Origin: a virus
Virus record (IMG/VR): IMGVR_UViG_3300028610_000987
Location: 55,626-119,625 of that record
Length of the DNA stretch: 64,000 bases
Strand: one strand, 5' to 3'
How positions within the stretch are numbered: position 1 is the first letter of the stretch; the number at the start of each line of letters is the position of its first letter. The position numbers and the translations under genes are program-made. Of this stretch, positions 1 to 64,000 are shown one piece after another. The notes under the pieces are model-generated. The model ran no database searches, was not told where the DNA came from, and saw only the letters and a list, made by a program, of their open reading frames with translations.

Positions 1-233
1 GGAGTAGTGAAATTGTTTCTCGTCCTATACGCTTCGATGATCGCGCCGCTGAGGAACCATTCACCAGCGAGAGGCGGTCGGAATTCACCAGCCTTCACGC
101 ATACGATGCCAATTTCCCCAGGCGTGAATGGACAGGCTATTGCCTTGTTGATATTGAAGTCACCATTGATACCTAGAGCCTGTATGTCCTCGAAAGTCGG
201 ACGGTCATTCAACGGATAGCATCGACCTTTCAT
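1..233 (-). CDS. Partial small phage protein, runs off left edge
   Basis: An open frame of at least 77 codons runs leftward off the window. It starts at an ATG at 233-231, preceded by an AGGAGG ribosome site. The visible part has no recognisable domain; it is a mixed alpha/beta-looking soluble protein with two prolines flanking a Gly-Glu-Ile-Gly-Ile turn. It is the most downstream member seen of the leftward small-gene operon. The stop codon lies outside the window, so true length and function are unknown. Confidence 0.7.
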   Translation of the reverse strand, partial: MKGRCYPLNDRPTFEDIQALGINGDFNINKAIACPFTPGEIGIVCVKAGEFRPPLAGEWFLSGAIIEAYRTRNNFTT

Positions 234-272
234 TCTGTGCCTCCTATTGGTATGTCGTGTCCCTTCGTTCTA

Positions 273-545
273 TTAGTTCGGTTTGAACACCCCTTTACAA
301 CAACCACAAGCCAAACAACTTTGTCCGATCACCTTTTCCGACCCGTGACGACCGCAATTACCGCACTTTGAACCACAACTCAAGTTCAGACGAATTGTTC
401 CAGCCCCTGCCCTATCGAGTAGTTGTTCCAATTGACTACGGACCAAAGCTATATCGGACAGCATATACGCTATCTCGATATCGTTTGGGTATTGTTCGAG
501 TAGTTTCCGAGTCCGAACTTCGACCATTTCTAGAGTCGCACTCAT
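273..545 (-). CDS. Small cysteine-rich (zinc-binding) protein
   Basis: 90 residues, starting at an ATG with GGAGGG about 9 bases upstream. The N-terminal half is helical and acidic. The C-terminal third holds seven cysteines (about 57, 61, 64, 77, 80, 82, 83) in CxxxCxxC and CxxCxCC spacing, which looks like a treble-clef or zinc-ribbon site. No named family is recognised. It sits in the leftward operon of tiny genes; a protein-protein or nucleic-acid binding role is inference only. Confidence 0.7.
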   Translation of the reverse strand: MSATLEMVEVRTRKLLEQYPNDIEIAYMLSDIALVRSQLEQLLDRAGAGTIRLNLSCGSKCGNCGRHGSEKVIGQSCLACGCCKGVFKPN

Positions 546-900
546 CTTTTACACCCTCCGTTTGCTTTCCACATAAAGAAGGCAGAAAGCAACATACAAC
601 AGATAGTCTATTTCTCATACGACATTTCGTATCACCGTTTCTTTTCACGTCACCGCACAGTATGCCAGAATGATCAGACAGACCACGATTATCGGCCACA
701 TGAGAATCCGCAGTGCAATACAACAGGCAACGAATGCCGCAAAACAACATGCCCCTAGAGCCACGGCTACTGTGAAGAATGTTTCTAAGAATTTCATTTT
801 CGTCTCCATCCTCCGTTCGCTTTCCACATGAAAAACGCCGAAAGTATTAAACAACATATGGTCCATTCTTCGTATGACACTTTGTCTCCTTACGGCAATA
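546..900 (-). repeat. Two diverged copies of a ~85-bp leader segment
   Basis: Positions about 551-640 and 808-890 resemble each other. Both contain a shared block reading ctccgtt(t/c)gctttccacat on the + strand, followed at similar distances by an aaca-a-cata-ac block and a cgtatga/catacga block. Each copy lies immediately upstream of a leftward gene and supplies its GGAGG ribosome site. The left copy includes a perfect 6-bp stem (ATACGA with TCGTAT). They look like a duplicated 5' untranslated region. Similarity was judged by eye. Confidence 0.45.
645..797 (-). CDS. Small membrane protein
   Basis: 50 residues. I chose the second in-frame ATG because GGAG lies 6 bases before it, whereas the earlier ATG sits almost on top of GGAGG. 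The sequence is hydrophobic throughout, with two predicted membrane segments (about 7-28 and 31-48) separated by a single Arg, and it contains several Cys pairs. Function unknown; phage membrane peptides of this size often act on host envelope proteins, but nothing here proves that. Confidence 0.7.
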   Translation of the reverse strand: MKFLETFFTVAVALGACCFAAFVACCIALRILMWPIIVVCLIILAYCAVT

Positions 901-1045
901 TGATATCCAGCGCTGCCATCACCTCTCCGAACCCGCCTGAGAAACCCAGTGCAACCATTCCGCATCCGGGACACTTGACGATGTTCGGCGGTGTGAAGTT
1001 TTCCTCGGTCGAGAACGTTGTCTGACATCCAGGACATGTTTCCAT
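890..1045 (-). CDS. 51-residue zinc-ribbon protein
   Basis: Starts at an ATG at 1045 with GGAGTG upstream and ends at TAA 892-890. Two CPGC knuckles, at residues 4-7 and 25-28, form a classic four-cysteine zinc ribbon. The remainder is Gly-rich and then a short helix. An overlapping longer frame starting at 1055 has no domain signal and was discarded. The function of this single-ribbon phage protein is unknown. Confidence 0.75.
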   Translation of the reverse strand: METCPGCQTTFSTEENFTPPNIVKCPGCGMVALGFSGGFGEVMAALDIILP

Positions 1046-1059
1046 TCGTGTCCACTCCT

Positions 1060-1281
1060 TTACACTACGTCGTCAAGTTCCATTTCCTCGATCAGCTTAG
1101 CGGATTGCATGATCAACACCTTGACTCCGGTAAGTACCCCAGCGATCAGCATGGCAGCTTCTTTTTTTGCTGCATCTTCGTCGTCGATCACAGGTTTTTC
1201 CCCGCTACGATCCAACAACGCCTTGATTACCGGGTTGATGAACTCATTGTGACCTTCCAACAGTTGCTTTATCGCACTCAT
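1060..1281 (-). CDS. Small helical phage protein
   Basis: 73 residues, ATG start with GGAGGTAAG directly upstream. Predicted almost all alpha-helical, with an acidic middle (DDEDAAKKEA) and an acidic C-terminus. No domain recognised. The stop lies 14 bases before the next gene start, consistent with one operon. Function unknown. Confidence 0.7.
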   Translation of the reverse strand: MSAIKQLLEGHNEFINPVIKALLDRSGEKPVIDDEDAAKKEAAMLIAGVLTGVKVLIMQSAKLIEEMELDDVV

Positions 1282-1284
1282 TTC

Positions 1285-1464
1285 TTACCTCCATCCGGGA
1301 GACAACGCTACTGGGTCAATCACTTGACTGATAACATCGCCGCTCAGGAAATAGATTCGAGATGTCTCATACGATTCACGCACCGCTAACACACGAGTAC
1401 CGTGTAAATTATGGTACGGTTGGAGTTTTGATGGCTGATTGATCCACATACGTTCTACGGTCAT
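1285..1464 (-). CDS. 59-residue phage protein
   Basis: Reads from ATG 1464 to TAA 1287-1285 with GAGGTG upstream. Its start overlaps the stop of the preceding gene in an ATGA arrangement, strong evidence of real translational coupling. The product is a small soluble beta-rich protein with no recognised motif. Function unknown. Confidence 0.65.
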   Translation of the reverse strand: MTVERMWINQPSKLQPYHNLHGTRVLAVRESYETSRIYFLSGDVISQVIDPVALSPGWR

Positions 1465-1718
1465 TTTTCACCTCGAAGCACATTTGCCACATCTTCCTTA
1501 CACTGAGTATAGCCTTCGTCGTATATGTCTGTCATGTTGCTACACGGTGGGTCTCTTTTCTCACCCAGCCCCTCGACTACTGCAATCGCGCCATCCTTGA
1601 TACCCTCGATATGGCCAAGCAGAAGACGAATACACGCCATCAGACGTGCCTCGTGTGGTGTTGATCCACGTTCATTGCTGAGACGAGACAGTTTCTTTGC
1701 CATTGTCCATGTCTTCAT
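1461..1718 (-). CDS. Small helical phage protein
   Basis: 85 residues: a basic N-terminus, then two helices (about 22-50), a short Cys/Pro-containing loop and an acidic C-terminal helix. The ribosome site is weak, and the start lies inside a 27-codon frame beginning at 1755, so initiation may be coupled to it or may be at an internal Met. Coupled by ATGA to the 59-residue gene downstream. No family recognised. Confidence 0.6.
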   Translation of the reverse strand: MKTWTMAKKLSRLSNERGSTPHEARLMACIRLLLGHIEGIKDGAIAVVEGLGEKRDPPCSNMTDIYDEGYTQCKEDVANVLRGEK

Positions 1719-1755
1719 CGGTCATTATCCGATAGTCGTCTGCATGAGTCAACAT
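1672..1755 (-). CDS. Possible 27-residue coupling or leader peptide
   Basis: An ATG at 1755 overlaps the TAA of the upstream gene (TAATG) and lies behind GAGGAGGG, so ribosomes very likely initiate here. The frame ends after 27 codons inside the next gene. It may encode a real micro-peptide or serve to deliver ribosomes to the 85-residue gene. No motif; low confidence as a protein. Confidence 0.35.
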   Translation of the reverse strand: MLTHADDYRIMTDEDMDNGKETVSSQQ

Positions 1756-2048
1756 TATGTGAATACCCTCCTCAAGTTGTCGTTCAATTGACGCTTCAGA
1801 GACTTGTCAACGCCCTCTCCCGTTGTCGTCTGGCCATTGCCTCTCGCCACGATTTTGTAGTTACCGGCAAAGAGATAGGACGGTGATTTGCCCTTTTCTG
1901 CAATAACCCAAGCATTTCCTGGATTGTCACAAGACGTACCCTTGTACGATTCTGGACATTCCACGACTATGTATCGCCTGCCTTTCCAGTCATCATAATC
2001 CCACGTAATCTCGATCGTATCCCCTGGCTTGGCATAGTCATCTGACAT
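1755..2048 (-). CDS. Small beta-barrel-like protein with NL..VF tail
   Basis: 97 residues, ATG start behind GAAGGT. Residues 8-70 alternate as short beta strands with Gly turns, resembling an SH3-like barrel. The C-terminus is basic and ends NDNLRRVFT. Very similar endings occur on two proteins at 55680-56087 and 56099-56497, and a looser one at 23684-23929, suggesting a shared C-terminal peptide rather than overall homology. Function unknown. Confidence 0.7.
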   Translation of the reverse strand: MSDDYAKPGDTIEITWDYDDWKGRRYIVVECPESYKGTSCDNPGNAWVIAEKGKSPSYLFAGNYKIVARGNGQTTTGEGVDKSLKRQLNDNLRRVFT

Positions 2049-2063
2049 TTCGTGTACCTTCTT

Positions 2064-2294
2064 TCACGCTGGTCCTTGGTATTCCAACATGACCTGAATC
2101 AATCGACCGACGAAACCAATGCTGAATGAGTAGTCAGGGTGTGTGTTAATGCTCCATGTGCCAACACTTTCAAATCGATGTAGAGTTCCAATGACTTCAT
2201 CTCGCGAGATGATGTCGTACTCGATCACTTTCCCTTTACCGTTACTGACTGCGGCCCTCAGAGACGGTACACCACTGTCCACAAGTATCTTCAT
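2064..2294 (-). CDS. Small phage protein
   Basis: 76 residues, ATG at 2294 overlapping the end of the HTH gene (ATGA-type). Predicted mixed beta strands with a C-terminal helix; no cysteines, no membrane segment and no recognised domain. Member of the leftward micro-gene operon. Confidence 0.65.
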   Translation of the reverse strand: MKILVDSGVPSLRAAVSNGKGKVIEYDIISRDEVIGTLHRFESVGTWSINTHPDYSFSIGFVGRLIQVMLEYQGPA

Positions 2295-2449
2295 TTTCCC
2301 CCTCCACGTATTTCTGTTCCCAGAGTTTTGAGTCGATAATAGACAGTACTCAAGGAGACGTTTGATTGTTCGGCGATTTTCTTGGCAGACATTCCTCCCT
2401 CATAACAATTTCTGGTCGCCATGAGAGTACACATTCTATGCCAAGTCAC
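2291..2449 (-). CDS. Small helix-turn-helix DNA-binding protein
   Basis: 52 residues. I chose the GTG at 2449 because it overlaps the upstream TAG (TAGTG) and has GGAG 8 bases before it; a longer frame runs into the upstream gene. Residues about 19-45 (AKKIAEQSNVSLSTVYYRLK) form a resolvase/MarR-like helix-turn-helix in which a Ser-Thr-Val recognition helix follows the turn. Likely a small transcription regulator or an HTH domain acting alone. A larger HTH protein with similar logic lies at 44870-45262. Confidence 0.6.
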   Translation of the reverse strand: MTWHRMCTLMATRNCYEGGMSAKKIAEQSNVSLSTVYYRLKTLGTEIRGGGK

Positions 2450-2664
2450 TATGCTTTCTCCAAACCGAGCCGATTGATCAACAGCGACCAAGTCTCGGAG
2501 ATATCCAGAAGACTAAACCCGCCACGATCTTTGACTCCAACGATCTGCCACTCACAAAGAGTTTCGCAAAAACACAGGAACCCCATCAATCTTGAGTCTT
2601 TGTATATCGAATAAGTGATGACAAACCCGCGATGGCAAGTACCTGGCTTGAGAGAAATGTCCAT
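2449..2664 (-). CDS. Small phage protein
   Basis: 71 residues, ATG start behind GGTAGGG. Contains two Cys (FLCFCETLC region, about 30-36) and a C-terminal amphipathic helix. Looks like a compact beta-alpha fold. No family recognised. Stop overlaps the GTG of the HTH gene. Confidence 0.6.
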   Translation of the reverse strand: MDISLKPGTCHRGFVITYSIYKDSRLMGFLCFCETLCEWQIVGVKDRGGFSLLDISETWSLLINRLGLEKA

Positions 2665-2665
2665 C

Positions 2666-2896
2666 TTACCCTACCTTTCGCGCCATCCCACACTTTCGGA
2701 CGAATCCAAGTAAACCCCATCTTATCGGGACTCTGGCTTTTGCCGCGTGCAGACAGATAGACAGAACAGTGAACACATGTATCGCCTGCTCATCCCCGGT
2801 AGGATTCGTGGACACTTCTTTTAAGTCATGCCACGCTTTGTTGTATCGCCTACAGAGATTCAGATATGCACGTTTATCTGACTTCTTGTACCTCAC
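2666..2896 (-). CDS. Small basic phage protein
   Basis: 76 residues, GTG start overlapping the upstream TAG (TAGTG), the same coupling signature used at 2449, 21880 and 23088. Strongly basic, with helical N- and C-terminal parts and a central hydrophobic helix. Could bind nucleic acid, but no motif is visible. Confidence 0.6.
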   Translation of the reverse strand: MRYKKSDKRAYLNLCRRYNKAWHDLKEVSTNPTGDEQAIHVFTVLSICLHAAKARVPIRWGLLGFVRKCGMARKVG

Positions 2897-3108
2897 TACA
2901 GTTCGCCCACTTGTCTGGCCGTTTCGTCTATGAAATCCTGGCTTAGGCAGAATTTTCCCAGTGTGGAGAAATGGAGTCTGCCTGATACACTGTATATTTC
3001 ACAAACGACTGTGACTACATCCCTGGTCGTGTGGACCGTATAATCAGGTCCAGTTTCGTCGTCACAAACCACCACTACGGGAGTACAATTGCTATTCACA
3101 AAGATCAT
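2896..3108 (-). CDS. Small beta-rich phage protein
   Basis: 70 residues. An upstream in-frame ATG exists, but GGAGG followed by TGGCGAA fits the ATG at 3108, which also overlaps the stop of the preceding small frame as ATGA. Alternating hydrophobic strands (VVVVCDD, VVTVVCEIY) suggest a small beta sandwich. Function unknown. Confidence 0.65.
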   Translation of the reverse strand: MIFVNSNCTPVVVVCDDETGPDYTVHTTRDVVTVVCEIYSVSGRLHFSTLGKFCLSQDFIDETARQVGEL

Positions 3109-3209
3109 TTCGCCACCTCCGAATTTGCCAGAATCCACATGATTTCGTTCGCAGATAACCCCTCGTTTTCCAAATCGCCCCGAGTCAATCCCGTTAGGTC
3201 GATCTCCAC
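3105..3209 (-). CDS. Possible 34-residue protein
   Basis: A leftward frame with acidic, helix-favouring composition (DLENEGLSANEIMWILANSE) that ends in an ATGA overlap with the next gene. The start is uncertain: a GTG at 3209 without a clear ribosome site, or a TTG overlapping the end of the upstream zinc protein. Retained because composition and the coupled stop look genuine. Confidence 0.45.
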   Translation of the reverse strand: MEIDLTGLTRGDLENEGLSANEIMWILANSEVAK

Positions 3210-3219
3210 CGCACTTGAA

Positions 3220-3690
3220 TTAGTCAACCAAGCTATCGTCCATGTCTTGTCCACATTCGGGACAGATTGGCCAACCAGATTCCCTTAAACAACTAAGGAT
3301 TGTTGTTATGTTCATTTTGAGATGAGCCACCTTTTCGCATTTGGAACATGTGAGTTCTACGTCAAACACATGTTTATGGGCGTAGTTCTTCAAGTGCTCG
3401 ATCTGGCCGTCGATTCCTTTCGGAATAGGTAATACCGTGTTCCATCTTTGGTATTCGCGCCAACAATCGGGACAACAGAGGTGTGTCGTCTCTCCATCTG
3501 GAACTTCTGGGTTGTCGTGTGGTCTCCTATATCCGTTTCCAGTCCTTGCCTTTTCTATCGCCAACCCTTTTGTTGGCGCTCCAGGCATATTGTGATCAGG
3601 ACGGTGGTTGCCAGACACACAAGTTGTTAATTTTCCGTTAACCCCACGAACTCCGTCACAGGTGGCTTTGTATACGACTTCTGTTGTCAT
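3220..3690 (-). CDS. Multi-zinc-finger phage protein
   Basis: 156 residues from the ATG behind GGAGGGTACGAAA; five further upstream codons are in frame but poorly placed. Three cysteine knuckles are visible: CCPDC (about 72-76), CSKC (about 115-118) and CPECG (about 143-147). Additional Cys near the N-terminus gives a probable two-site zinc protein. Function unknown; first well-expressed-looking gene after the structured spacer upstream. Confidence 0.7.
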   Translation of the reverse strand: MTTEVVYKATCDGVRGVNGKLTTCVSGNHRPDHNMPGAPTKGLAIEKARTGNGYRRPHDNPEVPDGETTHLCCPDCWREYQRWNTVLPIPKGIDGQIEHLKNYAHKHVFDVELTCSKCEKVAHLKMNITTILSCLRESGWPICPECGQDMDDSLVD

Positions 3691-3699
3691 TTTCGTACC

Positions 3700-3862
3700 C
3701 TCCAAAAACGACCGAATAAGGTAGATTTCCTACTACCGTTGGCTCTGCGCCAGTGGGTGGGTAATTCCCACTATTAACCCGTTGGACGCCTTACGGCTTA
3801 CCCATCGACCCATCAGAGAGATGGTTATTCGGTTCCAAGCAAATATGATAATAGCCAGATTT
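3700..3862 (-). other. Structured non-coding leader
   Basis: No convincing gene. Read leftward, it contains several possible stems, including GTGGG/CCCAC around 3753-3771 and an AAGCCGTAAGGC block, and it ends just before the ribosome site of the zinc-finger gene. It may be a 5' untranslated regulatory RNA. A resemblance to one cobalamin-riboswitch segment was considered and not accepted. Confidence 0.3.
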
Positions 3863-4042
3863 TCACGGAAATCGCCTAACGTCGCTTGCTATTGTTTTCA
3901 CGTCTACCAGTTCAACTTTTAGGCTCGTTGTTTTCTCCGCTGTGACTCTCAACACATGATCAACATGAAAGTCAGCAATCCGTATATCTTTTTCCTCCAT
4001 TATACAAATGTCTTTCCCGTCGATGATTATGTAATATGTCAT
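3863..4042 (-). CDS. 59-residue phage protein
   Basis: Start chosen at the ATG 11 bases after GGAGG. Between ribosome site and start lies a perfect GGTGTT/AACACC inverted repeat that could form a small hairpin or operator. The product is beta-strand rich and charged. A longer frame to 4186 would add a hydrophobic segment but lacks a good ribosome site. Function unknown. Confidence 0.55.
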   Translation of the reverse strand: MTYYIIIDGKDICIMEEKDIRIADFHVDHVLRVTAEKTTSLKVELVDVKTIASDVRRFP

Positions 4043-4467
4043 GGTGTTTAACACCTCCAAAAGCACATGACGATAGCCATCGACGAATACGACGATAGCA
4101 TAAGATCGTATGACGATCACGATCAAATCTCGTACTCCCAACGCCATTTTCCCCACTCTTCCCCACACGGTGACATTGTCCTCCACACGGGTGAAAAATC
4201 ACATATAGGGACCAAACGAGGCTCATATGAGGCGCGACTGTGCAGTAGGAAAAGGTGGGTTTTTGGCCCGATAAAGTCACTTTTTGTCTCGATCTACCCT
4301 ATACCACCTTTACAAGGAACACAAGGAATGCAGAGCGCTCGGAAATGGGACGGACTGGGATTTGGCGCCTGGCACACAGGCACACCAAGACTGTCGATGA
4401 AAAACCCGGAAACTCTTTCTCAGAACCCCGGATAGTTTCCTCGGCGCGCTATGTTTCTATGTTGGAC
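4043..4467 (-). other. Gene-poor spacer, possible leftward promoter
   Basis: I see no convincing gene in these 425 bases. Read leftward, a TATAGG-like -10 occurs near 4299-4304 without a strong -35. Frames on the + strand here are Arg/Thr-rich and lack ribosome sites. Probably regulatory or untranslated. Confidence 0.3.
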
Positions 4468-4542
4468 CTATAACGTACTGATGGTAAACCCTACGATGGT
4501 TCCCAACAAGAACATAAGCCACATGCCCACTTTCATTGACAT
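4468..4542 (-). CDS. 24-residue membrane peptide
   Basis: Starts at ATG 4542 with GGGG 7 bases upstream and ends at TAG 4468. A single hydrophobic segment (about 7-23) follows a Met-Ser-Met-Lys start. It lies directly downstream of another membrane micro-peptide and uses the same AGGGGAAATG leader, suggesting duplicated translation signals. Function unknown. Confidence 0.5.
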   Translation of the reverse strand: MSMKVGMWLMFLLGTIVGFTISTL

Positions 4543-4552
4543 TTCATTTCCC

Positions 4553-4660
4553 CTACATTGTGACGGCGATTGACACCACCACTACAACCACCGCGCCAGC
4601 CACGATCCAATCCAGGACCGTAACCATGCAGTGCATCAAACTCGTGACACGTTCTAGCAT
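4553..4660 (-). CDS. 35-residue membrane peptide
   Basis: ATG at 4660 behind AAGGGGAA. Amphipathic N-terminus followed by a Val-rich membrane helix (about 17-34) containing six consecutive valines. Located just downstream of the tRNA-like gene, so both may share a transcript. Function unknown. Confidence 0.55.
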   Translation of the reverse strand: MLERVTSLMHCMVTVLDWIVAGAVVVVVVSIAVTM

Positions 4661-4678
4661 TTCATTTCCCCTTAAACA

Positions 4679-4748
4679 CGGTCGGACAGGACTCGAACCT
4701 GCAACCTTCCCCCGACTGGGGATGCGCTGCCAATTGCGCCACCGACCT
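4679..4748 (-). tRNA. tRNA-like gene, probably degenerate
   Basis: Read leftward it shows a perfect GCGC/GCGC D-stem with an AATTGGCA loop, a GCAGG-TTCGAGT-CCTGT T-arm and a 6-bp acceptor stem (GGTCGG/CCGACC). The remaining features are imperfect. Position 1 and 72 would be A-G, the anticodon stem closes with A-A, and the loop (CAGTCGG) lacks U33. If functional, the anticodon reads GTC (Asp), but a sound tRNA-Asp exists at 61080. I favour a decayed or decoy tRNA. No CCA is encoded. Confidence 0.5.
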
Positions 4749-5739
4749 AGAAAAGACACGCGCCAACCCACCTTCACGCGCACTCAGACTATTGCGAGTT
4801 ATTAGCCCGCAGTAGCTGACTCCCGACCCGTAGGTCCGTTCCTCTACTTTCTTTTGGATAACATCCAGGCAGATATAATCTGGCAATCTGTTTCTTCCCT
4901 GGATGGTTTCATGTATCCTTATTTTAACGACTATCCGAATCGAGACTGCCGCGCCAGTGCGGTTATCCAGTTTATTCGATCCGCCGTCGTGTCGTGTCGT
5001 TCGGGTGTATCCCAACTTTCCAATGACTCACAACTGCCCGCTGTGCGCCATCGAATGTGGCCTCAAGACAAGAATTGAACCGTGCCTCATATCCGACCCG
5101 CCGACCATCGGAAGTTTCAGCGAACTTCGTCCGACCATTGTGAGAGAAATCAAAGAGGATTAGTTTACAAGACTTGCGCGAATGAGCCCCTATCCCACGA
5201 CAAAAAAAGAGCCTATCACCTGACTGACGAGCGGTTTCCCGAGACGATTCGAGAGATAGTAATACACGACAAAGACCCTTTGCTGTCTTGCTCCCACGGT
5301 GGCTGACACCCGGACCTTGCCAGACAGATAAGGAATCGTGTAGACGAACCGTCACTTATATCCGCCCACGTCATTGACGTAGACTGAGTCTGCAATTCAG
5401 ACTCTGCGTTTTGCCGCTTCTTGGACTGGCTTTTGACCGATAGCCTTGACGATCCCGGTTCAGACCATTGACGCGCTTCCTGCGCCGTCGCCGACCGTAC
5501 TGCGGAGACTACAGACCTACTCCCCAACCCATTCCGGGGATACCCGACGCTTATCGGACTTCCCGCTGAAATTGGTTATGGGAACCGCTGACACTGATTC
5601 TAAGTGTGCCTATAACGACAGGGTGCTACCCTGACAAGCGGCTCTATCCTGACTTATGTCAGAATGTCCATCGTAAAGCGCCCCGACGATTCGAGGCGCT
5701 TCGAGTCAGACACTCTACTCGGACTGTGGACCGACGAGA
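4749..5739. other. GC-rich, hairpin-rich region without a confident gene
   Basis: About 1 kb with no frame I trust on either strand. It is rich in short perfect hairpins: GAGTCTG/CAGACTC near 5388-5406, CAGGGT/ACCCTG near 5620-5634 and CTGAC/GTCAG near 5649-5662. A larger AAGCGCC/GGCGCTT stem lies at its left-transcript end. One exact TTATCGGAC word occurs at 5551. Could hold structured RNAs or decayed tRNAs. Confidence 0.35.
5676..5701 (-). terminator. Stem-loop after the 110-residue leftward gene
   Basis: AAGCGCC pairs perfectly with GGCGCTT across a 12-base loop, 39 bases beyond the stop codon at 5740. The trailing T tract is weak, so termination strength is uncertain. Confidence 0.4.
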
Positions 5740-6072
5740 CTAGACCTTGCCCAAATCCTTGAACGCCTTGCGCGTCGCGCCGGTTGTCGACCTGAGTCCC
5801 ATAAGGGTCTCTGCGATCGTGGCCGCGTTATCGGACCCGAAACCCAGTTCACGGTCGGGGGTGTACTGACCACCCTCTACGACCTGACTTTCGAGCGATT
5901 CCCACGCTGCGGTCAGACCTGCGATGGCGTCATCGACGTTATCGTACCCCGAGCACGCATCGACAATTCGCTTGTGCTGACGATACGTGACGGCGTTTGC
6001 CAAAAACGCATCCTGACCGAACTTCTCGGACGTTCCTTGGGCATCATTCTTGACAGCGGTGTCAATGCTCAT
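5740..6072 (-). CDS. Conserved-looking 110-residue phage protein
   Basis: Starts at ATG 6072 behind GGGAGAAACGT; 41 further upstream codons are in frame but contain translated repeat words and no ribosome site. The protein is helical and acidic, with a Gly-rich C-terminal half ending in a basic Lys-Ala-Phe-Lys segment, which could suit a structural or DNA-associated role. The codons at 5828-5836 contain one TTATCGGAC word. No family recognised. Confidence 0.7.
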   Translation of the reverse strand: MSIDTAVKNDAQGTSEKFGQDAFLANAVTYRQHKRIVDACSGYDNVDDAIAGLTAAWESLESQVVEGGQYTPDRELGFGSDNAATIAETLMGLRSTTGATRKAFKDLGKV

Positions 6073-6292
6073 ACGTTTCTCCCGTATTGACTTGCCGCCC
6101 CAAGAGCCGAGACTACACCGTCCTGACTTATGGGACGGGCCTAGTAGACTCGTTATCGGAACATCACTTATTCGGACCAACCTTGCGTCGGCCACTTATT
6201 ATCGGTCCCTCGCGGGACTTCGGCTTGCGTCCGAGAATAACGAACCGGACCTAGCGTCCGTTTTCGTTCTCTCGTTTTTCATCCTACATAAT

Positions 6293-6321
6293 ACTCTATG
6301 TAAAGTTATACAAAACGTCAA
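6293..6321 (-). promoter_or_regulatory. Leftward promoter (TTGACG-17-TAGAGT)
   Basis: TTGACG at 6321-6316, a 17-base spacer and TAGAGT at 6298-6293, in an A/T-rich pocket 220 bases upstream of the 110-residue gene. The -10 is imperfect, so confidence is modest. Positions 6073-6292 are otherwise empty of genes. Confidence 0.4.
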
Positions 6322-6892
6322 GCGCGGATTGAAAATAAATTTTCGGCCCTGAGAGCCGTCAATCGTCGATATTATCGCACTTTGTCCGATAATGCATGAT
6401 TTGATTTACGTCCGCTTTTTGAGATCATTTATCGGTCAATTGCCTATAATATCCCGTTTATCGCGCCCTAGAAGCTGATTCTTATCGGAAAGTCCTATAA
6501 GATGTGTTACGCGAGTCCTATAATGCGCGAATTATCGGCAAAAAGCGTCCTATAACCGTTAAAATCGCGATATTTTCGGTCGATTCCGATAAAAAAGCAC
6601 GCCCTATAACGAAATCACGGTTAATTGGGTCAAAAACCATGATATTATCACACGTACATAACGATTCCCGGAACGGTCCGATAATCCCGCCCCGCGCTAC
6701 GTCCGATAACCCTCTGGGGGGAGGAAGGTCCGATAAGCAAGACGAGGAAGAGTCCGATAACCATTTGTCCACGAACGTCCGATAACACAGGGACCGATAA
6801 CGAAAAACCCGCTTGGCCCGATAACGGGCATGGCGGTCCGATAACTGCTTTGTGGCTGGTCCGATAACCCATTCTGCGCCATACGATATTCT

Positions 6893-7000
6893 CGGCCCTA
6901 TCCGATAAGTATTCGTGTCCACGCATACAAACCAAACTGTTATGTGCCACGTCCGATAATCGCCCACGGCCCAACGTCCGATAATTTTCTGGTCTGCGCA
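6893..7000 (-). repeat. Paralogous spacer copy I
   Basis: Follows the terminator of unit 2. It shares blocks with 8255-8393 and 9660-9883: a cgataagtattcg-like block, then a cgcataca-accaaac-like block, then a cacggcc-like block and finally cgcaaaga just before the terminator. No gene seen. Positions 6361-6892 are repeat-word sequence without a credible gene. Confidence 0.55.
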
Positions 7001-7026
7001 AAGAAAAAGGTCCGATAATTCGGACC
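7001..7026 (-). terminator. Rho-independent terminator built from the repeat word
   Basis: Read leftward: GGTCCGA, loop ATTA, TCGGACC, then TTTTTCTTT. The 3' arm is a TTATCGGAC word. It lies 24 bases beyond the 85-residue gene and ends the leftward unit that starts near 8134. Confidence 0.8.
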
Positions 7027-7050
7027 CCTGATCTTTTTAGTTATCACCCC

Positions 7051-7308
7051 TTAAAGGATTGGTCCCATAATGTGCCGATTCGCATACTCCCGATAACCGC
7101 CACAAAGAGCGATAATCTTCCGAGTTGGAAGGACCGATAACACCCATTCCAGCGTCCCGACCGCACAGTCCGATAACTCCAAATGGTCCTGGGTATGGTC
7201 CGGTAACCTGTCTCGCAGAATTCCGTCAATTACCGGACGTTCCCACAACGTCCCGAAGGCTGGTCCTATAATCAGGAAATCATCGGCTGTGGTCCTATAT
7301 CTACACAT
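7051..7308 (-). CDS. 85-residue phage protein in the repeat domain
   Basis: ATG at 7308 behind AAGGAGTAGACC. Soluble, mixed alpha/beta, one N-terminal and two internal Cys. It contains three or four translated repeat words (for example YRT at 4-6 and IGP near 14-16), and its last residues are Met-Gly-Pro encoded by a TTATGGGAC variant. No domain recognised. Last gene of the unit transcribed from 8134. Confidence 0.65.
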   Translation of the reverse strand: MCRYRTTADDFLIIGPAFGTLWERPVIDGILRDRLPDHTQDHLELSDCAVGTLEWVLSVLPTRKIIALCGGYREYANRHIMGPIL

Positions 7309-7320
7309 GGTCTACTCCTT

Positions 7321-7354
7321 GTTATCGGCCCAAGAGGGGCGAGGTTCCGATAAC
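7321..7354. repeat. 8-bp inverted pair of repeat words
   Basis: GTTATCGG and CCGATAAC face each other across an 18-base spacer between two leftward genes and could form a hairpin or a two-site operator. It is the clearest case of oppositely oriented words. Confidence 0.5.
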
Positions 7355-7376
7355 CCCACCCGCTCTCCGTCCGATA

Positions 7377-7745
7377 TTACATGCCAGCGGTTCCGATAAG
7401 CTCGCCCGGTGTCTTGATTATAGGACGACCCGAACTGATTTGGTCCCATAATCTCAGGTCCACTTTGCCGACATTATCGGCGTCGTCAACGTCCGAAAAC
7501 AACAGACAGCCGAAGTACCGATAATCGTTCGCCAGCCGTCTTTTCAGTGCTGCTTTAGCCCGATATTTCTTTGTTGCGAAGCTGCACATCCCATAAAGTG
7601 CGCTATGGAAAGGTCCGAGAACTTGGCACAACCACCCATTCTGTACTCGGACGTAGTTGTATCGGACTGTCTTTTTTCGGGCGCTCTTGAACTGGAGCAC
7701 TGTGTCCGATAATACGACTCGACCTGTCTGTCCCATAACTGCCAT
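7377..7745 (-). CDS. 122-residue basic phage protein in the repeat domain
   Basis: ATG at 7745 with GGGAG 6 bases upstream; the second Met (codon 4) lies in a TTATGGGAC word. The middle (about 60-80) is rich in Lys/Arg (KKYRAKAALKRRLAN), suggesting nucleic-acid contact. The C-terminal part is acidic then Gly/Pro-rich. No family recognised. Several repeat words are embedded in frame. Confidence 0.7.
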   Translation of the reverse strand: MAVMGQTGRVVLSDTVLQFKSARKKTVRYNYVRVQNGWLCQVLGPFHSALYGMCSFATKKYRAKAALKRRLANDYRYFGCLLFSDVDDADNVGKVDLRLWDQISSGRPIIKTPGELIGTAGM

Positions 7746-7765
7746 GATTGACTCCCGTCCTATAA

Positions 7766-8077
7766 TTATTCCGACAATCGCCTCGCGATTATCAGACGTT
7801 CCCGCTTGCTGAACTTCCGATAACGTAATCGGGCCACCAAGCTGTTGTTAGTCCCATAACGTGCGCTCGCCCACAGGCCGAGTCCGATAAATCCATAAAC
7901 TGCTACTTCAAAAGAATGCGCCATCAACCAGAGTCCGATAAAGATGATGATCGGAAATGCGACACATCCCATTATCCATCCGATAATAATTGTCTCGCCT
8001 CCGGGCGCTTGACTATCGGATTTAACGTCCGATATTTTGCCGCTTGCCACTAGGTCCGAATAGTCGATGAGTCCCAT
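7766..8077 (-). CDS. Two-pass membrane protein in the repeat domain
   Basis: 103 residues; the start codon is the ATG of a TTATGGGAC word, with AAAGGG upstream. Hydrophobic segments at about 28-50 and 56-75 predict two membrane helices. A strongly basic C-terminal tail (RLRYRKFSKRERLIIARR) should be cytoplasmic. First gene behind the promoter at 8106-8134. Function unknown. Confidence 0.7.
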   Translation of the reverse strand: MGLIDYSDLVASGKISDVKSDSQAPGGETIIIGWIMGCVAFPIIIFIGLWLMAHSFEVAVYGFIGLGLWASARYGTNNSLVARLRYRKFSKRERLIIARRLSE

Positions 8078-8105
8078 AATTTATTCCCTTTCGTGCTTAC
8101 ACTGA

Positions 8106-8134
8106 AGTATAGGATACCTGCGCCGGAATGTCGA
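8106..8134 (-). promoter_or_regulatory. Leftward sigma70-like promoter, unit 2
   Basis: TCGACA (8134-8129), 17 bases, TATACT (8111-8106), 29 bases before the membrane-protein start. A repeat word (GGTTATCGGC) abuts the -35 on its upstream side, as at 9564-9569. Confidence 0.65.
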
Positions 8135-8393
8135 GCCGATAACCTATAAATCCAAAAAACTTTCTTCGTCCTATAATGTGCCCTTTTCTGTCCTGCTGCC
8201 CCATGCGTGCATTATATGCCACGCCCAATAATCCTCACGCCCCATAACTTCGCCGCGCTACAAAACCGCGATTCTGAGCCCCAATCCGAATACTTATCGG
8301 CCACACATACGCACGCCAAACGATTACCGGCCACGTCCTATAATAACTCACGGCCCTACGGTCCGATAATGTTCTAATCGGCGCAAAAGAAAA
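8135..8393 (-). repeat. Paralogous spacer copy II
   Basis: About 260 bases without a gene between the unit-1 terminator and the unit-2 promoter. The end nearest the promoter (cgataacctataaatcc.. then ttcgtcctataa) resembles 9575-9612. The end nearest the terminator resembles 6893-7000. Contains about ten repeat-word variants. Confidence 0.55.
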
Positions 8394-8413
8394 GGGTCCG
8401 ATAATTCGGACCC
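8384..8413 (-). terminator. Rho-independent terminator built from the repeat word
   Basis: GGGTCCGA, loop ATTA, TCGGACCC, then TTTTCTTTT when read leftward; near-identical to the terminator at 7001-7026. It ends the unit started at 9569, 14 bases after the last stop codon. Confidence 0.8.
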
Positions 8414-8426
8414 AGTGTTATTCTAG

Positions 8427-8783
8427 TTATCGGTCCATCGGCGAGATGGGCTCATGGTCCGAAAACAATTCGAGATGCCGAACCGCGATCGGTCCGATAA
8501 TTTCTTCCCATCGTCGCTTCATGTCAGTTATCGGTCGTACCGGCTCACCGTTGAGCGCATCCAACATTCCGATAATCTCCCGTTTTTCGGTGTTATCCAA
8601 CGTCTGATAACATTCAATGGAAACCTTGTTTTGGTCCCAAAACCAATGTAGTTTCTGGACCATATGGAAACGTCCGATACCTTCCGGCTTCCTGCTGAGC
8701 CGATAATTGCCACTTGTTATCGGAGTACGAGAGTACGTCCGAATAATCGAAATCCCATGTGGAGAATAGTGAAAAACCAACAT
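8427..8783 (-). CDS. 118-residue phage protein in the repeat domain
   Basis: Start set at ATG 8783 behind GGAGCGATAAT; a longer frame to 8867 overlaps the previous gene and lacks a ribosome site. The protein has a beta-rich N-terminal half with aromatic residues (FHYSPHGISI) and a helical acidic C-terminus. Translated repeat words account for several PIT, IIG and IGP tripeptides. No domain recognised. Last gene of unit 1. Confidence 0.65.
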   Translation of the reverse strand: MLVFHYSPHGISIIRTYSRTPITSGNYRLSRKPEGIGRFHMVQKLHWFWDQNKVSIECYQTLDNTEKREIIGMLDALNGEPVRPITDMKRRWEEIIGPIAVRHLELFSDHEPISPMDR

Positions 8784-8784
8784 A

Positions 8785-9042
8785 TTATCGCTCCTTGATT
8801 GCCAGTTGTGCCGTCCGATAATTCGTATGTAAACGTCCGATAGTGATTCGGTTACGCACCGTATCATGTCCGATAAGCCGTATCGAACCGGATGTAAGTG
8901 TTACTGTAACGAAGCCATCTTGTTCCGATAACGTCCTGGCGAACAGCGTCCCATAACTCATCGCCATCTGGTCCGATAAGTTAGTCTCGTGCGCCTCTGG
9001 GCAATTATCGGTCGCCGGAATCGTGATCGTTGCACGTCCCAT
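8785..9042 (-). CDS. 85-residue phage protein in the repeat domain
   Basis: Start codon is the ATG in a TTATGGGAC word, with GGAGG exactly 5 bases upstream. Beta-rich and Thr-rich with no membrane segment; carries LSD and IGR repeat tripeptides. Function unknown. Second-last gene of unit 1, one base from the next start. Confidence 0.65.
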   Translation of the reverse strand: MGRATITIPATDNCPEAHETNLSDQMAMSYGTLFARTLSEQDGFVTVTLTSGSIRLIGHDTVRNRITIGRLHTNYRTAQLAIKER

Positions 9043-9053
9043 AATATCCTCCT

Positions 9054-9131
9054 TTAGAACCATAGTCCGAGAACTGTGATGATAATCGTGTGTCCGATAA
9101 CCATCATCCAGAATTGTTTTTCGCGTCCCAT
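9054..9131 (-). CDS. 25-residue membrane peptide
   Basis: ATG within a TTATGGGAC word behind GGAG. After Gly-Arg-Glu-Lys-Gln comes one hydrophobic helix (about 8-25). The start and spacing leave little doubt that it is translated. Likely a membrane-inserted micro-protein. Confidence 0.6.
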   Translation of the reverse strand: MGREKQFWMMVIGHTIIITVLGLWF

Positions 9132-9135
9132 AATA

Positions 9136-9405
9136 CTACTCCGTAAAGCACTGGAAAGAACAGTCCGGTAATCCTCGATACTGCGAATTCCGGAAATTGT
9201 TGGACCCATAACATCCGCATTGCCACCATCCTGCGATGGCTGAATTTCGGACCAAACCCTGTCCGCAATTAGGACACTTGCCCGTAGAAACGACCGATAT
9301 TGCCTCGGCTTTGCATTCGGCAAGGCGTTTTTTATCACACGTAAGGCACGTCCCAGAATAACGGCTTCTCACGCGCCCACAACGACATTTTAATCTGAGT
9401 CCCAT
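9136..9405 (-). CDS. Zinc-ribbon protein in the repeat domain
   Basis: 89 residues, ATG in a TTATGGGAC word behind AAAGGGATAAT. Cysteines occur as CRCG (6-8), CLTC (about 19-22), CPNCG (about 43-46) and CGC (about 62-64), enough for two zinc sites. Its start lies just after the stop of the 35-residue gene (TAATTATG). Function unknown. Confidence 0.65.
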   Translation of the reverse strand: MGLRLKCRCGRVRSRYSGTCLTCDKKRLAECKAEAISVVSTGKCPNCGQGLVRNSAIAGWWQCGCYGSNNFRNSQYRGLPDCSFQCFTE

Positions 9406-9407
9406 AA

Positions 9408-9515
9408 TTATCCCTTTCTGTGCCACTGTCCGGTAACATCGTACAGATCGGCTGCGGTCATCGGAAGTTTAGGTCCGAAAAAAAACTCTTTGATTGTCGT
9501 CAGCAAACGTCTCAT
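9408..9515 (-). CDS. 35-residue phage protein, first gene of unit 1
   Basis: ATG at 9515 behind AAGGGGATAATT, 26 bases after the promoter -10. Basic N-terminus, a FFFG segment, then an acidic helix. Uses the same ribosome-site layout as the next gene. No family recognised. Confidence 0.6.
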   Translation of the reverse strand: MRRLLTTIKEFFFGPKLPMTAADLYDVTGQWHRKG

Positions 9516-9540
9516 AATTATCCCCTTTTTGCTTCACTAC

Positions 9541-9569
9541 ATTATACGATTCAAAAACCAGGAAATCAA
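9541..9569 (-). promoter_or_regulatory. Leftward sigma70-like promoter, unit 1
   Basis: TTGATT (9569-9564), 17 bases, TATAAT (9546-9541). A GGTTATCGGGC repeat word precedes the -35, as at the unit-2 promoter. It drives five genes from 9515 to 8427. Confidence 0.75.
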
Positions 9570-9883
9570 GCCCGATAACCAACTATTACAAAATTCTTTT
9601 TTCGTCCTATAACTATGGCCATGGCTAGCCGTCAGCCCCGAAACGTCGTTATTACAGGGACCGTCTTATAAGTATTCACGTACACGACCACAGACCAAAC
9701 GATTACCCGGACCGTCCGATAATGCCCTCACGGCGGTCCGATAACTACTACTCTACTGCTGAACGTCTGATAACTAGATGAGAGAGAGAAGGTCTGATAA
9801 CTAGAACTGTCGCTGCGAGGTGTTGGTCTGATAACTACTGCTGCTTGGTAGTCCGATAACCTCACGATACTGGCAAACGCAAA
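9570..9883 (-). repeat. Paralogous spacer copy III
   Basis: About 310 bases with no gene I trust. It shares the order of blocks seen in copies I and II but carries an extra run at 9764-9840 in which GTCTGATAACTA recurs four times, separated by short GAGA-rich or GC-rich spacers. Frames here encode only repeat-derived peptides. Confidence 0.55.
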
Positions 9884-9901
9884 GGGCCGATAACTCGACC
9901 C
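9878..9901 (-). terminator. Degenerate repeat-word terminator
   Basis: GGGTCGA, loop GTTA, TCGGCCC, TTTGCG read leftward. It occupies the same position as the terminators at 7001 and 8384 but has one mismatch and a poor T tract, so it may leak. Confidence 0.45.
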
Positions 9902-9921
9902 CATTCGGCGCGTCGTCTTTG

Positions 9922-10179
9922 TTATAGGACGCAATGGAAAGCGTCCGATACTGCTATGCCGTACTGGCACGTCTCATAACTTGGCCAGTTTATCGGAAGT
10001 CTAGGAGCATGGTCGTAATTATCGGTCGTTTCTACGATGTCGGCGTCGATGTCCGATAACCATTTCAGAAAGTCTGATAACCAAATGGTTGGAATTACTG
10101 CATACTCGGACCACCACTTATCGGAACCGCAAACCTCTTCGGCGATCTTGGTCCGATATTTCACAAATGTCATTTGCAT
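9922..10179 (-). CDS. 85-residue phage protein in the repeat domain
   Basis: Start chosen at ATG 10179, one base after the lipoprotein stop; an alternative start lies 18 codons upstream in a TTATGGGA variant. Acidic and aromatic, with in-frame LSD and YRT words from the repeat. No domain recognised. Last gene of unit 3. Confidence 0.55.
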   Translation of the reverse strand: MQMTFVKYRTKIAEEVCGSDKWWSEYAVIPTIWLSDFLKWLSDIDADIVETTDNYDHAPRLPINWPSYETCQYGIAVSDAFHCVL

Positions 10180-10180
10180 G

Positions 10181-10342
10181 TTATTGGCCCATCCCATAAC
10201 AGTTGTTGTTATCGGAGCACACGAAGTGGCCACTGTTCGGTCCGATAACTCCGATGCCTTCGGCGGTCCGATAAAGTTTTAGGTCACATCCGGATGTTAG
10301 TCCGATAAGAGCCAGGATCACGAGTCGTCCGATAATCTTCAT
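10181..10342 (-). CDS. Small predicted lipoprotein
   Basis: 53 residues: basic MKIIGR start, hydrophobic segment, then a lipobox LTSGC with the modifiable Cys at 19, and a short Cys-containing mature part. The repeat word is translated at least five times here (IIG, LIG, YRT, IGV, IGP), even within the signal peptide. The ribosome site is weak (GCGAAGAA). Phage lipoproteins of this size often block superinfection or phage-receptor function; that role is inference. Confidence 0.6.
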   Translation of the reverse strand: MKIIGRLVILALIGLTSGCDLKLYRTAEGIGVIGPNSGHFVCSDNNNCYGMGQ

Positions 10343-10381
10343 TTCGATTCTTCGCTCGTTGCGAGGTTATGTCCGATAACT

Positions 10382-10501
10382 CTAGCCACCGATGGCTGCT
10401 TGAATTTCGGACGTTACATGAGAGAAGAGTCCCATAACTTTAGAAACAACGACCCAACCGATAGTGGCCGTCACTGCGAGTCCGATAAGTTTGGTGGTCA
10501 T
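10382..10501 (-). CDS. 39-residue membrane peptide, first gene of unit 3
   Basis: ATG at 10501 behind AAAGGC. One membrane helix (about 5-25) with two in-frame repeat words (LIG and VMG). Followed after 39 bases by the lipoprotein gene. Function unknown. Confidence 0.55.
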   Translation of the reverse strand: MTTKLIGLAVTATIGWVVVSKVMGLFSHVTSEIQAAIGG

Positions 10502-10542
10502 GGCTTTGCCTTTCGTTCGTTTGGTGTCTCTATCCTATCTAC

Positions 10543-10571
10543 ATGATAGCATTAGTTATACCGAATAGCAA
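10543..10571 (-). promoter_or_regulatory. Leftward sigma70-like promoter, unit 3
   Basis: TTGCTA (10571-10566), 17 bases, TATCAT (10548-10543), 42 bases before the first gene of unit 3. Weaker match than the unit-1 promoter. Confidence 0.5.
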
Positions 10572-10881
10572 GAGAAAAGGAAAAGAATCTTTTGGTCCGA
10601 TAACTCGCCTTGCTCGTCGAGCAAGCAAGGTCTGATAACAAGCTGATAGCATAGTCTGATAACAAAAGGAAGGTACTAGTCCGATAACGGAACTCGGTTG
10701 GGGGTCGCCCGGAAATATGGATAGGTCCGATAACTCGGGTGGGTCCGATAACCCATGGGGGTTTAGGCACAACAGGGTCAAAAAAGCCAGAGCCTACAAC
10801 TTTTCGTGTACATGATATCTAACCCAGAGCCCATTCGCTTTACCCCATACACTTTTTTCCCAAAAAAAATCGAAGACACTT
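10572..10881. other. Divergent intergenic region
   Basis: No gene seen. The left part (to 10751) carries seven repeat words, including exact copies at about 10595, 10679, 10723 and 10743. The right part is A/T-rich and leads into the first rightward promoter. It separates leftward unit 3 from the rightward block. Confidence 0.5.
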
Positions 10882-10910
10882 GGCACAAGCGATGCAGTTG
10901 CACGTATAAT
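10882..10910 (+). promoter_or_regulatory. Rightward sigma70-like promoter
   Basis: GGCACA (10882-10887), 17 bases, TATAAT (10905-10910), preceded by an A-tract. One of six promoters in this window with the same GGnACA-17-TATAAT plan and an ACG just before the -10. Confidence 0.75.
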
Positions 10911-10930
10911 GGAATAGAAGGAGAAATGAT

Positions 10931-11080
10931 ATGTTGACGAAGAAACAACGAGACGAGATTCGCAAAGGACTTGTTCATTGTGATTTAAGTCCCTTGGATG
11001 AGAGCGAACGTAACCTAGAAACTTGCCTCAACGATCTAGACGAGAAAGACATCATCATCAAGCAATTCGAAAATGAGTGA
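10931..11080 (+). CDS. 49-residue acidic helical protein
   Basis: ATG at 10931 behind GGAGAAATGAT, 21 bases after the -10. Charged, predicted entirely helical with a Leu-repeat character (LDESERNLETCLNDLDEKD). First gene of the rightward block, so likely expressed immediately after infection. Function unknown. Confidence 0.6.
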   Translation: MLTKKQRDEIRKGLVHCDLSPLDESERNLETCLNDLDEKDIIIKQFENE

Positions 11081-11156
11081 GGTAGACTCCCGCTCTTCCC
11101 CCCTCTCTTTCCTCCACCCCCCCGTATTATCGGCTAGAAAAAAATCGAAACGAAGT

Positions 11157-11206
11157 GGGACAAGGGTGTGTGTTTCACGTATAATAAGGTATCAGGAGTA
11201 CCTGAT
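11157..11206 (+). promoter_or_regulatory. Sigma70-like promoter with AGTA-loop leader hairpin
   Basis: GGGACA (11157-11162), 17 bases, TATAAT (11180-11185). A hairpin ATCAGG-AGTA-CCTGAT at 11191-11206 lies at the expected 5' end of the transcript. The promoter at 16234-16262 has the same arrangement with a different stem sequence. Confidence 0.7.
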
Positions 11207-11241
11207 CCCAGAGCTTCGCACGGTTTTTGAAAGAAACAGAT

Positions 11242-11355
11242 ATGAGTTTTTTTACTGCCTTACTATGCGGTGTGATTTGTACAGCGATAATAGCCTTTGT
11301 GGCGATCAAGTTCGTTGTCCCTTTCATGGATCATATTAGTAATCGACTAGTATGA
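11242..11355 (+). CDS. 37-residue membrane peptide
   Basis: ATG at 11242, weak AAAGAAA ribosome site. A single hydrophobic stretch (about 3-29) followed by a polar tail. First gene after the hairpin leader. Its stop codon is followed by a CTTTTTGCGTCCTGCT segment repeated at 14226. Function unknown. Confidence 0.55.
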   Translation: MSFFTALLCGVICTAIIAFVAIKFVVPFMDHISNRLV

Positions 11356-11360
11356 ACTCC

Positions 11361-11376
11361 CTTTTTGCGTCCTGCT
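11361..11376 (+). repeat. Direct repeat CTTTTTGCGTCCTGCT, copy 1
   Basis: An identical 16-base word recurs at 14226-14241. In both cases it begins just after a TGA stop codon and precedes the next ribosome site. May be an RNA processing or regulatory site. Confidence 0.45.
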
Positions 11377-11391
11377 CCCCTGGAGATCGTA

Positions 11392-11529
11392 ATGTCTATT
11401 TACTCGCCGTATCCGGACAACGAAAGAGACAAACAGATAAATAGAGAAGTCAACAGATTTGTTGCGCGGTGCTTGGCTATATCATTTGGTCTGCTTGTCA
11501 TCGTGTGTTTCGTTGCTGCAATAGTCTAA
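11392..11529 (+). CDS. 45-residue membrane protein
   Basis: ATG behind GGAG with 6-base spacing. Charged N-terminus (about 1-25) and one C-terminal membrane helix (about 27-45): a tail-anchored single-pass protein. Function unknown. Confidence 0.6.
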   Translation: MSIYSPYPDNERDKQINREVNRFVARCLAISFGLLVIVCFVAAIV

Positions 11530-11543
11530 AAGAAAGAAAAAAA

Positions 11544-11870
11544 ATGATCACCGTAACAAAATTAGCTGCACGAGAAATAAAGAAGATCATCGAAGAGAAG
11601 AACAGATCGACAGACCTGTATCTTCGCATTGGAGTCCTGGGTGGAGGTTGCAGCGGCTTCCGTTACTCTCTAGAACTGACAACGGAAAAGACAGACAACG
11701 ATGAGGTTTATCCTCAACACGGTATCGTGGTTATCTGTGATCCCAAGAGTCATCTGTATTTAGATGGCACAACGGTAGGCTTTAGTGACGAAGTCATGGG
11801 TCGTGGATTCGTGTTCAATAATCCTAACGCCACCAATCGTTGTGGATGCGGAAGCAGTTTTTCAGCTTAG
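11544..11870 (+). CDS. A-type iron-sulfur carrier protein (IscA/ErpA family)
   Basis: 108 residues, the normal family length. IscA/ErpA proteins bind Fe-S clusters and hand them to apo-enzymes. The three ligand cysteines are present: Cys36 in GGGCSGF, and Cys100 and Cys102 in the C-terminal CGCGSSF. I start at the ATG preceded by an A-rich leader with AAGAAAG; a longer frame overlaps the previous gene. A phage copy may keep host Fe-S supply running or mature a phage Fe-S enzyme, but no obvious client is in the window. Confidence 0.9.
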   Translation: MITVTKLAAREIKKIIEEKNRSTDLYLRIGVLGGGCSGFRYSLELTTEKTDNDEVYPQHGIVVICDPKSHLYLDGTTVGFSDEVMGRGFVFNNPNATNRCGCGSSFSA

Positions 11871-11878
11871 AGGAAAAA

Positions 11879-11911
11879 ATGACTCCATCTATTATTGAGC
11901 CAAAGGAATAG
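11879..11911 (+). CDS. Possible 10-residue leader peptide
   Basis: AGAGGAAAAA directly precedes an ATG opening ten codons that end in TAG, 4 bases before the next gene start and containing its AAGGA ribosome site. It could couple translation from the IscA-like gene to the next one. Low confidence as a protein. Confidence 0.3.
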   Translation: MTPSIIEPKE

Positions 11912-11915
11912 AAAA

Positions 11916-12212
11916 ATGTTTCAACCTACAACATACGTCAAGATCATCTGTGTCCTGCTTGTTATCAAAGGCATGTCTTTGTACTATGAGGACTTTATTG
12001 CCTTCACTGCCGACAACGAATATATGACCGAATGTATCATGCACGATCCGCTCACACCTGTCGATTATGAATTTTATTATCTCGATGAGGCGGTTTACGT
12101 CGTCACTTACGAAGGACGTACCCGATGGAACGGCGAAAAATGCAAAGAGCGTAAATGCGTGGATGTCACAGAATACAGGCGAGCTAAGGCTGTCGTTGGA
12201 GAACAGAAATGA
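11916..12212 (+). CDS. Membrane-anchored 98-residue protein
   Basis: ATG behind AAGGAATAG. One N-terminal hydrophobic segment (about 6-23) acts as anchor or uncleaved signal. The following acidic domain has a CxxxxC pair near the C-terminus (KCKERKC), suggesting an exported domain. ATGA-type overlap with the next gene. Function unknown. Confidence 0.65.
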   Translation: MFQPTTYVKIICVLLVIKGMSLYYEDFIAFTADNEYMTECIMHDPLTPVDYEFYYLDEAVYVVTYEGRTRWNGEKCKERKCVDVTEYRRAKAVVGEQK

Positions 12213-12658
12213 ATAGTTTGACCACGAAGGAATACGATACGATTACAAACAGGAATCTTTGTCCTGACTGCGGTGCTAAGAACCAATTTTTGGCTGGACC
12301 ATGTGGTGGTGGAAGTCAGAACATTATATGCGCCGTATGTCACATGAGATTCAACATCGGCCCTGGCTCTGGCGAACGCATCGGAAAAGAAGAACATGTC
12401 AAGCTTGATCCGATCGCTATTGATGAAGGAACCATGTCTTGGAGCAAACAAAATAGATTCGAGTACTTAACACATTCGTGTGGCGGAAGTCTTGATCTAC
12501 ACACGATTGATCATGATACATCAGCCTTGTTGTGTAGAAAGTGTGGAATGAGGCAGGTGTTTAAGGACCATCGAATCGTTGATATGGAAACCACTTCTTA
12601 CAAGACTCTTGCTTTTTTCGAGTATATCCGTGACAACAACCCTATTACTGGGAGATAG
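12209..12658 (+). CDS. Zinc-finger phage protein
   Basis: 149 residues. Two cysteine sets: CPDCG (about 18-21) with CAVC (about 41-44), and CGG (about 91) with CRKCG (about 109-112). These make two zinc ribbons, the second possibly Cys/His. No catalytic motif seen. Typical of phage proteins that bind nucleic acid or RNA polymerase, but unproven. Confidence 0.7.
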   Translation: MNSLTTKEYDTITNRNLCPDCGAKNQFLAGPCGGGSQNIICAVCHMRFNIGPGSGERIGKEEHVKLDPIAIDEGTMSWSKQNRFEYLTHSCGGSLDLHTIDHDTSALLCRKCGMRQVFKDHRIVDMETTSYKTLAFFEYIRDNNPITGR

Positions 12659-12660
12659 AA

Positions 12661-12978
12661 ATGAAAATAAGACACTGTGATCGATGTCACAAGGAAATTA
12701 AACCTGATGCTCCAGATGCGGTTCAGCATGAAGAAGATTTCTTCGTGATCAAAGTGGAGCACATGGCGAAGATCGGCAGTTGCGTGAGTTCATGGGAGAC
12801 GATCGAAATGGAAGTATGCAAAAAATGTGCTAAGCACGTACTTCCTGAAACCGAATTCAAGGGTCTTCCGTCAGAAGTGGTGGCAAAGCGGCAGGCAGAA
12901 GTGAGTGACATACCCCAATCACACGCCGCATCTTTTTTCAATGAGTCGGGAAAGATCACTAGAGGTGAAAAGCCATAA
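12661..12978 (+). CDS. Zinc-binding phage protein
   Basis: 105 residues. CDRCH at 6-9 and CKKC at about 58-61 frame a beta-rich core, the layout of a treble-clef or rubredoxin-like knuckle pair. The C-terminal 30 residues look disordered. Stop overlaps the next ATG (TAATGG). Function unknown. Confidence 0.7.
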   Translation: MKIRHCDRCHKEIKPDAPDAVQHEEDFFVIKVEHMAKIGSCVSSWETIEMEVCKKCAKHVLPETEFKGLPSEVVAKRQAEVSDIPQSHAASFFNESGKITRGEKP

Positions 12979-13190
12979 TGGCTAAAGACCTTAGACACTT
13001 CGATGTAGAAGACAAAGACTTGGGATTTGATCACATATGGGTTATCGTCAATGACAGCAATTTTGTACAGACTTCGTGTTGGTCTGAAATCTATCGCGAT
13101 TTATGGCTCAAAGAACATCCAACCCATGTGGCTATTCGATACGAGAAAACGAACCCGACCCCACCAGATTGTCTGGGAGAGGATCAGTAA
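12978..13190 (+). CDS. 70-residue phage protein
   Basis: Soluble, Trp- and aromatic-rich (four Trp), no recognised fold. Coupled on both sides by TAATG overlaps, so clearly part of the same translated chain. Function unknown. Confidence 0.65.
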   Translation: MAKDLRHFDVEDKDLGFDHIWVIVNDSNFVQTSCWSEIYRDLWLKEHPTHVAIRYEKTNPTPPDCLGEDQ

Positions 13191-13618
13191 TGGATGAGAA
13201 AATAACTGGATCACTTTTGAACGGGAACTTGATTGCGATGTATGTCCTGTTCCATGACGGCACAAAGCCATATAAGACACTGGCATTTACCCTAGACAAT
13301 TGCGATCTGATGAACGTGGATATCGACGATCGCGGAGAGCCTATGGGGGTAGAAATCATATACGTGGATTCTCCGACAGACAAAGGGTGTTTCATATTCG
13401 ACACCAATCACAGAGCGAAAAAAGAAGCAATCGTGCGACGGCTACTTGCTGCAATCACTCGTTTGACCATGATTCGTATGATGCAAGAGGCTCTGACTGA
13501 GGAAGTCAATATGTGTCTCAATGTGATCGTAGACAGCGGCATGTACTCAACGACCGATTTCAACATAGTAGACGGCAAATGCAAGGTAATCCAAAAGAAT
13601 CCGGAGGATGAGTCGTGA
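13190..13618 (+). CDS. 142-residue phage protein
   Basis: Starts at the ATG overlapping the previous TAA. N-terminal beta-rich part, then a basic segment (HRAKKEAIVRRLL, about 77-90) and a Met-rich helix, ending in a beta-rich acidic tail. No family recognised. Confidence 0.65.
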   Translation: MDEKITGSLLNGNLIAMYVLFHDGTKPYKTLAFTLDNCDLMNVDIDDRGEPMGVEIIYVDSPTDKGCFIFDTNHRAKKEAIVRRLLAAITRLTMIRMMQEALTEEVNMCLNVIVDSGMYSTTDFNIVDGKCKVIQKNPEDES

Positions 13619-13827
13619 GTTATTTTTGCCAAGTATGTGGAACAACAGACCTTAAACTGAAACACGTCAGAGTCTATCTGAACTGGTTCCCTAACTGCGG
13701 TGATGCGCCACAAATGGAATTGCTTGATCCAGATGAAAAAACGGATCATGGAGTAGTGTTGTGTTCTGGCTGCATCTGCTGTATGGCTGCGAAAGCGATG
13801 GAACAAGGTCTGGTAGCAGGGACTTAG
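13615..13827 (+). CDS. Zinc-knuckle phage protein
   Basis: 70 residues, GTG start overlapping the previous TGA (GTGA). CQVCG at 5-8 and CSGCICC near 50-56 give a four- to six-Cys site. Small, single-domain; function unknown. Confidence 0.65.
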   Translation: MSYFCQVCGTTDLKLKHVRVYLNWFPNCGDAPQMELLDPDEKTDHGVVLCSGCICCMAAKAMEQGLVAGT

Positions 13828-13836
13828 GAGCAAATT

Positions 13837-14040
13837 GTGGGAAAGTGCAATACTGCCCAATGTTGTTTTTGCAAGGCGTATATCGTGAATCAAAGTAGAC
13901 ATCGCATAATCATCGACAAAGTTGATATGGCTGGAATTGTCCGTAAAAACGTGGACCAGTATCCTAACATATGCGACGATTGCATGGCCGAAGTCCGGAG
14001 AGCGATAGGCAACCTCGACATGTCCAAGCCGCCAGGATAA
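13837..14040 (+). CDS. Zinc-binding phage protein
   Basis: 67 residues, GTG start behind GGAGCAAATT. CCFC (about 9-12) and CDDC (about 46-49) form a treble-clef-like pair with a basic linker. Similar in size and layout to the neighbouring gene at 13615. Function unknown. Confidence 0.65.
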   Translation: MGKCNTAQCCFCKAYIVNQSRHRIIIDKVDMAGIVRKNVDQYPNICDDCMAEVRRAIGNLDMSKPPG

Positions 14041-14055
14041 TATGAGGAAAAATAA

Positions 14056-14223
14056 ATGAACAACAAAAATGTGTTGATTGAGTTCGCATTGATAGTTTCT
14101 ATGGTTTTGATCATTACATCAATATTTCTCCTGTGGATTAACACTTCTGCGACCCCCATACAGAGCCAAGAAACACCCCTAGACAAAACGATCTACCCCA
14201 GGATGTACCAGGACTACCCTTGA
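14056..14223 (+). CDS. Single-pass membrane protein
   Basis: 55 residues behind GAGGAAAAATAA. One membrane helix (about 6-29), then a short Pro/Gln-rich outer or periplasmic tail. Function unknown. Confidence 0.6.
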   Translation: MNNKNVLIEFALIVSMVLIITSIFLLWINTSATPIQSQETPLDKTIYPRMYQDYP

Positions 14224-14225
14224 AC

Positions 14226-14241
14226 CTTTTTGCGTCCTGCT
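14226..14241 (+). repeat. Direct repeat CTTTTTGCGTCCTGCT, copy 2
   Basis: Identical to 11361-11376 and again directly after a TGA stop codon. Confidence 0.45.
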
Positions 14242-14249
14242 GAGCCAAT

Positions 14250-14360
14250 ATGAGAAAAATGCACAAACAACCCATAGGAGTCAGAAATGACAAGAATGGC
14301 TGTGCTCGTATCGCGATTGTCAAAGATGGCGTTTGGTACTGGACAGATTATTTGTATTAA
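14250..14360 (+). CDS. 36-residue basic peptide
   Basis: Begins at the ATG after the direct repeat; ribosome site weak (GAGCC). Basic N-terminus then aromatic C-terminus (VWYWTDYLY). Composition looks like a small beta hairpin domain. Moderate confidence only. Confidence 0.45.
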   Translation: MRKMHKQPIGVRNDKNGCARIAIVKDGVWYWTDYLY

Positions 14361-14377
14361 GAGAGGCAGGCAATTTC

Positions 14378-14551
14378 ATGCTACAACAGTGTTGTGTCAA
14401 ATGTGGAACAGATGTCGATGAAATCAACCTATTCTCGATTGGTGGGTGTATTCTAACCGAGAAGAACGAAAAGTGCGAGATCAAGGTGTATCTATGTAGT
14501 GGGTGTCGCGATGAATTTTGGAATGACTTCATAGGCGAGAAGCCTATCTAG
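14378..14551 (+). CDS. 57-residue zinc-binding protein
   Basis: ATG behind AGGCAGG. CCVKCG at 5-9 and CSGC at about 42-45 make a zinc ribbon-like site in an acidic protein. Belongs to the series of tiny Cys-rich proteins in this block. Confidence 0.65.
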   Translation: MLQQCCVKCGTDVDEINLFSIGGCILTEKNEKCEIKVYLCSGCRDEFWNDFIGEKPI

Positions 14552-14559
14552 GAGAAAAC

Positions 14560-14850
14560 ATGTTAGATACAAACAAGACGAGTAACTGGCAAATTGGTGT
14601 TGTTGTCGTAATGATTATAGTGGCTATAGTGTCTGGTTGTTTATTTCTTGCTTTGCGAGATACCGTGTATTCTTGCGAGTGCGTCCTTACTCAACCATTA
14701 GTTGCTGTCTCAGGAGAGATTGAGTATCCTGGTACAATATATTCTGTGACGTGTCGCGGGACGACAAAAGGGACAGGTAAAGTTTGTACGAAGTCTGTGT
14801 GGGTTACAATGTCCGAGTATGAGCGGGTGATGTATGGGAGGAAGAACTGA
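14560..14850 (+). CDS. Membrane-anchored or lipoprotein-like protein
   Basis: 96 residues, ATG behind GGAGAAAAC. Hydrophobic segment at 12-33 contains VSGC, which fits a lipobox, so this may be a lipoprotein rather than a simple transmembrane protein. The exported domain has four more Cys. ATGA overlap with the next gene. Function unknown. Confidence 0.6.
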   Translation: MLDTNKTSNWQIGVVVVMIIVAIVSGCLFLALRDTVYSCECVLTQPLVAVSGEIEYPGTIYSVTCRGTTKGTGKVCTKSVWVTMSEYERVMYGRKN

Positions 14851-15122
14851 TGAATAAGGTTGATTGGAGACCGAGGCGACCTAAAGATTATGCTTATGCT
14901 CGAATCGGCAGAATCTGCATGAATTGTAATTCATGGACTACGCTGAGTGGTAATTACGTGTGGTACGCTTCTGTGTCTCTGAATAGTATTTCTTCTTCGA
15001 GAAGACAAGGACCACGAAGACGTTCATTGGCAAAAGCCAAGAGTGACGCTGTTCGATTGGCTCGTGAAATGTTGGATGATTATCGGATGGCCATAGACAT
15101 AGAAACAAAGAATTTTGAATAG
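14850..15122 (+). CDS. Member 1 of a three-paralog small protein family
   Basis: 90 residues. N-terminal V-D-W-R motif, a Cys pair (about 23-26), a Trp-rich core, then SLAKAKSDAVRLAREM and a helical end with KNF. The same order is seen at 16301-16588 and 16807-17082. Family function unknown; conserved Trp and the basic helix suggest nucleic-acid or protein binding. Confidence 0.65.
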   Translation: MNKVDWRPRRPKDYAYARIGRICMNCNSWTTLSGNYVWYASVSLNSISSSRRQGPRRRSLAKAKSDAVRLAREMLDDYRMAIDIETKNFE

Positions 15123-15133
15123 GAGTGTTGTCA

Positions 15134-15256
15134 ATGGAATGGTTGCTTTTGATCTGGTGTCGAATTGCTCATGGTAAGTACCGTGCACGACACGTAGACG
15201 TTACTGGATTTCCGGACGCGACTACTTATGTCATATGTAGTAGGTGTGGCCGATGA
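15134..15256 (+). CDS. 40-residue protein with C-terminal Cys pair
   Basis: ATG behind AGGAGTGTTGTC. Hydrophobic start, basic middle (HGKYRARH), and CSRCG at the very end. Its stop overlaps the next ATG (ATGA). Function unknown. Confidence 0.5.
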   Translation: MEWLLLIWCRIAHGKYRARHVDVTGFPDATTYVICSRCGR

Positions 15257-16152
15257 AAATTCAATACATTGAGAAAAGGTTCTCCAAGACATCGCTGGCT
15301 ATCATTGCCCATGCCAATACCATTATTTACGAATACGCTCAACAAGGGTACATCCTGACGCTTCGTCAGTTGTACTATCAGTTCGTCGCCAGAGACCTGA
15401 TAGCTAATAAGCAATCTGAATACAAAAGGTTAGGTTCAGTCATTGCTGATGGTCGGTTGGCCGGGATGATTGATTGGGATTCAATCGAGGATCGTGGTCG
15501 TAAGGTAAATAGCCCTAGTACGTGGGGAAATCCTTCTGAGATCATCGAAACATGTGCGAAACAATTCAAACTCGATTTGTGGGCCGGTCAGGAATTTCGT
15601 CCCGAAGTGTGGATAGAGAAAGAGGCGCTGCTTTCGATTGCCGAGGCTGCTTGTGAACCATTGAGGGTGCCGTATTTCGCCTGCAAGGGTTACGTCAGTC
15701 AAAGCGCAATGTGGGCCGCTGGGGCTAAGAGGATTACTAAATACATCAAGGATGGGCAGATTCCCGTTATCATCCATCTTGGAGACCACGACCCAAGTGG
15801 TATCGACATGACTCGCGACATTTTCGATCGACTCGATATGTTCGCTTGTCAACCGATCGAGGTTTCTCGCATTGCTCTAAATATGGATCAGGTGGTCGAG
15901 CATAACCCGCCGCCCAATCCCGCCAAGATTACTGATTCTCGGTTCCAGACTTATGCTGCCAAGCATGGGGATGAGTCGTGGGAGTTGGATGCTCTGTCTC
16001 CGAAGGTTTTGGTCAATTTGATTCAGGGGAAAATTTTGGAGATGCGAGACGACAAAATGTGGAGTGTTGTTTACGAGCAGGAAAATCAAGAGAAAGCAAC
16101 TCTTGCTGCTATTGCGGAGAACTATGAATTTATTAAGGGGACTGTGGAATGA
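15253..16152 (+). CDS. Toprim-like (Spo11/TopoVI-A-related) phage protein
   Basis: 299 residues. The N-terminal part has L-R-Q-L-Y-Y-Q-F followed by a winged-helix-like region. The middle carries W-I-E-K-E (about 119-123), and HLGDHDPSGIDM (about 176-187) resembles the acidic Toprim DxD motif of topoisomerase VI subunit A and Spo11. The catalytic Tyr of Spo11 is not evident to me. Possible roles are DNA strand cleavage or a nuclease-like role, but the assignment rests on motif resemblance only. Start taken at the ATG in the ATGA overlap. Confidence 0.6.
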   Translation: MKIQYIEKRFSKTSLAIIAHANTIIYEYAQQGYILTLRQLYYQFVARDLIANKQSEYKRLGSVIADGRLAGMIDWDSIEDRGRKVNSPSTWGNPSEIIETCAKQFKLDLWAGQEFRPEVWIEKEALLSIAEAACEPLRVPYFACKGYVSQSAMWAAGAKRITKYIKDGQIPVIIHLGDHDPSGIDMTRDIFDRLDMFACQPIEVSRIALNMDQVVEHNPPPNPAKITDSRFQTYAAKHGDESWELDALSPKVLVNLIQGKILEMRDDKMWSVVYEQENQEKATLAAIAENYEFIKGTVE

Positions 16153-16233
16153 AACTGTCATGTTTTGTAGTCATTTTGGTACTGGATATCCAAAACTTGG
16201 TCTGATAACTAACAAAATATTTCTGTTTTAATT

Positions 16234-16288
16234 GGAACACGGTTGGGTTTTGGACGTATAATGAGGTAGAAGTCGGGAGTACCCGACT
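16234..16288 (+). promoter_or_regulatory. Sigma70-like promoter with AGTA-loop leader hairpin
   Basis: GGAACA (16234-16239), 17 bases, TATAAT (16257-16262), then AGTCGGG-AGTA-CCCGACT at 16271-16288. The loop and the adjacent GG/CC pairs match the hairpin at 11191; the remaining stem pairs differ but stay complementary. A GTCTGATAA repeat-word variant lies just upstream at 16200. Positions 16153-16233 hold no convincing gene. Confidence 0.75.
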
Positions 16289-16300
16289 ACGGAGATAGAC

Positions 16301-16588
16301 ATGAAAGAAATCAAATGGGAATCAACATTTCCAAACCATGTCCACGGCAACCTTGGATGTGTTCATTTACATTGTCGCAGGTCAGAGACGGAAACCAGAA
16401 AAAAAAGATGGTGTGGTCGTGCGTATATCATTGGCCTTAATACCTACGTCCCAAACGGTCCACTAAGGCATTCTCTGGCAAAAGCCAAGGAAGACTGTAT
16501 TTGTCAGGCTCGTGAAATTATGCTCAATTTCCGGGAGGGTGTGATAGAAGAACTTAAGAATTTCGACTTGTTGATGGAACAGGAGTAG
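16301..16588 (+). CDS. Member 2 of the three-paralog family
   Basis: 95 residues, ATG behind GGAGATAGAC. I-K-W-E start, Cys-containing first half, then SLAKAKEDCICQAREIM and KNF near the end, collinear with the proteins at 14850 and 16807. First gene after its own promoter. Function unknown. Confidence 0.65.
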   Translation: MKEIKWESTFPNHVHGNLGCVHLHCRRSETETRKKRWCGRAYIIGLNTYVPNGPLRHSLAKAKEDCICQAREIMLNFREGVIEELKNFDLLMEQE

Positions 16589-16591
16589 AAG

Positions 16592-16810
16592 ATGCACGTA
16601 ACGGACAAACAACATGATCACAAGCTTCGTGTTTTTGTCGTGGCGGCTTTTGAGGTAGACACAAGCGATCTCAAAACTTCAGATGAATTGATCAAGGTTG
16701 CGACGATGGATACAGTCAACAAGGCTCTGATTAAGGCGTTCGGGGAGTTTGACACGGTGAGGTTTATGGGCACCACCTTGGCTTCTGGAAAGCCTGTAGA
16801 TAAATCATGA
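16592..16810 (+). CDS. 72-residue phage protein
   Basis: Beta-alpha small protein with an N-terminal basic stretch and an internal acidic helix. No cysteines and no recognised motif. Overlaps the next start (ATGA). Confidence 0.6.
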   Translation: MHVTDKQHDHKLRVFVVAAFEVDTSDLKTSDELIKVATMDTVNKALIKAFGEFDTVRFMGTTLASGKPVDKS

Positions 16811-17082
16811 ATGCCGTCAAATGGGAAACATCGGGAGGTGGCAGGTACGCTCGTGTTACGATTGGTGCTCTAGACTTGCGATGTAGCGTGTGGCACGAAG
16901 AAGGTACGAAATGCTGGATGGCTACCGTCATGTTCCCAGACACTAAGACCATGAGGATCGGAGAACTTTGTTCCTCTATGGCAGCATGTAAAGAAGAGGT
17001 TTTCAAGGTAGCTCGTGAGATGTTGGAAGACCATTATGTCGCTGTTAAGGTTGAGATGGCGAACTTTGGGATGGGAGAGTAA
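16807..17082 (+). CDS. Member 3 of the three-paralog family
   Basis: 91 residues. V-K-W-E start, CSVW with a Trp-rich core, then MAACKEEVFKVAREMLEDH, matching the helix of the two paralogs. Most divergent member. Function unknown. Confidence 0.6.
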   Translation: MNAVKWETSGGGRYARVTIGALDLRCSVWHEEGTKCWMATVMFPDTKTMRIGELCSSMAACKEEVFKVAREMLEDHYVAVKVEMANFGMGE

Positions 17083-17084
17083 AA

Positions 17085-17381
17085 ATGACTGGAATGCTTG
17101 TGGTGTTTTACTGTTTTGCTGTCTGCATCATTTTGTTAGCATGGCGATGTAATCGAAAAGTCAAAGAGGCTAAAACTTCACGACATGTTATCTCTCTTCC
17201 TATCGGGACTAGGTTCACTATGGACGATTCAGAAAGCATCTGGGTTTTGATTCATTTAGACGGATGCGGCTTATCTGTTGAGTGGATGGGGAATTATTGC
17301 TCTGCTCGAATACAGAAACAGAGGTATATTGTTGGAAATGAAAAGCATCTAAGACATACGGTAGTAAAGGTGGTGCAGTGA
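17085..17381 (+). CDS. Single-pass membrane protein
   Basis: 98 residues. N-terminal membrane helix (about 3-20), basic junction (RCNRKVKEAK), then a cytoplasmic beta-rich domain resembling a small SH3-like barrel. Function unknown. Confidence 0.6.
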   Translation: MTGMLVVFYCFAVCIILLAWRCNRKVKEAKTSRHVISLPIGTRFTMDDSESIWVLIHLDGCGLSVEWMGNYCSARIQKQRYIVGNEKHLRHTVVKVVQ

Positions 17382-17382
17382 C

Positions 17383-17535
17383 ATGGCAGTCAGTAAAGAA
17401 GACTCTGAGGAAATTCGCAAGATCACGGTGAAGTTGGCCGAGTTCGCCTTGACGCTCACCGGCTCAGAACTTGAAGACCTGAGAGATGCCCTGCAACACC
17501 TAGCTGTCATAGGAGCGGGGAATCGATATTCGTAA
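17383..17535 (+). CDS. 50-residue helical protein
   Basis: ATG two bases after the previous stop. Charged helix-turn-helix-like hairpin (EEIRKITVKLAEFAL, then ELEDLRDALQHLAV). Probably a helical hairpin or dimerising peptide; no DNA-binding consensus. Confidence 0.55.
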   Translation: MAVSKEDSEEIRKITVKLAEFALTLTGSELEDLRDALQHLAVIGAGNRYS

Positions 17536-17552
17536 TAGCATTAAGGGTGTTG

Positions 17553-17627
17553 ATGATCATCTTTGTTGTTTGTGCTTTCGTGATTTTAGCGGGCATACCA
17601 AGCGCTAAAGGAGAATATCATGTGTGA
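17553..17627 (+). CDS. 24-residue membrane or secreted peptide
   Basis: ATG behind TTAAGGGTG. Hydrophobic 2-15, then a polar tail; ATG of the next gene overlaps its end. May be a true micro-peptide or a translational coupler. Confidence 0.4.
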   Translation: MIIFVVCAFVILAGIPSAKGEYHV

Positions 17628-17814
17628 AGAGAAGAAACCAACTGATACCGAAATGTTTGATTGGTTGCAGCAACAAACAATCGGTTATGGTTGCGGATGG
17701 ATTTGTCGTAAATCACCACATGGACGTGGAATAAGACTACACGAAACTTCCAGAGAGAGTGCTGTGGTAGATGTTCGCGAGGCTATTGCTGCGGCAATGA
17801 AAGATGGTATCTAA
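17620..17814 (+). CDS. 64-residue phage protein
   Basis: ATG behind AAAGGAGAATATC. Contains a GYGCGWIC stretch and an Arg/His-rich basic segment; soluble. Ends in TAATG overlap with the zinc-ribbon gene. Function unknown. Confidence 0.65.
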   Translation: MCEEKKPTDTEMFDWLQQQTIGYGCGWICRKSPHGRGIRLHETSRESAVVDVREAIAAAMKDGI

Positions 17815-17984
17815 TGGACTCAGCCAAGAAAGAACCAATGGGAAATGGATACGATAAGTTTGTTTGTCCAAAATGCGGGCATACCAATCCTATCGTGTTC
17901 GGATCGGATAGTATGCAGATGCTGGCAGACAGTGCGGATAAGCTGAACTGTGAATCGTGTGGCGTGATTCTCGAAATGAGGTAG
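17814..17984 (+). CDS. 56-residue zinc-ribbon protein
   Basis: CPKCGH (18-21) and CESCG (about 46-49) form a canonical zinc ribbon. Coupled to the preceding gene by TAATG. Function unknown; such ribbons in phages often contact RNA polymerase or ribosomes. Confidence 0.65.
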   Translation: MDSAKKEPMGNGYDKFVCPKCGHTNPIVFGSDSMQMLADSADKLNCESCGVILEMR

Positions 17985-17990
17985 AGTGAA

Positions 17991-18365
17991 ATGGAAGAAG
18001 CTTACGGGAAAGAATTGATTCTCGATCTTAGTATGTGCGATATTTCGACATTCAACCGAGAGTCTATCGGTAATTATTTCGACGCTCTGTGCAAACTCAT
18101 TGATATGCAAGCAGAGGATCGACATTTTTGGGATGACGAAGGCTTGTCAGAAGAAGAATGTCAAACCGATCCTAAGACAACGGGTGTGAGTGCTGTGCAG
18201 TTCATTCTTACCAGCACGATCGTATTGCATTCTCTGCCGAAGCTTGGTAAGGTTTTTATCAACATATTCTCCTGCAAGGACTTTGACCAAGAGCAGGCTT
18301 GCATGTTCACGGTTGAATGGTTCGGCTCCCAAAAGTTCAGGCGACATGTTGTGGAGAGGCGATAG
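17991..18365 (+). CDS. S-adenosylmethionine decarboxylase-like protein (SpeD/SpeH family)
   Basis: 124 residues, the length of bacterial SpeD/SpeH proenzymes. Bacterial AdoMetDC cleaves itself at Glu-Ser to form a pyruvoyl group. Here the site reads Leu-Thr-Ser75-Thr-Ile, so Ser is kept but Glu and the following His are replaced. His80 (in VLHSLP) and Cys95 (in IFSCKD), which match the catalytic His and Cys, are retained. N-terminal LILDLSMCD also fits the family. It may be an active decarboxylase of altered substrate or a repurposed homolog. ATG behind GTAGAGTGAA. Confidence 0.75.
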   Translation: MEEAYGKELILDLSMCDISTFNRESIGNYFDALCKLIDMQAEDRHFWDDEGLSEEECQTDPKTTGVSAVQFILTSTIVLHSLPKLGKVFINIFSCKDFDQEQACMFTVEWFGSQKFRRHVVERR

Positions 18366-18368
18366 ACA

Positions 18369-19637
18369 ATGCGTATTATTGAACGATCGGTAATTCTCGA
18401 CAGCCTCTGTGAAATTGAACATCTTGGTCGCGAGATGTTGATATACCATAGAGAAATTCTTGTACGTTTTGTTGTAGAAGAGATCAAGGATCATAGGTTC
18501 TATTGTAGTGTAAGTGCTATTGCTGATATTGCTGATATTCCGCTCAATTCTAGATTTTTATCAGATGCTCCCAATTTCAAATCAAATCCGAATATAACAA
18601 ATGATGATAAATTTCGTGTAGCCTTAGTTATTCCGACAGGCTTGGGTGCTTCTGTTGGTGGCAATGCCGGTGACGGTGGTGCTACCGCAAGGCTTATGGC
18701 TTCCGTTTGTGACAAATTGATTACGCATCCCAATGTGGTTAACGCTTCTGACTTTAACGAGATGACCGATAACACTCTGTACGTCGAAGGGTATACATTA
18801 ACACAATACCTACTAGGGCATATTGGTTTACAAGAAGTGCGACAGAATCGTGTTATTGTCGTTGTTGATGGCTCTGCCGAGCCCGCATATATTCATGCTG
18901 CTATCAATGCCGTCAATGCTGCCCGCGTTACTTATGGATTCGATTGTCTAAAGGTAGTCGTACTAGATGACCCCTTCGTCATGGAAACCGGTTGGTCTAG
19001 CCATGGTCGTGCAGCGGGTAGTGTCGCCAACCTGGGCCAATTGTTTGAGGTACTAGAAAGAGAACGAGATTCGTATGATGCTATCGCATTAACGTCACTC
19101 ATTGGTATTCCAGATAAAGATCGTGATCATTACTACAAGCATGGTGGAGTGAATCCGTGGGGCGGTGTTGAAGCCATGCTTACACATGCCGTGTCTCATG
19201 TCTTTGGAGTGCCATGCGCTCATGCTCCCATGATGGAGTCACAAAAGATAGACAATATGGATTTTGGAATAGTTGATCCGCGATGTTCGGCTGAAACTGT
19301 TTCAGTTACGTATCTACCATGTGTTCTGAAAGGACTTAATCGTGCTCCACGTATTGTTGACTCTAGTCCCGACATATCATGCTTGGTCATTCCACAAAGA
19401 TGTTTAGGTATTCCAATGTTGGCTGCATACGACAGAGATATACCCATTGTTGTTGTCGATGATGAACTTGAGGTTGACGATGTAAATTGTCTTGATCACA
19501 TTGAGGCGATATCTGTTGATAACTATGTCGAAGCCGTTGGCGTTGTTGCAGCGATGAGGGCTGGCATTAGTGTTGAATCGCTTGGTCGTCCGATCGGAAG
19601 CGTAGAGGTTTGTAGGGAGGGATCATCAAATGATTGA
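18369..19637 (+). CDS. DUF3326 family protein
   Basis: 422 residues. The segment from about 84 to 130 carries the family hallmarks VIPTGLGASVGG, AGD and LITHPNVVNA, and a YVEGY motif follows near 138. DUF3326 has no established biochemical function to my knowledge; the Gly-rich motifs suggest nucleotide or cofactor binding. Directly downstream of the SpeD-like gene (3-base gap), so the two are likely co-translated and perhaps act together. Rare in phages as far as I know. Confidence 0.8.
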   Translation: MRIIERSVILDSLCEIEHLGREMLIYHREILVRFVVEEIKDHRFYCSVSAIADIADIPLNSRFLSDAPNFKSNPNITNDDKFRVALVIPTGLGASVGGNAGDGGATARLMASVCDKLITHPNVVNASDFNEMTDNTLYVEGYTLTQYLLGHIGLQEVRQNRVIVVVDGSAEPAYIHAAINAVNAARVTYGFDCLKVVVLDDPFVMETGWSSHGRAAGSVANLGQLFEVLERERDSYDAIALTSLIGIPDKDRDHYYKHGGVNPWGGVEAMLTHAVSHVFGVPCAHAPMMESQKIDNMDFGIVDPRCSAETVSVTYLPCVLKGLNRAPRIVDSSPDISCLVIPQRCLGIPMLAAYDRDIPIVVVDDELEVDDVNCLDHIEAISVDNYVEAVGVVAAMRAGISVESLGRPIGSVEVCREGSSND

Positions 19638-19980
19638 TTTGTGTTTTCCATACTGTAGAGACTGTTGTAGGAATTTCCCCATGAGAGAGGAAGATTATCA
19701 TAAACTCGAAAGAAATGGCAATACATTTTATTGCCCGCATGGGCATGGTCTTTGTATAACTCAGGAATCTGTGGCAAGTAGACTACAGAATGCTGAAAGA
19801 ACTATCGTTCGCAACAACAACACAGTGGCTCAGTTGGTTAGGAGTACGGAGAGTTTGCGAGGTGTTCAGACTAGACATCGGAATAGGCTATTGCGTGGCC
19901 ATTGTCCTTACTGCGGTGATTCTTGTTTCAAGGATTTGATCATCCATATTAAGCGACACCACAATCCTGCGAGGGCGTAA
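19630..19980 (+). CDS. Zinc-finger phage protein
   Basis: 116 residues, ATGA overlap with DUF3326. N-terminal CRDCC (9-13) with CPHGHG (about 35-40) and a C-terminal CPYCG..H..H element (about 92-110) resembling a C2H2 finger. A coiled coil links the two. Could bind DNA or RNA. Confidence 0.7.
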   Translation: MIDLCFPYCRDCCRNFPMREEDYHKLERNGNTFYCPHGHGLCITQESVASRLQNAERTIVRNNNTVAQLVRSTESLRGVQTRHRNRLLRGHCPYCGDSCFKDLIIHIKRHHNPARA

Positions 19981-20174
19981 TGAAGTTGTTCGAGATTTGT
20001 CCATTTTGTTCTCAGCGACGAGCAGCGTTGCTAGAAGACCTAAAGCCTATGGTCTTGTCTGGTGACGATAAGGAAATGCAGTGTGATACTTGTAACCGTA
20101 GTTGGAAATTGCGTCAATCAGAAGCATTGTTAGAGTTAGCAAGACAGCAAAGGGTACAAAAGTATGGAAACTAA
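19980..20174 (+). CDS. 64-residue zinc-ribbon protein
   Basis: CPFC (7-10) and CDTC (about 35-38) with a helical C-terminus (SEALLELARQQRV). Overlaps the exonuclease start by 11 bases. Function unknown. Confidence 0.65.
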   Translation: MKLFEICPFCSQRRAALLEDLKPMVLSGDDKEMQCDTCNRSWKLRQSEALLELARQQRVQKYGN

Positions 20175-20775
20175 GACGATAATACTTTCTCTGGACCTAG
20201 AAACCACCGGACTAATTCCCGGAAAGCACGTTCCTATCTCTATTGGTGCTGTGAAACTGGATGAACATAATGAATATAGGAGTAGTGAGAATTCCTTTTA
20301 CGTGCAGCTTGAATGGGATTCACTTATTGTCGATCCAAAGGCTATGAAGATCAATGGTTTGGATATAGCCAATCCTCCAGGGTGTGGTCCGTTTGATTGC
20401 AACAGCTTGCCAGCCGACGAAGCTCTTTATAAGTTCAAAGAATGGCTTGGTACCGACTCGTTTGTGGCGATGGGTAAGAACGTTGGCTCGTTTGATCTTC
20501 CGATGTTGAGAGCGGTTTGGGAGCCCAGAATGAAATGCTCATGGCCATTTGGTTACAGATCAATTGAGTTGAATACATTGTTTTTCACGCTTTCTGAGTT
20601 GTTAAATAGGCAATTTGACGATGTTAAAAATGAAATTACCAGAAGGGCTTGGTGTAAAGTTGGTTGTTTCGAAAATTTGGGGAACCTTATTACACATCAC
20701 GCTCTTGGTGATGCATGGTGGAATGTATTCGCATGGCAAAATTGTTTGGAATGGCTGCGAGAATTGGAGGCATAG
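20164..20775 (+). CDS. DnaQ-like 3'-5' exonuclease (DEDDh)
   Basis: 203 residues. Exo I DLETTG (D11, E13), Exo II N-x-x-x-F-D (about 106-111) and Exo III H-A-L-G-D (about 181-185) match the DEDDh exonuclease fold of DNA polymerase III epsilon and RNase T. No polymerase domain is attached. Likely trims DNA or RNA during replication or repair. Starts inside the previous gene. Confidence 0.85.
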   Translation: METKTIILSLDLETTGLIPGKHVPISIGAVKLDEHNEYRSSENSFYVQLEWDSLIVDPKAMKINGLDIANPPGCGPFDCNSLPADEALYKFKEWLGTDSFVAMGKNVGSFDLPMLRAVWEPRMKCSWPFGYRSIELNTLFFTLSELLNRQFDDVKNEITRRAWCKVGCFENLGNLITHHALGDAWWNVFAWQNCLEWLRELEA

Positions 20776-20778
20776 ATC

Positions 20779-21039
20779 GTGGGGATAGGTGAGAAATTAG
20801 AACCTGTTGACATAACAGTTTTAGTATACGACCGGGGCCTTGAGGAAAATGATGTCGAGGTATTTTTGTTGTGGCATGGTGCGGAACATCGAATGGCCGA
20901 ACTTATCGAGAAATGGGGAGATATCCCGAACTGGAAACACAAGATCGTTGATGGCGTAGTTACCGCTAGTAGTACCCATATTGGTGCAGTCATCAAGATT
21001 TTCAAAAGAAAGTTGGGAGAAGATGGCAGTAAAACCTAA
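20779..21039 (+). CDS. 86-residue phage protein
   Basis: GTG start three bases after the exonuclease stop. Predicted beta-alpha-beta with acidic first half and basic C-terminus. No motif recognised. Its end overlaps the next start. Confidence 0.6.
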   Translation: MGIGEKLEPVDITVLVYDRGLEENDVEVFLLWHGAEHRMAELIEKWGDIPNWKHKIVDGVVTASSTHIGAVIKIFKRKLGEDGSKT

Positions 21040-21253
21040 AGTATACAGCACAATAAACTACCCTGTCGATGTTGGTCTTATCAACCAGCTTCGTGAGGCA
21101 GTTGAGCGTTTGGCCGAAGAGTCGAGGGCTGTGGTGCCTATCTCTAAGGCTCAGTGTGTGATTGGTTATGGTGTGAACAAATCACAGCGTGGTATTGCTG
21201 CTGATTCTGTAATATCCATAGCTAAGGCTATCAAGAGTATTGGTGGATGGTAA
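21023..21253 (+). CDS. 76-residue helical phage protein
   Basis: Start at the ATG behind GGGAGA; a longer frame would overlap the previous gene further. Contains a helix (LREAVERLAEESRAV) then a segment that could form a helix-turn-helix (SISIAKAIKS). Function unknown. Confidence 0.6.
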   Translation: MAVKPKVYSTINYPVDVGLINQLREAVERLAEESRAVVPISKAQCVIGYGVNKSQRGIAADSVISIAKAIKSIGGW

Positions 21254-21256
21254 GTT

Positions 21257-21880
21257 ATGAACGTTAAACCACACCATCCGTTACAGGAATTGTTAGCTCG
21301 ATTACTTTTCAGTATAGAAACTGTTCCGGTTAGGGTACAGCGTTCTATGGTTAATCGTGCTTGTAGGGAAGCCACAAAGTGGCATGAAGAACAGATAGGG
21401 AAATTGGAAAGGAAAAGAACTATGATGGAACCAACAGGTAGTTGTTTTGTTTTTGTTGTGCAGACTGACTGTTATGCTGGCAACTTCAAAGAGAAGATGT
21501 CTGCTTTTATGACGGGACAGTACGGGGATGGTGAGTATGGTGAAGAACAGGCAAAGCAATTTAGAAATGATAATCCAGACAACGATTCGTTTGAAAAAAA
21601 TGTCGTACAAATGAACGACGGTCGAGGTTCTTCTGTTACGCAGATTTTTTGGGGTGAAACACATACCGATTTCGGTATCTTTTTTGATACCCAGCCACAT
21701 CCTGATCAGATAAAACTGATGATGGATCGTGCTAAGACGTTTGCAAAGTTGAATCCATATCCAGAAGAAGCAAGAGAAGGTATTATAATTACTGGTTTTC
21801 AACTGAGAGAATTCGTTGTGAAGACTACAGACCAAGAACTGGCTGTTTGGGATGTTGACACAGAAACGGTAGGTGTTTAG
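21257..21880 (+). CDS. 207-residue phage protein
   Basis: An N-terminal basic helical part (about 15-55) is followed by a beta-rich domain with Gly/Asp/Glu-rich loop (GQYGDGEYGEEQAK). No catalytic motif recognised. Its stop overlaps the GTG of the ATPase gene, so it may partner that protein. Confidence 0.6.
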   Translation: MNVKPHHPLQELLARLLFSIETVPVRVQRSMVNRACREATKWHEEQIGKLERKRTMMEPTGSCFVFVVQTDCYAGNFKEKMSAFMTGQYGDGEYGEEQAKQFRNDNPDNDSFEKNVVQMNDGRGSSVTQIFWGETHTDFGIFFDTQPHPDQIKLMMDRAKTFAKLNPYPEEAREGIIITGFQLREFVVKTTDQELAVWDVDTETVGV

Positions 21881-23088
21881 TGAAAATTGTATCTCTTGAA
21901 GCAGAAAATGTTAAACATCTGAGGGCTATTTGTATCAAACCTGATGGCTCGGCTGTCATTGTCGGGGGAGACAATGAGCAAGGGAAGACTTGTGTTTTGG
22001 ATTCTATCGAATATGCCCTCCATGGTGCGGGGTCTATACCCGCAAAACCTATCCGCAACGGTCAGAAGAAGGCTCGCGTGGTGCTCGATCTTGGTGATCT
22101 TATAGTTACTCGAACTTTTACTGACAAGAGTACGAATCTTACTGTCAAGAATAAAGATGGTGCTACCTTTGCTTCTCCGCAGGCTATGCTTGACAAATTG
22201 GTTGGCGAACTCAGTTTTGATCCGCTAGCGTTTTCAAAGATGGACGCGAAGAGGCAGTCTGAAGTCCTGAAGAAGCTTGTCGGATTGGATTTCGACTCTT
22301 TGAATCTAGACTACAGGAAGTGTTTCGATGAGAGAACTGTTATCAATCGCGAAGGTAAGGCTCTGAAGGCTCGCTTAGACGACATGGTGAAACACGACGA
22401 CGCGCCTGACAAAGAAGTGTCTATTTCTGAGTTGTCCAAGGAATATGCCCAGGCGACTGAGAATAATCAGGGGGTTATCTTCAAACAGCACGAATTGGAT
22501 GTCGAAGTCAAAGAACTTGCCGCCTTGAAAAAGCGTGTTGCAGTATTGGCCAAGAGCGTCAAGACTAAAGAAGCTGCTATCTCGGAAACAGCGAAGTTTG
22601 ATACACAGTCTATCAAGACTAGGATGGACAAGGCCGAAGAAATGAATAGTCGCGTCAGACAGAATGGGATATACAACGAAGTCGATGCGCAGGTCTCTGA
22701 TCTTAGGAAGAAGTCGATAGCTCTTAGTGATAAGATTGTATTTCTGGTTGACAAGAAGGCCCAGTTGCTAGCTAAGGCTAAGTTCCCAATCAAGGGTCTG
22801 GCCATAGATGAAGAAGGCGTTACTTTTCGGGATATTCCTTTTGTTCAGTGTTCTGCTGCTCAGAGGATTAGGGTTTCTGTCGCAATAGGATTGGCCATGA
22901 ATCCTACGTTGAGAGTTTTGTTGATCCGTGAGGGATCACTGTTAGACCCAAAGAACCTAGCAGCTATCGCCAAGATGGCAGAAACTGCTAAGGCTCAGAT
23001 TTGGATTGAACGAGTATCGAAGGGTAAAGAGTGTTCAATCATCATCGAAGATGGGTCCGTAGTTGGTCAAATGGTGGAGGTTGAGTAG
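21880..23088 (+). CDS. RecF/SbcC-like ABC ATPase
   Basis: 402 residues, GTG start in a TAGTG overlap with AGGTG upstream. Walker A is GGDNEQGKT (29-37). A coiled-coil middle (about 170-300) and a C-terminal head follow, with an ABC-signature-like SAAQRIRVSVAIGLA (about 326-340) and a degenerate Walker B (LRVLLIREGS). Family members act on DNA ends or gaps. It is much shorter than SbcC and lacks a zinc hook; no SbcD-like nuclease lies next to it. Probable phage recombination or repair factor. Confidence 0.8.
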   Translation: MKIVSLEAENVKHLRAICIKPDGSAVIVGGDNEQGKTCVLDSIEYALHGAGSIPAKPIRNGQKKARVVLDLGDLIVTRTFTDKSTNLTVKNKDGATFASPQAMLDKLVGELSFDPLAFSKMDAKRQSEVLKKLVGLDFDSLNLDYRKCFDERTVINREGKALKARLDDMVKHDDAPDKEVSISELSKEYAQATENNQGVIFKQHELDVEVKELAALKKRVAVLAKSVKTKEAAISETAKFDTQSIKTRMDKAEEMNSRVRQNGIYNEVDAQVSDLRKKSIALSDKIVFLVDKKAQLLAKAKFPIKGLAIDEEGVTFRDIPFVQCSAAQRIRVSVAIGLAMNPTLRVLLIREGSLLDPKNLAAIAKMAETAKAQIWIERVSKGKECSIIIEDGSVVGQMVEVE

Positions 23089-23423
23089 TGTTGTTTTCCG
23101 AAGCAAACAGTGTAATACTAGATGGTATGGAGGATTTAGGATTGTTGCCTCACGGTGCCCATCTTTATCGCAAACCAAATGGTGCTGGTGGACACACATA
23201 CTACACCGATGAATGTGGTATTATGAGTTTTGTTTGGGATACGTGCTTAGTCCATCGGTCTACTTTGGCGGCTGCGATGCTTGTAGAAGAACACACCGTA
23301 TATCTAAAGCAAGTATCTGATCGAAAACAACAACAAAAAATCACCAGAGAGTTGGAGATTGATCGTGCAGCGGCTACTGGAGGATCATTCCTTAACCCGG
23401 TACCAACAAAGAAGGTGGAATAG
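23088..23423 (+). CDS. 111-residue phage protein
   Basis: GTG start in TAGTG overlap with the ATPase. Globular first half with Gly/His-rich loop (KPNGAGGHTYYTDE), then a long charged helix. Position suggests an accessory to the ATPase; no family recognised. Confidence 0.6.
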   Translation: MLFSEANSVILDGMEDLGLLPHGAHLYRKPNGAGGHTYYTDECGIMSFVWDTCLVHRSTLAAAMLVEEHTVYLKQVSDRKQQQKITRELEIDRAAATGGSFLNPVPTKKVE

Positions 23424-23687
23424 ATGCCAGAAACACCTGAGACAGTATCTGTTGGCGATGTGATAAGTATCGCAGAAAACGAACAAATAGGCGTATCGTG
23501 GTTTGGAGAATATGTCGTAGAAGAAGCAATGGATCGGGGTGGCTGGTTTGTCACCGCACGTAGGCTTAACGCGGATGGTAGTTTTTCTCTGGGCAATGAA
23601 GTCATATACTTTCATCAATGTCCGGGGTACAAGAATTCTGTTATCTCACTGAAGGTCGTTAGACGTATGACGAGGATATTTGTATGA
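23424..23687 (+). CDS. Small beta-barrel-like phage protein
   Basis: 87 residues, ATG directly after the previous stop with AAGGTGGAATAG upstream. Alternating strands and Gly turns (VGDVISI, GEYVVEE, GWFVTARRL) resemble an SH3-like barrel comparable to the gene at 1755-2048. Function unknown. Confidence 0.6.
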   Translation: MPETPETVSVGDVISIAENEQIGVSWFGEYVVEEAMDRGGWFVTARRLNADGSFSLGNEVIYFHQCPGYKNSVISLKVVRRMTRIFV

Positions 23688-23929
23688 CAACAGATGACCC
23701 GAGAAGAAGAGCTAACAAGATCGTTATGGACCTGTGTTATCGTATCGAGAGAATGTGTCGTTACTCTGCGTTAGGAGACAAAGAGGTTGATGATCAATCC
23801 ATGACCGACAGAAAAACCGTAGAGGGACTCTATGTCTTTTACCGCAAGAATGGTAATGATGAAAATTCTGCCGCCAGACAAGCTAGGGTTAACGCTATTC
23901 GTCTTGTGCTGAATGAGGTTTTTTCATGA
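23684..23929 (+). CDS. Helical phage protein with NL..VF-like tail
   Basis: 81 residues, basic and helical. The last residues, LVLNEVFS, resemble the shared C-terminal tail of the proteins at 1755, 55680 and 56099. ATGA overlaps on both sides. Function unknown. Confidence 0.6.
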   Translation: MTTDDPRRRANKIVMDLCYRIERMCRYSALGDKEVDDQSMTDRKTVEGLYVFYRKNGNDENSAARQARVNAIRLVLNEVFS

Positions 23930-24735
23930 AACCTACCTGGATAATACAGACAAATATGGAAGGTGTCGACACTGGTCCGATGGTCGATGTCGTCAGTGCT
24001 CAGGGGATGTTGGCAATACCAATAGAACACACGACAGGAATGCTTTATGATTTTAGTCCATACGATCATCAAGACTGTATTCTTTTCTACGGCGACATAG
24101 ATTTTGTGCGACAAGTTCAAAAGACAGCACCGTTCATTCCGGGTGCTTGGTGTAATTTCTACAACATGAAATGCAGTACATACTACGCATATTTTGGCGA
24201 GCAACTATTGAACAAAAACTACATTATGATGCCAGTTGGTGATCTACTAAGAAGGTGGGATGAGTTTGTGATCCCTGGTTATCCACATGTATTTGTTCGA
24301 CCCGACAGTGGTGCGAAGCCGTTCTCTGGACACGTTATCAAATACGGAGAAAAGCACAAAATCCAAGCGATCATAGAGACGGTTGGTCCTGAGACTTTGG
24401 TTGTTGTAGCCCCAAGTAAGCCGATAGTATCAGAGTATCGTTTCGTGATTTGTGAAAAAAAGGTTATTGCTGGATGTCAATATCTGCCGGTTGAACTACC
24501 TATTTACCCAACCCCCTCTTTGCGTCTTGCCTGTGTTATAGCGAATCACGATTGGCAACCTGATTTGTGCTACACGGTGGACATAGCTGAACATGACGGT
24601 CAAATGTATCTTCTCGAAATCAACAGCTTCAGTTGCGCAGGTTTGTACCAGTGTGATATCGGTGTTGTTGTTCAGTATGCCTCGTTGGCAGCTAAGTTTG
24701 AATGGAATGATTACGTTGATCCCATCAACAATTAG
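23926..24735 (+). CDS. ATP-grasp domain protein (R2K-clade type)
   Basis: 269 residues. VFVRPDSGAKPFSG (about 126-139) is the phosphate-loop region typical of the phage-associated R2K ATP-grasp clade. The C-terminal D-I-A-E-H and L-E-I-N (about 223-238) match the metal-binding acidic/Asn positions. Such enzymes ligate an amine to a carboxylate using ATP, often forming peptide-like bonds. Substrate unknown; a saccharopine-dehydrogenase-like gene at 62154 is the only other amino-acid-type enzyme here. Confidence 0.8.
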   Translation: MKPTWIIQTNMEGVDTGPMVDVVSAQGMLAIPIEHTTGMLYDFSPYDHQDCILFYGDIDFVRQVQKTAPFIPGAWCNFYNMKCSTYYAYFGEQLLNKNYIMMPVGDLLRRWDEFVIPGYPHVFVRPDSGAKPFSGHVIKYGEKHKIQAIIETVGPETLVVVAPSKPIVSEYRFVICEKKVIAGCQYLPVELPIYPTPSLRLACVIANHDWQPDLCYTVDIAEHDGQMYLLEINSFSCAGLYQCDIGVVVQYASLAAKFEWNDYVDPINN

Positions 24736-24759
24736 AGAGTTTTTTTTGGAGATTTGCTT

Positions 24760-25209
24760 ATGTGGTTTATGAAAAAGAAGGAATACGATTTCTACATAGC
24801 TGGTCCGATGCGAGGTTATCCGAATCTCAACAAGGATACGTTTGCTGCGGTAGCCGATGGTCTTAGGGCTATGGGTTTAACAGTGTGGAGTCCATCAGAA
24901 CATGACAGTTACGTGAAGTTGTCGTTTGCACAATGTATTACACTCGATCTGAATCAGGTTATCAATCATTGTAGGAAGATCGCATTTCTCCCAGGATGGA
25001 GAAAGTCTTTGGGGGCTAATATAGAAGCGTTTGCTGCATTTGCTTGTAAGAAAGAAGCACTTGAAGTGATAATCGATAAAAATACTGGTATGGATTTGGT
25101 TCCGCTTGATCTTAGCAATTATCTTTTGCCGTATCAGACTGGACATGATCGTCGTAAGTTTGATCCGCATAGTTGTTCTGTAGATACACCCAATACAGAT
25201 TATAACTAA
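24760..25209 (+). CDS. DUF4406 / nucleoside deoxyribosyltransferase-like protein
   Basis: 149 residues from the ATG behind GGAGATTTGCTT. Begins Y-D-F-Y-I-A-G-P-M-R-G (about 9-19), the nucleoside 2-deoxyribosyltransferase-like signature, with LPGWRKSLGANIE (about 82-94) matching the second conserved region. Probably acts on nucleosides or nucleotides. The C-terminal 30 residues look disordered. Last gene of the rightward block; its stop overlaps that of the convergent gene by 4 bases. Confidence 0.75.
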   Translation: MWFMKKKEYDFYIAGPMRGYPNLNKDTFAAVADGLRAMGLTVWSPSEHDSYVKLSFAQCITLDLNQVINHCRKIAFLPGWRKSLGANIEAFAAFACKKEALEVIIDKNTGMDLVPLDLSNYLLPYQTGHDRRKFDPHSCSVDTPNTDYN

Positions 25210-25481
25210 TCGGGTGGCGGTGGTACCTGATCGTCTAACATGCTTTTGAATCTATCTCGTTCGCGTCTGGTTGCTTCTACGTCAAATAGTAGATATATGA
25301 CACATAGTCGCAATTCCTGTAACGAGTTGGCTATTTGTGCAATTTGTTTTTTTGTTTCTTCGCTCATGGTAGATTCCTTTGCTCCAGTCTTGATAATTAT
25401 TTTGTTTGATTTCCTTGTTTTGGTCCCAGAAGCAATATCGATGATTTCACGTAATCTATGATTGAATTCATCTTCTTTCAT
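25206..25481 (-). CDS. 91-residue helical phage protein
   Basis: ATG at 25481 behind AAGGA. Basic N-terminal half and a predicted helix bundle, ending DDQVPPPPD. Convergent with the DUF4406 gene; no terminator hairpin is obvious between them. Function unknown. Confidence 0.65.
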   Translation of the reverse strand: MKEDEFNHRLREIIDIASGTKTRKSNKIIIKTGAKESTMSEETKKQIAQIANSLQELRLCVIYLLFDVEATRRERDRFKSMLDDQVPPPPD

Positions 25482-25497
25482 AGTACGTCAGTCCTTC

Positions 25498-26088
25498 CTA
25501 CGTATCACGAGAATCCCACACCACCTTAAAGGTAGGAGTGTTTACTATGTCGTCAGCAACTACTGTTATTCGGCCAAATCGTTTCTTGCCTTCGATATAT
25601 CCTGGATAGCAATGAGCAACAAGTTCGGTGCAGCTAAATCTCGATGTCTCATTAAAGTCAAAAGCGAAATCGTATTCGCTGCCGATGGCTGCTTTGGCCC
25701 GTTTGGTTGCTTCTTCTTGTAGGCCCTCTGGAGTTCTCAGAACGATCAGATGGTCCGTCCGCATGAAATCAATGAGATCGTCGACCACAACCCCATCGCT
25801 GATGGAGTGAACCACCTTGTGTTGTTTGCCCTCAATTTCTCCGACATACATTCCTGCGTGATTCCACCAGCCGGGGATGAGCCACTTGTCGACATACCCC
25901 TCGAATCTGCGGATTAGGATGTCTCCAGGCTGGATAATATGGTCTAGGTCTCTGTAATGTTTCCCTTTGAGCCGGAAAGTGTTGGCATTGATTGTGAACC
26001 AAAATGGATGCAGGATTCCGTTCCATTTGATGTCTCCGATAAAACGAAAGATAGCCTTTTCTAGTTTGAAGAGCAAACTTTCTTTCAC
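25498..26088 (-). CDS. YiiX-like permuted NlpC/P60 (papain-fold) hydrolase
   Basis: 196 residues from the GTG 9 bases after GGGG; a TTG three codons earlier is also possible. QPGDILIR, NHAGMYVG (His77) and SCTELV (Cys153, Glu155) match the circularly permuted cysteine hydrolases of the YiiX/YaeF group, whose members cleave amide or ester bonds in lipids, peptides or peptidoglycan. No signal peptide, so it acts in the cytoplasm unless released at lysis. Role in infection unknown. Confidence 0.75.
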   Translation of the reverse strand: MKESLLFKLEKAIFRFIGDIKWNGILHPFWFTINANTFRLKGKHYRDLDHIIQPGDILIRRFEGYVDKWLIPGWWNHAGMYVGEIEGKQHKVVHSISDGVVVDDLIDFMRTDHLIVLRTPEGLQEEATKRAKAAIGSEYDFAFDFNETSRFSCTELVAHCYPGYIEGKKRFGRITVVADDIVNTPTFKVVWDSRDT

Positions 26089-26102
26089 ATTGACCAACCC
26101 CT

Positions 26103-26213
26103 TTAGAGTTCTTTTCTGATGAAACTAACGACACCATACAAAAATGTGAGAACCATCGCAACTATCATACCCTGCGCCACTAATGATCCAGTATAAACCA
26201 CACAAGCTAACAT
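26103..26213 (-). CDS. 36-residue membrane peptide
   Basis: ATG behind GGGGGG with 6-base spacing. Hydrophobic nearly throughout, basic C-terminus (FIRKEL). Its stop lies 15 bases before the YiiX-like start, so the two are likely co-translated. Function unknown. Confidence 0.55.
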   Translation of the reverse strand: MLACVVYTGSLVAQGMIVAMVLTFLYGVVSFIRKEL

Positions 26214-26258
26214 AACAATCCCCCCTTTTTGGAAAGAAACAACATACTTACCATAATC

Positions 26259-26684
26259 TTATACACCGTAGTCCGTGGCCAGATTTTCGTATTTATCAGG
26301 GTCTTCATCCGCCTGTCTGTGGCATTCAGCACACAGATACAGCAAAAAGAAGGGTCTGGAGTGATCTGGGTGGTGTCCTTGGATGTTTTTTTCGGACATG
26401 CAAAGTTCGCATTCATCTAGTGGGACGAGTTTCCCCGTTTTTACAGCCTGACGGACAAGGTATCGGGCGTGTTCCTTTTCGGGGAATTTTTCCTTGTCTC
26501 TTCTGGTTTGTTCTGCATTCGGGGTTGAAGGGTCACATCGGCGGTTTTCATTGGTCAGCTTGGAAGCGCATGATCGTGAACAGGTGTGTTTTTGTCCTAT
26601 CTTTACGGTCTGTTTGATGCGACTTTCTTCTTTTTCGAAAGGTTCCCTACACCATTCACAATTAACCGTTCGGGTATCGACCAT
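26259..26684 (-). CDS. HNH-type nuclease-like zinc protein
   Basis: 141 residues. Start taken at the ATG overlapping the upstream TAA (TAATG). N-terminal CEWC...C..SC zinc motif (about 9-37); C-terminal CELC, QGHHPDHSRP and CAEC-H (about 91-121) give an HNH/treble-clef nuclease core with His-His. Could be a homing-type or resolving nuclease. The upstream zinc finger is typical of DNA-targeting modules. Confidence 0.65.
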   Translation of the reverse strand: MVDTRTVNCEWCREPFEKEESRIKQTVKIGQKHTCSRSCASKLTNENRRCDPSTPNAEQTRRDKEKFPEKEHARYLVRQAVKTGKLVPLDECELCMSEKNIQGHHPDHSRPFFLLYLCAECHRQADEDPDKYENLATDYGV

Positions 26685-27607
26685 TATTGCCATGCTTTCA
26701 AATTACGTTGGGCATATCGGTCTTTATAGATTATAGCCCTTGGGTTTGACAGAACGGCATCTGCAATGATTTCATTGTACAGAGTGTGAATTTGGTTAAC
26801 TGGTGGTTTATCAGGTAGATCACTACCTTTCTCTGCATTGTTGGCGTCGAGTTTAGCGTATTCGTAGAGCGTAGATACTTCATCCAAATTCAATTCACCC
26901 TGCTTTATAGATAAAAGCAATTCTGCGCGAGGACAAGGAAATGTAATGTTACCTGTGTCCATGAGTTCTTTGAGTTGATCAAGCAATCTGATTGTATGAC
27001 ACGCGCTGGAAGTACAATAACCATGCAACTTTATTTGTTTTTTCCGCTTAGCACCCAGTTTGCGATTTGTCTTGCGAGTTTCCATTTGATGATTCATAAA
27101 TAAAAGACGTATGATTTCATCCATCGATTCTTTCCCTGGATGAAATACTTGTCGTATGTTCTCGACCACTGTATCTTCATTGGATGTTCTCTTGATAGGG
27201 ACGAGTTGAGTACCCGTGACTTTTCTCCATTCTGATTCTGCATATCCCCCGATGCGTCTGGCAAATTGCTTACATGCAAATAATGATCTGTTACGAAGAA
27301 CAGTACCTCCAACATCTGTTCGCTCAATGATATTTGGCTCGGGTGCAAATAGAATTTCATAGCATAATGGATCGCCGCTAATTAGAAGTTCGAAAAATCG
27401 TTTGAGAGAATATATCACGATATCTGGTTCTCTAATGACTTTTTGCTCGAATCGAGCTAAGCCAGCAAGATACTCGAAAGGGGGTATAGTGAATCCTCGA
27501 TAGTCGTGATCACTTTCTTGCGTTTTGGTACCGTACAATCTAGACCCAGCCATTACGAGAAAATCTGGATTGTCGATACTGCGAGTGAGTTCTGCTTCTT
27601 TGTTCAT
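26684..27607 (-). CDS. RlaP-like nucleotidyltransferase (COG3541)
   Basis: 307 residues. GSRLYGTKTQESDHDYRG (21-38) is the polymerase-beta-type nucleotidyltransferase signature GS...DxD, with the two catalytic Asp at 33 and 35. This family (RlaP) is associated with RNA ligases. A DRB0094-type RNA ligase lies at 59613, so this protein may add nucleotides to RNA ends during tRNA repair. ATGA-coupled to the upstream gene. Confidence 0.8.
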   Translation of the reverse strand: MNKEAELTRSIDNPDFLVMAGSRLYGTKTQESDHDYRGFTIPPFEYLAGLARFEQKVIREPDIVIYSLKRFFELLISGDPLCYEILFAPEPNIIERTDVGGTVLRNRSLFACKQFARRIGGYAESEWRKVTGTQLVPIKRTSNEDTVVENIRQVFHPGKESMDEIIRLLFMNHQMETRKTNRKLGAKRKKQIKLHGYCTSSACHTIRLLDQLKELMDTGNITFPCPRAELLLSIKQGELNLDEVSTLYEYAKLDANNAEKGSDLPDKPPVNQIHTLYNEIIADAVLSNPRAIIYKDRYAQRNLKAWQ

Positions 27608-27960
27608 ACGATTTTCAACTTATCCATCAACGACTCTACTTTAGCTATACACTGGTTGTGATCTTCTATGAACATTTCCATGAAATCTTCGGGGTTCAGC
27701 GGTGCTGGAGATTCATAGTTGTAGTCGATGAATTTGGCTTCTGGCAGAATACAAACAATAAATTTTTTTATGACCGAGATTTGGCGACAGGGAAGCACAC
27801 CTATATTCAAATGCTTTACGGGAGATTGCATATTATTTGCTTTAGCGAATTCTTCAGCAGCAATATACACCTTTTCGATTGCGGCGAAAGTGGTTCTTGT
27901 TTTCCATCTAGACAGAAGAAAGTTCAACAGTTGTCTGCGGTTCTTTTTTGTTACTATCAC
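27604..27960 (-). CDS. 118-residue phage protein
   Basis: GTG start behind GGAGAACAAAAAA. Basic N-terminus with helix, then a beta-alpha region and acidic C-terminal helix. Overlaps the nucleotidyltransferase start as ATGA, so it may be its partner. No family recognised. Confidence 0.65.
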   Translation of the reverse strand: MIVTKKNRRQLLNFLLSRWKTRTTFAAIEKVYIAAEEFAKANNMQSPVKHLNIGVLPCRQISVIKKFIVCILPEAKFIDYNYESPAPLNPEDFMEMFIEDHNQCIAKVESLMDKLKIV

Positions 27961-27981
27961 TTTTTTGTTCTCCTTAATATG

Positions 27982-28377
27982 CTAATGCTGGTATAATAGA
28001 TAAGATACGTACATAAGACATTCTGCCAAGAACGGAGCCAAACTTTGTCCTATTGTGTGGATTTCCGCGACAGTGAACCATCCTATTCCTACTATATCCA
28101 CACAAGCGGGTTTGAGTTCCCCATCCCACATGTTACACAAAAAAATATGCGTATTGTATTGTCCTACACGCAATGTATGTAGCAGCTTGAAATTGTGTCC
28201 GTTAAGATTGGTTTCTTCTTTGAGTTCTCTGGCGGCGGCGTTGGCAAGTGTCTTGTCTTCTGGATTAACTTTTCCTCCAGGGAAGCACCATGTTCCCCCC
28301 GATACATCATCGACCGATCTTTGTATTAGGAGAAAACGGTTTTTGCTTTTTAGAACAACCCAGACAACCTCGATCAC
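27982..28377 (-). CDS. Nudix hydrolase
   Basis: 131 residues from the GTG 5 bases after AGGGG; a TTG start 5 codons upstream is possible. Nudix box at about 34-57 (GGKVNP, then AAARELKEETNL) has all catalytic Glu residues but one extra residue in the loop before the helix. Hydrolyses nucleoside diphosphate derivatives, possibly damaged nucleotides or RNA caps. Cytoplasmic. Confidence 0.85.
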   Translation of the reverse strand: MIEVVWVVLKSKNRFLLIQRSVDDVSGGTWCFPGGKVNPEDKTLANAAARELKEETNLNGHNFKLLHTLRVGQYNTHIFLCNMWDGELKPACVDIVGIGWFTVAEIHTIGQSLAPFLAECLMYVSYLLYQH

Positions 28378-28429
28378 ATCTTCCCCTTTCAATAATAGAG
28401 GGATTCCATGGTATTATACACCGACTGTT

Positions 28430-28927
28430 CTATTTCCACGTTTTTCTAGTAACAATTTCTGATATACGATTTTGCGTAGTAGCAAAGTCATTGGCAATGG
28501 ATTGTTGTGTTTCTCCATTCGCGTATCGAGAACGTATTGAGTCAATATCTGTTTGTGTGAATCTAGCTCTGCCATGTTTTTCTTTTGTACACATAGTCCC
28601 GTGTATTTTTTTGTCATCGGAATTGTCTTGGGATGTACCCCATCGAAGATTGTTTGGTAAATTGTTTGATCTATTTCCATCGAGATGACGAGATACCATT
28701 CCGATAGCACATGGTCCATGGAAAGCACAACAAATCAATCGATGGACTTTTAAGGATCGCCTATGTCCGTTACATCGAACCCTAATTATCATATATCCAT
28801 CTTTGTCAGCATGTTGAACTAATTTTTTCAGTTGTCCATTACGACAAATGCGATAGATATTGCCTTTATTATCTACTCTACATTGGGGAAAATCGGGAAT
28901 AATTTGTAGGTTAGCGATCATCACCAT
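28430..28927 (-). CDS. HNH homing endonuclease (NUMOD4-HNH-HTH)
   Basis: 165 residues. An N-terminal NUMOD4-like strand region (VDNKGNIYRI) is followed by an HNH core with H-R-L-I-C-C-A-F and SRHLDGNRSNN (about 62-87), then WGTSQDNSDDK. A C-terminal helix-turn-helix (TQQSIANDFATTQNRISEI) binds the target. Free-standing, wedged between the MazG-like and Nudix genes without breaking either. Start overlaps the MazG-like gene by 17 bases. Confidence 0.85.
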   Translation of the reverse strand: MVMIANLQIIPDFPQCRVDNKGNIYRICRNGQLKKLVQHADKDGYMIIRVRCNGHRRSLKVHRLICCAFHGPCAIGMVSRHLDGNRSNNLPNNLRWGTSQDNSDDKKIHGTMCTKEKHGRARFTQTDIDSIRSRYANGETQQSIANDFATTQNRISEIVTRKTWK

Positions 28928-29495
28928 CGCCCTTCAGCTTGCCTCTTTCTTGACGACTTAGCAATTTTTCTATGTTGCCAGTGTAAACATTTTCCAGGGT
29001 GCAGTTGCACCTGATAGCAAATTCTTCGATGCACGCAAGAACCTTTGTCACGTTATGAGCTATAGCTACGAATCTGCTGCGTTCTCCCAAGTGACAAGCA
29101 TAATCGTAATACCATGATTCAAGTGCTTCTGCGACAAGTGATGCGCATCTGTTCATATACAGCACCAATTGTGGCCACTCCATCAAGCGAACTTTCTGTG
29201 TTTGCGAACTGTTTTTCATTTCGTAGCACATTTGTAGATCACAGTCCGTATCAGAACAAAGATTCGACAAATACCAACAACAATCCCCCAATTCCTTCCT
29301 GATAGCCTCTTTCCTCTTGTCGGTCAATTTACCGTTGTCATCACGGTAAAGCTTCTTGACTTTTTCCGCTACTTCACCACACTCTCCTACGAGTCCTAGT
29401 CCTGGGTAGATCATGGATATATCTACATCGTAATCTTCTCCTGTGTGATAAACGGCAGTCGACCTAGCTTTCTCTTGGTATTCTCTAAGATTCAT
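28911..29495 (-). CDS. MazG-like nucleotide pyrophosphohydrolase
   Basis: 194 residues. LGLVGECGEVAEKVKK (33-48) and KELGDCCWYLSNLC (67-80) supply the paired E..E and E..D metal ligands of the all-alpha NTP pyrophosphohydrolase fold. Likely removes non-canonical dNTPs or lowers host (p)ppGpp signals. The C-terminal 100 residues are an unassigned helical extension. Confidence 0.85.
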   Translation of the reverse strand: MNLREYQEKARSTAVYHTGEDYDVDISMIYPGLGLVGECGEVAEKVKKLYRDDNGKLTDKRKEAIRKELGDCCWYLSNLCSDTDCDLQMCYEMKNSSQTQKVRLMEWPQLVLYMNRCASLVAEALESWYYDYACHLGERSRFVAIAHNVTKVLACIEEFAIRCNCTLENVYTGNIEKLLSRQERGKLKGDGDDR

Positions 29496-30201
29496 TATCT
29501 TCCTCCTGGAGTAATTCTGTTTCTTTTGGGACCATATTCAAGATGTCGGCTACGAACTGTATGTTCGGAGACAACACAACAAATGCTTCTTTGGGGGGTA
29601 TCCCTAACTGCTTGGATGCAATCTTGGCAGATTCAGCCAACTTCGGGGCCATAGCTCTTATTGAAGCCATAGCTCGGCCTATCGGATCGGTTATTTCAAT
29701 ATCCTGAAAACGATATCGCTTAATTCTAATGCCTAATTCCTTACATATCTCAGTGATTTTTGAACCTATCGCTTCCTCTACTGTGCTACTATCGTTGACT
29801 AAATCATCAAATGGAACCGTGGTGACAATGTGTCTGATTGCAGCTTCGCAAGCCTCGATCATGAACTGATCGGAATCTTCGGTAAAGGTAAGATACTTCA
29901 TGAGATTGGTGATTCTGTAAATCACAACACCTCTTATGCGAACAGAAAGACCATCCTCTGTCAAGACGTACATTGATTCTGCTATGCCGAGGTTTGTTTG
30001 GACATGTCGTTTTTCGATTGTCTGTCCTGTTGTGCCGAAATGAATTCCCGATTCCAAATCTTTGCTTGGTTTTCCGAAGGTAAATCGAATAGCCGACCAT
30101 CCAGGGATAACTATCGCCCATTTAATTGGACAAATCCAAACGATTGGGGCTATCAACAAGTTTTCGATCATAGCCATTATTCGAGTTAGCAATTCACTCA
30201 T
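29485..30201 (-). CDS. SPFH/Band-7 (stomatin-prohibitin) membrane protein
   Basis: 238 residues. N-terminal hydrophobic region (about 12-38), then a beta-rich band-7 domain (about 40-150) and a helical C-terminus containing AxxxAESAKIAS-like repeats. SPFH proteins form membrane-associated ring assemblies; some phages use them to stabilise or protect complexes. Role here unknown. Confidence 0.8.
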   Translation of the reverse strand: MSELLTRIMAMIENLLIAPIVWICPIKWAIVIPGWSAIRFTFGKPSKDLESGIHFGTTGQTIEKRHVQTNLGIAESMYVLTEDGLSVRIRGVVIYRITNLMKYLTFTEDSDQFMIEACEAAIRHIVTTVPFDDLVNDSSTVEEAIGSKITEICKELGIRIKRYRFQDIEITDPIGRAMASIRAMAPKLAESAKIASKQLGIPPKEAFVVLSPNIQFVADILNMVPKETELLQEEDNES

Positions 30202-30205
30202 ACAA

Positions 30206-30466
30206 CTATCCTATCACATTGTATCCACTGAGCACGTTAATCAATACATCCAAACTACAACAGTCACATGGTTTCGTAAGTTTCTTTTTTCCGAAACAGC
30301 CAGGACATAATGTTCTTATGTGGTGAGTGGTAATGTGTATGAATATTATCTTGTAAATACACGATTCGCAAATACATACTCCACCCATAAGTTTTTTGGT
30401 CTTTCTCGTCGAGTAATACTGACCACAGGTGTCACATATGATCTTTCTGAAGAATAACCCTGCCAA
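30206..30466 (-). CDS. Zinc-binding phage protein
   Basis: About 86 residues. CDTCG, CICESC, CPGC and CDCC form two zinc sites, interrupted by a His/Ile-rich helix. Start uncertain: a TTG behind GGAAAAAA is proposed; upstream codons lie inside the preceding gene. Function unknown. Confidence 0.55.
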   Translation of the reverse strand: MAGLFFRKIICDTCGQYYSTRKTKKLMGGVCICESCIYKIIFIHITTHHIRTLCPGCFGKKKLTKPCDCCSLDVLINVLSGYNVIG

Positions 30467-30785
30467 TTTTTTCCACGACAACGACAAAATGCGAATGATA
30501 AAGGTCGATAAAGTCTGCGATAGTCCATGAAAAGCCATTCATAATCTCCGGTTCACTACGTATCAAATCCGCCCACTTGGGTAATTCTACACACAATTCA
30601 TTCTGGATTTTTTGTTGTCGTTCGTATGTCTCGAAATCAAAAACGACAGGCTTTCCCGATGTTCTTCTGATTCGTCTCTTCAAACCATCAACCTGTTTCC
30701 CAGCTTTTTTTATGCAAGCCTTTTTGCTATCGTCAATCAATTCGATCCACTGTGCAAGAAGTTCTTTGACTACAACTTTGTTCAC
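30432..30785 (-). CDS. 117-residue phage protein
   Basis: ATG overlaps the upstream stop (ATGA). Basic N-terminal half with Lys/Arg cluster (KRRIRRTSGK, about 36-45), acidic middle and a C-terminal His-containing region. No family recognised. Confidence 0.65.
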   Translation of the reverse strand: MNKVVVKELLAQWIELIDDSKKACIKKAGKQVDGLKRRIRRTSGKPVVFDFETYERQQKIQNELCVELPKWADLIRSEPEIMNGFSWTIADFIDLYHSHFVVVVEKIGRVILQKDHM

Positions 30786-31504
30786 TTCAAGTCCTCCAAA
30801 AAGTCAATATCACCACCTGTTTCGTCCAGCTTCTTTCTGATGTCTTTTATCTGACCAAAAATTTGTTTTGAGTTGTCGGCGATCTTATCCGGGGATGAAT
30901 CGACAAAAGTCAATTCCCAAAATATGCTGGTAATCAGACACCAGAGTGTTGGATCGATTCTTAGGCTGAATCCTGTTCTGTGAAAACTTTTCTCATCTTG
31001 TATAAATGGTGGACAAAAATGAACGATTGGCGAGACGCGAATAGGAAGGTGTGCAAGGTCGTTGACGGGGGTGAACTCTATCCCATACCCTCTGGTTTCT
31101 GGGCATTTGCAGGGTTCATCTTCGCAAACACATCCGGGTCCGACTCCATGGAAACCCATAAGACCCGATAGTTCACTTTTTGTGGGGTCTTCCCAACTTA
31201 AATCATCCTTCATGTCGCACTCTGATTTCCAGTAGAGTTCGAGATATTCTGGTTGGACTATAGCATTGGGGTCTCTGTTTTTATTGATCTGGGTCCAGAA
31301 TGAATCGAAGTCTTCCATACCAAAGATTTTGGCAATTCCTGGGGTTATTCTTTCTGCCAACGCGATGAGTTTGAACACGTCATAGAGAGTAAAGTCATGT
31401 GCAATCTTTGTGACACTCCACTGAAAATCACTTGGTCTGAAGTCATCTCTATGGTATTGTTTGGTCAGATGTATGCCGAACGACGCAGGATTATGCTCTG
31501 GCAT
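30782..31504 (-). CDS. 240-residue phage protein
   Basis: Acidic protein with a central Cys-rich loop (CVCEDEPCKCPE, about 121-132) and conserved-looking Pro/His segments. Overlaps the methyltransferase stop by 14 bases. No domain recognised; the Cys cluster could bind metal. Confidence 0.65.
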   Translation of the reverse strand: MPEHNPASFGIHLTKQYHRDDFRPSDFQWSVTKIAHDFTLYDVFKLIALAERITPGIAKIFGMEDFDSFWTQINKNRDPNAIVQPEYLELYWKSECDMKDDLSWEDPTKSELSGLMGFHGVGPGCVCEDEPCKCPETRGYGIEFTPVNDLAHLPIRVSPIVHFCPPFIQDEKSFHRTGFSLRIDPTLWCLITSIFWELTFVDSSPDKIADNSKQIFGQIKDIRKKLDETGGDIDFLEDLK

Positions 31505-32210
31505 ATTTTACCCCTAGATGGTCAGCCGTTTGTTGGATAACGTTTTCACTAATCTCTACCCCTACGCAGTTCACGCCGAGCCTTTGACAGACTATAGCCG
31601 TTGTTCCGCTTCCCAAGAACGGGTCTAACACACGACCACCTGGGCGGCAATGTCCTTTGACGATACGCTCCACCAGCGCTTCTGGAAGTTGAGTTGGGGA
31701 CCATTTTCTCTTCTCCTTAAACGTACCGCACACCCGAGGGAATTCCCACACATTGGGCGGCATTTTACCGCCAGGAAGGGCTCTTTTATCGTTGTATTTT
31801 GTTTGTCGTGCGCTAGGCACCTTGATTTCTTCTGGTCTAACGTAGTCCGAATTCAACCAGTACATCGGTCTGTAGCAAAGACCATATCTACCTCTGTTTG
31901 TTTGGTCCTGACCAAAAGTGTAATACCACTGTAATCTTTGAATTATTGGGATACAACTGTTACCAAGGGCGTATTCAATCAATTCGGTCCATTTCGCGTT
32001 GAAGGTGAAAAAAATGGGTCCGTTAGTCAGACCAGCCATCATATCGAGCCAGTCCTGGATGTTCTGCTTGTAAACGTCTGGTGGTTGATTATCTTTGAAA
32101 CCATCGTACTTGAGGCCAATATTGTCCGGTGGATCGGCTATAATCAGGTCTATCTGGCCGCTTTTGCGTATGTTTGCTTTTTCGAATTCACCGTGAATCA
32201 ATTTGATCAT
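31491..32210 (-). CDS. DNA methyltransferase (N6-adenine / N4-cytosine, beta class)
   Basis: 239 residues. Catalytic motif IV DPPD (26-29) precedes motif I DPFLGSGTT (near 198-206), the beta-class order. The target-recognition region lies between. It may protect phage DNA from host restriction or mark it. No cognate endonuclease is seen. First gene behind the promoter at 32244-32272. Confidence 0.9.
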   Translation of the reverse strand: MIKLIHGEFEKANIRKSGQIDLIIADPPDNIGLKYDGFKDNQPPDVYKQNIQDWLDMMAGLTNGPIFFTFNAKWTELIEYALGNSCIPIIQRLQWYYTFGQDQTNRGRYGLCYRPMYWLNSDYVRPEEIKVPSARQTKYNDKRALPGGKMPPNVWEFPRVCGTFKEKRKWSPTQLPEALVERIVKGHCRPGGRVLDPFLGSGTTAIVCQRLGVNCVGVEISENVIQQTADHLGVKYARA

Positions 32211-32243
32211 ACTGTGATCTCCAGAGAAATATTCCTACATACT

Positions 32244-32272
32244 ATTATACGTCAGGTAGGGGCTTGTGTCCC
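32244..32272 (-). promoter_or_regulatory. Leftward sigma70-like promoter for the 25-32 kb block
   Basis: GGGACA (32272-32267), 17 bases, TATAAT (32249-32244), with a T-rich upstream tract. The only clear promoter for the thirteen leftward genes from the methyltransferase down to 25206. Confidence 0.75.
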
Positions 32273-32340
32273 AAAAAAAAGATAAAAAAAACCGAGCGCT
32301 TTTACCAAAATGTGCTGTCTATATATATGGAGGGGTGTTT

Positions 32341-32361
32341 TTATCGGACGTTGTGTATAAT
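32341..32361 (+). promoter_or_regulatory. Late-type promoter TGTATAAT preceded by a repeat word
   Basis: TATAAT at 32356-32361 preceded by GTG, without a -35. An exact TTATCGGAC word occupies 32341-32349. Opens the late block and drives the sigma-like gene. Confidence 0.6.
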
Positions 32362-32378
32362 TTCCAGGGGTGATGAAA

Positions 32379-32558
32379 ATGAGTGATGAGAAAAACAAGA
32401 TTGATTGTCGACTGAAGGCCACTGGAACAAGTAAGGCTGACGCGAAGGTCGTCAAAGACTTGTCTGTCCCTGATCCAGAACCAGCAGTTGGGAAAAAAAT
32501 TCTTGACGAACTGACTGAAGAGGAATCAAAGGATGACGCAAGATCAAAGAATTCTTAA
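32379..32558 (+). CDS. 59-residue acidic phage protein
   Basis: ATG 8 bases after AGGGG. Highly charged and probably disordered (EEESKDDARSKNS end). Overlaps the sigma-like gene by 26 bases. Possibly a cofactor of that protein; no motif recognised. Confidence 0.55.
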   Translation: MSDEKNKIDCRLKATGTSKADAKVVKDLSVPDPEPAVGKKILDELTEEESKDDARSKNS

Positions 32559-33090
32559 TGAAGCATATCCCATAATTGAGAAGATAGCAAAATCTCGTAG
32601 TAGCAATGGTGCATTCGCGTATTATTGTAACGACGACATAAGACAAGAAGTATGGTGCATGTGCTTGGAAGCGATGGATCGATACGATCCAAAGGTTGGT
32701 CCTATAGAAAACTACTTGGCAAGACATGTGGCTAACCGTATCAAAAATCTGAAAAGAGACAAATATTTCCGTCCTGGATCAGATGTACCAAGTTCTGGGT
32801 TCGCACGAATCAGAATGAATCTTATTAATGCACTTCCTCTTGGCGGTGGAGATATTGCTGACCAAGGAACCCTCTTGTGTGGCACGCCCATCAGTTGTGA
32901 TCCAATAAACTACATCTTGTGTGAAGAAACTTTTGTATATATCAAGGAAAGACTGCCAGAGGATTTACTTTTGCCGTTCGAAGCATTGGTGGGCAACAAT
33001 AAGGTTCGCAGTCAAGTTACCGATCTTGTCAGAAAACATGTTATTGACATTCTAAGAGAAAGGGAAGAAGATGGCGGAAACGAAGAATAA
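32533..33090 (+). CDS. Sigma-factor-like protein (sigma70 region 2)
   Basis: 185 residues. DDIRQEVWCMCLEAMDRYDP (34-53), then N-Y-L-A-R-H-V-A-N-R-I-K-N-L-K-R-D (60-76), match sigma70 region 2.1-2.4. The C-terminus has only a short helical region instead of a full region 4. Likely redirects host RNA polymerase to the TGTATAAT promoters that lack a -35, analogous to T4 gp55. First functional gene of the late block. Confidence 0.75.
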   Translation: MTQDQRILNEAYPIIEKIAKSRSSNGAFAYYCNDDIRQEVWCMCLEAMDRYDPKVGPIENYLARHVANRIKNLKRDKYFRPGSDVPSSGFARIRMNLINALPLGGGDIADQGTLLCGTPISCDPINYILCEETFVYIKERLPEDLLLPFEALVGNNKVRSQVTDLVRKHVIDILREREEDGGNEE

Positions 33091-33991
33091 AAGACTATCT
33101 TCAAATCCTAGGGCTCTTGAGATTGTAGGGGAAGGTGTCAGTAACCATCTTTCAGATAAAGACATTCAAAAGATACTCGTTAAAGAGTGTGGATATAAAT
33201 GGACTACCGACACGATTGGTCGCAGACGCAGGGCTATGATTAGTAACAAGCAGGATAAGCCAGAAGTGGTTTCTGATGGTGTTGATGCGCCGATGATGAC
33301 CGTTCCGCCATATGGTCTAAATGAGTCAGAGACAGCGGCTTGGTTCAGAGAACAATTCAAAAATTCTCATCTGTATCCGACTATCAAGAGACAACTCGAA
33401 CCAAACGAAATAATCGTATACATTAACGATTTTGGTCATTTGTGTTGCCAATTTGCTGATATAGTCGTCAGTGAATTCATGCAGATTGATGATTTTCTTA
33501 AACATAGAATTCTTGTTGACAGACAGTTGGTTTTGGCCCTTTCTTTGCAGAGACAGATAGATATTCTTGGTCTTTGGTTTGTGGAGAATCCAAAAAAAGA
33601 GGATGAGGCTAAGGATACTATCAAATTTCGTCTCATGCAACAAAGACAAATGGACGATTTTTACAAACAACTGAAGGTCGTGAATGACCGGTACGATACG
33701 TTGGTTAAAGAAAGAGCGAGAATTTACAGTGGATTGAACGCAACACGAAAAGATCGTCTAGATGAACTCAAGGGTGGGAAAGAAACATTTTTAGATTTGG
33801 TCGGCAAGTTGCAGCATTCACAAGAAGAAAGAGATAGACACGGACGCTTTGCAGCGTTGACGAAATTGGCAGCAAAAGATGTTGCGGATAATTTTCGTAA
33901 ACCCAATGAATTTCCCGATGGTACTGTTGCGCCAATTATCATGGATGCACAAACAAAATTCTCAAGCGATGGAGTAGATACTGATGAATAA
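33071..33991 (+). CDS. Probable small terminase subunit
   Basis: 306 residues. N-terminal helix-turn-helix-like segment (SDKDIQKILVKECGYKWTTDTIGRRRR, about 27-54) for DNA recognition, helical middle, and a charged coiled coil (about 190-250). Assignment rests on position upstream of TerL and the DNA-binding N-terminus, not on a recognised family. Confidence 0.55.
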   Translation: MAETKNKRLSSNPRALEIVGEGVSNHLSDKDIQKILVKECGYKWTTDTIGRRRRAMISNKQDKPEVVSDGVDAPMMTVPPYGLNESETAAWFREQFKNSHLYPTIKRQLEPNEIIVYINDFGHLCCQFADIVVSEFMQIDDFLKHRILVDRQLVLALSLQRQIDILGLWFVENPKKEDEAKDTIKFRLMQQRQMDDFYKQLKVVNDRYDTLVKERARIYSGLNATRKDRLDELKGGKETFLDLVGKLQHSQEERDRHGRFAALTKLAAKDVADNFRKPNEFPDGTVAPIIMDAQTKFSSDGVDTDE

Positions 33992-35087
33992 ATGTGCTCT
34001 TTGTATTCCAAGACCTGGAGATACATCTTCAGCTATTCAGCAGGGATATATGGATGTCCTAAAACAGTTAGGGTGGACAGTATACTGCTGTGATCCAAAA
34101 ACCAAATTGGGTTGTACAAAATTCATTGAAGAATATGGTGTCAGACTAATCATTACTCACTCAAGATTTGGTGTCAGACAGTTGCCGATCCATTCGATAA
34201 ACAAACACAATGTATCTGTCATGGTAGATGCGTTGCCCCTCAACGAAGACAATATGGGGTTGAATGGACCATACGAATTTGCGAATAATGATGAATCGCA
34301 TGTCCTACAAGAGATCGAAAGGTTAGTTGTTCATACCAGGATTGATTCACACTTGTGGCCATTATATATGAGTGGTTGGGAATCTAATGATATTGATCTG
34401 TTGTTTTTGCCAGTTGCTGGAAATATCGTCAGAGCAATGCCACCAACTTGTTCGATCCTAACAGATGTCGCTATGATTGCAAATTTTGGTCACAAACAAG
34501 ATGTTCTCAAACACCTGATATCACCGCTTTTTAGTCGCATTGATTTGTTGGGATATTCTTATCAGGCATTCGGCGATGAAGCCTGGAAATTATCTGGGAT
34601 TGCCCATAACGGACCACTTATTGATGATGGTAAAAAAATGGCATATGTTTACGCTACTGCCAAGGTGTGTCCAAACGTACACACAATAACACAAGTTAAA
34701 TCTCAAGTGTGTTTGAACGAAAGAACATTTATGATTCCGCTGTGTGGCGGCAGACAGATATCTGATACTCCAATGGCTCTTGATTTCCTTGGACCACATT
34801 GTGAAATAGCTAACAACATTACCGACTATATGAACATGGTTATTGATGCTATAGAAGACGAAACACCACGATACGATAGGGTGAGATCGGCAGTAGAGCA
34901 TGTCGCACACAACCACACTTATTTTAATCGCTTGAGTGTGTTGTTCTTGAGGTTAGGATTGAAAGAATTTGCTGATGATGCAAAAGCAGAAGGAAAAAGT
35001 GCTGCGATTCGTCATTGTTGGGGAATGGATGCAAGGTTGAGTGCAGAAGAAAGGGGCGTCATGTATGAAGAAACGATCGTCGGCTGA
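33984..35087 (+). CDS. CgeB-like glycosyltransferase
   Basis: 367 residues. The C-terminal segment with LNERTFMIPLCGGRQISD (about 246-264) resembles the nucleotide-sugar binding part of GT-B family enzymes such as CgeB. The N-terminal half is a Rossmann-like alpha/beta domain. Lies with a GDP-mannose dehydratase inside the packaging genes, suggesting it glycosylates a virion protein or phage DNA. Confidence 0.65.
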   Translation: MNKCALCIPRPGDTSSAIQQGYMDVLKQLGWTVYCCDPKTKLGCTKFIEEYGVRLIITHSRFGVRQLPIHSINKHNVSVMVDALPLNEDNMGLNGPYEFANNDESHVLQEIERLVVHTRIDSHLWPLYMSGWESNDIDLLFLPVAGNIVRAMPPTCSILTDVAMIANFGHKQDVLKHLISPLFSRIDLLGYSYQAFGDEAWKLSGIAHNGPLIDDGKKMAYVYATAKVCPNVHTITQVKSQVCLNERTFMIPLCGGRQISDTPMALDFLGPHCEIANNITDYMNMVIDAIEDETPRYDRVRSAVEHVAHNHTYFNRLSVLFLRLGLKEFADDAKAEGKSAAIRHCWGMDARLSAEERGVMYEETIVG

Positions 35088-35388
35088 ACGCAATCTGGGT
35101 AGGCGCATTTTTGGTGTTACCATGCCCATCGAGCGGAAAAGAACAAAATGGGGAAGAAATTGGCCCTGTATGTGTGGTAGCGGCAAGAAGCACAAAAATT
35201 GCTGCCTACAAACAACAGAATCCTTGACATTGCAAGACGGCAATGCCAGTGTTGTGGAACTGTCTGAAGATGTGCAGAAGTTGGTTAAGATGCATCAGGA
35301 AGCCATCGCTGCTAAAGCAGAGGGTGGGACAAATAAGGGAAACGGAGGCGAAAGTCGCTATGAAGGTAACACAAGAAAAAACAAATAA
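35065..35388 (+). CDS. SEC-C motif zinc protein
   Basis: 107 residues from the ATG at 35065. WPCMCGSGKKHKNCC (about 34-48) is the SEC-C zinc motif known from the SecA C-terminus. The remainder is basic at the N-terminus and disordered at the C-terminus. Overlaps both neighbours. Function unknown. Confidence 0.75.
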   Translation: MKKRSSAERNLGRRIFGVTMPIERKRTKWGRNWPCMCGSGKKHKNCCLQTTESLTLQDGNASVVELSEDVQKLVKMHQEAIAAKAEGGTNKGNGGESRYEGNTRKNK

Positions 35389-36394
35389 GACTGCTTTTAT
35401 CACTGGTGTGACAGGACAGGACGGTAGTTATCTGTCAGAGTTCCTATTAAATAAGGGATACAAGGTTTACGGCTTGATTCGTAGATCATCTGTCGATACG
35501 AAAGAGCGAATTCTCGATTTCATGTATCATCCAAAGTTCGAGTTGGTTGAGGGAGACATAACCGACGCATCTTGTATGAACAGGTTGATTTCTGGAATTA
35601 AGCCAGATGAGGTGTACAATCTGGCAGCTATGAGCCACGTTGGTGTTTCTTTTGACCAGCCCATCACAACCTGTCAGATAGATGCGATAGGCCCATTGAA
35701 CATTCTTGAGGCAATCCGTCAGTCGTCGCCCCACAGCAAATTCTATCAAGCCAGCACGTCTGAACTATTTGGAGATACGAAGATCGCACCACAATCCGAA
35801 CTAACTCCGATGACACCAAATTCTCCTTATGCAGTAGCCAAGCTCTATGCCCATCACCTAGTTGGCCTTTACCGTCGTGCCTATGGCATTTTCGCATGTG
35901 CCGGTATCCTGTTTAATCACGAATCAGAGCGTCGTGGAGAAGCTTTTGTCACTCGTAAGATCACTAAGTACGTTGCAAGCTTGCGAAGTTGGATGGATAA
36001 TAACGGAGGATTTCCAACCAAGGATGTTGATATTCTTCCATTGGCCCTAGGGAATATAGAAGCCAAGAGGGATTGGTCCCATGCTCTAGACATGGTTCAG
36101 GGAATGTGGCTTATGATGCAGTGTGATGAGCCAAATGATTACGTTCTTGGCTCAGGCGAAGCCCATACCGTGAGAGAATTTTTGGAAATTGCTTTCAAAT
36201 CAATAGGTCTTGATTACAGGGATTACGTAGTGATTGATCCTCAGTTTTATCGTCCAGTCGATGTTAATCTTTTACACGCAGATGCAACCAGAGCTAAGGA
36301 AGTTTTGGGATGGCAACCAACAATTGGTTTCGGAGAAATGATAGATCGGATGGTTCAGAGTGATTATGGATCGAGGATAGAATGTCGCGCCTAA
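35360..36394 (+). CDS. gmd: GDP-mannose 4,6-dehydratase
   Basis: 344 residues, full length for the family, from ATG 35360. It converts GDP-mannose to GDP-4-keto-6-deoxymannose, precursor of fucose and rhamnose sugars. NAD(P)-binding GVTGQDG (16-22), catalytic Thr/Glu in STSELFG (132-138) and Y157-x3-K161 are all present. Likely supplies sugar to the CgeB-like glycosyltransferase upstream. Confidence 0.92.
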   Translation: MKVTQEKTNKTAFITGVTGQDGSYLSEFLLNKGYKVYGLIRRSSVDTKERILDFMYHPKFELVEGDITDASCMNRLISGIKPDEVYNLAAMSHVGVSFDQPITTCQIDAIGPLNILEAIRQSSPHSKFYQASTSELFGDTKIAPQSELTPMTPNSPYAVAKLYAHHLVGLYRRAYGIFACAGILFNHESERRGEAFVTRKITKYVASLRSWMDNNGGFPTKDVDILPLALGNIEAKRDWSHALDMVQGMWLMMQCDEPNDYVLGSGEAHTVREFLEIAFKSIGLDYRDYVVIDPQFYRPVDVNLLHADATRAKEVLGWQPTIGFGEMIDRMVQSDYGSRIECRA

Positions 36395-36927
36395 TTTTAC
36401 CCACATACACCGTCATCAGAGATACTCGTGAGCAGAAGGATCACGGATGGACGTTTCCTGCGCATCATCCGAATAGAAGACCGCCAAAGTGTGACGGGAC
36501 AATTAGCGAAAAGTTGGATACCGGAGACTATAGTATGGTAGGATATACCGACATATTCTCCATTGAGAGAAAGGCTGATTTTGCAGAACTTTGGCAGAAT
36601 TACAGCAGCCAGAAGAGGCCAGCTTTTGAGGCAGAAATGAAACGCATGTCTCATATTAAACACAGATTCATTATTGTTGAATCGCTGTACACTCCAGATA
36701 TCATGGAGTTATCTCCACCGCAGTTTACGAAGGGTGTTCCTGGGAAATCTTTCGTCAGATGGTTGATGTACATATCTGTTAAGTATAATGTCAACATTAT
36801 CCCAGCGGGGGCTTGTGGGAGAAAGATCGCACAAATGCTTTGTGAAGAAGTTGTGCGTGTGACTAAGGATCGTTGGGTTCTACAGGAACCAAAAAGCAAG
36901 GATCAGGAGGATTGTCTTGGTAACTAG
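36382..36927 (+). CDS. ERCC4-domain nuclease
   Basis: 181 residues. DTREQ (14-18), TGDYS (47-51) and IERK (61-64) are the XPF/ERCC4 nuclease motifs. Members cut branched or structured DNA. Immediately upstream of TerL, so it may resolve branched DNA before packaging, a job done by endonuclease VII in T4. Overlaps the terminase start by 11 bases. Confidence 0.85.
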   Translation: MSRLILPTYTVIRDTREQKDHGWTFPAHHPNRRPPKCDGTISEKLDTGDYSMVGYTDIFSIERKADFAELWQNYSSQKRPAFEAEMKRMSHIKHRFIIVESLYTPDIMELSPPQFTKGVPGKSFVRWLMYISVKYNVNIIPAGACGRKIAQMLCEEVVRVTKDRWVLQEPKSKDQEDCLGN

Positions 36928-39046
36928 TGCAAAATCGAATTCAGTCGTTAAAACAAAGGTGACCTTGGATGATTTGCTTCATGGTGATCAAGGCAAATTT
37001 GGACACATGTTCCCTTTTCGCGATCGTGTACCAGATATTGCTGATCATATCTTTACAGACCTGAAGAAGTCAAAGATACCATTGGATGAATTTGTAATCG
37101 ACAAGATGTTGAATATTGACTATATTGGTTGGACAGCAAAGGTGATGTTGAATCTCGATTTATTCCCTATTCAAATTGCAACTCTTCAGATCATGTGGAA
37201 TACTCCATTCCCTATGTTGATAGCTTGTCGAGGTGGCAGTAAGACATTCATGCTTGCTGTGTATGCGCTTTTGCGAGCCGTATTTGATCCAGGTACTAAG
37301 ATAGTGATTGTTGGTGCTGGTCTTAGACAGGCTCGATTGGTATTCAACGAAATAGAAGGTATTTGGAATCGATCTCCGATGCTAAGAGCAATTGTTGGTG
37401 GTGGCAAAAAGGCTGGACCACGACAGAATGTAGACCTTTGTTATTTTCGCATTGGAGAATCTATCATCTACGCCTTGCCTATGGGTGATGGCACAAAGAT
37501 TAGAGGTTTCCGTGCGAATGTTGTTATTGCTGATGAGTTTGCTTCTATACCCGAAGATGTATTTGATATTGTTGTCCGTGGTTTTGCAGCTACCGCTAAG
37601 ACCCCAGTAGAAGAAGCGAGGAAGAGGGCTTTTGACGCGAAGCTCGCCCAGCTTGATATACCATCAGACATAAGGAAGAAGCTAGTCACAGATGACGGAA
37701 AGATGCATGGTAATCAAATTGTTTATTCAGGTACTGCATATTATGCTTTCAATCACTTCTGCAAGAAGTATGAAATGTGGCAAGAGATCATAAAGAGCCA
37801 GGGTGATCCAGAGTTAGTATCACAGATTTTTGGTGGTGAGAATATGGTACCTGATGGTTTCAGTTATAAAGACTATGCTATCATTAGAATTCCCCACACT
37901 CATCTGCCAATAGGATTGTTGGATGATAGACAGTTAGCTCACGCCAAAGCTACGCTTCCAAGGAACATTTACTTGATGGAGTACGGTGCTGTTTTCGTGA
38001 AGGATTCCGATGGATTCTATCCAAGAAGTCTGGTGGAGGGATGTACTGTCGGACCGAACAAACCAATTGCGACTCCAGATGGTGATGTAACATTTACACC
38101 ATACATGAGAGCAGAATCAAAGCGTACATACGTAGTTGGTATTGATCCTGCTGCCGAACGAGATAACTTGGCTATAGTCGTGATAGAAGTACGTGCTAAT
38201 CATTACCGAGTGATACATTGTTGGGTTGTCAACAAAAAAGAATTCACGAACAGGAAGAAGCGCGGACTTATTACGGACGATGACTATTATGCATATTGTT
38301 GTTCTCGGATACGAGAAATTGTGAGATTATTTAATCCTATTCGCATAGAGATGGATAGTCAGGGTGGTGGATATGCTGTTGCAGAGATGTTGCGGAACAA
38401 GAAATTGTTGGACATTAAAGATGGAGATTTCCCAATCTATGAAGTCATAGATTTTGACGAGCCTAAGTCTACGGATGGAGAAACTGACGGGCGGCATATT
38501 TTGCATCTGGTACAACAGAGTACGGAATTCAACCAGAATGCCAACATAGCGCTTCACAAAAGTCTTGAAACTCGCTCCCTTTTGTTTCCAGCTTTTGACA
38601 GCGTAAAAATGTATGCAGCAATTGAAGCGGAAAAATCGATGGGTGTTGTGTTTGACACATACGAGGATTGTGTGTTTAATATAGAGGAACTGAAAAACGA
38701 ACTTTGCACCATCCAAATGACCGAAACTGCTACTGGCAAGGAAAGATTTGATACACCACAAGTAATTCAGCACGGTGTTGTCGAAGGTCGTTTACGAAAG
38801 GGTAGATTGAAAAAAGACAGGTACACTGCACTTCTTCTGGCTCACAAATACATTTATGACGAAAGTATCTCCGAAGGTGAAGAGATAGATTACAACGATG
38901 TGGCTGGAAACATCGAAAAACGTTCCAAGACGCCAGATAAAGACGAGCCTATGTACCGGGGTCCAGGTCTTGGTCGAATGCATAATGCACAAGGGGCTCG
39001 TGGCGGGGGTCTTTTCAAAGCCGTGAAGCGTGGTAAGCGTCTCTAG
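36917..39046 (+). CDS. terL: Terminase large subunit
   Basis: 709 residues. TTG start 6 bases after AGGAGG. Walker A RGGSKT (105-110), Walker B VVIADE (202-207) and an RNase-H-like nuclease beginning VVGIDPAAERD (near 408) with a second acidic motif RIEMDSQGGG. Pumps DNA into proheads and cuts concatemers. An insertion between ATPase and nuclease makes it longer than typical. Confidence 0.93.
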   Translation: MVTSAKSNSVVKTKVTLDDLLHGDQGKFGHMFPFRDRVPDIADHIFTDLKKSKIPLDEFVIDKMLNIDYIGWTAKVMLNLDLFPIQIATLQIMWNTPFPMLIACRGGSKTFMLAVYALLRAVFDPGTKIVIVGAGLRQARLVFNEIEGIWNRSPMLRAIVGGGKKAGPRQNVDLCYFRIGESIIYALPMGDGTKIRGFRANVVIADEFASIPEDVFDIVVRGFAATAKTPVEEARKRAFDAKLAQLDIPSDIRKKLVTDDGKMHGNQIVYSGTAYYAFNHFCKKYEMWQEIIKSQGDPELVSQIFGGENMVPDGFSYKDYAIIRIPHTHLPIGLLDDRQLAHAKATLPRNIYLMEYGAVFVKDSDGFYPRSLVEGCTVGPNKPIATPDGDVTFTPYMRAESKRTYVVGIDPAAERDNLAIVVIEVRANHYRVIHCWVVNKKEFTNRKKRGLITDDDYYAYCCSRIREIVRLFNPIRIEMDSQGGGYAVAEMLRNKKLLDIKDGDFPIYEVIDFDEPKSTDGETDGRHILHLVQQSTEFNQNANIALHKSLETRSLLFPAFDSVKMYAAIEAEKSMGVVFDTYEDCVFNIEELKNELCTIQMTETATGKERFDTPQVIQHGVVEGRLRKGRLKKDRYTALLLAHKYIYDESISEGEEIDYNDVAGNIEKRSKTPDKDEPMYRGPGLGRMHNAQGARGGGLFKAVKRGKRL

Positions 39047-39056
39047 AGTAATGGTG

Positions 39057-39062
39057 TATAAT
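39057..39062 (+). promoter_or_regulatory. Late-type promoter (GGTGTATAAT)
   Basis: TATAAT preceded by GGTG between terL and the portal gene; no -35 visible. Matches the other late-type sites. Confidence 0.55.
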
Positions 39063-39114
39063 CAATTGTATCGTTATTGGAATGTAATGGTATTGATTTC
39101 GCAAGGGGGAATAG

Positions 39115-41253
39115 ATGGCAAAGAAAAGTCCTGTTAAAAAAACCAAAACTCCTGTTCAGGATCATCTCTACACACAGGGTGTTGGCGGAATAAGGGATTA
39201 CATCCTTCCAGATACATGCCATTTGAACAAAGGTATTCCACAGAGAGCAATAGCGGCAGATGTAAATAAGCGATCAGGACACAATAGGCACAATTACGAT
39301 ACACAACGTCCAAACGATAAGTTGCCGGTTAAGCACAATGAAATTATTCTCGCATGTCAGTCTGTCTATCGTAAGGTGGGTATGGTTCGTAATATCATAG
39401 ACCTGATGACAGATTTTGCAGCAGAAGGACTAGAATTACAGCATACGACCAAAAGTCAAGAAAGATTTTATCGAGAGTGGGCCAGGAAAGTGAATCTAAA
39501 TGGTAGGGCTCACGACTACATGAAGCTTTTGATGAGAGATGCGAATGTCATTGTCCGTCGACAAAATGCACTCATCTCCAGACCGGTTATCAAGGAGATG
39601 TCGAAGGCTGACGCTTCTGTTAATCCTATTGGTTTGGTAGACGAAACATTTGTACCAGAAAAGCCACAAAAAATCACCAAACTCAACAAGAAAACAAATC
39701 GTAGAGAGATTCCATGGAAATACACTTTTCTTTCTCCTGTCGTCATAGAGAAGATTGGTGGAGAGCTTGGTCGGTTTTTTGGTTCTGATACTCTCGGTAT
39801 GCGGATACCAACGGCATTGCGGAATTCGATAAGGGCTCCAAAAACCAAGGCGGAAAAAGCGTATGTCAGTGAACTTCCGCCAGAAGTTGTTCGCGCAGCG
39901 AAGAAAACCGGCGGTCTTGTCAAGCTGGATATGGATAAGATTCATGTCGATTATTACAAGAAAGACGACTGGGAAGAATGGGGTACTCCATTTCTGTACG
40001 GCGTTCTTGAAGACGTGATGTTCAAGGAAAAAATGCGTCTTGCTGATATGGCAGCACTCGACGGAGTGATTAATGTCATTCGTTTGTGGAAATTGGGCAA
40101 TTCAGATCAGCAAATTCTTCCTACGCCAGCAGCGGTTGATAAGCTTATCGATATTCTTCAGCACAATGTCGGCGGCGGGGTTATGGACCTTGTGTGGGAC
40201 GACATGATTGATCTTCATGTTGAATACCCTCCTACCGACAAGATTCTTGGACCAGACAAATATATCAGTGTCAATAGTGACATTGTTCGCGGCATAGGTA
40301 TTCCAGACTCTCTTATTGGAGGCGCTGACCTTGGAACACGTAATGCTCAGTCCGCATTTGTGCAACTAAAAACACTGGTAGAAAGGCTTGAATATGTCCG
40401 AAGTCGGGCTATAAGATGGATGCAAAACGAACTTCGTCTGGTGGCCAACGCCATGGGATTCAAAAAGATTCCAGCAATAAGTTTCGGTGTTATGTCATTG
40501 CGAGACGAAGCAGCAGAAAAGCAGTTGATGATTCAACTACTGGATCGCGGTATAATTTCGTCAGAGAAGGTTTCTGAAGCGTTTGGAACGAACTTTATGA
40601 TAGAACTTGAAAGACTGAAGTTGGAGCAAGCATTCAGAGAAGAAAACCCAGGTGTCTTGGAACGATCCGATCCATACAACCGCCCATTTACGATGCTAGA
40701 AAAACAAAACGAACTAGCCATCAAGCTTGAAAAGGTTAAGATCAATGGTAAGAATGTTGATGGTGGAGATAATGGTGGTGGAGATAATCCCAGTGGAGAT
40801 CAGCCGAGAAATGATGGCAATAATTCACCAGGAAGACCGCCGTCAACAAAAGACACTGCCCCAAGAGACGAACGAACGCCAAAGACACAATCTGTTCTAA
40901 TGGTTGTAGCTGATAGTTTTCTGGATCAAATCGGAGAGTTGGTAGATGGTCCGTATATGAAACAATGGAAGATAAGGGGCAGACGATCTCTGACGAAAGC
41001 AAGGAAAGATGAGTTGGAGCGAGTTAAGCGTGGTATCTTGTCCGTCTTGCGTCCCGGAGATACGGTAACTAAGAAGCTAATAGCCGAAAGACTTGAGATG
41101 AGTGTTGCCACACGAAACAGTTCTCGTCAAATGGAAAGTAATTTTGGTGATCTTGTAGAGTATTTTACATCATCTACGAAAAAGACACCGAATACTAAAG
41201 AGCGCAGATCATTAACTATTATGGCATGGGCTGCTGTAGTGCCTATCAACTAA
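39115..41253 (+). CDS. Portal protein
   Basis: 712 residues, ATG behind AAGGGGGAATAG. Identified by position after TerL and by portal-like layout: VRNIIDLMTDFAAEG at about 85-99, a long helical middle, and a late domain with LGTRNAQSAFVQLKTLVE (near 403-420). The Gly/Asp-rich linker (about 545-585) precedes an extra C-terminal basic domain. Forms the dodecameric DNA entry ring. Confidence 0.8.
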   Translation: MAKKSPVKKTKTPVQDHLYTQGVGGIRDYILPDTCHLNKGIPQRAIAADVNKRSGHNRHNYDTQRPNDKLPVKHNEIILACQSVYRKVGMVRNIIDLMTDFAAEGLELQHTTKSQERFYREWARKVNLNGRAHDYMKLLMRDANVIVRRQNALISRPVIKEMSKADASVNPIGLVDETFVPEKPQKITKLNKKTNRREIPWKYTFLSPVVIEKIGGELGRFFGSDTLGMRIPTALRNSIRAPKTKAEKAYVSELPPEVVRAAKKTGGLVKLDMDKIHVDYYKKDDWEEWGTPFLYGVLEDVMFKEKMRLADMAALDGVINVIRLWKLGNSDQQILPTPAAVDKLIDILQHNVGGGVMDLVWDDMIDLHVEYPPTDKILGPDKYISVNSDIVRGIGIPDSLIGGADLGTRNAQSAFVQLKTLVERLEYVRSRAIRWMQNELRLVANAMGFKKIPAISFGVMSLRDEAAEKQLMIQLLDRGIISSEKVSEAFGTNFMIELERLKLEQAFREENPGVLERSDPYNRPFTMLEKQNELAIKLEKVKINGKNVDGGDNGGGDNPSGDQPRNDGNNSPGRPPSTKDTAPRDERTPKTQSVLMVVADSFLDQIGELVDGPYMKQWKIRGRRSLTKARKDELERVKRGILSVLRPGDTVTKKLIAERLEMSVATRNSSRQMESNFGDLVEYFTSSTKKTPNTKERRSLTIMAWAAVVPIN

Positions 41254-41317
41254 ACACACGGTAACAAGAATTAATGGAGTTTTGTGGACAGGGTTTGTAT
41301 TTTAAGGGGGAATGGTT

Positions 41318-41647
41318 ATGGCAATTGTAAATGTTTCGTTGGATACGGAAACTAGAGCAACAGTGCTCACTATCAATGGTATTCTGGTACCATCTACCGA
41401 TTATCTGATCGAGAGATATGTTTTTGATGGTGAAGAATTTATTCGATTTTCCTACACAGTCGAGAATACCGTTGACGGTATGCAAGAAAGACGACAATTC
41501 TTTCTTCCTGATCCTGATGCGAAAGATGTTGCTGCGGTTGCTTCGGTCGACGAGAGAGGATTCGTTTCCAAGATTCTTCACAATGACGACAAAGCCAAGG
41601 CTGATATTGTTGATTATCTGAATAAAAATCGCAATAGTACTCAGTAG
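41318..41647 (+). CDS. Small virion-region protein
   Basis: 110 residues from the ATG 7 bases after GGGGG. Beta-rich N-terminal two-thirds, acidic helix, polar end. Between portal and protease, so possibly a head protein; family unknown. Confidence 0.55.
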   Translation: MAIVNVSLDTETRATVLTINGILVPSTDYLIERYVFDGEEFIRFSYTVENTVDGMQERRQFFLPDPDAKDVAAVASVDERGFVSKILHNDDKAKADIVDYLNKNRNSTQ

Positions 41648-41705
41648 GATATCGTGAAAGGTCTTTTTTGTATCTGATTTCGTGTAGTTTATATTCAAGG
41701 TTGTG

Positions 41706-41711
41706 TATAAA
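41706..41711 (+). promoter_or_regulatory. Late-type promoter (TGTATAAA)
   Basis: TTGTGTATAAA 21 bases upstream of the protease/scaffold start; same class as the other TGTATAA sites. Confidence 0.45.
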
Positions 41712-41731
41712 CCTTGTGACTGGAGGTGTTT

Positions 41732-43213
41732 GTGCGAATATATGAAGCAGAAAAACAGGCTGGTATCAACTTTGAGGATCATGCTGCTTCTGCATTTGTT
41801 ACTGCACAGGTCAAAATTGGCGATATAGAGAAACAATTTGACGGCATGTCTGTTGCTGATCTGATGGAAGCAACTGACACTGTACAAACTGTTGAACAAC
41901 TTCTTGGACAGAAACAGCCAGATTTGGCTTTAGTTGTGTCTATTCTCGTTAGCACAGGCTGGAATCGCAATGACGATATTTTCACTCCAGAAGAAGTTTG
42001 GGCCGCGAGACTATCTCCACTTCATAAGCCAATGAATGATAATCACGATGCGACCAAGATTCTTGGGCATATTGTTCAAACTCGGGCGCTTGACAAAGAA
42101 GGCAATGAAATTGACGGAAATGAAACTCCACCGTCTGAATTTGATCTAGAAGTTGCAGGCGTACTTTACAGGCAATTCGACGAATTGAGAAACCGCGTTG
42201 ATGATATAATTACGAAATCCAATGCTGGTGAAATGTTTGTTTCTATGGAAGCTTGGTTCCCAGATTTTGGATACGGCCTGACTAACGAATCAACAGGCGT
42301 TACCAAATTAATCGACCGTACAGAAGCTACTGCGTTTTTGACCAAGCACTTGAGAATTTTTGGTGGTAGTGGCGAATATCAAGGATTCAAAGTCGGTAGA
42401 GTTTTGAAAGACATGATTTTTGGTGCTCAGGCTTTTGTCGATGGTGGTCAGAAGCCTGCTAATCCAGAATCTGTGATTAAGGTAGCGGCAGCGAAAAACG
42501 CCGCTTCAGGTGATTTTGTGGCTGCTAATTTGAGTGATCTATTGGAAGGGGGTGTAGAAGACGTGGACGAAAAAGAATTGAAGGTACTCCAGGAGAAGTT
42601 GGATGACACTGTTGCAAGTTTGGCGACTAAGGTGCAAGAAGTTACCGATTTGCAGAAAGCTGCTGATGAGGTGAAGGCCAGTGATTTTGAGGGGCAAATT
42701 GCCGCTCTCAATACCAAGGTTGAGGAACTGACTGCCAGTTCGACAGAGGTATCTGATAAGGTGACTGTTATTGAAGCTGAGAAGGCAGAGCTTCAGAAGC
42801 AACTTGCCGAGGTGACAGAACGTGCTGACAAAAGTGTTGCGGAACTCGATGAGATTCGTAAGACAGAAACGGCTCGTGATCGCATGAAGAAACTGTGCGG
42901 GGTTAAGGAAGTTAAGGACGAAGAGGCAACTCTTGCCGAACTTCGTGACATGGCTGACGAAACTTTCGAGGCAGTTTTGAAGTACGCTGGCGAAAAGAAG
43001 GTTGAAGCAACTGACACCACTAAGTCGGAAGAGAAGACCGGTGACGAAGAGGCGGATGCAAGCGAAGCAACGGCTGCTTTGGACGATGTTGTGGAGAAAA
43101 CTGGTGCTGAGTTGAATGTATCGACAGATACTGCTCAGACTGAGGAAGACGGATGGGCGTCTACAGCAGCAGCGCTGTGTGGACAAGAAGAGAAAGAAGA
43201 AGGGGGTGAATAG
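41732..43213 (+). CDS. Prohead protease-scaffold fusion
   Basis: 493 residues, GTG 5 bases after GGAGG. The N-terminal 270 residues form an alpha/beta domain with conserved-looking VSTGWNRNDDIFTPEEVW and DNHDATKILGHI, typical of phage prohead core proteins. The C-terminal 220 are an acidic coiled coil, as in scaffolds. No clear Ser-His pair is assigned by eye. An internal start at 42563 may yield scaffold alone. Confidence 0.65.
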   Translation: MRIYEAEKQAGINFEDHAASAFVTAQVKIGDIEKQFDGMSVADLMEATDTVQTVEQLLGQKQPDLALVVSILVSTGWNRNDDIFTPEEVWAARLSPLHKPMNDNHDATKILGHIVQTRALDKEGNEIDGNETPPSEFDLEVAGVLYRQFDELRNRVDDIITKSNAGEMFVSMEAWFPDFGYGLTNESTGVTKLIDRTEATAFLTKHLRIFGGSGEYQGFKVGRVLKDMIFGAQAFVDGGQKPANPESVIKVAAAKNAASGDFVAANLSDLLEGGVEDVDEKELKVLQEKLDDTVASLATKVQEVTDLQKAADEVKASDFEGQIAALNTKVEELTASSTEVSDKVTVIEAEKAELQKQLAEVTERADKSVAELDEIRKTETARDRMKKLCGVKEVKDEEATLAELRDMADETFEAVLKYAGEKKVEATDTTKSEEKTGDEEADASEATAALDDVVEKTGAELNVSTDTAQTEEDGWASTAAALCGQEEKEEGGE

Positions 43214-43215
43214 GG

Positions 43216-43698
43216 ATGGCTTTGAAACCAGATCGTGATTATAACGAGACAACTGACATTACTAACTTTTGGACTACAGTTGCTGCTGAAAAGGGTGGCA
43301 TAGCTAGCGTAGTTACACAAGGCTCCGGTGCTGCAATTGGTGTTAATCTTGCAGACGAAGCTAACGTGGTCGGCTATGTTGCGGCTATTACTGCTGGTAT
43401 GGTACCCAAGGGTATTTTGCTTCAGACAGTAGCAGCAGCTATGAGTGCCACAAGAGACTTCCCGAATTTCGAGAACGGGGAAATTCGGCCAAGTGACAAG
43501 TGTACTCTAGTGACAAAGGGTTGGGTAGTTACAGATATGATTCCAGCAGGTATTACACCGACAGCCGGTGCTCCTGCCTATGTGGCTGCAAGTGGTAAGA
43601 TAAGTTCCACGTCAGGAGCTTTGACGAGGCGAATTGGTCGGTTCGAGACGACTAAGGACGCTAATGGTTTTTGTAGAGTCTCGATTGACATCACATAA
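43216..43698 (+). CDS. Probable head decoration protein
   Basis: 160 residues, ATG behind GGGGGTGAATAGGG, directly before the capsid gene. Beta- and Gly/Ala-rich, no cysteine apart from two, matching the small decoration proteins that precede capsid genes. Assignment by position and composition. Confidence 0.6.
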   Translation: MALKPDRDYNETTDITNFWTTVAAEKGGIASVVTQGSGAAIGVNLADEANVVGYVAAITAGMVPKGILLQTVAAAMSATRDFPNFENGEIRPSDKCTLVTKGWVVTDMIPAGITPTAGAPAYVAASGKISSTSGALTRRIGRFETTKDANGFCRVSIDIT

Positions 43699-43712
43699 GG
43701 GGGTGAAGAAGA

Positions 43713-44738
43713 ATGAAGCGTAATGTAATTAAACCAACAACTGAGCAGGTTGAACTTCTGCGTCGGACTGGTTCCCAAAACAAGGCCGAAGCATTGGAAG
43801 CGATGCACTCTTTGGCTCAGGCTCTACAAGTTCCACTACGATCGGCGTTGCTTAATGGAGACATCCTGGGCGGCATCTTCGCACCTGAAGTCCTAGACCC
43901 AAGTGCGACTGCTGAATATCCGCTGGATTTCTATCAGACAGCACAGGAGAATGACTATGTGGCATACATGATTCCAAGTGAAGGCGCGCTACCACAGAGA
44001 ACCATCACTGGTGATGCTGTGACAGTTAGCACGTATGACGTTGGTAATGCCATCGACTGGCCGCTGAAGTATGCGACTTCCGCACGCTGGAACATCATAG
44101 CTCGCGCTATGGAGGTTCTTGAGGCCGGTTTCGTGAAGAAGATGAACACGGATGGATGGCGTGTCATCATAGCTGCTGGTACAGGTCGTACTGACTACAG
44201 CGGTGGGGCTCCACTGGTCTATGACAGTGCTGCAACTGCTGGTCAGTTCACGAAGCGTCTTGTTTCTCTGATGAAAACCACGATGACTCGTCTTGCTGGT
44301 GGAAACACCTCCAGTATTGGTCGCGGTCGTCTGACTGACCTTTTCATCAGTCCAGAAGCACTTGAGGACATTCGTGAATGGGACAAAGACGAAGTGGATG
44401 ATTTCACTCGTCGGGAAATTTTCACTGCTACAGATGAGGGTGGCCCAATGGCTCGCATCTATGGCGTGAATTTGCATCCGTTGGATGAACTTGGTGTTGG
44501 CCAGGAATTCCAGACGTACTTTGCTACGCTCGGCGTTAGCATGGGTACTAGCGATGAGGAAATCGTCGTTGGTCTTGACCTGTCGCATGGTGACTCGTTT
44601 GTCATGCCAGTCAAGCGCGAATTGTCGATTTTCGAGGATGATATGCTGCACAGGCGTCAGAAAGCTGGCTTCTATGGGTGGCAGGAACACGGTTTCGCGG
44701 CTCTTGATGGACGAAGAGTTCTCATCGGCTCGTTCTAA
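43713..44738 (+). CDS. Major capsid protein
   Basis: 341 residues, ATG behind GGGGGTGAAGAA and followed by a strong terminator. HK97-fold-like layout: N-terminal helical arm, then mixed domain. Position between decoration protein and connectors and the isolated, strongly terminated transcript support capsid. No covalent cross-link residues inferred. Confidence 0.8.
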   Translation: MKRNVIKPTTEQVELLRRTGSQNKAEALEAMHSLAQALQVPLRSALLNGDILGGIFAPEVLDPSATAEYPLDFYQTAQENDYVAYMIPSEGALPQRTITGDAVTVSTYDVGNAIDWPLKYATSARWNIIARAMEVLEAGFVKKMNTDGWRVIIAAGTGRTDYSGGAPLVYDSAATAGQFTKRLVSLMKTTMTRLAGGNTSSIGRGRLTDLFISPEALEDIREWDKDEVDDFTRREIFTATDEGGPMARIYGVNLHPLDELGVGQEFQTYFATLGVSMGTSDEEIVVGLDLSHGDSFVMPVKRELSIFEDDMLHRRQKAGFYGWQEHGFAALDGRRVLIGSF

Positions 44739-44777
44739 ACCGTTGTCAACAAAAGGCTTACGTCTTTTGATATCTAT

Positions 44778-44812
44778 GAGGGGAAAGGGTAAAACCTTTC
44801 CTCTCTTTTTTT
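44778..44812 (+). terminator. Rho-independent terminator after capsid gene
   Basis: GAGGGGAAAGG and CCTTTCCTCTC pair (one mismatch) around GTAAAA, followed by a seven-T tract. Confidence 0.85.
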
Positions 44813-44831
44813 ATACCCAGGTTCTATGGTG

Positions 44832-44837
44832 TATAAT
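44832..44837 (+). promoter_or_regulatory. Late-type promoter (GGTGTATAAT)
   Basis: Directly after the capsid terminator, restarting transcription for the HTH and connector/tail genes. Followed by CTAGTG, as at 54385 and 57594 (A-TAGTG/A). Confidence 0.65.
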
Positions 44838-44869
44838 CTAGTGAAAGGTCTTTTTCTCTTGGGGGCAAT

Positions 44870-45262
44870 ATGTCACTAAACAATACAGAAGTGAAGAAAG
44901 AGTATTCATTTGGCAAAAGCTGTGCTGAAGTGGCAGCATTAGATGGTTGTAGCGAAACATCTATGTACAACCGAATGAGAGATTTGGGGGTCACCATGAG
45001 AAGTCGTTCAGAAGCGAATCAACTTTTCCCAAATTCTGTTTTCATACTGCTTTACAATCTTGGTCTTTCCACTTCTCAAATCGGGAGACTTTTGGGTGTA
45101 AATTCATCAACCGTGACTAAAAGACTACATCTTCTGAAGTTCCCTTTACGATCACGCCGTGTAGCTAGCCGCATACGATATACGGAAGAAGAGTTTAACC
45201 AATACTTTATGGTACCGGATATTCTTGATCAACTCTCGAAATTGGTTTGTGCAACAGTCTAA
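44870..45262 (+). CDS. Double helix-turn-helix DNA-binding protein
   Basis: 130 residues. Two HTH units: about 17-38 (SCAEVAALDGCSETSMYNRM) and about 63-86 (STSQIGRLLGVNSSTVTKRL). Not a virion protein by sequence; probably a regulator or the relic of a homing endonuclease whose nuclease domain is gone. Sits alone between capsid and tail genes with its own promoter. Confidence 0.7.
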   Translation: MSLNNTEVKKEYSFGKSCAEVAALDGCSETSMYNRMRDLGVTMRSRSEANQLFPNSVFILLYNLGLSTSQIGRLLGVNSSTVTKRLHLLKFPLRSRRVASRIRYTEEEFNQYFMVPDILDQLSKLVCATV

Positions 45263-45278
45263 CGTAGGAGGTTTCGAA

Positions 45279-45629
45279 ATGGCCTTAATAGGACAAACAA
45301 TCGCTGAATTTGATTTTTTCCCAGATGCTCCACCAGCTATTGTTGGTGAACTAGTAACCGGTCAGACGGTAAATATAGAACTTTGGGAGGGGTCGGGTGT
45401 CGTCGCTATCGCTTCAAGTGGTTGTGCGGAGATTAATGCTACTGGTAGATATAGCTGGTCAGTCGGCAGTGGCATAACAACAATGTCTGCGAGTCGTCAG
45501 CAATTTCATTGGAGAATGTCTGATGGAACTAATGAGGACGAGGGTGACTTTGTTCTTATCTCTCACGAAAACCGTGATGGTGGGATGCCATCGGTGAATG
45601 ATCCTGATTCATATATTGTACAAAACTAA
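45279..45629 (+). CDS. Small virion protein with a repeated beta domain
   Basis: 116 residues, ATG 7 bases after GGAGG. The VNIELWEG...SSGC.EI...G.YSWS core recurs at the C-terminus of the 770-residue protein and in the 123-residue protein at 47980, so it is one unit of a triplicated beta-sandwich module, probably a fibre tip or attachment domain. Confidence 0.7.
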   Translation: MALIGQTIAEFDFFPDAPPAIVGELVTGQTVNIELWEGSGVVAIASSGCAEINATGRYSWSVGSGITTMSASRQQFHWRMSDGTNEDEGDFVLISHENRDGGMPSVNDPDSYIVQN

Positions 45630-45638
45630 GGAGTGTAA

Positions 45639-47951
45639 ATGTCGGCATCTGGAATATTAAATTCTGATTCTGTCATTTTCTATCATCCATTGGATGATGC
45701 GATAGAATTTACACAGAATATTATATGGAGCGGCGATGCGTTCTTCGTACCTGGAAAGGTTGGTAACGCCGCATCTCCTATTGTGTCCAGCGACATTACG
45801 TTAGGTCCAACACAATTGGTAGAATCAGGATCAGCCATACAACAATCTAGTCCCATATCCATAACATCGCTGACAGACGAAAAAGCCGTCATAGCCTATT
45901 CGAGCAATGCTCCTAGTGGTGACAACACAGGCAAGGTGCGAGTCGGCGTTTCTAGCGGATTATTCATGATATGGGGTGATCCATATATATATAATCCAGA
46001 GAATGATGCTGCCGCCAATCGCCAAGGAGATGTGTCAGCACTTGATGATACTCGTTTTATAATTGGGTATACACACAACACCGGCACGCTAGGAAGTTAT
46101 GCCAGGATAGGCTCTGTTAGTGGTACGACAGTAACTTTCGGAAGTGAATTTCAATTCGATTCTTCTGTAATTTTCGGGGAATTGAGAACAGTAGCGATAA
46201 ACGCATCGGGTGCCGTGTTATTCTACAGAAATCCGACTACTGGCAAACCAATGGGATTAGTCTGCACTATTTCTGGAACTAACATATCATTTGGAACACC
46301 ATCTCAGTATAGCACAGTGACACAACCAGTTGGTATATTTAGCGACAGGACTATGGACATAGCTACACTAACTTCTGGTTCTGTTATTGCCATCACTGCT
46401 CAGGAAAGACCTGGGAACGGTGAGGATATGTCCAAGGTCGGCATCGTAGGTGGTCCTAGCGGCACCGATCTTTTCTGGGGTCCAGGTACTGATCCAGGAC
46501 CGACAGACCTACCACAAATCGACATTGCCGTTATAAATTCTAGCACAGTAATTATGTGTAAAACGGGCCTCGGCTCAGGAAACGCATTGGTTGGGAATAT
46601 TACAGATGGATCGGGCATTTCGTGGGGTACAGAAACACAATATGCGCCTGGCAACATACGGGAGGGAATTGGAACTTCTCTTGGGTCTGGCAACATACTT
46701 ATCTATTATAGAGATACGGCATCCAATGCAGGAACAGTTCTCGGCACAGTAATGGGAACAACACTAGCGTTTGGAACTCCAACGTCTTTGCCGAATTTGA
46801 AAACACATCTTTTAGATTTGTCCAGATTCAACACCGCTGGATTTATACTTGTCGGTGCAGATCAAGATGTGTTGGCCGACGACAAGGGAACGGTTTTTTC
46901 TTGGAGAGGTGTTCTTGATGCATCTGCATCTCTTTCTGGACTCATAGGTGATTCTTCTTATCCATCAATAAGCGGAGCAACACGCATATCGATTGCGTCG
47001 TGGAATAACAATCTTACACATGATTTTTCTACAGTGAATATAGAAAGAGGCTATCACATATCTATCGATAAGAATAGTATATCTCTAGGAAGTGGCACGG
47101 CCCAATGGAATAGTTCTGGCACATTGTCATTTTTGGAAGATATGAATGACGATAACAGTCATTTTTTGGTTTTGGATTTTGAAAATGTTAGTGGTGGCGA
47201 TTGGACCTTGCGTACATCAGTAGATGGACAACCTTTTGTGGGCCATGGAATACAACAGATTGGTTCTCAAAGTGTATTGACAACAGATACTGATCCAAGA
47301 TTAATCATAGAGAGCGGTCTTGGTCCATCACAATGGTTGGACGAGCTAGTTTTGTGGGCTGGCGATAAGGATGTGTTGCCTAAGTTTAGGAATTTTCAAC
47401 TATCGACAATGTACGAGATGGGTCAATCTGGATTAGCGATGAATCAGTATCCAGAGTTTTTGGCGTCTGGGTCTATGGATTTATTTCTGTTTGGTCCGCA
47501 GCCAGCCACCGGTTCAGCAGATTTGTTTATGTACGGACCACAGCTTATGAGTGGTTCAATCAATCTATTTTTGCATAGTGTACAATCTGGTGTTGGTATA
47601 CCAACTAGGATAATCAATAAATTAACTAAGGGGCCAGACTACGATCCACAGATTGTAAGTACTTTTGATGCAGTGGCAACGTCTGTTAATATAGAGTTGT
47701 GGGACATAACTGACGGCCAGAATACATCCATTATTCTTATCAGTAGTGGGTGTTATCAAATAGGGTCTACCGATACTTGGGGATGGTCTACTGAGCATCT
47801 AAATATTGCCGGTAGTAAAAATGAATATCAATACTACTATAGGATGGTATCCAACGTAGCAGAATCCCAGTATGGAGAATTTTTCATTACGGTGCCGGAA
47901 AAGGCACTATGGTTATTTCCAGATGATTTAGATACCTTTATACTTTCATAA
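45639..47951 (+). CDS. Large tail-fibre or adhesin-like protein
   Basis: 770 residues, starting M-S-A-S-G-I-L-N-S. Residues 20-430 consist of repeated beta-rich segments of propeller-like type (ITSLTDEKAVIAYS, DDTRFIIGYT and similar). A LamG-like region follows (about 430-590), then three short SGSxxLFLxGPQ-type repeats and the triplicated beta module (about 660-770). Paralogous to the 983-residue protein at 48941. Likely exposed on the particle. Confidence 0.65.
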   Translation: MSASGILNSDSVIFYHPLDDAIEFTQNIIWSGDAFFVPGKVGNAASPIVSSDITLGPTQLVESGSAIQQSSPISITSLTDEKAVIAYSSNAPSGDNTGKVRVGVSSGLFMIWGDPYIYNPENDAAANRQGDVSALDDTRFIIGYTHNTGTLGSYARIGSVSGTTVTFGSEFQFDSSVIFGELRTVAINASGAVLFYRNPTTGKPMGLVCTISGTNISFGTPSQYSTVTQPVGIFSDRTMDIATLTSGSVIAITAQERPGNGEDMSKVGIVGGPSGTDLFWGPGTDPGPTDLPQIDIAVINSSTVIMCKTGLGSGNALVGNITDGSGISWGTETQYAPGNIREGIGTSLGSGNILIYYRDTASNAGTVLGTVMGTTLAFGTPTSLPNLKTHLLDLSRFNTAGFILVGADQDVLADDKGTVFSWRGVLDASASLSGLIGDSSYPSISGATRISIASWNNNLTHDFSTVNIERGYHISIDKNSISLGSGTAQWNSSGTLSFLEDMNDDNSHFLVLDFENVSGGDWTLRTSVDGQPFVGHGIQQIGSQSVLTTDTDPRLIIESGLGPSQWLDELVLWAGDKDVLPKFRNFQLSTMYEMGQSGLAMNQYPEFLASGSMDLFLFGPQPATGSADLFMYGPQLMSGSINLFLHSVQSGVGIPTRIINKLTKGPDYDPQIVSTFDAVATSVNIELWDITDGQNTSIILISSGCYQIGSTDTWGWSTEHLNIAGSKNEYQYYYRMVSNVAESQYGEFFITVPEKALWLFPDDLDTFILS

Positions 47952-47979
47952 TTGTTTCAAAGAAGGGTCTGGTGTTGCA

Positions 47980-48351
47980 GTGCCAATAAGTTCAGGAACA
48001 TTAGCGAGACCGTTTGATTGGTTGTTGAAAACATCCGACCATAATCCGCAAACTATAGGAACATTCGATTTAGTTGCTAGTAGCGTAAACATAGAAGTTT
48101 GGGATGTTACGGATGGACAAAATTCAGCCGTATCTTTAGTCAGCAGCGGATGCTACGCCATAGGCAACACCGGGAGATGGGGATGGTCAACAATGAATTT
48201 GCCAGCTAGTCAAGGACATGCAAAACATTACTATTATGTTATGACTTCTAACTTAATGGAAACGTTCGGCGGACAATTTATCCTAGATTTGCCAGAACGT
48301 GCGAAGTGGATTCATCCTACTAATCAGGATGATTATATTTTAGGGATATAA
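47980..48351 (+). CDS. Small virion protein with the repeated beta domain
   Basis: 123 residues, GTG start. VNIEVWDVTDGQNS...SSGCYAIG...WGWS matches residues 660-770 of the preceding large protein almost segment for segment and, more distantly, the protein at 45279. Looks like a duplicated stand-alone tip domain. Confidence 0.7.
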   Translation: MPISSGTLARPFDWLLKTSDHNPQTIGTFDLVASSVNIEVWDVTDGQNSAVSLVSSGCYAIGNTGRWGWSTMNLPASQGHAKHYYYVMTSNLMETFGGQFILDLPERAKWIHPTNQDDYILGI

Positions 48352-48386
48352 GCCACACGAACTGACAAACTATTTAGGGGGCAGCA

Positions 48387-48917
48387 ATGGCTTGGGACAC
48401 AGATTTAGTTTTGATGGTTAGAGTTTTGGTCAGCGATATCGCTACGCCTCAGACATACACTGACGAATATCTACAAAGAGTGTTGGTAACGGCTGGTATC
48501 ATGGCCGATGCAGATATTGCGTTTCCCAATACTTACGTATACGACATGAGTCTCATCACAATTTCTCCTGATCCTGTCACTCTCAACGATTCGGCGTTCA
48601 TGTCTTTGGTTCCGCTGAAGGCTGCTTGCATTCTTACTATTGGTGAATTCAAATCAGCATTAGGCCAGGGAATTAAGGTGCGAGACGGAGACAGTGCCAT
48701 TGACACAAGTGTCAGCTTTAAGGGGTACAGAGATATTCTAGAACTCGGACCATGTAAGGCATACGAGAAACTACGATGGGCTCTTTTGGCGTCTGGCGGC
48801 GCTGGCAAGGCTGTTTTGGGACCGTATCGATCACCTGGAGGAAGTGCGGAAAGTACTATCTCATGGTATTATGATCAATTTTTGACAACAAACAGTGGTC
48901 GCAGAGATAGATCGTAG
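48387..48917 (+). CDS. Probable head-tail connector protein
   Basis: 176 residues, ATG behind GGGGGCAGCA. Helical start (VRVLVSDIATPQTYTDEYLQRVLVTAG in parts) and size match gp6/gp15-type adaptor proteins that bind under the portal. Assignment by position and helical layout. Confidence 0.55.
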   Translation: MAWDTDLVLMVRVLVSDIATPQTYTDEYLQRVLVTAGIMADADIAFPNTYVYDMSLITISPDPVTLNDSAFMSLVPLKAACILTIGEFKSALGQGIKVRDGDSAIDTSVSFKGYRDILELGPCKAYEKLRWALLASGGAGKAVLGPYRSPGGSAESTISWYYDQFLTTNSGRRDRS

Positions 48918-48940
48918 AGTAGAATGAAAGGTATGATGTT

Positions 48941-51892
48941 GTGTCAGCTTCTGGAATATTAAATTCGGGTGCCGTAGTATTCTACCACCCGCTAGATAAT
49001 TCTACAGAACACACTCTTTCGCAAGATTGGGTTGGCTCTGCTGAATATGCAACAGGTGAAGTTGGCAATGGTCTATTCGCTAATATAGGAACTACTGTAA
49101 CCGTTGATAATCCTGTGGACATATTGAGTGAAGGCTTTATACCAGCCGGTTTAGCGAATTGTGTTAGGCTTACTGATACAAAGTTCGCTATAGCATATTC
49201 AGATACCGTAGATGTAGTCGGTGTCAGAATTGTCAATATAAGCGGGACAACTCCGACATACGGTACAGAATATCTTTTCACTGCTCCAGATATTCTTAAC
49301 ACACAGATACACGCATTTTCACCATCATCAGTTATACTTGTACATAGGAGTGGCGATACTCCAACCAATCGTGGATTTATACGACAACTGGACATAGATG
49401 GATCGGATATTATTACTTCCGGAGCCTCGTTCATAATAGGCGAATTTATTGGTAGTTCAATATCTGCTTGTATTATAGATGATACTCGCGCTTTGGTAAC
49501 ATTTGGAGGTACTACAGAGGGCTACGTCACCATATTTGAATTGTCGGGTGGTGTTTGGACATCTGGCAACATTGAAATAATATCAGATATGCGAACTAGT
49601 GATACATGCTTCCTTCTAAATTCTTCTGGATGTATATTCAACTATAACGATCTTGATACCGATGGTCAGGTTCGAGTAATTCAGTTACCAGTTAGTGGTG
49701 TCGATATTACAGCAGTTGGTGCTTCTTACGAATTTTCTCCCACCTATGGTCTAGGTGGAGCCGCTGGTAGCCACACAAATGGAGGAATGTGCAAACTTAC
49801 AGATAGTAAGTTTATGATTTTCTTCAAAGAGGGCAACAGAGGTAGATTGATGGCCGCTGATGTTGTCGGTAACAACATCACTCTCGGAACTGACGAGGAC
49901 ATTATTTCCTGGTATGGACATGGCCAAATCACTAGACTCACCGATGACAAATGTATGGTAATCTACAAAAATCAAGATGCCTTTCCTGTGGTGAGTAATG
50001 TTAGAGTTTGTAGTGTTGCTGGACTAACTGTAACAGTAGGTACTAAGTATATTTTCAGTGACGAAGACCCAGGCGTAACTGATTCGGTTGGTCCTATCAA
50101 TACAATAGCTGGTATCAATCCAGCTAGTGCTTTTGTATTCTACACAGAACATACGGCATCGGAGAGACATGTTAAACTCTTAACCGTCGATACTTCTGAT
50201 GCGTCACTAATGGGTTCGGGATATCCGAGCATGAGTGGGTATACTCGTGTAGCTGCCTGTATGTGGGCCAGAAATCTAACCGCTCCAGTTTCGACCGTAA
50301 ACGTTGAACGTGGCTATAGTATTCAAATGACATCTGGTTCGATTGTTCTAGGAGGGGCTGCGACTTGGGACGATGGTGACATAACTACTTTGATGGATTC
50401 ATTGAACGATGATAGTGCTCATTTTCTTGTTTTGGACTTTGAAAATACAGGTTCAAACTGGAATCTAAAGACATCCGTAGATGGTGTAACCTGGGTGGAT
50501 CAGGGTAATCAAAATACTGGATCGTTATCGCCAGTACTGACGGACACATCTGGGGAAGTTTCTATCACTAATCCCGAAGCCGGTCAATGGATAGACGAAG
50601 CTGTCTTGTGGGGTGGAGACAAGGCTACTCTAGATATATTCACAGACAACGAACTTTTGAGTTTGTTTACGCTAGCGGGTTCTGGTCTTACAATGGCAGA
50701 ATATACAGCAGTGGAAGGACCAGCGCCAGGAGCAACTGAAGTCAACGATAATTTCGATATGTACATATTGAATATGGGGGAAGTGGCGACATCCGGAGAC
50801 CTTTATGTCGCTGGTCTTGTTCAGGTCAATGATTCTATTGATTTGTTCATAGAAAGTGTCTCAATAGTAACACTACAAACATCTGGTGATCTGTACATAC
50901 AAGGTAGTGACGCAACAACAGCATCTATAAACTTGTTTATCGCAGGACAAGATAGTATAAGTACATCTGGAGACCTGTTCATAAGAGGTGCAAATATTGT
51001 ATTACTTTCTGGTGATCTATTCATAGAAGGTGTCGACAACGTGTCGGCATCTGGTGACTTATTTTTACAGGGCTTAGATATCATACAAATATCCGGTGAC
51101 TTATTTGCGAAAGGACAAGATTTAGTAGCAGCTTCGGGTAATCTATATGTAGCGGGACCAATTTTTACATTCGGTCAAGTCGACTTGTTTATATCGGGAA
51201 CACCAGTAGTAGTGGATTCGGAAAGTGGTTCTGTAACCTTATATATCAACGGAATAGATACAACCCAGGCATCGGTAGATTTATTCATATGGAACGATGG
51301 TTTACTCTTAGCAAGTGGAAATTTTGATTTATTCATCAATGGAGAAGTGGCAATATCCGCTGTTGTTTGTCCACCACTGGACGCTACGGCATCTATACAG
51401 ATAAAGCCTGCGCTGATTGCTATTTATCAATCTAGAATCGACGCCTTGATCAATCAACTTGGCAAAAATGTTCGTCTTATTTTCGATCCCGTTCTTACTC
51501 CTTGTCCGAACTGTTTGTATGATGTATTGAGAAAGCGATCCAATGGGATATATCGCACAGGAGGACCAAGGCCGTTCAAGAGAGGTAGAAAATGTCCATA
51601 CTGCAAAGGCAGAGGATTGAATGAAACATCGGTCGAGAAGTGTATAAAGTGTTTGTTGAAATGGAATCCTAAAGATGCCGAGAATTACGGCATCTCTATT
51701 GGTCAGAAAAAGGGCATCGTTCGTATGAAAACATTCTTGACTTCAGCAGATGATATGATGCAAGCAAAAACTGCCATAGCGAATTATGATATCAATGCTC
51801 AGATGAAGTTGAATGTAAAATTGATTCGTGGACCAATACCCGTAGGGCTCAGAGAAGACAGATATTGCATTAGTTTTTGGGAGTTACTCTAA
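48941..51892 (+). CDS. Giant fibre-like protein fused to a zinc-finger connector domain
   Basis: 983 residues, GTG start, M-S-A-S-G-I-L-N-S as in its paralog at 45639. The order is propeller-like region and LamG-like region (to about 590), about ten short SGDLFIxG-type repeats (about 610-800), and then a distinct C-terminal domain. That domain has CPNC (about 857), CPYCKGRG (about 887) and CIKC (about 904), a DnaJ-like zinc fold. The C-terminal part looks like an independent neck protein fused to the repeats. No internal frame break seen. Confidence 0.7.
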   Translation: MSASGILNSGAVVFYHPLDNSTEHTLSQDWVGSAEYATGEVGNGLFANIGTTVTVDNPVDILSEGFIPAGLANCVRLTDTKFAIAYSDTVDVVGVRIVNISGTTPTYGTEYLFTAPDILNTQIHAFSPSSVILVHRSGDTPTNRGFIRQLDIDGSDIITSGASFIIGEFIGSSISACIIDDTRALVTFGGTTEGYVTIFELSGGVWTSGNIEIISDMRTSDTCFLLNSSGCIFNYNDLDTDGQVRVIQLPVSGVDITAVGASYEFSPTYGLGGAAGSHTNGGMCKLTDSKFMIFFKEGNRGRLMAADVVGNNITLGTDEDIISWYGHGQITRLTDDKCMVIYKNQDAFPVVSNVRVCSVAGLTVTVGTKYIFSDEDPGVTDSVGPINTIAGINPASAFVFYTEHTASERHVKLLTVDTSDASLMGSGYPSMSGYTRVAACMWARNLTAPVSTVNVERGYSIQMTSGSIVLGGAATWDDGDITTLMDSLNDDSAHFLVLDFENTGSNWNLKTSVDGVTWVDQGNQNTGSLSPVLTDTSGEVSITNPEAGQWIDEAVLWGGDKATLDIFTDNELLSLFTLAGSGLTMAEYTAVEGPAPGATEVNDNFDMYILNMGEVATSGDLYVAGLVQVNDSIDLFIESVSIVTLQTSGDLYIQGSDATTASINLFIAGQDSISTSGDLFIRGANIVLLSGDLFIEGVDNVSASGDLFLQGLDIIQISGDLFAKGQDLVAASGNLYVAGPIFTFGQVDLFISGTPVVVDSESGSVTLYINGIDTTQASVDLFIWNDGLLLASGNFDLFINGEVAISAVVCPPLDATASIQIKPALIAIYQSRIDALINQLGKNVRLIFDPVLTPCPNCLYDVLRKRSNGIYRTGGPRPFKRGRKCPYCKGRGLNETSVEKCIKCLLKWNPKDAENYGISIGQKKGIVRMKTFLTSADDMMQAKTAIANYDINAQMKLNVKLIRGPIPVGLREDRYCISFWELL

Positions 51893-52590
51893 TGACAAGC
51901 GCTAAACTGAAAATACAATTTACCCCAAACACCACTGCTCAATTGATTAAGGGTGTCAAAAGCGATGGTTCTAGCGCGTTCGCTAAAGCCGTTGCCATGA
52001 AGGGACAAGCTATTGCAACCAGTATCTCCAAAATGCTTGTCAAGATTTTCAACAGCAGCGATGTGGCTAAAGCACTTAGAGGACAAGGCGGAACAGATTT
52101 GCCAGCACACTTTGGTTTAACAGATGGTACGGCCAGTGCTTTGGCCAATGGCATGGCGACTCTGGTAGGCCAATCTGTACAGTTCGTAAACAAGAAAGTT
52201 GGCAACTCAGTATCTGTCAGAATACAGGCTGTTAGCGACGACTGGAATGAATATCTTGGTATCCCAGGTGCAGAATACATGTCACGACCATCTAACATAA
52301 CCATACCAGTAGCGAGATGGTTGTTGATTGATCCTACAATAGACATCGGCCAAGCAGCATATGATATTGTTTTTCTGGGAGAAGACAACAAGCTGGATGT
52401 TAGAATACAGAAAGTCTCTCGTAGTGGCCGGGCTATAATGGTGTCGCTAGAGACATTGGGTGGCAGTGGTGGTTATGTTCTGCCGGGTATTGTCTCGGGA
52501 CGTGGTGGTCAGAATTTCATCGAGTATACGCTTGGACAACCAGGGGTTGCGAAAGAAGCTGCAACCATTTTGATAAGTAAGATTGGGTAA
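51892..52590 (+). CDS. Probable neck / head-tail joining protein
   Basis: 232 residues, TAATG overlap with the giant protein. Helical first half, then beta-rich segment. Position among connectors suggests head completion or tail terminator; no family recognised. Confidence 0.55.
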   Translation: MTSAKLKIQFTPNTTAQLIKGVKSDGSSAFAKAVAMKGQAIATSISKMLVKIFNSSDVAKALRGQGGTDLPAHFGLTDGTASALANGMATLVGQSVQFVNKKVGNSVSVRIQAVSDDWNEYLGIPGAEYMSRPSNITIPVARWLLIDPTIDIGQAAYDIVFLGEDNKLDVRIQKVSRSGRAIMVSLETLGGSGGYVLPGIVSGRGGQNFIEYTLGQPGVAKEAATILISKIG

Positions 52591-52604
52591 GGGGGCATGT
52601 TGTT

Positions 52605-53402
52605 ATGGCACATTCGCACATACTAGGCGTTAGACATGATATAAGAAATTCTCTTTTTGAGATCAAACAGGGCCATGTTCCTGGATATTCTTTGGTACAC
52701 AAATTTGGTCGTAGTGACAATGTAGCCAATAATATTTGGTCAATAATTTCTTTGTCACCTGCTTCTGGTGCATTTCCATCGTCGGGAAGTCGAGTTAACA
52801 TTAGGGCTGGAGGCAATGCCGAAGATAGTTCTAGTGGTTTAGGAGCACGTTCAATTACCATCATTGGTATCAATACAGATTTGGAAGAAGTAAGTGAAGT
52901 CCTTTTTCCTGATGGTGCAAACGCAAGCGCAATGTCAACAAATACTTTCTGGAGATTGTCAAGAGCTTATCTGGAAACTGTCGGACAATATTCAAATGGC
53001 AATATTGGTGACATTGTTTTGGAGAATTCTGAGGAAATGCTTACAATAACAGCAGGGGAAGGGCAAACACAACACGCAGCATATTCTATTCCTGCTGGCA
53101 AAACAGGATTTTTGATCACTGTGCATCTGACAATAGATGCTGGAAAAGCTGCTGATGTAAGATTGATGACTAGAGAAAATTTTACAAATGTTACGGCACC
53201 TTTTTCTCCAGTGCGGTTGAGACATTATTGGGATGGAGTCCTTGGGGAAGCAAGTTATAGACCAATGGCTCCAGGCATAGAATTTCCTGCTCTTACTGAT
53301 ATATGGATAGAAGCCAGAGGTGGTGGACAGAGCACTGAAGTATCTGCGGATTTTGAACTTTTACTGATAGACGATGATCCAGGACATATTCAAACTCTGT
53401 AA
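52605..53402 (+). CDS. Virion structural protein
   Basis: 265 residues, ATG behind AAGGGGGCATG. Beta-rich throughout with Ser/Gly loops; the GINTDLEEVSEVLFP segment resembles phage structural proteins of unknown position. Assigned by location between neck and tail tube. Confidence 0.55.
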   Translation: MAHSHILGVRHDIRNSLFEIKQGHVPGYSLVHKFGRSDNVANNIWSIISLSPASGAFPSSGSRVNIRAGGNAEDSSSGLGARSITIIGINTDLEEVSEVLFPDGANASAMSTNTFWRLSRAYLETVGQYSNGNIGDIVLENSEEMLTITAGEGQTQHAAYSIPAGKTGFLITVHLTIDAGKAADVRLMTRENFTNVTAPFSPVRLRHYWDGVLGEASYRPMAPGIEFPALTDIWIEARGGGQSTEVSADFELLLIDDDPGHIQTL

Positions 53403-53421
53403 TTGATAAAAGGAAAATGAT

Positions 53422-54360
53422 ATGGCACTGACATTCAAAGGAATAAATTCAGGTGGTTTTGGCGGTTACGAGTTAACCGACCAACTCCTGTACAACCTGA
53501 AATGGTTCCTTGATTGGAACCTATTGCTTCGTGGTGCCTATGGCATCTACGAACGTGGCGATATCAGTTGGGGTGATGAGACAGAAGCCGAGCTACATGT
53601 CGTAAACGACGCGCGTTATCCATCGGGCAGTATATGGGAAGGTGCAGGACGTGAATGGGTATGGGAGACCAGTGCGACTCTGGCTGGCAGCGGAACCGTC
53701 AATCCTTTCCGTCCATCTGGTGTTTGGATCGATGGCGATTTTTATCCATCTGCTACCTCGACGGGTACCTACGCCCATCACATAGACTATCTCAATGGTA
53801 GAGTCATTTTCGACGAGCCCAGAGGTGCAACCGAACTGGTCCAGGCTGAGTATACTCGCCGATCGGTACACGTTGGATTTGCAGACGAACCAGATTTTCG
53901 TTTGCTAATGCTGAATGCTGTCGATGAATTCATCACTGACTCTTCTGCGTCTAGCGAACCTTCAAGAGAACACCAGCTATGGCTACCAAGCATATTCATA
54001 GAGGTGAAAGATGGCAAACAGCGTGGTCAGCAATTGGGTGGTGGTCAGATAAAGACCAGATTCGTGACCTTCCACATATTTGCAGACAATCCACAGGACA
54101 GAAACTTGCTGATGGATTGGCTAGATTATCAGAGTCGCAGTACCTTCTGGCTGGCTGATCTCAATCAGATAACGTTCCCATTCGATCAATATGGGGACGT
54201 AGTGGCTGGAGTGACGAATTGGGTCGATATGCAAACTGCGTATCCCTGGAAGAAAATGAGGGTTATCGATAGCGTCCCGTCCACAATCAATTCTCTGAAT
54301 TCTCAATTATTCAGAGCCAGGGTGGTTTTTGAGGTTGAAATCGAGTTTGGGGGCATATAA
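53422..54360 (+). CDS. Virion structural protein (tail completion candidate)
   Basis: 312 residues behind AAAGGAAAATGAT. Trp- and aromatic-rich N-terminal half, then a beta domain ending in alternating strands (VVFEVEIEFGGI). Just upstream of the tail tube gene, so a tail-terminator role is plausible. Confidence 0.55.
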   Translation: MALTFKGINSGGFGGYELTDQLLYNLKWFLDWNLLLRGAYGIYERGDISWGDETEAELHVVNDARYPSGSIWEGAGREWVWETSATLAGSGTVNPFRPSGVWIDGDFYPSATSTGTYAHHIDYLNGRVIFDEPRGATELVQAEYTRRSVHVGFADEPDFRLLMLNAVDEFITDSSASSEPSREHQLWLPSIFIEVKDGKQRGQQLGGGQIKTRFVTFHIFADNPQDRNLLMDWLDYQSRSTFWLADLNQITFPFDQYGDVVAGVTNWVDMQTAYPWKKMRVIDSVPSTINSLNSQLFRARVVFEVEIEFGGI

Positions 54361-54384
54361 TGCCCAAAGTTCACTATGATTGTG

Positions 54385-54390
54385 TATAAC
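54385..54390 (+). promoter_or_regulatory. Late-type promoter (TGTATAAC)
   Basis: TTGTGTATAACATAGTAGG, 59 bases upstream of the tail tube gene. Shares the downstream ATAGT(A/G)G with the site at 57594. Confidence 0.55.
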
Positions 54391-54448
54391 ATAGTAGGTG
54401 GATAGATTCGGGGATAGTATCTAGTCAAACGAAAGGTGAGTGATTTGG

Positions 54449-55561
54449 ATGCCCAATAATCGTATTTTTTATGCAATTCAGGCGCTTGGGTTCGCCGCGC
54501 ATGAGGTTCTGTGTCCTCTGGACGCACTTAATTTACATGCGGGTTCTGGAACACATCCGTCTGGATTTCTGACGGCACATGGTGTGCAAAGTGTTGGTTT
54601 GAATACTACGTTCAACCTTGAGCAGGTGTTCGAACTAGGCCAATTGGAACTTTACGAGAATATCGAAGGTATTCCCGATATAGAACTGACTGCACAGAAA
54701 GTTCTTGACGGATATCCGTTGCTTTATCACCTCGCAACGCCTGTAGCGACATCTCCCACCCTTGTGGGTCGTTCAAATGAAAGATGTTTTGCTGCTCTCA
54801 ATATCTATTCGGACGTTTTCGACAATGCATCTGGTACACCGCTACAGTCGGTGGGTATGTCTGGTATGTATGTCTCTGCGATGACTTACACGCTGAACAC
54901 AGAAGGGCCTTCAACAGAAGACCTAACGCTTGTTGGAAACGACAAAGAATGGACCGCTAGTGGTCTAAATCACTTTGTTCCGGTTGTCTTCGACGGCTCT
55001 GATGCACCGCAATCCTTGGCAGCATCTGGTGGAGTGGCCAACCGAGAGAATATCCTAATGACTGCTAATGTCTCGATGGACGCCGCTGGTGTAATAACCG
55101 GTGTTAGTGGTAGTCTGTTTCCAACAGAAATCCAGGGTATCGACGGTAGCGGTCACAACCTAGAATCTGCCGGGTCTTTTCTTGCTCACGTTCAAACAGT
55201 CACCATTTCAACCGACCTTGGTCGTGAGGAATTGTTCGAGTTGGGCCGAAGAGCGCCGTACCATCGCTTTGTGTCGTTTCCGACCGAAGTGACATGTTCC
55301 ATTGATACGACATCGTCTGAGGGTGACCTGATTGACGCTCTCGCTGATCCTGTCGGTGGCTCAAACCTTGCAAACCAGAAGATTTTCCTCTGGGTCGAAG
55401 AAGGAACACGCATCAACCTTGGGGCAAAAAATAAGCTGGCGTCCGTCACCTATGGTGGTGGGGATGCTGGTGGAGGTAACGTGGTAGTGTCATATAATTA
55501 TTCAAACTTTAATTCATTGAAAGTAACGCACACTGCTGATCCTGCTGGACTTGCTACGTAA
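54449..55561 (+). CDS. Probable major tail (tube) protein
   Basis: 370 residues from the ATG 8 bases after AAAGGTGAG; three earlier codons are in frame. Alternates beta strands with conserved paired motifs (FELGQLELYENIEGIP early, FELGRRAPYHRFVSFP late), as if two tube-like halves are duplicated. Own promoter and strong terminator indicate high expression. Function by context. Confidence 0.65.
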   Translation: MPNNRIFYAIQALGFAAHEVLCPLDALNLHAGSGTHPSGFLTAHGVQSVGLNTTFNLEQVFELGQLELYENIEGIPDIELTAQKVLDGYPLLYHLATPVATSPTLVGRSNERCFAALNIYSDVFDNASGTPLQSVGMSGMYVSAMTYTLNTEGPSTEDLTLVGNDKEWTASGLNHFVPVVFDGSDAPQSLAASGGVANRENILMTANVSMDAAGVITGVSGSLFPTEIQGIDGSGHNLESAGSFLAHVQTVTISTDLGREELFELGRRAPYHRFVSFPTEVTCSIDTTSSEGDLIDALADPVGGSNLANQKIFLWVEEGTRINLGAKNKLASVTYGGGDAGGGNVVVSYNYSNFNSLKVTHTADPAGLAT

Positions 55562-55589
55562 TCAACCGCAGGTGATCCTGTGACCAATC

Positions 55590-55626
55590 GATCGGAGTGG
55601 CCTTTGGGCTGCTCCGATTTTTTTTC
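55590..55626 (+). terminator. Rho-independent terminator after tail tube
   Basis: ATCGGAG...CTCCGAT stem with an inner TGGCC/GGCTG helix, then eight T residues. Confidence 0.85.
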
Positions 55627-55634
55627 TTTTTATT

Positions 55635-55663
55635 GGAGCAAACACCGCTCTTGGACGTATAAT
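55635..55663 (+). promoter_or_regulatory. Sigma70-like promoter
   Basis: GGAGCA, 17 bases, TATAAT, immediately after the tail terminator. The sequence TTGGACGTATAATGA is shared with the promoters at 16257 and 58060. Leader to the next ATG is only about 15 bases. Confidence 0.75.
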
Positions 55664-55679
55664 GATATAGGAGCAATGT

Positions 55680-56087
55680 ATGACGAGCAACGATGACAAA
55701 ACACTGCGTGTAGAATTTTACACAGATGTAAATAACGTGTATCCTCTTTCTATCTACACCGTTGACAATAAGAATGGTCATACGGACCTGCATGTCAGAA
55801 GAGATGAAATCGACTCTTTGATGGCGTGCTTGTTGCTCCCGATGTCTCCTGGGATACGAATAGTTACGATAACAGGTGATTATGATGTTAAGTGGTGGAA
55901 TTATCACGAGGTAGCATTTATCAACTACGGAACACACAAGGCTACCGTGTTCAGTTGGCAAGAAGCCAAGGAACTAGTTGCGTTGGTTAGACACGAAATA
56001 TCTATAGCTTCTTCTGTCATAGAACCCAATTCATTGGCTGGGGCAAACAGAAGGCGAGATGAAAATCTCAATAGCGTTTTTGGATAG
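55680..56087 (+). CDS. 135-residue phage protein with NL..VF tail
   Basis: ATG behind AGGAGCAATGT. Beta-rich N-terminus, helical C-terminal third, ending DENLNSVFG. Shares domain plan and tail with the next gene; the two may be distant paralogs. Function unknown. Confidence 0.65.
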   Translation: MTSNDDKTLRVEFYTDVNNVYPLSIYTVDNKNGHTDLHVRRDEIDSLMACLLLPMSPGIRIVTITGDYDVKWWNYHEVAFINYGTHKATVFSWQEAKELVALVRHEISIASSVIEPNSLAGANRRRDENLNSVFG

Positions 56088-56098
56088 AACAGTAGAAA

Positions 56099-56497
56099 AT
56101 GGCAACAATACATCTCGATAAAGAAGAACTCGGCGTTGGGATAGATGGACGACTTAATCATCCTGTGCGTCTCACACTAAGAGACACATCGTCGTCCTTC
56201 GGTATCAAAACAGCAGATGCCCACAAATTGATTGCTTTGATCAAACAATATTCAAATGCTCTTTTGACAATCGAGTCAACTCGCGGGACACTTGAAGTCC
56301 AATTTATTGCAGAAGAAACACTTGCTATCGAGAATATGGACGACAGGATGTTGATGATTTTAGATCAGAATGGTTTTGAAGAATTGCATCGACTTCTCAC
56401 CACAACCGTCCCAAAACTACAAGAATTTATCGAGAAAAATTGGGTAGAGTCAGCCAAAAAACAAGTTGACGACAACCTTCGTGGAGTTTTTGAATGA
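56099..56497 (+). CDS. 132-residue phage protein with NL..VF tail
   Basis: Similar plan to the previous gene: beta-rich half with T-A-D-A-H-K-L-I-A-L-I-K helix, then a helical end DDNLRGVFE. ATGA overlap with the next gene. Function unknown. Confidence 0.65.
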   Translation: MATIHLDKEELGVGIDGRLNHPVRLTLRDTSSSFGIKTADAHKLIALIKQYSNALLTIESTRGTLEVQFIAEETLAIENMDDRMLMILDQNGFEELHRLLTTTVPKLQEFIEKNWVESAKKQVDDNLRGVFE

Positions 56498-56775
56498 AAA
56501 TAACAGTTGAAAAACATGAATTGATGTCTCATCCCGAGCGTGTCGAAACTAATCCACGTTGGTTAAAATCTTTGGCTGATTTTTTGTGTGAATCCACAGA
56601 GCGTACTTGTTTGTTTGGCAAATGTGAAAATAGATGTTTATACGAAGCTGATTGGATGCCTACGGGTGTCGTTTGTATTACAAATACGAAAACCTATTGT
56701 TATTTTCATCTTTCTAGACAAGAAGCCAGTTGTTTGGCAGCTAAAATAAAATTGATATTATGCGAGAAAGAATAG
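56494..56775 (+). CDS. Cys/His-rich zinc protein
   Basis: 93 residues. CLFGKCENRC (about 39-48) with a distal C-Y-F-H (about 69-72) gives a zinc-binding treble-clef-like set. Function unknown. Confidence 0.65.
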   Translation: MKITVEKHELMSHPERVETNPRWLKSLADFLCESTERTCLFGKCENRCLYEADWMPTGVVCITNTKTYCYFHLSRQEASCLAAKIKLILCEKE

Positions 56776-56776
56776 T

Positions 56777-56953
56777 ATGCCAGAAGAAAACAAACCACTT
56801 TGCGATCGCTGTACCAAACCCGGTATCAATCAGGAATATGTCGGATACGGAATGATGTATTGTCAGAAATGCATCGAAGAAGAACTGGTCAGAATGCCGG
56901 GGGGTGTCTTTAGGTTCAAGACAGACCAAGAACTACAGAAGGCGAAACAATGA
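56777..56953 (+). CDS. 58-residue zinc-ribbon protein
   Basis: CDRC (9-12) and CQKC (about 29-32) in a compact ribbon, basic C-terminus. Stop overlaps next start (ATGA). Function unknown. Confidence 0.65.
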   Translation: MPEENKPLCDRCTKPGINQEYVGYGMMYCQKCIEEELVRMPGGVFRFKTDQELQKAKQ

Positions 56954-57147
56954 TTTATTTTGTGATTGCTCAGAGAGATGATGACGGTGAATGGGAAATT
57001 GTTTTCGGTCCCAAAGGCGAGATCGATGGTATCGACGATAAGGTAGCCGAAGCAGAAGAAAACCCGGACTATTCTCAGGTTGAAATAGCCAGGGTCATAA
57101 CGCAAGACGACAAACTAGACAATGTTGAGTGGGGGTCGATCCTATGA
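56950..57147 (+). CDS. 65-residue acidic phage protein
   Basis: Strands then acidic helix (DDKVAEAEENPD). No motif. ATGA-coupled both ends. Confidence 0.6.
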   Translation: MIYFVIAQRDDDGEWEIVFGPKGEIDGIDDKVAEAEENPDYSQVEIARVITQDDKLDNVEWGSIL

Positions 57148-57590
57148 AGAAGTGGTTGATTTTGATTCTGGTGGCTTTGTTCTCATCTCCGGTAATGGCC
57201 GGTCAGCCAAAACCGAGAGGGCCTAGTCGTTCTCTGAATAGCCGTCCAAGAATCAGCAGCATGAAGGATCGGGGGAAGCCTAATGTCCGAGTCGACACCC
57301 GAAAGAAAGCCAATAGTCTATCTCTTAGTCGTAACCGACCGGTGGAGTCAATCATATACGAAGATCACTATTACAGGCCACCGCAGCCGATAATATTGAT
57401 TGTTCGTGTGCTTCCGACACCAACACCTAAACCCGAGCCTAGCCCTAGAATTGTTCCTACATCGAGTCATGTGACCATTTTTGTTCCATCCAAGTCAAGT
57501 TCTGGTTCAAAAAGGTTCCAATCTACATATGGTGGTGGTGGTGGTTTGATAATCTTCCCAGAAAAACCCAAGGCAAAAATCAAACCGTAG
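57144..57590 (+). CDS. Secreted Pro-rich protein
   Basis: 148 residues from the ATG at 57144. Signal peptide MKKWLILILVALFSSPVMAG with a likely SPase I site after Ala. The mature part is basic and Pro-rich (PTPTPKPEPSP) with a Gly run near the end. Probably acts in the periplasm or cell wall. Function unknown. Confidence 0.65.
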   Translation: MKKWLILILVALFSSPVMAGQPKPRGPSRSLNSRPRISSMKDRGKPNVRVDTRKKANSLSLSRNRPVESIIYEDHYYRPPQPIILIVRVLPTPTPKPEPSPRIVPTSSHVTIFVPSKSSSGSKRFQSTYGGGGGLIIFPEKPKAKIKP

Positions 57591-57593
57591 GTG

Positions 57594-57599
57594 TATAAC
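57594..57599 (+). promoter_or_regulatory. Late-type promoter (GGTGTATAAC)
   Basis: Follows the secreted-protein stop; reads toward the terminator at 57678, so it may make a short RNA of about 100 nt rather than an mRNA. Confidence 0.45.
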
Positions 57600-57677
57600 A
57601 TAGTGGACGAAAGTGTTGAGCAGGCGTCGAACAACGGAGTTACGCCATCCTTGCGCGTCGTTCGCTACCTAAGTGAC

Positions 57678-57710
57678 CGGGGGCCTTTGAAAAAAGGCCC
57701 TCGATTTTTT
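57678..57710 (+). terminator. Rho-independent terminator
   Basis: GGGCCTTT and AAAGGCCC pair around GAAA, then TCGATTTTTT. Confidence 0.85.
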
Positions 57711-57723
57711 CGTTAGGGGTTTC

Positions 57724-58038
57724 ATGGCAAAACTGTGGTATTTGATCCTTCCGACAATCATGTTCCTAGTATCTTTGTTCGATCTGGGGACAACGCTTTA
57801 TTGTAGCCGCAACATCAGTAATTTCGAGGAAGCGAATCCGATCGCACGGTGTGTGTGGCAGGATCATGGCGACACCGGTTTCATCATCTTCAAGTTGTGC
57901 TTCACTTTGCCGTCTTGCTTCTGCGTCGGATATGTTCTTAAATACAAGAATAGACGATGGCAATTAGCAACTTCAGTATTCGGACTTACGACTTGCACTT
58001 TTCTTGTCGCGTGGTGGATTTTTTGGCTGTTTTTCTGA
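57724..58038 (+). CDS. Three-pass membrane protein (DUF5658-like)
   Basis: 104 residues. Hydrophobic segments at about 5-26, 52-72 and 82-103. SLFDLGTTLYC and EANPIAR (about 17-42) resemble the DUF5658 family of small membrane proteins. Starts 14 bases after the terminator tract, behind GGGGTTTC. Function unknown. Confidence 0.65.
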   Translation: MAKLWYLILPTIMFLVSLFDLGTTLYCSRNISNFEEANPIARCVWQDHGDTGFIIFKLCFTLPSCFCVGYVLKYKNRRWQLATSVFGLTTCTFLVAWWIFWLFF

Positions 58039-58086
58039 AACAAACTACGTCGTTGGACGTATAATGAGATAGCAGCATCGTGCTGC
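58037..58086 (+). promoter_or_regulatory. Sigma70-like promoter with leader hairpin
   Basis: GAAACA, 17 bases, TATAAT (58060-58065), then a GCAGCA-TCG-TGCTGC hairpin (58072-58086). Likely drives the 39-residue gene and the tmRNA. Confidence 0.7.
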
Positions 58087-58117
58087 CCTCACTTATTTGG
58101 TGAAAGGAGATTTGGTC

Positions 58118-58237
58118 ATGTTGAAGTTGTATAAGAAACCGGAAAATGTTGGTTGGTTGGGTTGGTTCGAAGACGGTTGTGGGAAGGCGTTGGCTTTTGT
58201 CACACTTGAAGGAATTATTGTTCCATCTCCAGTATAA
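58118..58237 (+). CDS. 39-residue phage protein
   Basis: ATG behind AAAGGAGATTTGGTC, ending 13 bases before the tmRNA. Trp/Gly-rich first half. May be co-transcribed with the tmRNA. Function unknown. Confidence 0.5.
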   Translation: MLKLYKKPENVGWLGWFEDGCGKALAFVTLEGIIVPSPV

Positions 58238-58249
58238 TGAACACAAAAC

Positions 58250-58600
58250 GGGGGTGAAAGGAATCGACAGGATCAAAAAAGGTTATGTTGCGTGCCGAGG
58301 TTGTCAGTGGGCCTCGTTAAACAACTGGCAAAACGCTCTAAACGGCGAATCTCAGTTTCGAATGGCTGCGTAAGTAGCCCGTCAAGTGGAAGAGAGCCTA
58401 CTATTCCATGAGACGACGACAGTGGGCTAGCGAAGGTTTGACATCTTACCGAACCTTAGCGAAACAACAGTCAGGTATGGAAAAACGAAAGCTTGTCGAC
58501 TGGCGTTTGTGGCTCCGAGAAACAAAGAATCGACTATGCACGTAGAAGCATGATTGGATTGATTTCTGGACCGGGCTTTCGAATGCCCGCACCTCCACCA
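58250..58600 (+). ncRNA. ssrA: tmRNA (ssrA)
   Basis: 351 nt. The 5' end GGGGGTGAAAGGAATCGACAGG and 3' end GGGC-TTTCGAA-TGCCC-GCACCTCCACCA form the tRNA-like domain: a 7-bp acceptor with one G-U pair, a T-arm and an encoded CCA. The tag frame runs to TAA at 58371 and ends QFRMAA, so it keeps the C-terminal Ala-Ala recognised by proteases. The resume codon is uncertain, around 58323-58329; the tag is QNALNGESQFRMAA or a few residues longer. Rescues stalled ribosomes; presence in a phage is uncommon. Confidence 0.92.
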
Positions 58601-58644
58601 AAAGAAATCATCTTCTAACGAAGATGCTTACGTAGGAATGTCTT

Positions 58645-58800
58645 ATGAAGACATTACAGCAGATAGCAGAAGGATGTATGGAAAAATTCAACAACGATAC
58701 TCAAAATTTGGGTAGACAAGATTGGGAAAAGACAGCAACAATACTGCGGGATTTTTTCGAAGCCATTATTATGGGACCAAACGATCTGGAGGGTAGCTGA
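58645..58800 (+). CDS. 51-residue helical protein
   Basis: ATG behind AGGAATGTCTT, TGATG overlap with the HPRT-like gene. Charged helices, no motif. Function unknown. Confidence 0.55.
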   Translation: MKTLQQIAEGCMEKFNNDTQNLGRQDWEKTATILRDFFEAIIMGPNDLEGS

Positions 58801-59399
58801 TGAAGATACTTGTGGGTGAAACTGAATTGCAAGCAAGAATTTCTCAGATGGCTTCCGAAATAGATGAATACTACAGAAATCAAAAATGGTATCAAAAGTC
58901 CGACAAGCCGGTGGTGGTGATTGGTGTACTGACCGGTGCTTTGTTTTTCATGTCGGATTTAGTGAGAAAACTGACCATTCGTGTGGAATTGGATTTTATC
59001 AGGACTTCTACGTATCCTGGTAAGTCGTTGATTAGTAGAAAACCTGAAATTCTGATTGAGCCTTCCAAGAAGCTGATCAATAACCACGTATTGATTCTGG
59101 ATGATGTACTAGACAATGGCAAAACCCTTAAACTCGTTCACGATACGCTACGATGGGGATATCCAGAGACCATGAGAACTGCTGTCTTACTGAGGAAGCC
59201 GGGCAAGGCCCCAGAAAACGTGAAGGTGGATTTTGTCGGGTTCGATATTCCCGATGAATTCATTGTTGGCTATGGTTTGGATTACGGTGGCAAGTACCGT
59301 GAAATGCCCTATGTGGCAGTTTGGAGTGAAGATGAGTCTGGAAGATGTAAAGAAACAACTGAAGGCAATCAGCAGGTCAGCGGCAACAGGTCATCCTAA
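58800..59399 (+). CDS. hpt: Hypoxanthine-guanine phosphoribosyltransferase
   Basis: 199 residues. VVVIGVLTGALFFMSDL (about 38-54), VELDFIR and the PRPP loop ILDDVLDNGKTL (99-110) are intact, followed by VDFVGFDIPDEFIVGYGLDYGGKYR, the HGPRT hallmark. Salvages purine bases to IMP/GMP with PRPP. The C-terminal ~20 residues overlap the next gene and are unusual for the family. Confidence 0.92.
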   Translation: MKILVGETELQARISQMASEIDEYYRNQKWYQKSDKPVVVIGVLTGALFFMSDLVRKLTIRVELDFIRTSTYPGKSLISRKPEILIEPSKKLINNHVLILDDVLDNGKTLKLVHDTLRWGYPETMRTAVLLRKPGKAPENVKVDFVGFDIPDEFIVGYGLDYGGKYREMPYVAVWSEDESGRCKETTEGNQQVSGNRSS

Positions 59400-59613
59400 G
59401 ATTGCGATTGCTGAGTTGTGTGGTGTGATTCAGGCGTTGATTTTGGAGATTGAGAAGATTCAGAGTCCAAAAGTGACTCTTCTCTCGACAGAACCGACAG
59501 TGCCCATAGAGACTCCACAGATACCAGTAGCACGGCCAGAACAACCACTGAGGACGCCGTCGCTAGTAAGGCCAAACAGAAATCGTAAATTCAATGCAGG
59601 AGACGCAGAATAA
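59332..59613 (+). CDS. 93-residue phage protein
   Basis: ATG behind GGAGTGAAG, inside the end of the HPRT gene (68-base overlap). Helical first half, then a Pro-rich basic tail. Its stop overlaps the RNA ligase start. Function unknown. Confidence 0.55.
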   Translation: MSLEDVKKQLKAISRSAATGHPKIAIAELCGVIQALILEIEKIQSPKVTLLSTEPTVPIETPQIPVARPEQPLRTPSLVRPNRNRKFNAGDAE

Positions 59614-60581
59614 TGTTCCAAGTTGCCGAGCACACATGTGATGTGGTTCAAGTTGAACTGAAGTCTCATCCAAACGCAGACACATTGAGTCTCGTTATGG
59701 TCGGAGACTTCCAATGCGCAGTCCGTACTGACGATTGGAACGATGGCGATCTTGCGGTTTACATCCCGCCAGATAGCATTGTGCCAGACAGCAAAGAGTT
59801 TGAGTTTCTTGGCAAGCATCGTAGAATCAGGGCTAGGAAGCTTCGTGGAGAATGGTCTGTTGGGTTGTTGATTCCAGCACCGATCGGAGCTAAGCTGGGC
59901 GACGACTTGATGGAGCAATTGGGGATTGAACACTACGAGCCAGAGGTACATGGGCATTTCACAACTGGTGGTGAAAACGTTGCGTCTCCGAAGGGATTCT
60001 ATCCCAAGTATGACGTGATGAACTTCCGTAAATATTCACGGCTTTTCGAAGAAGGCGAAGAGGTTGTCATAACGGAAAAGATACACGGAGCTAATGCGAG
60101 GTTTGTATGTGTCAACGATGTGGTTTACTGTGGTTCTCGCAACAACTGGAAGAAGGAAGACCCGAACAATCTGTGGTGGAAAGCTTACGCGCAAAATCCT
60201 CTTCTTGAGGCATGGATACGACACCACCAAAATTTTACGATCTACGGAGAAGTTTTTGGACAAGTTCAGAATCTGAAGTATGGTGCAGTAAGTAACAGTC
60301 CTATCTTCTTTGCTGCTTTCGATATTCTGAATGGAGACCAGTGGTTGGATTATGATGAGGCTCACAAAATCGGTAATCCACTGCCGTGGGTACCTCTAGT
60401 TTACCGTGGTCCGTTTAATAAAGATCAGGTTATTGAGTTTGCAGAAGGGGATAGTATCTATCCCGGTGCGGATCATCTTAGAGAAGGTGTCGTGATTAAA
60501 CCAGTCCACGAACGAACAGACCCAAGGCTTGGCCGTGTCCAGTTGAAAGTCGTTGGAAATGGTTATCTGAGCAAGAGTTAG
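59613..60581 (+). CDS. RNA ligase, DRB0094/Rnl5 type
   Basis: 322 residues. N-terminal OB-like domain (1-110), then the adenylylation domain. Motif I K156-I-H-G, motif III-like IYGEVFG (about 210-216), motif IV EGVVIKP and motif V LKVVG are present. Seals 3'-OH/5'-phosphate RNA ends, probably repairing cleaved tRNAs. Fits with nearby tRNA genes and with the RlaP-like enzyme at 26684. Confidence 0.88.
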   Translation: MFQVAEHTCDVVQVELKSHPNADTLSLVMVGDFQCAVRTDDWNDGDLAVYIPPDSIVPDSKEFEFLGKHRRIRARKLRGEWSVGLLIPAPIGAKLGDDLMEQLGIEHYEPEVHGHFTTGGENVASPKGFYPKYDVMNFRKYSRLFEEGEEVVITEKIHGANARFVCVNDVVYCGSRNNWKKEDPNNLWWKAYAQNPLLEAWIRHHQNFTIYGEVFGQVQNLKYGAVSNSPIFFAAFDILNGDQWLDYDEAHKIGNPLPWVPLVYRGPFNKDQVIEFAEGDSIYPGADHLREGVVIKPVHERTDPRLGRVQLKVVGNGYLSKS

Positions 60582-60589
60582 GAGAGATT

Positions 60590-60880
60590 ATGCCGTATAT
60601 CCCAAAAGAAAGACGCAAAAAGTATGACGATTATGTCACTAGACTAGCCCACATACTGAACACCCTAGAGAGCAACGACGAACTCAGCGGGGAAATGAAC
60701 TATGTCCTGTTCCGTCTTGCTAGGCTTCTCTCCGACGACGACTCTGGTGGTCAACGACGTTACGCAAGGATGGCCGTAGTACGATCTGCTCTAAGAGAAG
60801 CACATGACGAATTCGGTCGTAGAGTTCTCGTACCATACGAGAAAGAGAAGGAACGACAGAGCGGGGATGTTGAATTATAA
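60590..60880 (+). CDS. 96-residue phage protein (DUF6899-like)
   Basis: M-P-Y-I-P-K-E-R-R start and helical acidic/basic body match small conserved phage proteins of the DUF6899 type. ATG behind AGGAGATT. Function unknown. Confidence 0.6.
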   Translation: MPYIPKERRKKYDDYVTRLAHILNTLESNDELSGEMNYVLFRLARLLSDDDSGGQRRYARMAVVRSALREAHDEFGRRVLVPYEKEKERQSGDVEL

Positions 60881-60907
60881 GATTTTGGACAAGCCAAAAT
60901 CAAAGAA

Positions 60908-60980
60908 GGGTTGGTAGCTCAGTTGGTAGAGCGCTAGCTTGAAGTGCTAGGCGTCGGGGGTTCAAGTCCCTCCTGACCCA
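60908..60980 (+). tRNA. tRNA-Phe (GAA)
   Basis: Cloverleaf complete: acceptor GGGTTGG/CTGACCC, anticodon stem CTAGC/GCTAG around TTGAAGT, T-arm GGGGG-TTCAAGT-CCCTC (one G-T). No CCA encoded. Confidence 0.95.
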
Positions 60981-60982
60981 TT

Positions 60983-61075
60983 GGAAGTGGTAGCTCAACG
61001 GTAGAGCTTGTCATAGGTCGCACCTACGCATAACTCCGGATAGTTGGTTATGAGTTCGAATCTCATCCACTTCCA
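60983..61075 (+). tRNA. Unusual 93-nt tRNA-like gene
   Basis: 8-bp acceptor (GGAAGTGG/CCACTTCC), perfect D-arm and T-arm (ATGAG-TTCGAAT-CTCAT), but 42 bases instead of about 23 between D-stem and T-stem. No canonical anticodon arm is found; the best hairpin there is TAGGT-CGC-ACCTA. Type II tRNA, a tRNA with a short insertion or a decoy are all possible. Anticodon not assigned. Confidence 0.6.
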
Positions 61076-61079
61076 TTTA

Positions 61080-61153
61080 GGCGGTATAGCTCAATTGGTT
61101 AGAGCGTCGGATTGTCGATCCGGAGGTTGCGGGTTCAAGTCCCGCTATCGTCG
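61080..61153 (+). tRNA. tRNA-Asp (GTC)
   Basis: Acceptor GGCGGTA/TATCGTC with two G-U pairs, anticodon stem TCGGA/TCCGG around TTGTCGA, T-arm GCGGG-TTCAAGT-CCCGC. No CCA encoded. Confidence 0.92.
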
Positions 61154-61170
61154 TTGAAAGGATATGGAAT

Positions 61171-61746
61171 ATGATTCGATATTTTACGTTTTTAGCGTGC
61201 TGTGTGGTCTTTTCGCTTCCTGTGTTCGCGTTAATGGGATTACTTAGCAATCCAGAACAGAAACCCGTAGATCATCCTTTGGTGGTTGTCCATGTGGATA
61301 GTGTGTGGGAAGGTGCAGAAAGAGTAGCTGACGGGGTGAATCTCTTGTCGCAAGAATTTGGTATCGTATACCTTTTAGTGGACAACGAAGACTGGCGAGA
61401 AACAACGTTGGTTGATTTTGAACCGACAGAAGTAGTGGTGGCACCAGGAGGACAATGGTCTGGCGTCAAAGCGGATGTCGCTGTTTTTGTTGGTGGCTAT
61501 TTGCGTGGTTGTTTAACAGAAGCAGCTAGGGCGATGGTCAAAAAGAATCCAGACGTATTGATTATTCTCAATATGGAATATGTCTATCATGGCCCAAGCA
61601 GGACTCTCTATCAACAGTATGAGTCAAACTGGAAAAACGATGACGATGGTTTCATTAGGTATATTACAACTTGTGCTAAGGCGTTCGGTTTCAAAAATCC
61701 AACAGTGATTTTGCATAATGAATCGCTGAGGATACAAGAAAAGTAA
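61171..61746 (+). CDS. Exported 191-residue phage protein
   Basis: N-terminal hydrophobic segment (about 4-25) suggests a signal peptide or anchor. The rest is an alpha/beta fold with Gly-rich turn (VVAPGGQWSG, VFVGGYLRG), Rossmann-like in pattern. ATG behind AAAGGATATGGA. No family recognised. Confidence 0.6.
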   Translation: MIRYFTFLACCVVFSLPVFALMGLLSNPEQKPVDHPLVVVHVDSVWEGAERVADGVNLLSQEFGIVYLLVDNEDWRETTLVDFEPTEVVVAPGGQWSGVKADVAVFVGGYLRGCLTEAARAMVKKNPDVLIILNMEYVYHGPSRTLYQQYESNWKNDDDGFIRYITTCAKAFGFKNPTVILHNESLRIQEK

Positions 61747-61747
61747 A

Positions 61748-61810
61748 GGCGGCGGTTAATCGCTAATATTAGGGCGACACAAGACAGGTGGTCAAATCCA
61801 GATCGTCGCC
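61748..61810 (+). other. 63-nt tRNA-like or decayed tRNA element
   Basis: Ends pair perfectly as a 7-bp acceptor-like stem (GGCGGCG/CGTCGCC), and TAAT/ATTA forms a D-like arm. No proper anticodon or T-arm can be drawn. Lies just downstream of the tRNA cluster. Confidence 0.3.
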
Positions 61811-61839
61811 ATGGTTGGGGAAAGAACAAGGAGAAAAAG

Positions 61840-62142
61840 ATGTTGAGATTGAGAAGCGATCCTTTTGATATTGAGGTTAAATTCGATCACAAAATTCTGA
61901 CACCATGCGAAATTGAAATGTTGTCAGGAGTTTCGGTAGATGGAGATCGAAGATGTTCTCTGGTTACTGTTGATATAGATGGTAACGAGGTTAGTGCTGG
62001 TATATCGATATGCCATTTGGATGATAATTTTTGCAAAGCATTTGGTAGGCAAAAGGCATTGACATATGCTCTGGATTGTTTGAGCAAGATCGTCAGGACG
62101 GATATCTGGATGAAGTACAATTCAGAAATTGGTTTCGTGTAG
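61840..62142 (+). CDS. 100-residue phage protein
   Basis: ATG behind AAGGAGAAAAAG. Beta-rich first part with VTVDIDGNEVSAGISI, then a helix and aromatic end. No motif recognised. Confidence 0.65.
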   Translation: MLRLRSDPFDIEVKFDHKILTPCEIEMLSGVSVDGDRRCSLVTVDIDGNEVSAGISICHLDDNFCKAFGRQKALTYALDCLSKIVRTDIWMKYNSEIGFV

Positions 62143-62153
62143 GAGATAATTAG

Positions 62154-63272
62154 ATGGGATATAGGTACTGTGTTTTTGGTGCAGGTCGTCAAGGCGTAGC
62201 TGCTATCTACGATCTGGCCGTGAACTGTGACGCAGATTATATCGTGGTATACGAACCAAGTCTAGTTGCCAGTCTTGATGCTCAAGATAGATTGGTCAAA
62301 CTTCTTGGTGATAAATCTTTGATGATCGATTGGATAGTAGAACTAAAAGAGGTTGACTGGCTAGACTGGACAAGCTTCGATGTTATGCTTAGCTGTGCTC
62401 CTTGGCGATACAATGTATCCCTGGCAGAATTTGCCGTCAAACACGGTATTCCGTTTTGTGATCTCGGAGGCAATCCAGACACAGTAACCATGCAAGAACA
62501 AATAGAATCTGAGTCGCCCATAGTTCCAGACTGCGGTCTGTCTCCCGGTATCTCTAACATCCTGGCTGCAAGCTTGGCTCGTAGAGGGTGTGACGAAATT
62601 CGTGTGCGGTGTGGTGGTATTCCGATTCGCAAGATTACCGAAACGGGTTTGAATTATCGACTGACCTTCGACCCAATGGGTTTGATAAGTGAATACAGCG
62701 GTAAGGTGCCCATCATCGTAGAAGGCTTATTGAAAACTGTTCCTGCATTATCGTGGATCAGTTCTTACGAAGACGATTATGAATGTTCGTATACTTCCAA
62801 CAATTCGATGCAAGTGGTGAAGCATCTCCACGACATAGGTGTCAAGAATTACGATTACATGACAATAAGATATCCTGGACATTGGGGCTTAGTTCGTGGA
62901 TGGAAGAGGGCTGGTTTTCTTCAGGGCGATATGACGGCAGACAATCATCTTGCGAGTGTTCTAAGAAGCAATGATGATCTGACATACAACAGAAATATCC
63001 ACAACGACAAAGTTATACTATCCATTACAGGATACCGTGGCGATGGGATGAGAGAAATCGACGGATGGAATTTCATTGTTTTCCCCGACAAGGTCACAAA
63101 GTTCTCAGCAATGGAACTAATGACTTCCTGGGGCATCACAATGGTAGCACATTACATGGCAGAAAATTCTGATTCGCTGCCGGGTATGCACGGGACACCA
63201 GCCTTCGCGACTCCCGATAGGTTCGTGGATGCAGATTGGATTCTGGATGGATTGAGGGAGCGCGGTGTATGA
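62154..63272 (+). CDS. Saccharopine-dehydrogenase-like oxidoreductase
   Basis: 372 residues. N-terminal Rossmann FGAGRQGVAA (8-17), then LSCAPWRYN and DLGGN, and PDCGLSPGISN (about 123-133), the hallmark of lysine 6-dehydrogenase / saccharopine dehydrogenase-type enzymes. NAD(P)-dependent amine oxidoreductase; substrate unknown. A phage copy is unusual. Confidence 0.8.
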   Translation: MGYRYCVFGAGRQGVAAIYDLAVNCDADYIVVYEPSLVASLDAQDRLVKLLGDKSLMIDWIVELKEVDWLDWTSFDVMLSCAPWRYNVSLAEFAVKHGIPFCDLGGNPDTVTMQEQIESESPIVPDCGLSPGISNILAASLARRGCDEIRVRCGGIPIRKITETGLNYRLTFDPMGLISEYSGKVPIIVEGLLKTVPALSWISSYEDDYECSYTSNNSMQVVKHLHDIGVKNYDYMTIRYPGHWGLVRGWKRAGFLQGDMTADNHLASVLRSNDDLTYNRNIHNDKVILSITGYRGDGMREIDGWNFIVFPDKVTKFSAMELMTSWGITMVAHYMAENSDSLPGMHGTPAFATPDRFVDADWILDGLRERGV

Positions 63273-63278
63273 ATAAGT

Positions 63279-63351
63279 GCTGCGGTAGCTCAGTTGGTAG
63301 AGCGGCGGTTTTGTAAATCGCAGGCCGAGGGCTCGAATCCCTCTCGCAGCT
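63279..63351 (+). tRNA. tRNA-Thr (TGT)
   Basis: Acceptor GCTGCGG/TCGCAGC, anticodon stem GCGGT/ATCGC around TTTGTAA, T-arm GAGGG-CTCGAAT-CCCTC with C in place of the first T of the loop. No CCA encoded. Confidence 0.9.
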
Positions 63352-63361
63352 TCGAAAGGTG

Positions 63362-63367
63362 TATAAT
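63362..63367 (+). promoter_or_regulatory. Late-type promoter (GGTGTATAAT)
   Basis: Directly after tRNA-Thr; the following ATG is only 3 bases downstream, so transcripts would be nearly leaderless. Confidence 0.5.
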
Positions 63368-63369
63368 CC

Positions 63370-63630
63370 ATGGGTAGTAGCAACAAGAAAAAGAAGCAGA
63401 ACAAAAAATTTCAATATGAACAACAAGAGAAACCTAAGAGGAAACCGCCTAATCAGAAGATTTTAGATTCGATAGGAAGTCCAAATGTCTGGACTCCAGA
63501 AAAAGAAGACGCTTGGCACGAAGAACTAAAAGGAGTATCGGCAGGGGAAATCTACCGTAGGTTTCCGCCGATCAAAAAGCCTGGGAATGTTGGCAGGCGA
63601 GGGAGTGGTAGTGGATGGGGAGAAGGATGA
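63370..63630 (+). CDS. 86-residue basic phage protein
   Basis: Lys-rich N-terminus (KKKKQNKK), Pro-containing middle, Gly/Arg-rich end. Probably binds nucleic acid. No ribosome site other than AAAGG overlapping the promoter. Function unknown. Confidence 0.6.
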   Translation: MGSSNKKKKQNKKFQYEQQEKPKRKPPNQKILDSIGSPNVWTPEKEDAWHEELKGVSAGEIYRRFPPIKKPGNVGRRGSGSGWGEG

Positions 63631-63782
63631 TGCGTAGAATGTTGTGTACATTAATTCTATCGGTTGGTCTGCTCTTGGGTGGTGGTTGTACGCTCCTTGA
63701 AGGCGTGACGAGCAATGTGGTCGGATGGGATGTCTCTGCGTGTGTGTCCGGTTTTGACATGTTGGGAACTCTTTTGGGATAA
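63630..63782 (+). CDS. Small lipoprotein-like peptide
   Basis: 50 residues, TGATG overlap. MRRM start, hydrophobic stretch, then LLGGGC as a relaxed lipobox (Cys at 20), and a short mature tail. Second predicted phage lipoprotein in this window (compare 10181). Confidence 0.55.
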   Translation: MRRMLCTLILSVGLLLGGGCTLLEGVTSNVVGWDVSACVSGFDMLGTLLG

Positions 63783-63857
63783 CAGTGGAAAGTTCGAAGA
63801 TGGGTTCGTGGCTGCTATAGACGCTATAACATTTGAGTAGCGTGTCGGGATTTGAAA

Positions 63858-64000
63858 ATGTGTAAAGATTGCAGAGACACTGGAAAAATACAGTTATTTA
63901 CTTCCGTTGTTCAATGCGATTGTCGTAGTGCAGTTGGCTCATCAAGTAACGATTATGCTGACGCCATAGCCTGCGTGGATTTAAGATGGAACGATGATTG
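63858..64000 (+). CDS. Partial zinc-binding protein, runs off right edge
   Basis: ATG at 63858; CKDC (2-5) and CDC (about 20-22) visible in the first 47 residues. Incomplete in this window. Confidence 0.5.
   Translation, partial: MCKDCRDTGKIQLFTSVVQCDCRSAVGSSSNDYADAIACVDLRWNDD

Follow-up and report, generated by a model that had tools for sequence, protein, structure and literature searches.

Why should a phage fill 4.4 kb of its genome, genes included, with a single 9-bp word? The window analysed here, a 64 kb stretch of a 119,625-bp viral record, contains 39 exact copies of GTCCGATAA/TTATCGGAC, against a mean of 0.54 and a maximum of 2 in 100 shuffled sequences. Thirty-six of these are GTCCGATAA on the plus strand between 6384 and 10751; opposite-orientation copies lie outside the main array at 5551 and 5828, and an isolated copy lies at 32341. 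The first-pass annotation had counted about 36 copies by hand and expected about 0.5 per 64 kb, and both figures stand; the shuffled sequences do not produce this density. Nor is the word equally dense elsewhere: the remaining 55.6 kb of the record contain a single exact match. One-mismatch forms are also frequent between 6 and 11 kb (53 on the plus strand and 22 on the minus strand). With the fifth position left free and up to one mismatch allowed, the main array (6361 to 10760) holds 120 words of the GTCCNATAA type, 100 plus and 20 minus, where first-order Markov sequence gives 4.4 ± 2.2. The variable position, N5, is G in 36 plus-strand words, C in 11 and T in 8, and is never A.

The words had been described as lying mostly in one orientation and about 24 bp apart. 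The first statement holds for the main array but not for a left wing (5551 to 6380, minus strand), where sparser words, mostly reading TTATNGGAC on the plus strand, are flipped as far as about 5.5 kb. Transcription is leftward on either side, including the gene in the wing, which encodes 110 amino acids (5740 to 6072, minus strand), is kept across the phage group and has no family match. Word orientation therefore does not track transcription: it flips to the left of about 6.4 kb, where the direction of transcription stays the same. Spacing data pooled from homologous arrays have their main peak at 24–27 bp, as described, but also peaks at 15–16 and 33–37 bp, about 10–11 bp apart. In the gene-free stretch (6676 to 6867, plus strand) seven exact words and two variants are separated by 15–27 bp, with unrelated spacers. 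This quasi-helical spacing, together with the use of all three reading frames and equal densities inside and outside genes, makes a protein-binding array the likeliest class among those first proposed.

The words occur at 25.7 per kb in coding DNA and 28.7 per kb in noncoding DNA. The small leftward ORFs at 7051 to 7308 and 9922 to 10233 contain them, as does an ORF encoding 146 residues at 8427 to 8867, where all frames are occupied (all minus strand). In the small 122-residue gene at 7377 to 7745 (minus), conserved within the phage group, they are read as LSD, IG or YG/YR according to frame, and the small gene at 7766 to 8077 (minus, start TT-ATG-GGAC) has a hydrophobic stretch shaped by them (FIGLW, FIGLG, RYGT, RYRK). 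The reported overlaps with start codons and terminators are real. Copies of TTATGGGAC at 8071, 9036 and 9399 overlap start codons, in the last two cases those of leftward genes at 8785 to 9042 (word 9036–9044) and 9136 to 9405 (word 9399–9407), the latter with zinc-ribbon-like CxC/CxxC motifs. An intrinsic terminator at 7006 to 7029 (minus) has a stem built from words (GGTCCGAATTATCGGACC followed by a T run), and a second of the same type lies at 8394 to 8413 (minus). An Rfam scan of positions 1–12000 matched only a tRNA, and scans for close relatives of the array genes returned one near-identical contig and one distant relative. Identity to relatives is 85–96% in words and 68–83% in flanks, a contrast that is inflated because the alignments seed on words. 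Relatives differ at homologous word positions by substitution, not insertion. The even densities, the three frames and the better conservation of words than flanks indicate that selection targets the word itself at the DNA level and not the encoded protein, as the first-pass annotation had argued.

The array word, GTCC[G/C/T]ATAA, is well supported by sequence comparison as a Xer half-site, the XerC arm of bacterial dif. This is the site at which XerC and XerD resolve chromosome dimers. Myxococcus dif is AGGTCCGATAA-CATGCG-TTATGTAAACT, and the left arm is ACGTCCGATAA in Anaeromyxobacter, GTCCCATAA in Geobacter and Desulfovibrio and GTCCTATAA in Syntrophus (PMC2731167). For a Sedimentisphaerales MAG, 59 related genomes were compared: 41 have GTCCNATAA-N6-TTATGT once and 2 have it twice, against one match of the reversed pattern over the whole set. 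N5 in these candidate dif sites is C in 30, T in 9, G in 6 and A in none, the same set of letters as in the array. Two more genomes, reached through the bacterial contigs L079 and L104, contain ACGTCCGATAA-N6-TTATGTTCGGT. GTCC[GCT]ATAA thus describes the published and the newly located dif left arms alike. A 2011 survey predicted no dif in its single planctomycete (PMC3025954). Where the host is known, the word provides a handle on dif, and it gives a clear dif candidate in the relatives of the Sedimentisphaerales MAG. The MAG itself has 92 copies of the word and 5 of the reversed word, which is a poor control there, and the copies are scattered and single. The word was also considered as a genome-wide host signal, but counts were mostly near chance. 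Many of the hits in bacteria, being tandem repeats or repeats within coding sequence (SDN/SDK), were excluded from consideration.

A single stretch within the array resembles a complete site. This putative recombination core (6490 to 6517, plus strand), AAGTCCTATAA-GATGTG-TTACGCGAGTC, has a XerC-type arm (6490–6500), a variable centre (6501–6506) and a XerD-type arm (6507–6517), and is common to eight phages of the window's group, with conserved arms and a variable 6-bp centre. An inverted XerC-type half-site, TTATCGGAA (6482 to 6490, minus), abuts it and is intact or nearly so in most relatives. A direct half-site, GTCCTATAA (6515 to 6523, plus), overlaps the end of the right arm at +23 from the core XerC arm, a position also occupied in L014 and L063. 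Word orientation switches close to the core. The right arm TTACGCGAGTC does not look like a XerD arm of host type.

Equivalent arrays, which the first-pass annotation proposed looking for in related phages, were found in more than 50 other viral contigs and are mostly non-tandem. The search gave 59 hits for the real word and 12 for the reversed word, the latter with repeat-like spacers in multiples of 3 bp. Three phage lineages, with no relationship in the DNA that was compared, have a dif-like core within the array, made up of XerC arm, variable 6 bp and XerD-type arm; in the window's group and in the second and third lineages the arms are conserved at a fixed distance around a variable centre. 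The second lineage (L016, L034, L035, L036, L039, L066 and L088) has the complete core GTCC[G/T]ATAA-N6-TTATGTnnnnn. In five of these seven contigs the flanking half-sites are fixed in orientation and position, at -67, -37, -14, +30/31, +47, +63 and +77, an ordered candidate accessory region beside the XerC arm as in cer and psi. In L055, L250, L279, L282 and L290 the core finishes with TTATGTTTCAT or TTATGTTGCAT, as does dif in the bacterial genomes described above. With a single exception array-bearing records have at most one core, and some phage arrays have no recognisable core. Compact arrays in other phages span about 300 bp with fixed geometry, compared with 4.4 kb in the window's group. 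In the bacterial contigs L104, L139 and probably L079 the array lies between a tRNA/tmRNA gene and a recombinase-like gene. Integrase arm sites were rejected as an explanation, since most array-bearing phages have no integrase near the array. Full-length phages of the window's group encode a Xer-like protein with all catalytic residues retained; the phage Xer gene lies around G000:C1:16136-16639. A Xer-like gene was undetectable in 37 array-bearing records, which indicates a host protein. The first-pass annotation had missed the match to the XerC arm, its presence in many unrelated phages and the dif-like core inside the array.

It seems probable, though well short of certain, that the locus is a Xer recombination site with extra XerC half-sites as accessory sequences, hugely extended in the window's group. 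XerC from the host, perhaps together with a Xer-like recombinase encoded by the phage, would occupy the one core and load along the half-sites flanking it. The resulting polar nucleoprotein complex would bring cores together and control Xer recombination, the outcome being either multimer resolution of a plasmid-like genome or integration and excision. In the window's group the complex would have expanded until it coats 4.4 kb and takes precedence over codon choice. Both the coating by XerC and the recombination role are what we infer. Classical integration at dif finds no support here, as the phage core centres (GACAGG, TTGGCG, GATGTG and others) differ from the TATATG/GATATG-type centres in the host sites. 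At 20 dif loci and 2 second sites word counts were only at background, and no prophage was seen.

Cluster A mycobacteriophage stoperators and the repeated elements of SPbeta are likewise short words for protein binding that recur many times within a single phage genome. Those elements are dispersed and mainly intergenic, whereas the phage array is one dense domain, equally dense in coding DNA, with a recombination core and, compared with stoperators, without one orientation relative to transcription. Chromosomal dif shares with the phage core a left arm GTCCNATAA, a 6-bp centre and a right arm TTATG.., but is a single 28-bp site, while the isolated XerC half-sites around the phage core number from tens to over 100. 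The ColE1 cer and pSC101 psi sites, like the phage loci, join a Xer core to an adjoining accessory region, which ensures productive synapsis (PMC11724359, PMC5357621). Their accessory DNA is about 180–200 bp and bound by PepA plus ArgR or ArcA; the phage version consists of XerC-type half-sites and runs for up to 4.4 kb through genes. The number of half-sites, about 120–150, is far beyond the need of any known accessory sequence and counts against the accessory reading. IMEX phages (CTXphi, VGJphi, TLCphi and XacF1) carry dif-like sites with a conserved XerC arm and a degenerate XerD arm (PMC3025954, PMC5357621), but the published examples are filamentous phages or satellites for which half-site arrays are not mentioned, and the array phages encode terminases, have unmatched centres and show no integration. 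In the parts of the Rhizobium etli IntA report available to us, the att core TCCGATAAG-CATTAC-TTATCGGAC shares the half-site word, but is a symmetric integrase core with no array reported (PMC4928290).

The array could instead titrate host XerC as a decoy, altering host dif or Xer-dependent events during infection, for which binding suffices and recombination is unneeded. The sheer abundance of half-sites lacking a XerD arm, the phages with no Xer of their own and the surrender of coding DNA to the word would all suit a sponge. A sponge, however, needs neither the fixed geometry around a complete core seen in the second lineage nor the conserved core of the window's group and the polarity around it, and we consider this unlikely. 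A recombinase-like repressor is thought to silence SPbeta through its repeats, and a phage or host Xer-like protein on the half-sites might similarly repress the leftward domain. Words at the promoters, start codons and terminators of this single domain fit such silencing, as does the Xer-like protein of the group's full-length phages. That protein keeps every catalytic residue, though, the 37 records lack such a gene and word density is not notably higher in noncoding DNA, making repression quite unlikely.

Small orphan genes, in relatives that are collinear but variable in length, could suggest that Xer enzymes swap gene cassettes between phages at half-sites, like the pdif modules of Acinetobacter plasmids. 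Exchange of this kind is very unlikely, with a single complete core, no XerD arm at the remaining copies and relatives that differ by substitutions at words rather than by clean cassette joins. Some bacterial genomes do have tandem copies of the same 9-mer, as a functionless spreading micro-repeat might; but the phage spacers are unrelated, the words are conserved and relatives show substitutions at homologous places. An RNA-level signal fits poorly with orientation that reverses within one direction of transcription and with phasing of about 10 bp. Both ideas came from the first-pass annotation, and we now give them hardly any credence.

We found no description of such half-site arrays in the literature. 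An undescribed form of Xer control would have unrelated phages assembling XerC half-site accessory complexes about a dif-like core; in one group such a complex would have become a kilobase-scale domain, coated by XerC, which sets the sequences of the proteins encoded within it. The case for this is in our judgement evenly balanced. XerC is known as half of a two-site enzyme. That arrays of its half-site occur in three or more phage lineages suggests that XerC, or a relative, can coat DNA and in this way organise it or gate recombination. The array is an extreme example of codon choice giving way to a signal in the DNA itself.

The first-pass annotation had reported an enrichment of the 9-bp word GTCCGATAA, and a count over the window bore this out, with 39 copies in 64 kb against 0.54 expected and 36 of the 39 on the + strand of one domain, at 6384-10751. 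When one mismatch was permitted and position 5 was left free, the count in 6361-10760 came to 120 words, compared with 4.4 +/- 2.2 in Markov-simulated sequence. The word is not equally dense elsewhere: the source record is a 119,625-bp IMG/VR contig, and the 55.6 kb beyond the window hold one exact copy. In a left wing at 5.5-6.4 kb the words are sparser and mostly in the opposite orientation; the gene there likewise runs leftward. A 131-bp repeat, whose copies (6919-7045 and 8301-8431) are 78% identical, takes in a word-built terminator together with surrounding sequence. The record IMGVR_UViG_3300009788_000102 (L051) is 99.95% identical over 12.7 kb (2794-15451); it is the same phage sampled twice and not independent evidence.

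Word density was 28.7 per kb in noncoding and 25.7 per kb in coding DNA. Within genes the word uses all three frames (read as LSD, IG or YR/YG), and it overlaps start codons (TTATGGGAC) and builds terminator stems. In alignments with relatives of about 70% identity, the match was 85-96% in word columns and 68-83% in flanks, a contrast somewhat inflated by alignments seeding on words; word differences were substitutions at homologous places rather than insertions. Same-strand gaps peaked at 15-16, 24-27 and 33-37 bp, a step of about 10-11 bp from peak to peak. Because the pooled arrays are partly homologous, we regard this periodicity, which is as expected of a protein on double-stranded DNA, as suggestive.

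Searching the literature with the word turned up a table of dif sites (PMC2731167), where Myxococcus dif is AGGTCCGATAA-CATGCG-TTATGTAAACT and the left arms are ACGTCCGATAA in Anaeromyxobacter, GTCCCATAA in Geobacter and Desulfovibrio, and GTCCTATAA in Syntrophus. The pattern GTCCNATAA-N6-TTATGT was looked for in 59 genomes from relatives of a Sedimentisphaerales MAG: 41 had it once, 2 had it twice and 16 lacked it, and its reversed control turned up a single time in the whole set. Full sites there resemble ACGTCCCATAA-TATATG-TTATGTTTCAT; the variable position N is C in 30, T in 9, G in 6 and A in none, and array words use these same letters. Together with the published left arms, these sites identify the word, on sequence grounds, as the XerC arm of dif. 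That half-site also occurs in the IntA core of R. etli.

The window also has a dif-like core, AAGTCCTATAA-GATGTG-TTACGCGAGTC (6490-6517, +), common to eight phages of its group, with arms conserved and centre variable. In a second lineage (L016, L034, L035, L036, L039, L066 and L088) the array encircles a complete core, GTCC[G/T]ATAA-N6-TTATGTnnnnn; that of L088, in a contig labelled Phycisphaerales, adjoins a terminase small subunit. Five of these contigs keep half-sites at -67, -37, -14, +30/31, +47, +63 and +77, with diverged spacers. In L055, L250, L279, L282 and L290 the core's right arm, TTATGTTTCAT or TTATGTTGCAT, is the one seen in dif of the Sedimentisphaerales-related genomes. Grouped by the proteins they share within the stretches compared, contigs with a core fall into three lineages and one singleton, and each such record has one core, except one with two. 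Within 150 bp downstream of cores, words are mostly oriented as the core XerC arm (53 vs 12); upstream, inverted words tend to prevail (32 vs 18).

Scanning viral contigs for three consecutive exact words gave 59 stretches, most with unrelated spacers, in contigs of 33 to 67% GC; with the reversed word there were 12, whose spacers looked repeat-like and had lengths in multiples of 3 bp, and a relaxed scan gave 95. Array contigs split into several groups by shared proteins, the window's group having members of 113-180 kb. A contig labelled Heimdallarchaeota (L101:3900-5810) has a word array and proteins resembling, by eye, those of the window's 7377-7745 and 8785-9042 genes; this region adjoins Gly-Ser-like low-complexity sequence with N runs and probably comes from a phage, having been joined to the contig during assembly.

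In four Bacilli contigs (L071, L112, L144 and L141), arrays of GTCCGATAA/GTCCGATAT lie between chromosomal genes and repeat strictly every 21 bp, with 12-bp spacers that are mostly unrelated. As dif left arms in genomes of this type are TTCCTATAA/TTCCTAGAA, these words may also be Xer half-sites. The small arrays at L079:7380-7475, L104:2257-2330 and L139:1867-1921 each have, by eye, a tRNA or tmRNA gene on one side and a recombinase-like gene on the other; the 526-aa L139 protein had no Pfam match. In a Bifidobacterium contig (L129:6890-7140), four words spaced 34-35 bp apart lie in intergenic DNA, and a candidate dif in its genome is TTGACCGATAA-GGTACG-TTATGTCAGAT.

The window phage also carries a tmRNA (58250-58600, tag peptide GESQFRMAA) with tRNA-Phe, tRNA-Ala, tRNA-Asp and tRNA-Thr genes close by, and an IscA/HesB-like iron-sulphur protein (11469-11870, by eye). 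Elsewhere in the record, inspection by eye picked out a ClpP-like protease (L068:15439-16092) and a protein resembling ThyX (L068:17016-17873).

In the window's group, full-length phages have a gene for a Xer-like recombinase of about 295 aa, which is about as close to XerC models as to XerD models and retains every catalytic residue. That a Xer-like protein of phage or host sits on the half-sites as a silencer, repressing the leftward domain, seems unlikely. No relative of the recombinase was detectable in 37 other array-bearing records, several >95 kb, in a search run without an internal positive control; a PF00589 search of the same records brought up only the recombinases already known. 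Of the genomes with this dif that were checked, most code for two Xer proteins of full length, and we infer that the simplest binding factor common to the arrays is XerC of the host. That the array is a decoy soaking up host XerC seems unlikely. Integration at dif is unsupported by the phage core centres. Resolution of multimers of a plasmid-like genome fits both the presence of a single core in each genome and core centres that differ from those of host dif.

We propose that the half-sites assist Xer recombination at the core as its accessory sequences, with XerC itself the architectural protein of the accessory complex, whereas at cer and psi that role is filled by PepA with ArgR or ArcA. 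The array has a compact version of about 300 bp with fixed geometry and, in the window, spans a 4.4-kb domain. Among open-licence papers, searches on half-site arrays, on accessory sequences and on the use of Xer by phages brought up no earlier account of such a system, and the arrays would be a variant of Xer recombination modules.

Follow-up and report, generated by a model that had tools for sequence, protein, structure and literature searches.

A SpeD-like protein paired with a DUF3326 protein in viruses and cells points to an undescribed amine-making pathway

In the terminal 64 kb of a 119.6-kb virus record (the whole stretch of DNA analysed, hereafter the window), a gene for a SpeD-like protein with a predicted AdoMet decarboxylase (AdoMetDC) fold is directly followed by a gene for a DUF3326 protein. 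Four unrelated decarboxylase families are found beside DUF3326, and a metabolic role common to them is the best explanation. The decarboxylase-DUF3326 unit points to an undescribed amine-making pathway, probably one in which a basic amino acid undergoes pyruvoyl-dependent decarboxylation and DUF3326 acts at an adjacent step. To our knowledge, neither the DUF3326-linked SpeDs nor the DUF3326 proteins have a described activity. The metabolic module that the first-pass annotation had proposed from the sequence is strongly supported, as the pair is kept in viruses and in cells and the decarboxylase is exchanged for unrelated ones with retention of DUF3326.

The two genes are co-directional and separated by 3 bases (Table 1). 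Shine-Dalgarno-like GAGG and GGAGAGG motifs precede the SpeD-like and DUF3326 ORFs, one each, and small zinc-ribbon-like ORFs flank the pair. Selection on both genes is purifying, as measured against two related viral copies, with pN values of 0.13–0.22 versus pS values of 0.68–0.90. A pseudogene reading of the pair was considered and rejected. No genes for the PtuA ATPase and the PtuB HNH nuclease are seen beside the pair within the window region examined.

Table 1. Positions of the two genes, their domains and selected codons in the window
Feature	Position	Strand	Basis
SpeD-like protein (AdoMet_dc fold), predicted pyruvoyl-dependent decarboxylase of the DUF3326-linked SpeD subfamily	17991..18365	+	124 aa; PF02675; AF2 and Foldseek; clade and residues
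Trp47 codon, mark of the DUF3326-linked subfamily	18129..18131	+	87/88 linked versus 0/18 reference sequences
Ser75 codon, predicted self-cleavage and pyruvoyl residue (T. maritima S63)	18213..18215	+	Alignments; invariant in 134/134 sequences compared
His80 codon (T. maritima H68)	18228..18230	+	Invariant
Cys95 codon (T. maritima C83)	18273..18275	+	Invariant
DUF3326 protein, predicted enzyme	18369..19637	+	422 aa; PF11805 E 2e-89; AF2 pLDDT 89.4, pTM 0.89
DUF3326 N-terminal beta-alpha-beta-beta domain, residues 1-82	18369..18614	+	Model secondary structure; tree and lengths
DUF3326 core, residues 84-405	18618..19583	+	PF11805 match

The SpeD-like protein matches the AdoMet_dc family PF02675 with an E-value of 9.6e-14 and 52.1 bits (gathering cut-off 25). 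Against TIGR03330, the equivalog model for AdoMetDC, it scores 27.6 bits, far under the cut-off of 75.65. A sequence search of the PDB gives weak matches only, and the fold is settled by the predicted structure. The AF2 model, calculated from an alignment of 69 viral sequences, has a pLDDT of 96.4, and its best Foldseek match among solved structures is the AdoMetDC from T. maritima (PDB entry 1vr7), with an E-value of 2.7e-9 and a TM-score of 0.79. Structure prediction, which the first-pass annotation had named as a check, thus indicates that the AdoMetDC fold is kept.

Ser75, His80 and Cys95, recognized as retained in that annotation, align with the corresponding T. maritima residues. The accompanying claim that the cleavage Ser has lost its neighbouring Glu and His also holds, since the alignment to T. 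maritima AdoMetDC places Thr-Ser-Thr (Thr74/Thr76) where AdoMetDC has Glu-Ser-His. The His-Thr-Trp-Pro-Glu motif of class 1b AdoMetDCs reads His-Ser-Leu-Pro-Lys in the window protein, with only the His and the Pro kept; the Pro at this AdoMetDC-type position is lost from most of the linked subfamily. When the diagnostic residues published for SpeDC (PMC10407285) are placed on the window protein by putative alignment equivalence, two of the four ODC-diagnostic residues are found (Gln70 and Thr74), while Ser81 and Phe89 replace Phe and Tyr, so that the SpeDC residue signature is incomplete. For SpeDA there is no clear sequence signature beyond the loss of the AdoMetDC Pro.

The DUF3326-linked SpeDs are held in one clade of 92 tips, 87 of them linked, although the SH-like support of this clade is only 0.82. 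The Ser, His and Cys are present in 88/88 linked sequences, residue 76 is His in none of them, Asn91 takes the place of Asp, and the Trp-Pro-Glu of AdoMetDC is mostly substituted. The Glu-to-Thr change and Gln70 are common to the linked SpeDs and a group resembling SpeDC, but the diagnostic Phe is not. The absence of the Glu and the His extends to nearly the whole linked subfamily, and in the group of ODC-like SpeDs the Glu is likewise missing and the His nearly always so, which suggests a changed specificity and not decay. These patterns bear on the idea that the protein is a dead SpeD homologue which regulates DUF3326, like the prozyme of AdoMetDC. The missing Glu and His would fit such a role, but the invariant Ser, His and Cys, the parallel loss in the ODC-like group and the substitution of SpeD by three other decarboxylase families (see below) make it improbable.

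A bona fide AdoMetDC that serves spermidine synthesis and is unrelated in function to the adjoining DUF3326 is still harder to reconcile with the data. Membership of PF02675 agrees with it, and active AdoMetDCs do occur in phages; phiN3, which among annotated phages is the nearest relative, has one (PMC9992855). However, the low TIGR03330 score, the loss of most of Trp-Pro-Glu, the separate canonical SpeD that several genomes carry in addition to the linked one, and the replacement of SpeD by decarboxylases that do not use SAM render this explanation very improbable, and it was rejected. Of the polyamine, SAM or amino-acid chemistry originally proposed, the data favour the amino-acid/amine part over SAM, because Trp-Pro-Glu is largely gone and non-SAM families substitute.

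The DUF3326 protein was correctly described as full-length in the first-pass annotation. It matches the PF11805 profile above the cut-off with 300 bits (E 2e-89), and residues 84-405 cover model positions 2-336 of 337. The N-terminal domain that precedes this core is present in the cellular long forms and missing from a 49-member short viral clade. The AF2 model is confident (pLDDT 89.4, pTM 0.89), and a Foldseek search with it against the PDB and BFVD gives no match with an E-value below 0.001. Fold matches to lumazine synthase and to glycosyltransferases are weak, with low TM-scores, and were set aside. A phmmer match to a plant apyrase (E 6e-5) was dropped as well; the family profile gives a best E-value of 0.59 and the fold search does not support it.

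The neighbourhood search for SpeD and DUF3326, set beforehand as a test of the pairing, reveals widespread co-occurrence. Scanning with alignments of DUF3326, supplemented by a few loci reached via SpeD, gave 62 distinct viral and 80 cellular genes; the 80 cellular loci are the closest relatives, and tallies on them are not an unbiased census. A decarboxylase gene lies beside or near DUF3326 in 57/62 viral and 71/80 cellular cases. In the viral set, SpeD is located upstream on the same strand in 49 of the 62, with spacings of -122 to +62 bases in 44 of these, and in one case (L043) directly downstream. Among cellular genes, SpeD is directly upstream in 35/80 and an NspC-like PLP decarboxylase in another 35/80, with both present in 0/80. 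The NspC-like partners match TIGR01047 with E-values of 1e-80 to 5e-95, below its cut-off. A further NspC-like gene (L171) lies downstream of DUF3326, and locus L179 starts, as judged by eye, within an apparent NspC-like tail. Seven viral long-form DUF3326 genes (L017-L022, L029) adjoin a gene of the phosphatidylserine-decarboxylase (PSD) family, which in five of the seven is confirmed by Pfam or a clear homologue by profile search. In a sample of ~940 genomes from three phyla, DUF3326 is found in about 0.5–2.4%, and this adds six loci: two with an NspC-like partner and PtuA, one (L245) with an Orn/Lys/Arg decarboxylase (E 5e-50), and three without a decarboxylase. The latter (L242-L244) encode a divergent, split form of DUF3326; a few other loci likewise have no decarboxylase nearby.

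Of the SpeD relatives from outside the window's own virus, the first two to be found (46–47% identity) both adjoin DUF3326, and genomic settings differ: in L003 the pair lies close to tail-like genes, whereas L004 has it between genes that by eye resemble those of the large terminase and the portal. Dense packing of phage genes could in principle bring two unrelated genes together, but the pair is kept across dozens of unrelated contexts, and DUF3326 is absent from all 27 viral records with unlinked SpeDs, several of which are short fragments; chance neighbourhood is thereby refuted.

Some loci show unusual layouts. In L015 (3939-4865) an ornithine-cyclodeaminase-family gene is directly upstream of a phage DUF3326 gene without decarboxylase. 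In the phage contig L111 (2659-6369), and in L112, a SpeD domain ends a 1236-aa open frame with DUF3326 directly after it. In L223 a pyruvoyl arginine decarboxylase of the PvlArgDC family (8203-8760) is upstream of the NspC-like gene and DUF3326; its PF01862 match (E 3e-55) came from one of 60 neighbours scanned and was assigned to the gene by sequence.

Parsimony counts 10 switches between SpeD and NspC on the DUF3326 tree, and at least 7 after weak branches are collapsed. The distances of SpeD and DUF3326 are strongly correlated in cellular loci (r = 0.74, permutation p 0.001) and weakly so in viral ones (r 0.27). The viral DUF3326 sequences comprise the 49-member short clade (support 1.0) and long forms placed among cellular ones. 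The window protein, for which the near-identical twin L011 stands in the tree, groups with L012 and L148 in a long cellular group, so that its virus lineage probably acquired the pair from cells separately. The label of a new phage module is thus inexact in that the pair is also cellular and the window copy falls with the cellular long form; the literature searched gave no description of the pair. L148 itself (CP070695.1, 73468-94700) is part of a metagenome-assembled genome (MAG) titled Candidatus Heimdallarchaeota archaeon; it is syntenic with the window's virus, with many ORFs 45–73% identical, and represents either a related provirus or a binning artefact.

In bacteria the pair is often found next to defence genes. 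In 15 of the 80 cellular loci (L150-L224) PtuA-PtuB is directly upstream of the decarboxylase and DUF3326, often overlapping or tens of bases away, with PADLOC matches of E 3e-57 for PtuA and 5e-55 for PtuB. These loci span about ten groups, including Bacteroidetes, Nitrospirae, Neomarinimicrobiota, Zixiibacteriota, Planctomycetota, Proteobacteria, Rhodothermales, Armatimonadetes and Dadabacteria. Other proteins near cellular pairs match models of DRT8, Kiwa, DISARM, BREX, Dpd and type II restriction. A glutathionylspermidine-synthase-like ligase (GspS) is present in 18 cellular loci, some with genes that by eye are of PspA/YjfI type. The partner is SpeD in 8 and NspC-like in 7 of the Septu operons, and SpeD in 10 and NspC-like in 8 of the GspS clusters; because both occur in both settings, they look interchangeable. 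PtuA-PtuB-decarboxylase-DUF3326 is a candidate four-gene subtype of Septu, whose classical form comprises the two genes for PtuA and PtuB.

Near ptuA, genes for an MfnB-like 4-HFC-P synthase (PF04476) are found in L153, L154, L159, L166, L170 and L214, and fragments in L157, L178 and L248. MfnB is an enzyme of the methanofuran pathway, and the MfnB-like gene is possibly a clue to the product of the module; a search of the phage record did not find such a gene. Cyclase-like proteins adjoin SpeD-DUF3326 in L167 (135-1679) and L178 (3873-5342), both Guanylate_cyc-TPR, and in L160 (11253-11660, partial, clustered by similarity). They are possible alternative effectors.

In the preferred reading the products of the two genes would act at consecutive steps in the making of an amine. 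Self-cleavage of the SpeD-like protein before Ser75 would form the pyruvoyl group, and its substrate for decarboxylation would be not AdoMet but another amino acid, with L-ornithine or L-arginine the most likely. DUF3326, presumably catalytic, would take either the amine so formed or the amino acid at the step immediately preceding its decarboxylation. Ornithine and arginine are among the substrates of alanine-racemase-fold enzymes and Orn/Lys/Arg decarboxylases. We know of no PSD-family enzyme that takes either amino acid, and the PSD-family partners match this reading less well. The incomplete set of ODC-diagnostic residues and the retained Pro in the window protein, the DUF3326 loci that lack a nearby decarboxylase and the weak correlation in viruses also count against it. 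The two amino acids are favoured because they are where the substrates of SpeD homologues, alanine-racemase-fold enzymes and Orn/Lys/Arg decarboxylases overlap (partly PMC10407285), and both phages and bacteria have SpeD homologues that turned into pyruvoyl-dependent decarboxylases of ornithine or arginine (PMC9992855, PMC10407285).

The order of the steps could also be reversed, with DUF3326 building a modified amino acid from which the decarboxylase then removes the carboxyl group, on the model of carboxyspermidine dehydrogenase acting ahead of carboxyspermidine decarboxylase. The commonest alternative partner, NspC-like, belongs to a family that decarboxylates a pathway intermediate, and the PSD substrate is likewise a large substituted amino acid; however, the Orn/Lys/Arg-type partner in L245 suggests a plain basic amino acid, and the reversed order is regarded as rather doubtful.

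In the consecutive-step pathway, the phage would use the product during infection, either for its own replication or, perhaps, to act on host defence. A defence or counter-defence role via the Septu link in bacteria, akin to the anti-host function first suggested, is plausible only. Specifically, the phage pair might make a metabolite that keeps host Septu-type nucleases quiet, or might divert one; Septu works via tRNA cleavage (PMC13096335), and the position of PtuA-PtuB and the further defence genes near cellular loci would be in line with this. Most cellular loci lack Septu genes, however, and the phage might itself need the product, so that such a role is judged unlikely. A broader conjecture, offered tentatively, is that the decarboxylase and DUF3326 form an undescribed biosynthetic module for an amine-derived small molecule. 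In bacteria its product, sometimes made together with the furan-phosphate synthase, might control or arm diverse defence-island effectors such as PtuA-PtuB, cyclase-TPR and membrane proteins. Phages, equipped with the synthase pair but not with the effectors, would subvert the signal or exploit it, and DUF3326 would represent a new enzyme fold and chemistry.

Compared with known systems, the linked SpeDs share the AdoMetDC fold, the Ser/His/Cys triad and carriage by phages with the pyruvoyl decarboxylases SpeDC (L-ornithine) and SpeDA (L-arginine) (PMC10407285, PMC9992855), and the window protein shares the Thr for Glu before Ser and Gln70 with the SpeDC-like group. Unlike these, they make up a clade of their own that has Trp47, Asn91 and a longer loop but not the SpeDC Phe. 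The cyanobacterial context fed3-DUF650-DUF3326 (PMC4284462) has no decarboxylase. The envelope-stress operons of PspA/GspS linked to polyamines, a setting known to include AdoMet decarboxylases, have a GspS-like ligase adjoining an AdoMetDC-family gene in common with the present loci, but here the decarboxylase is SpeD or NspC-like and is followed by DUF3326, which does not appear in the text of PMC11237479 (citing Li et al. 2019). Microcystis phage MaAM05 likewise carries SpeD-family polyamine genes (speH_2-speH_1-speE-speB), but its cluster includes SpeE and agmatinase, and none of 50,697 isolated-phage records has a DUF3326 match. The literature searched, with most subscription papers and bioRxiv outside its scope, contains neither the decarboxylase-DUF3326 pair, the exchangeable partner nor the placement in Septu operons, does not join PtuA with decarboxylase or polyamine terms, and names DUF3326 in only two papers. 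Neofunctionalization of phage SpeD is already known.

DUF3326, a family that reaches cyanobacteria, gains a biochemical handle from its pairing with an amino-acid decarboxylase of whatever fold, which makes its substrate testable. The results also mark a SpeD subfamily of putatively changed specificity, and tie this chemistry to Septu operons, which serve anti-phage defence, across about ten groups of bacteria. This suggests that some Septu systems involve small-molecule metabolism, the enzymes of which phages carry as well.

Elsewhere in the window, an R2K-clade ATP-grasp protein (23926-24735; PF18299, E 1e-11) is encoded downstream of the pair and is kept in L148. The region 58250-58600 contains a virus-encoded tmRNA (tag GESQFRMAA) and several tRNAs, which suggests a bacterial host.
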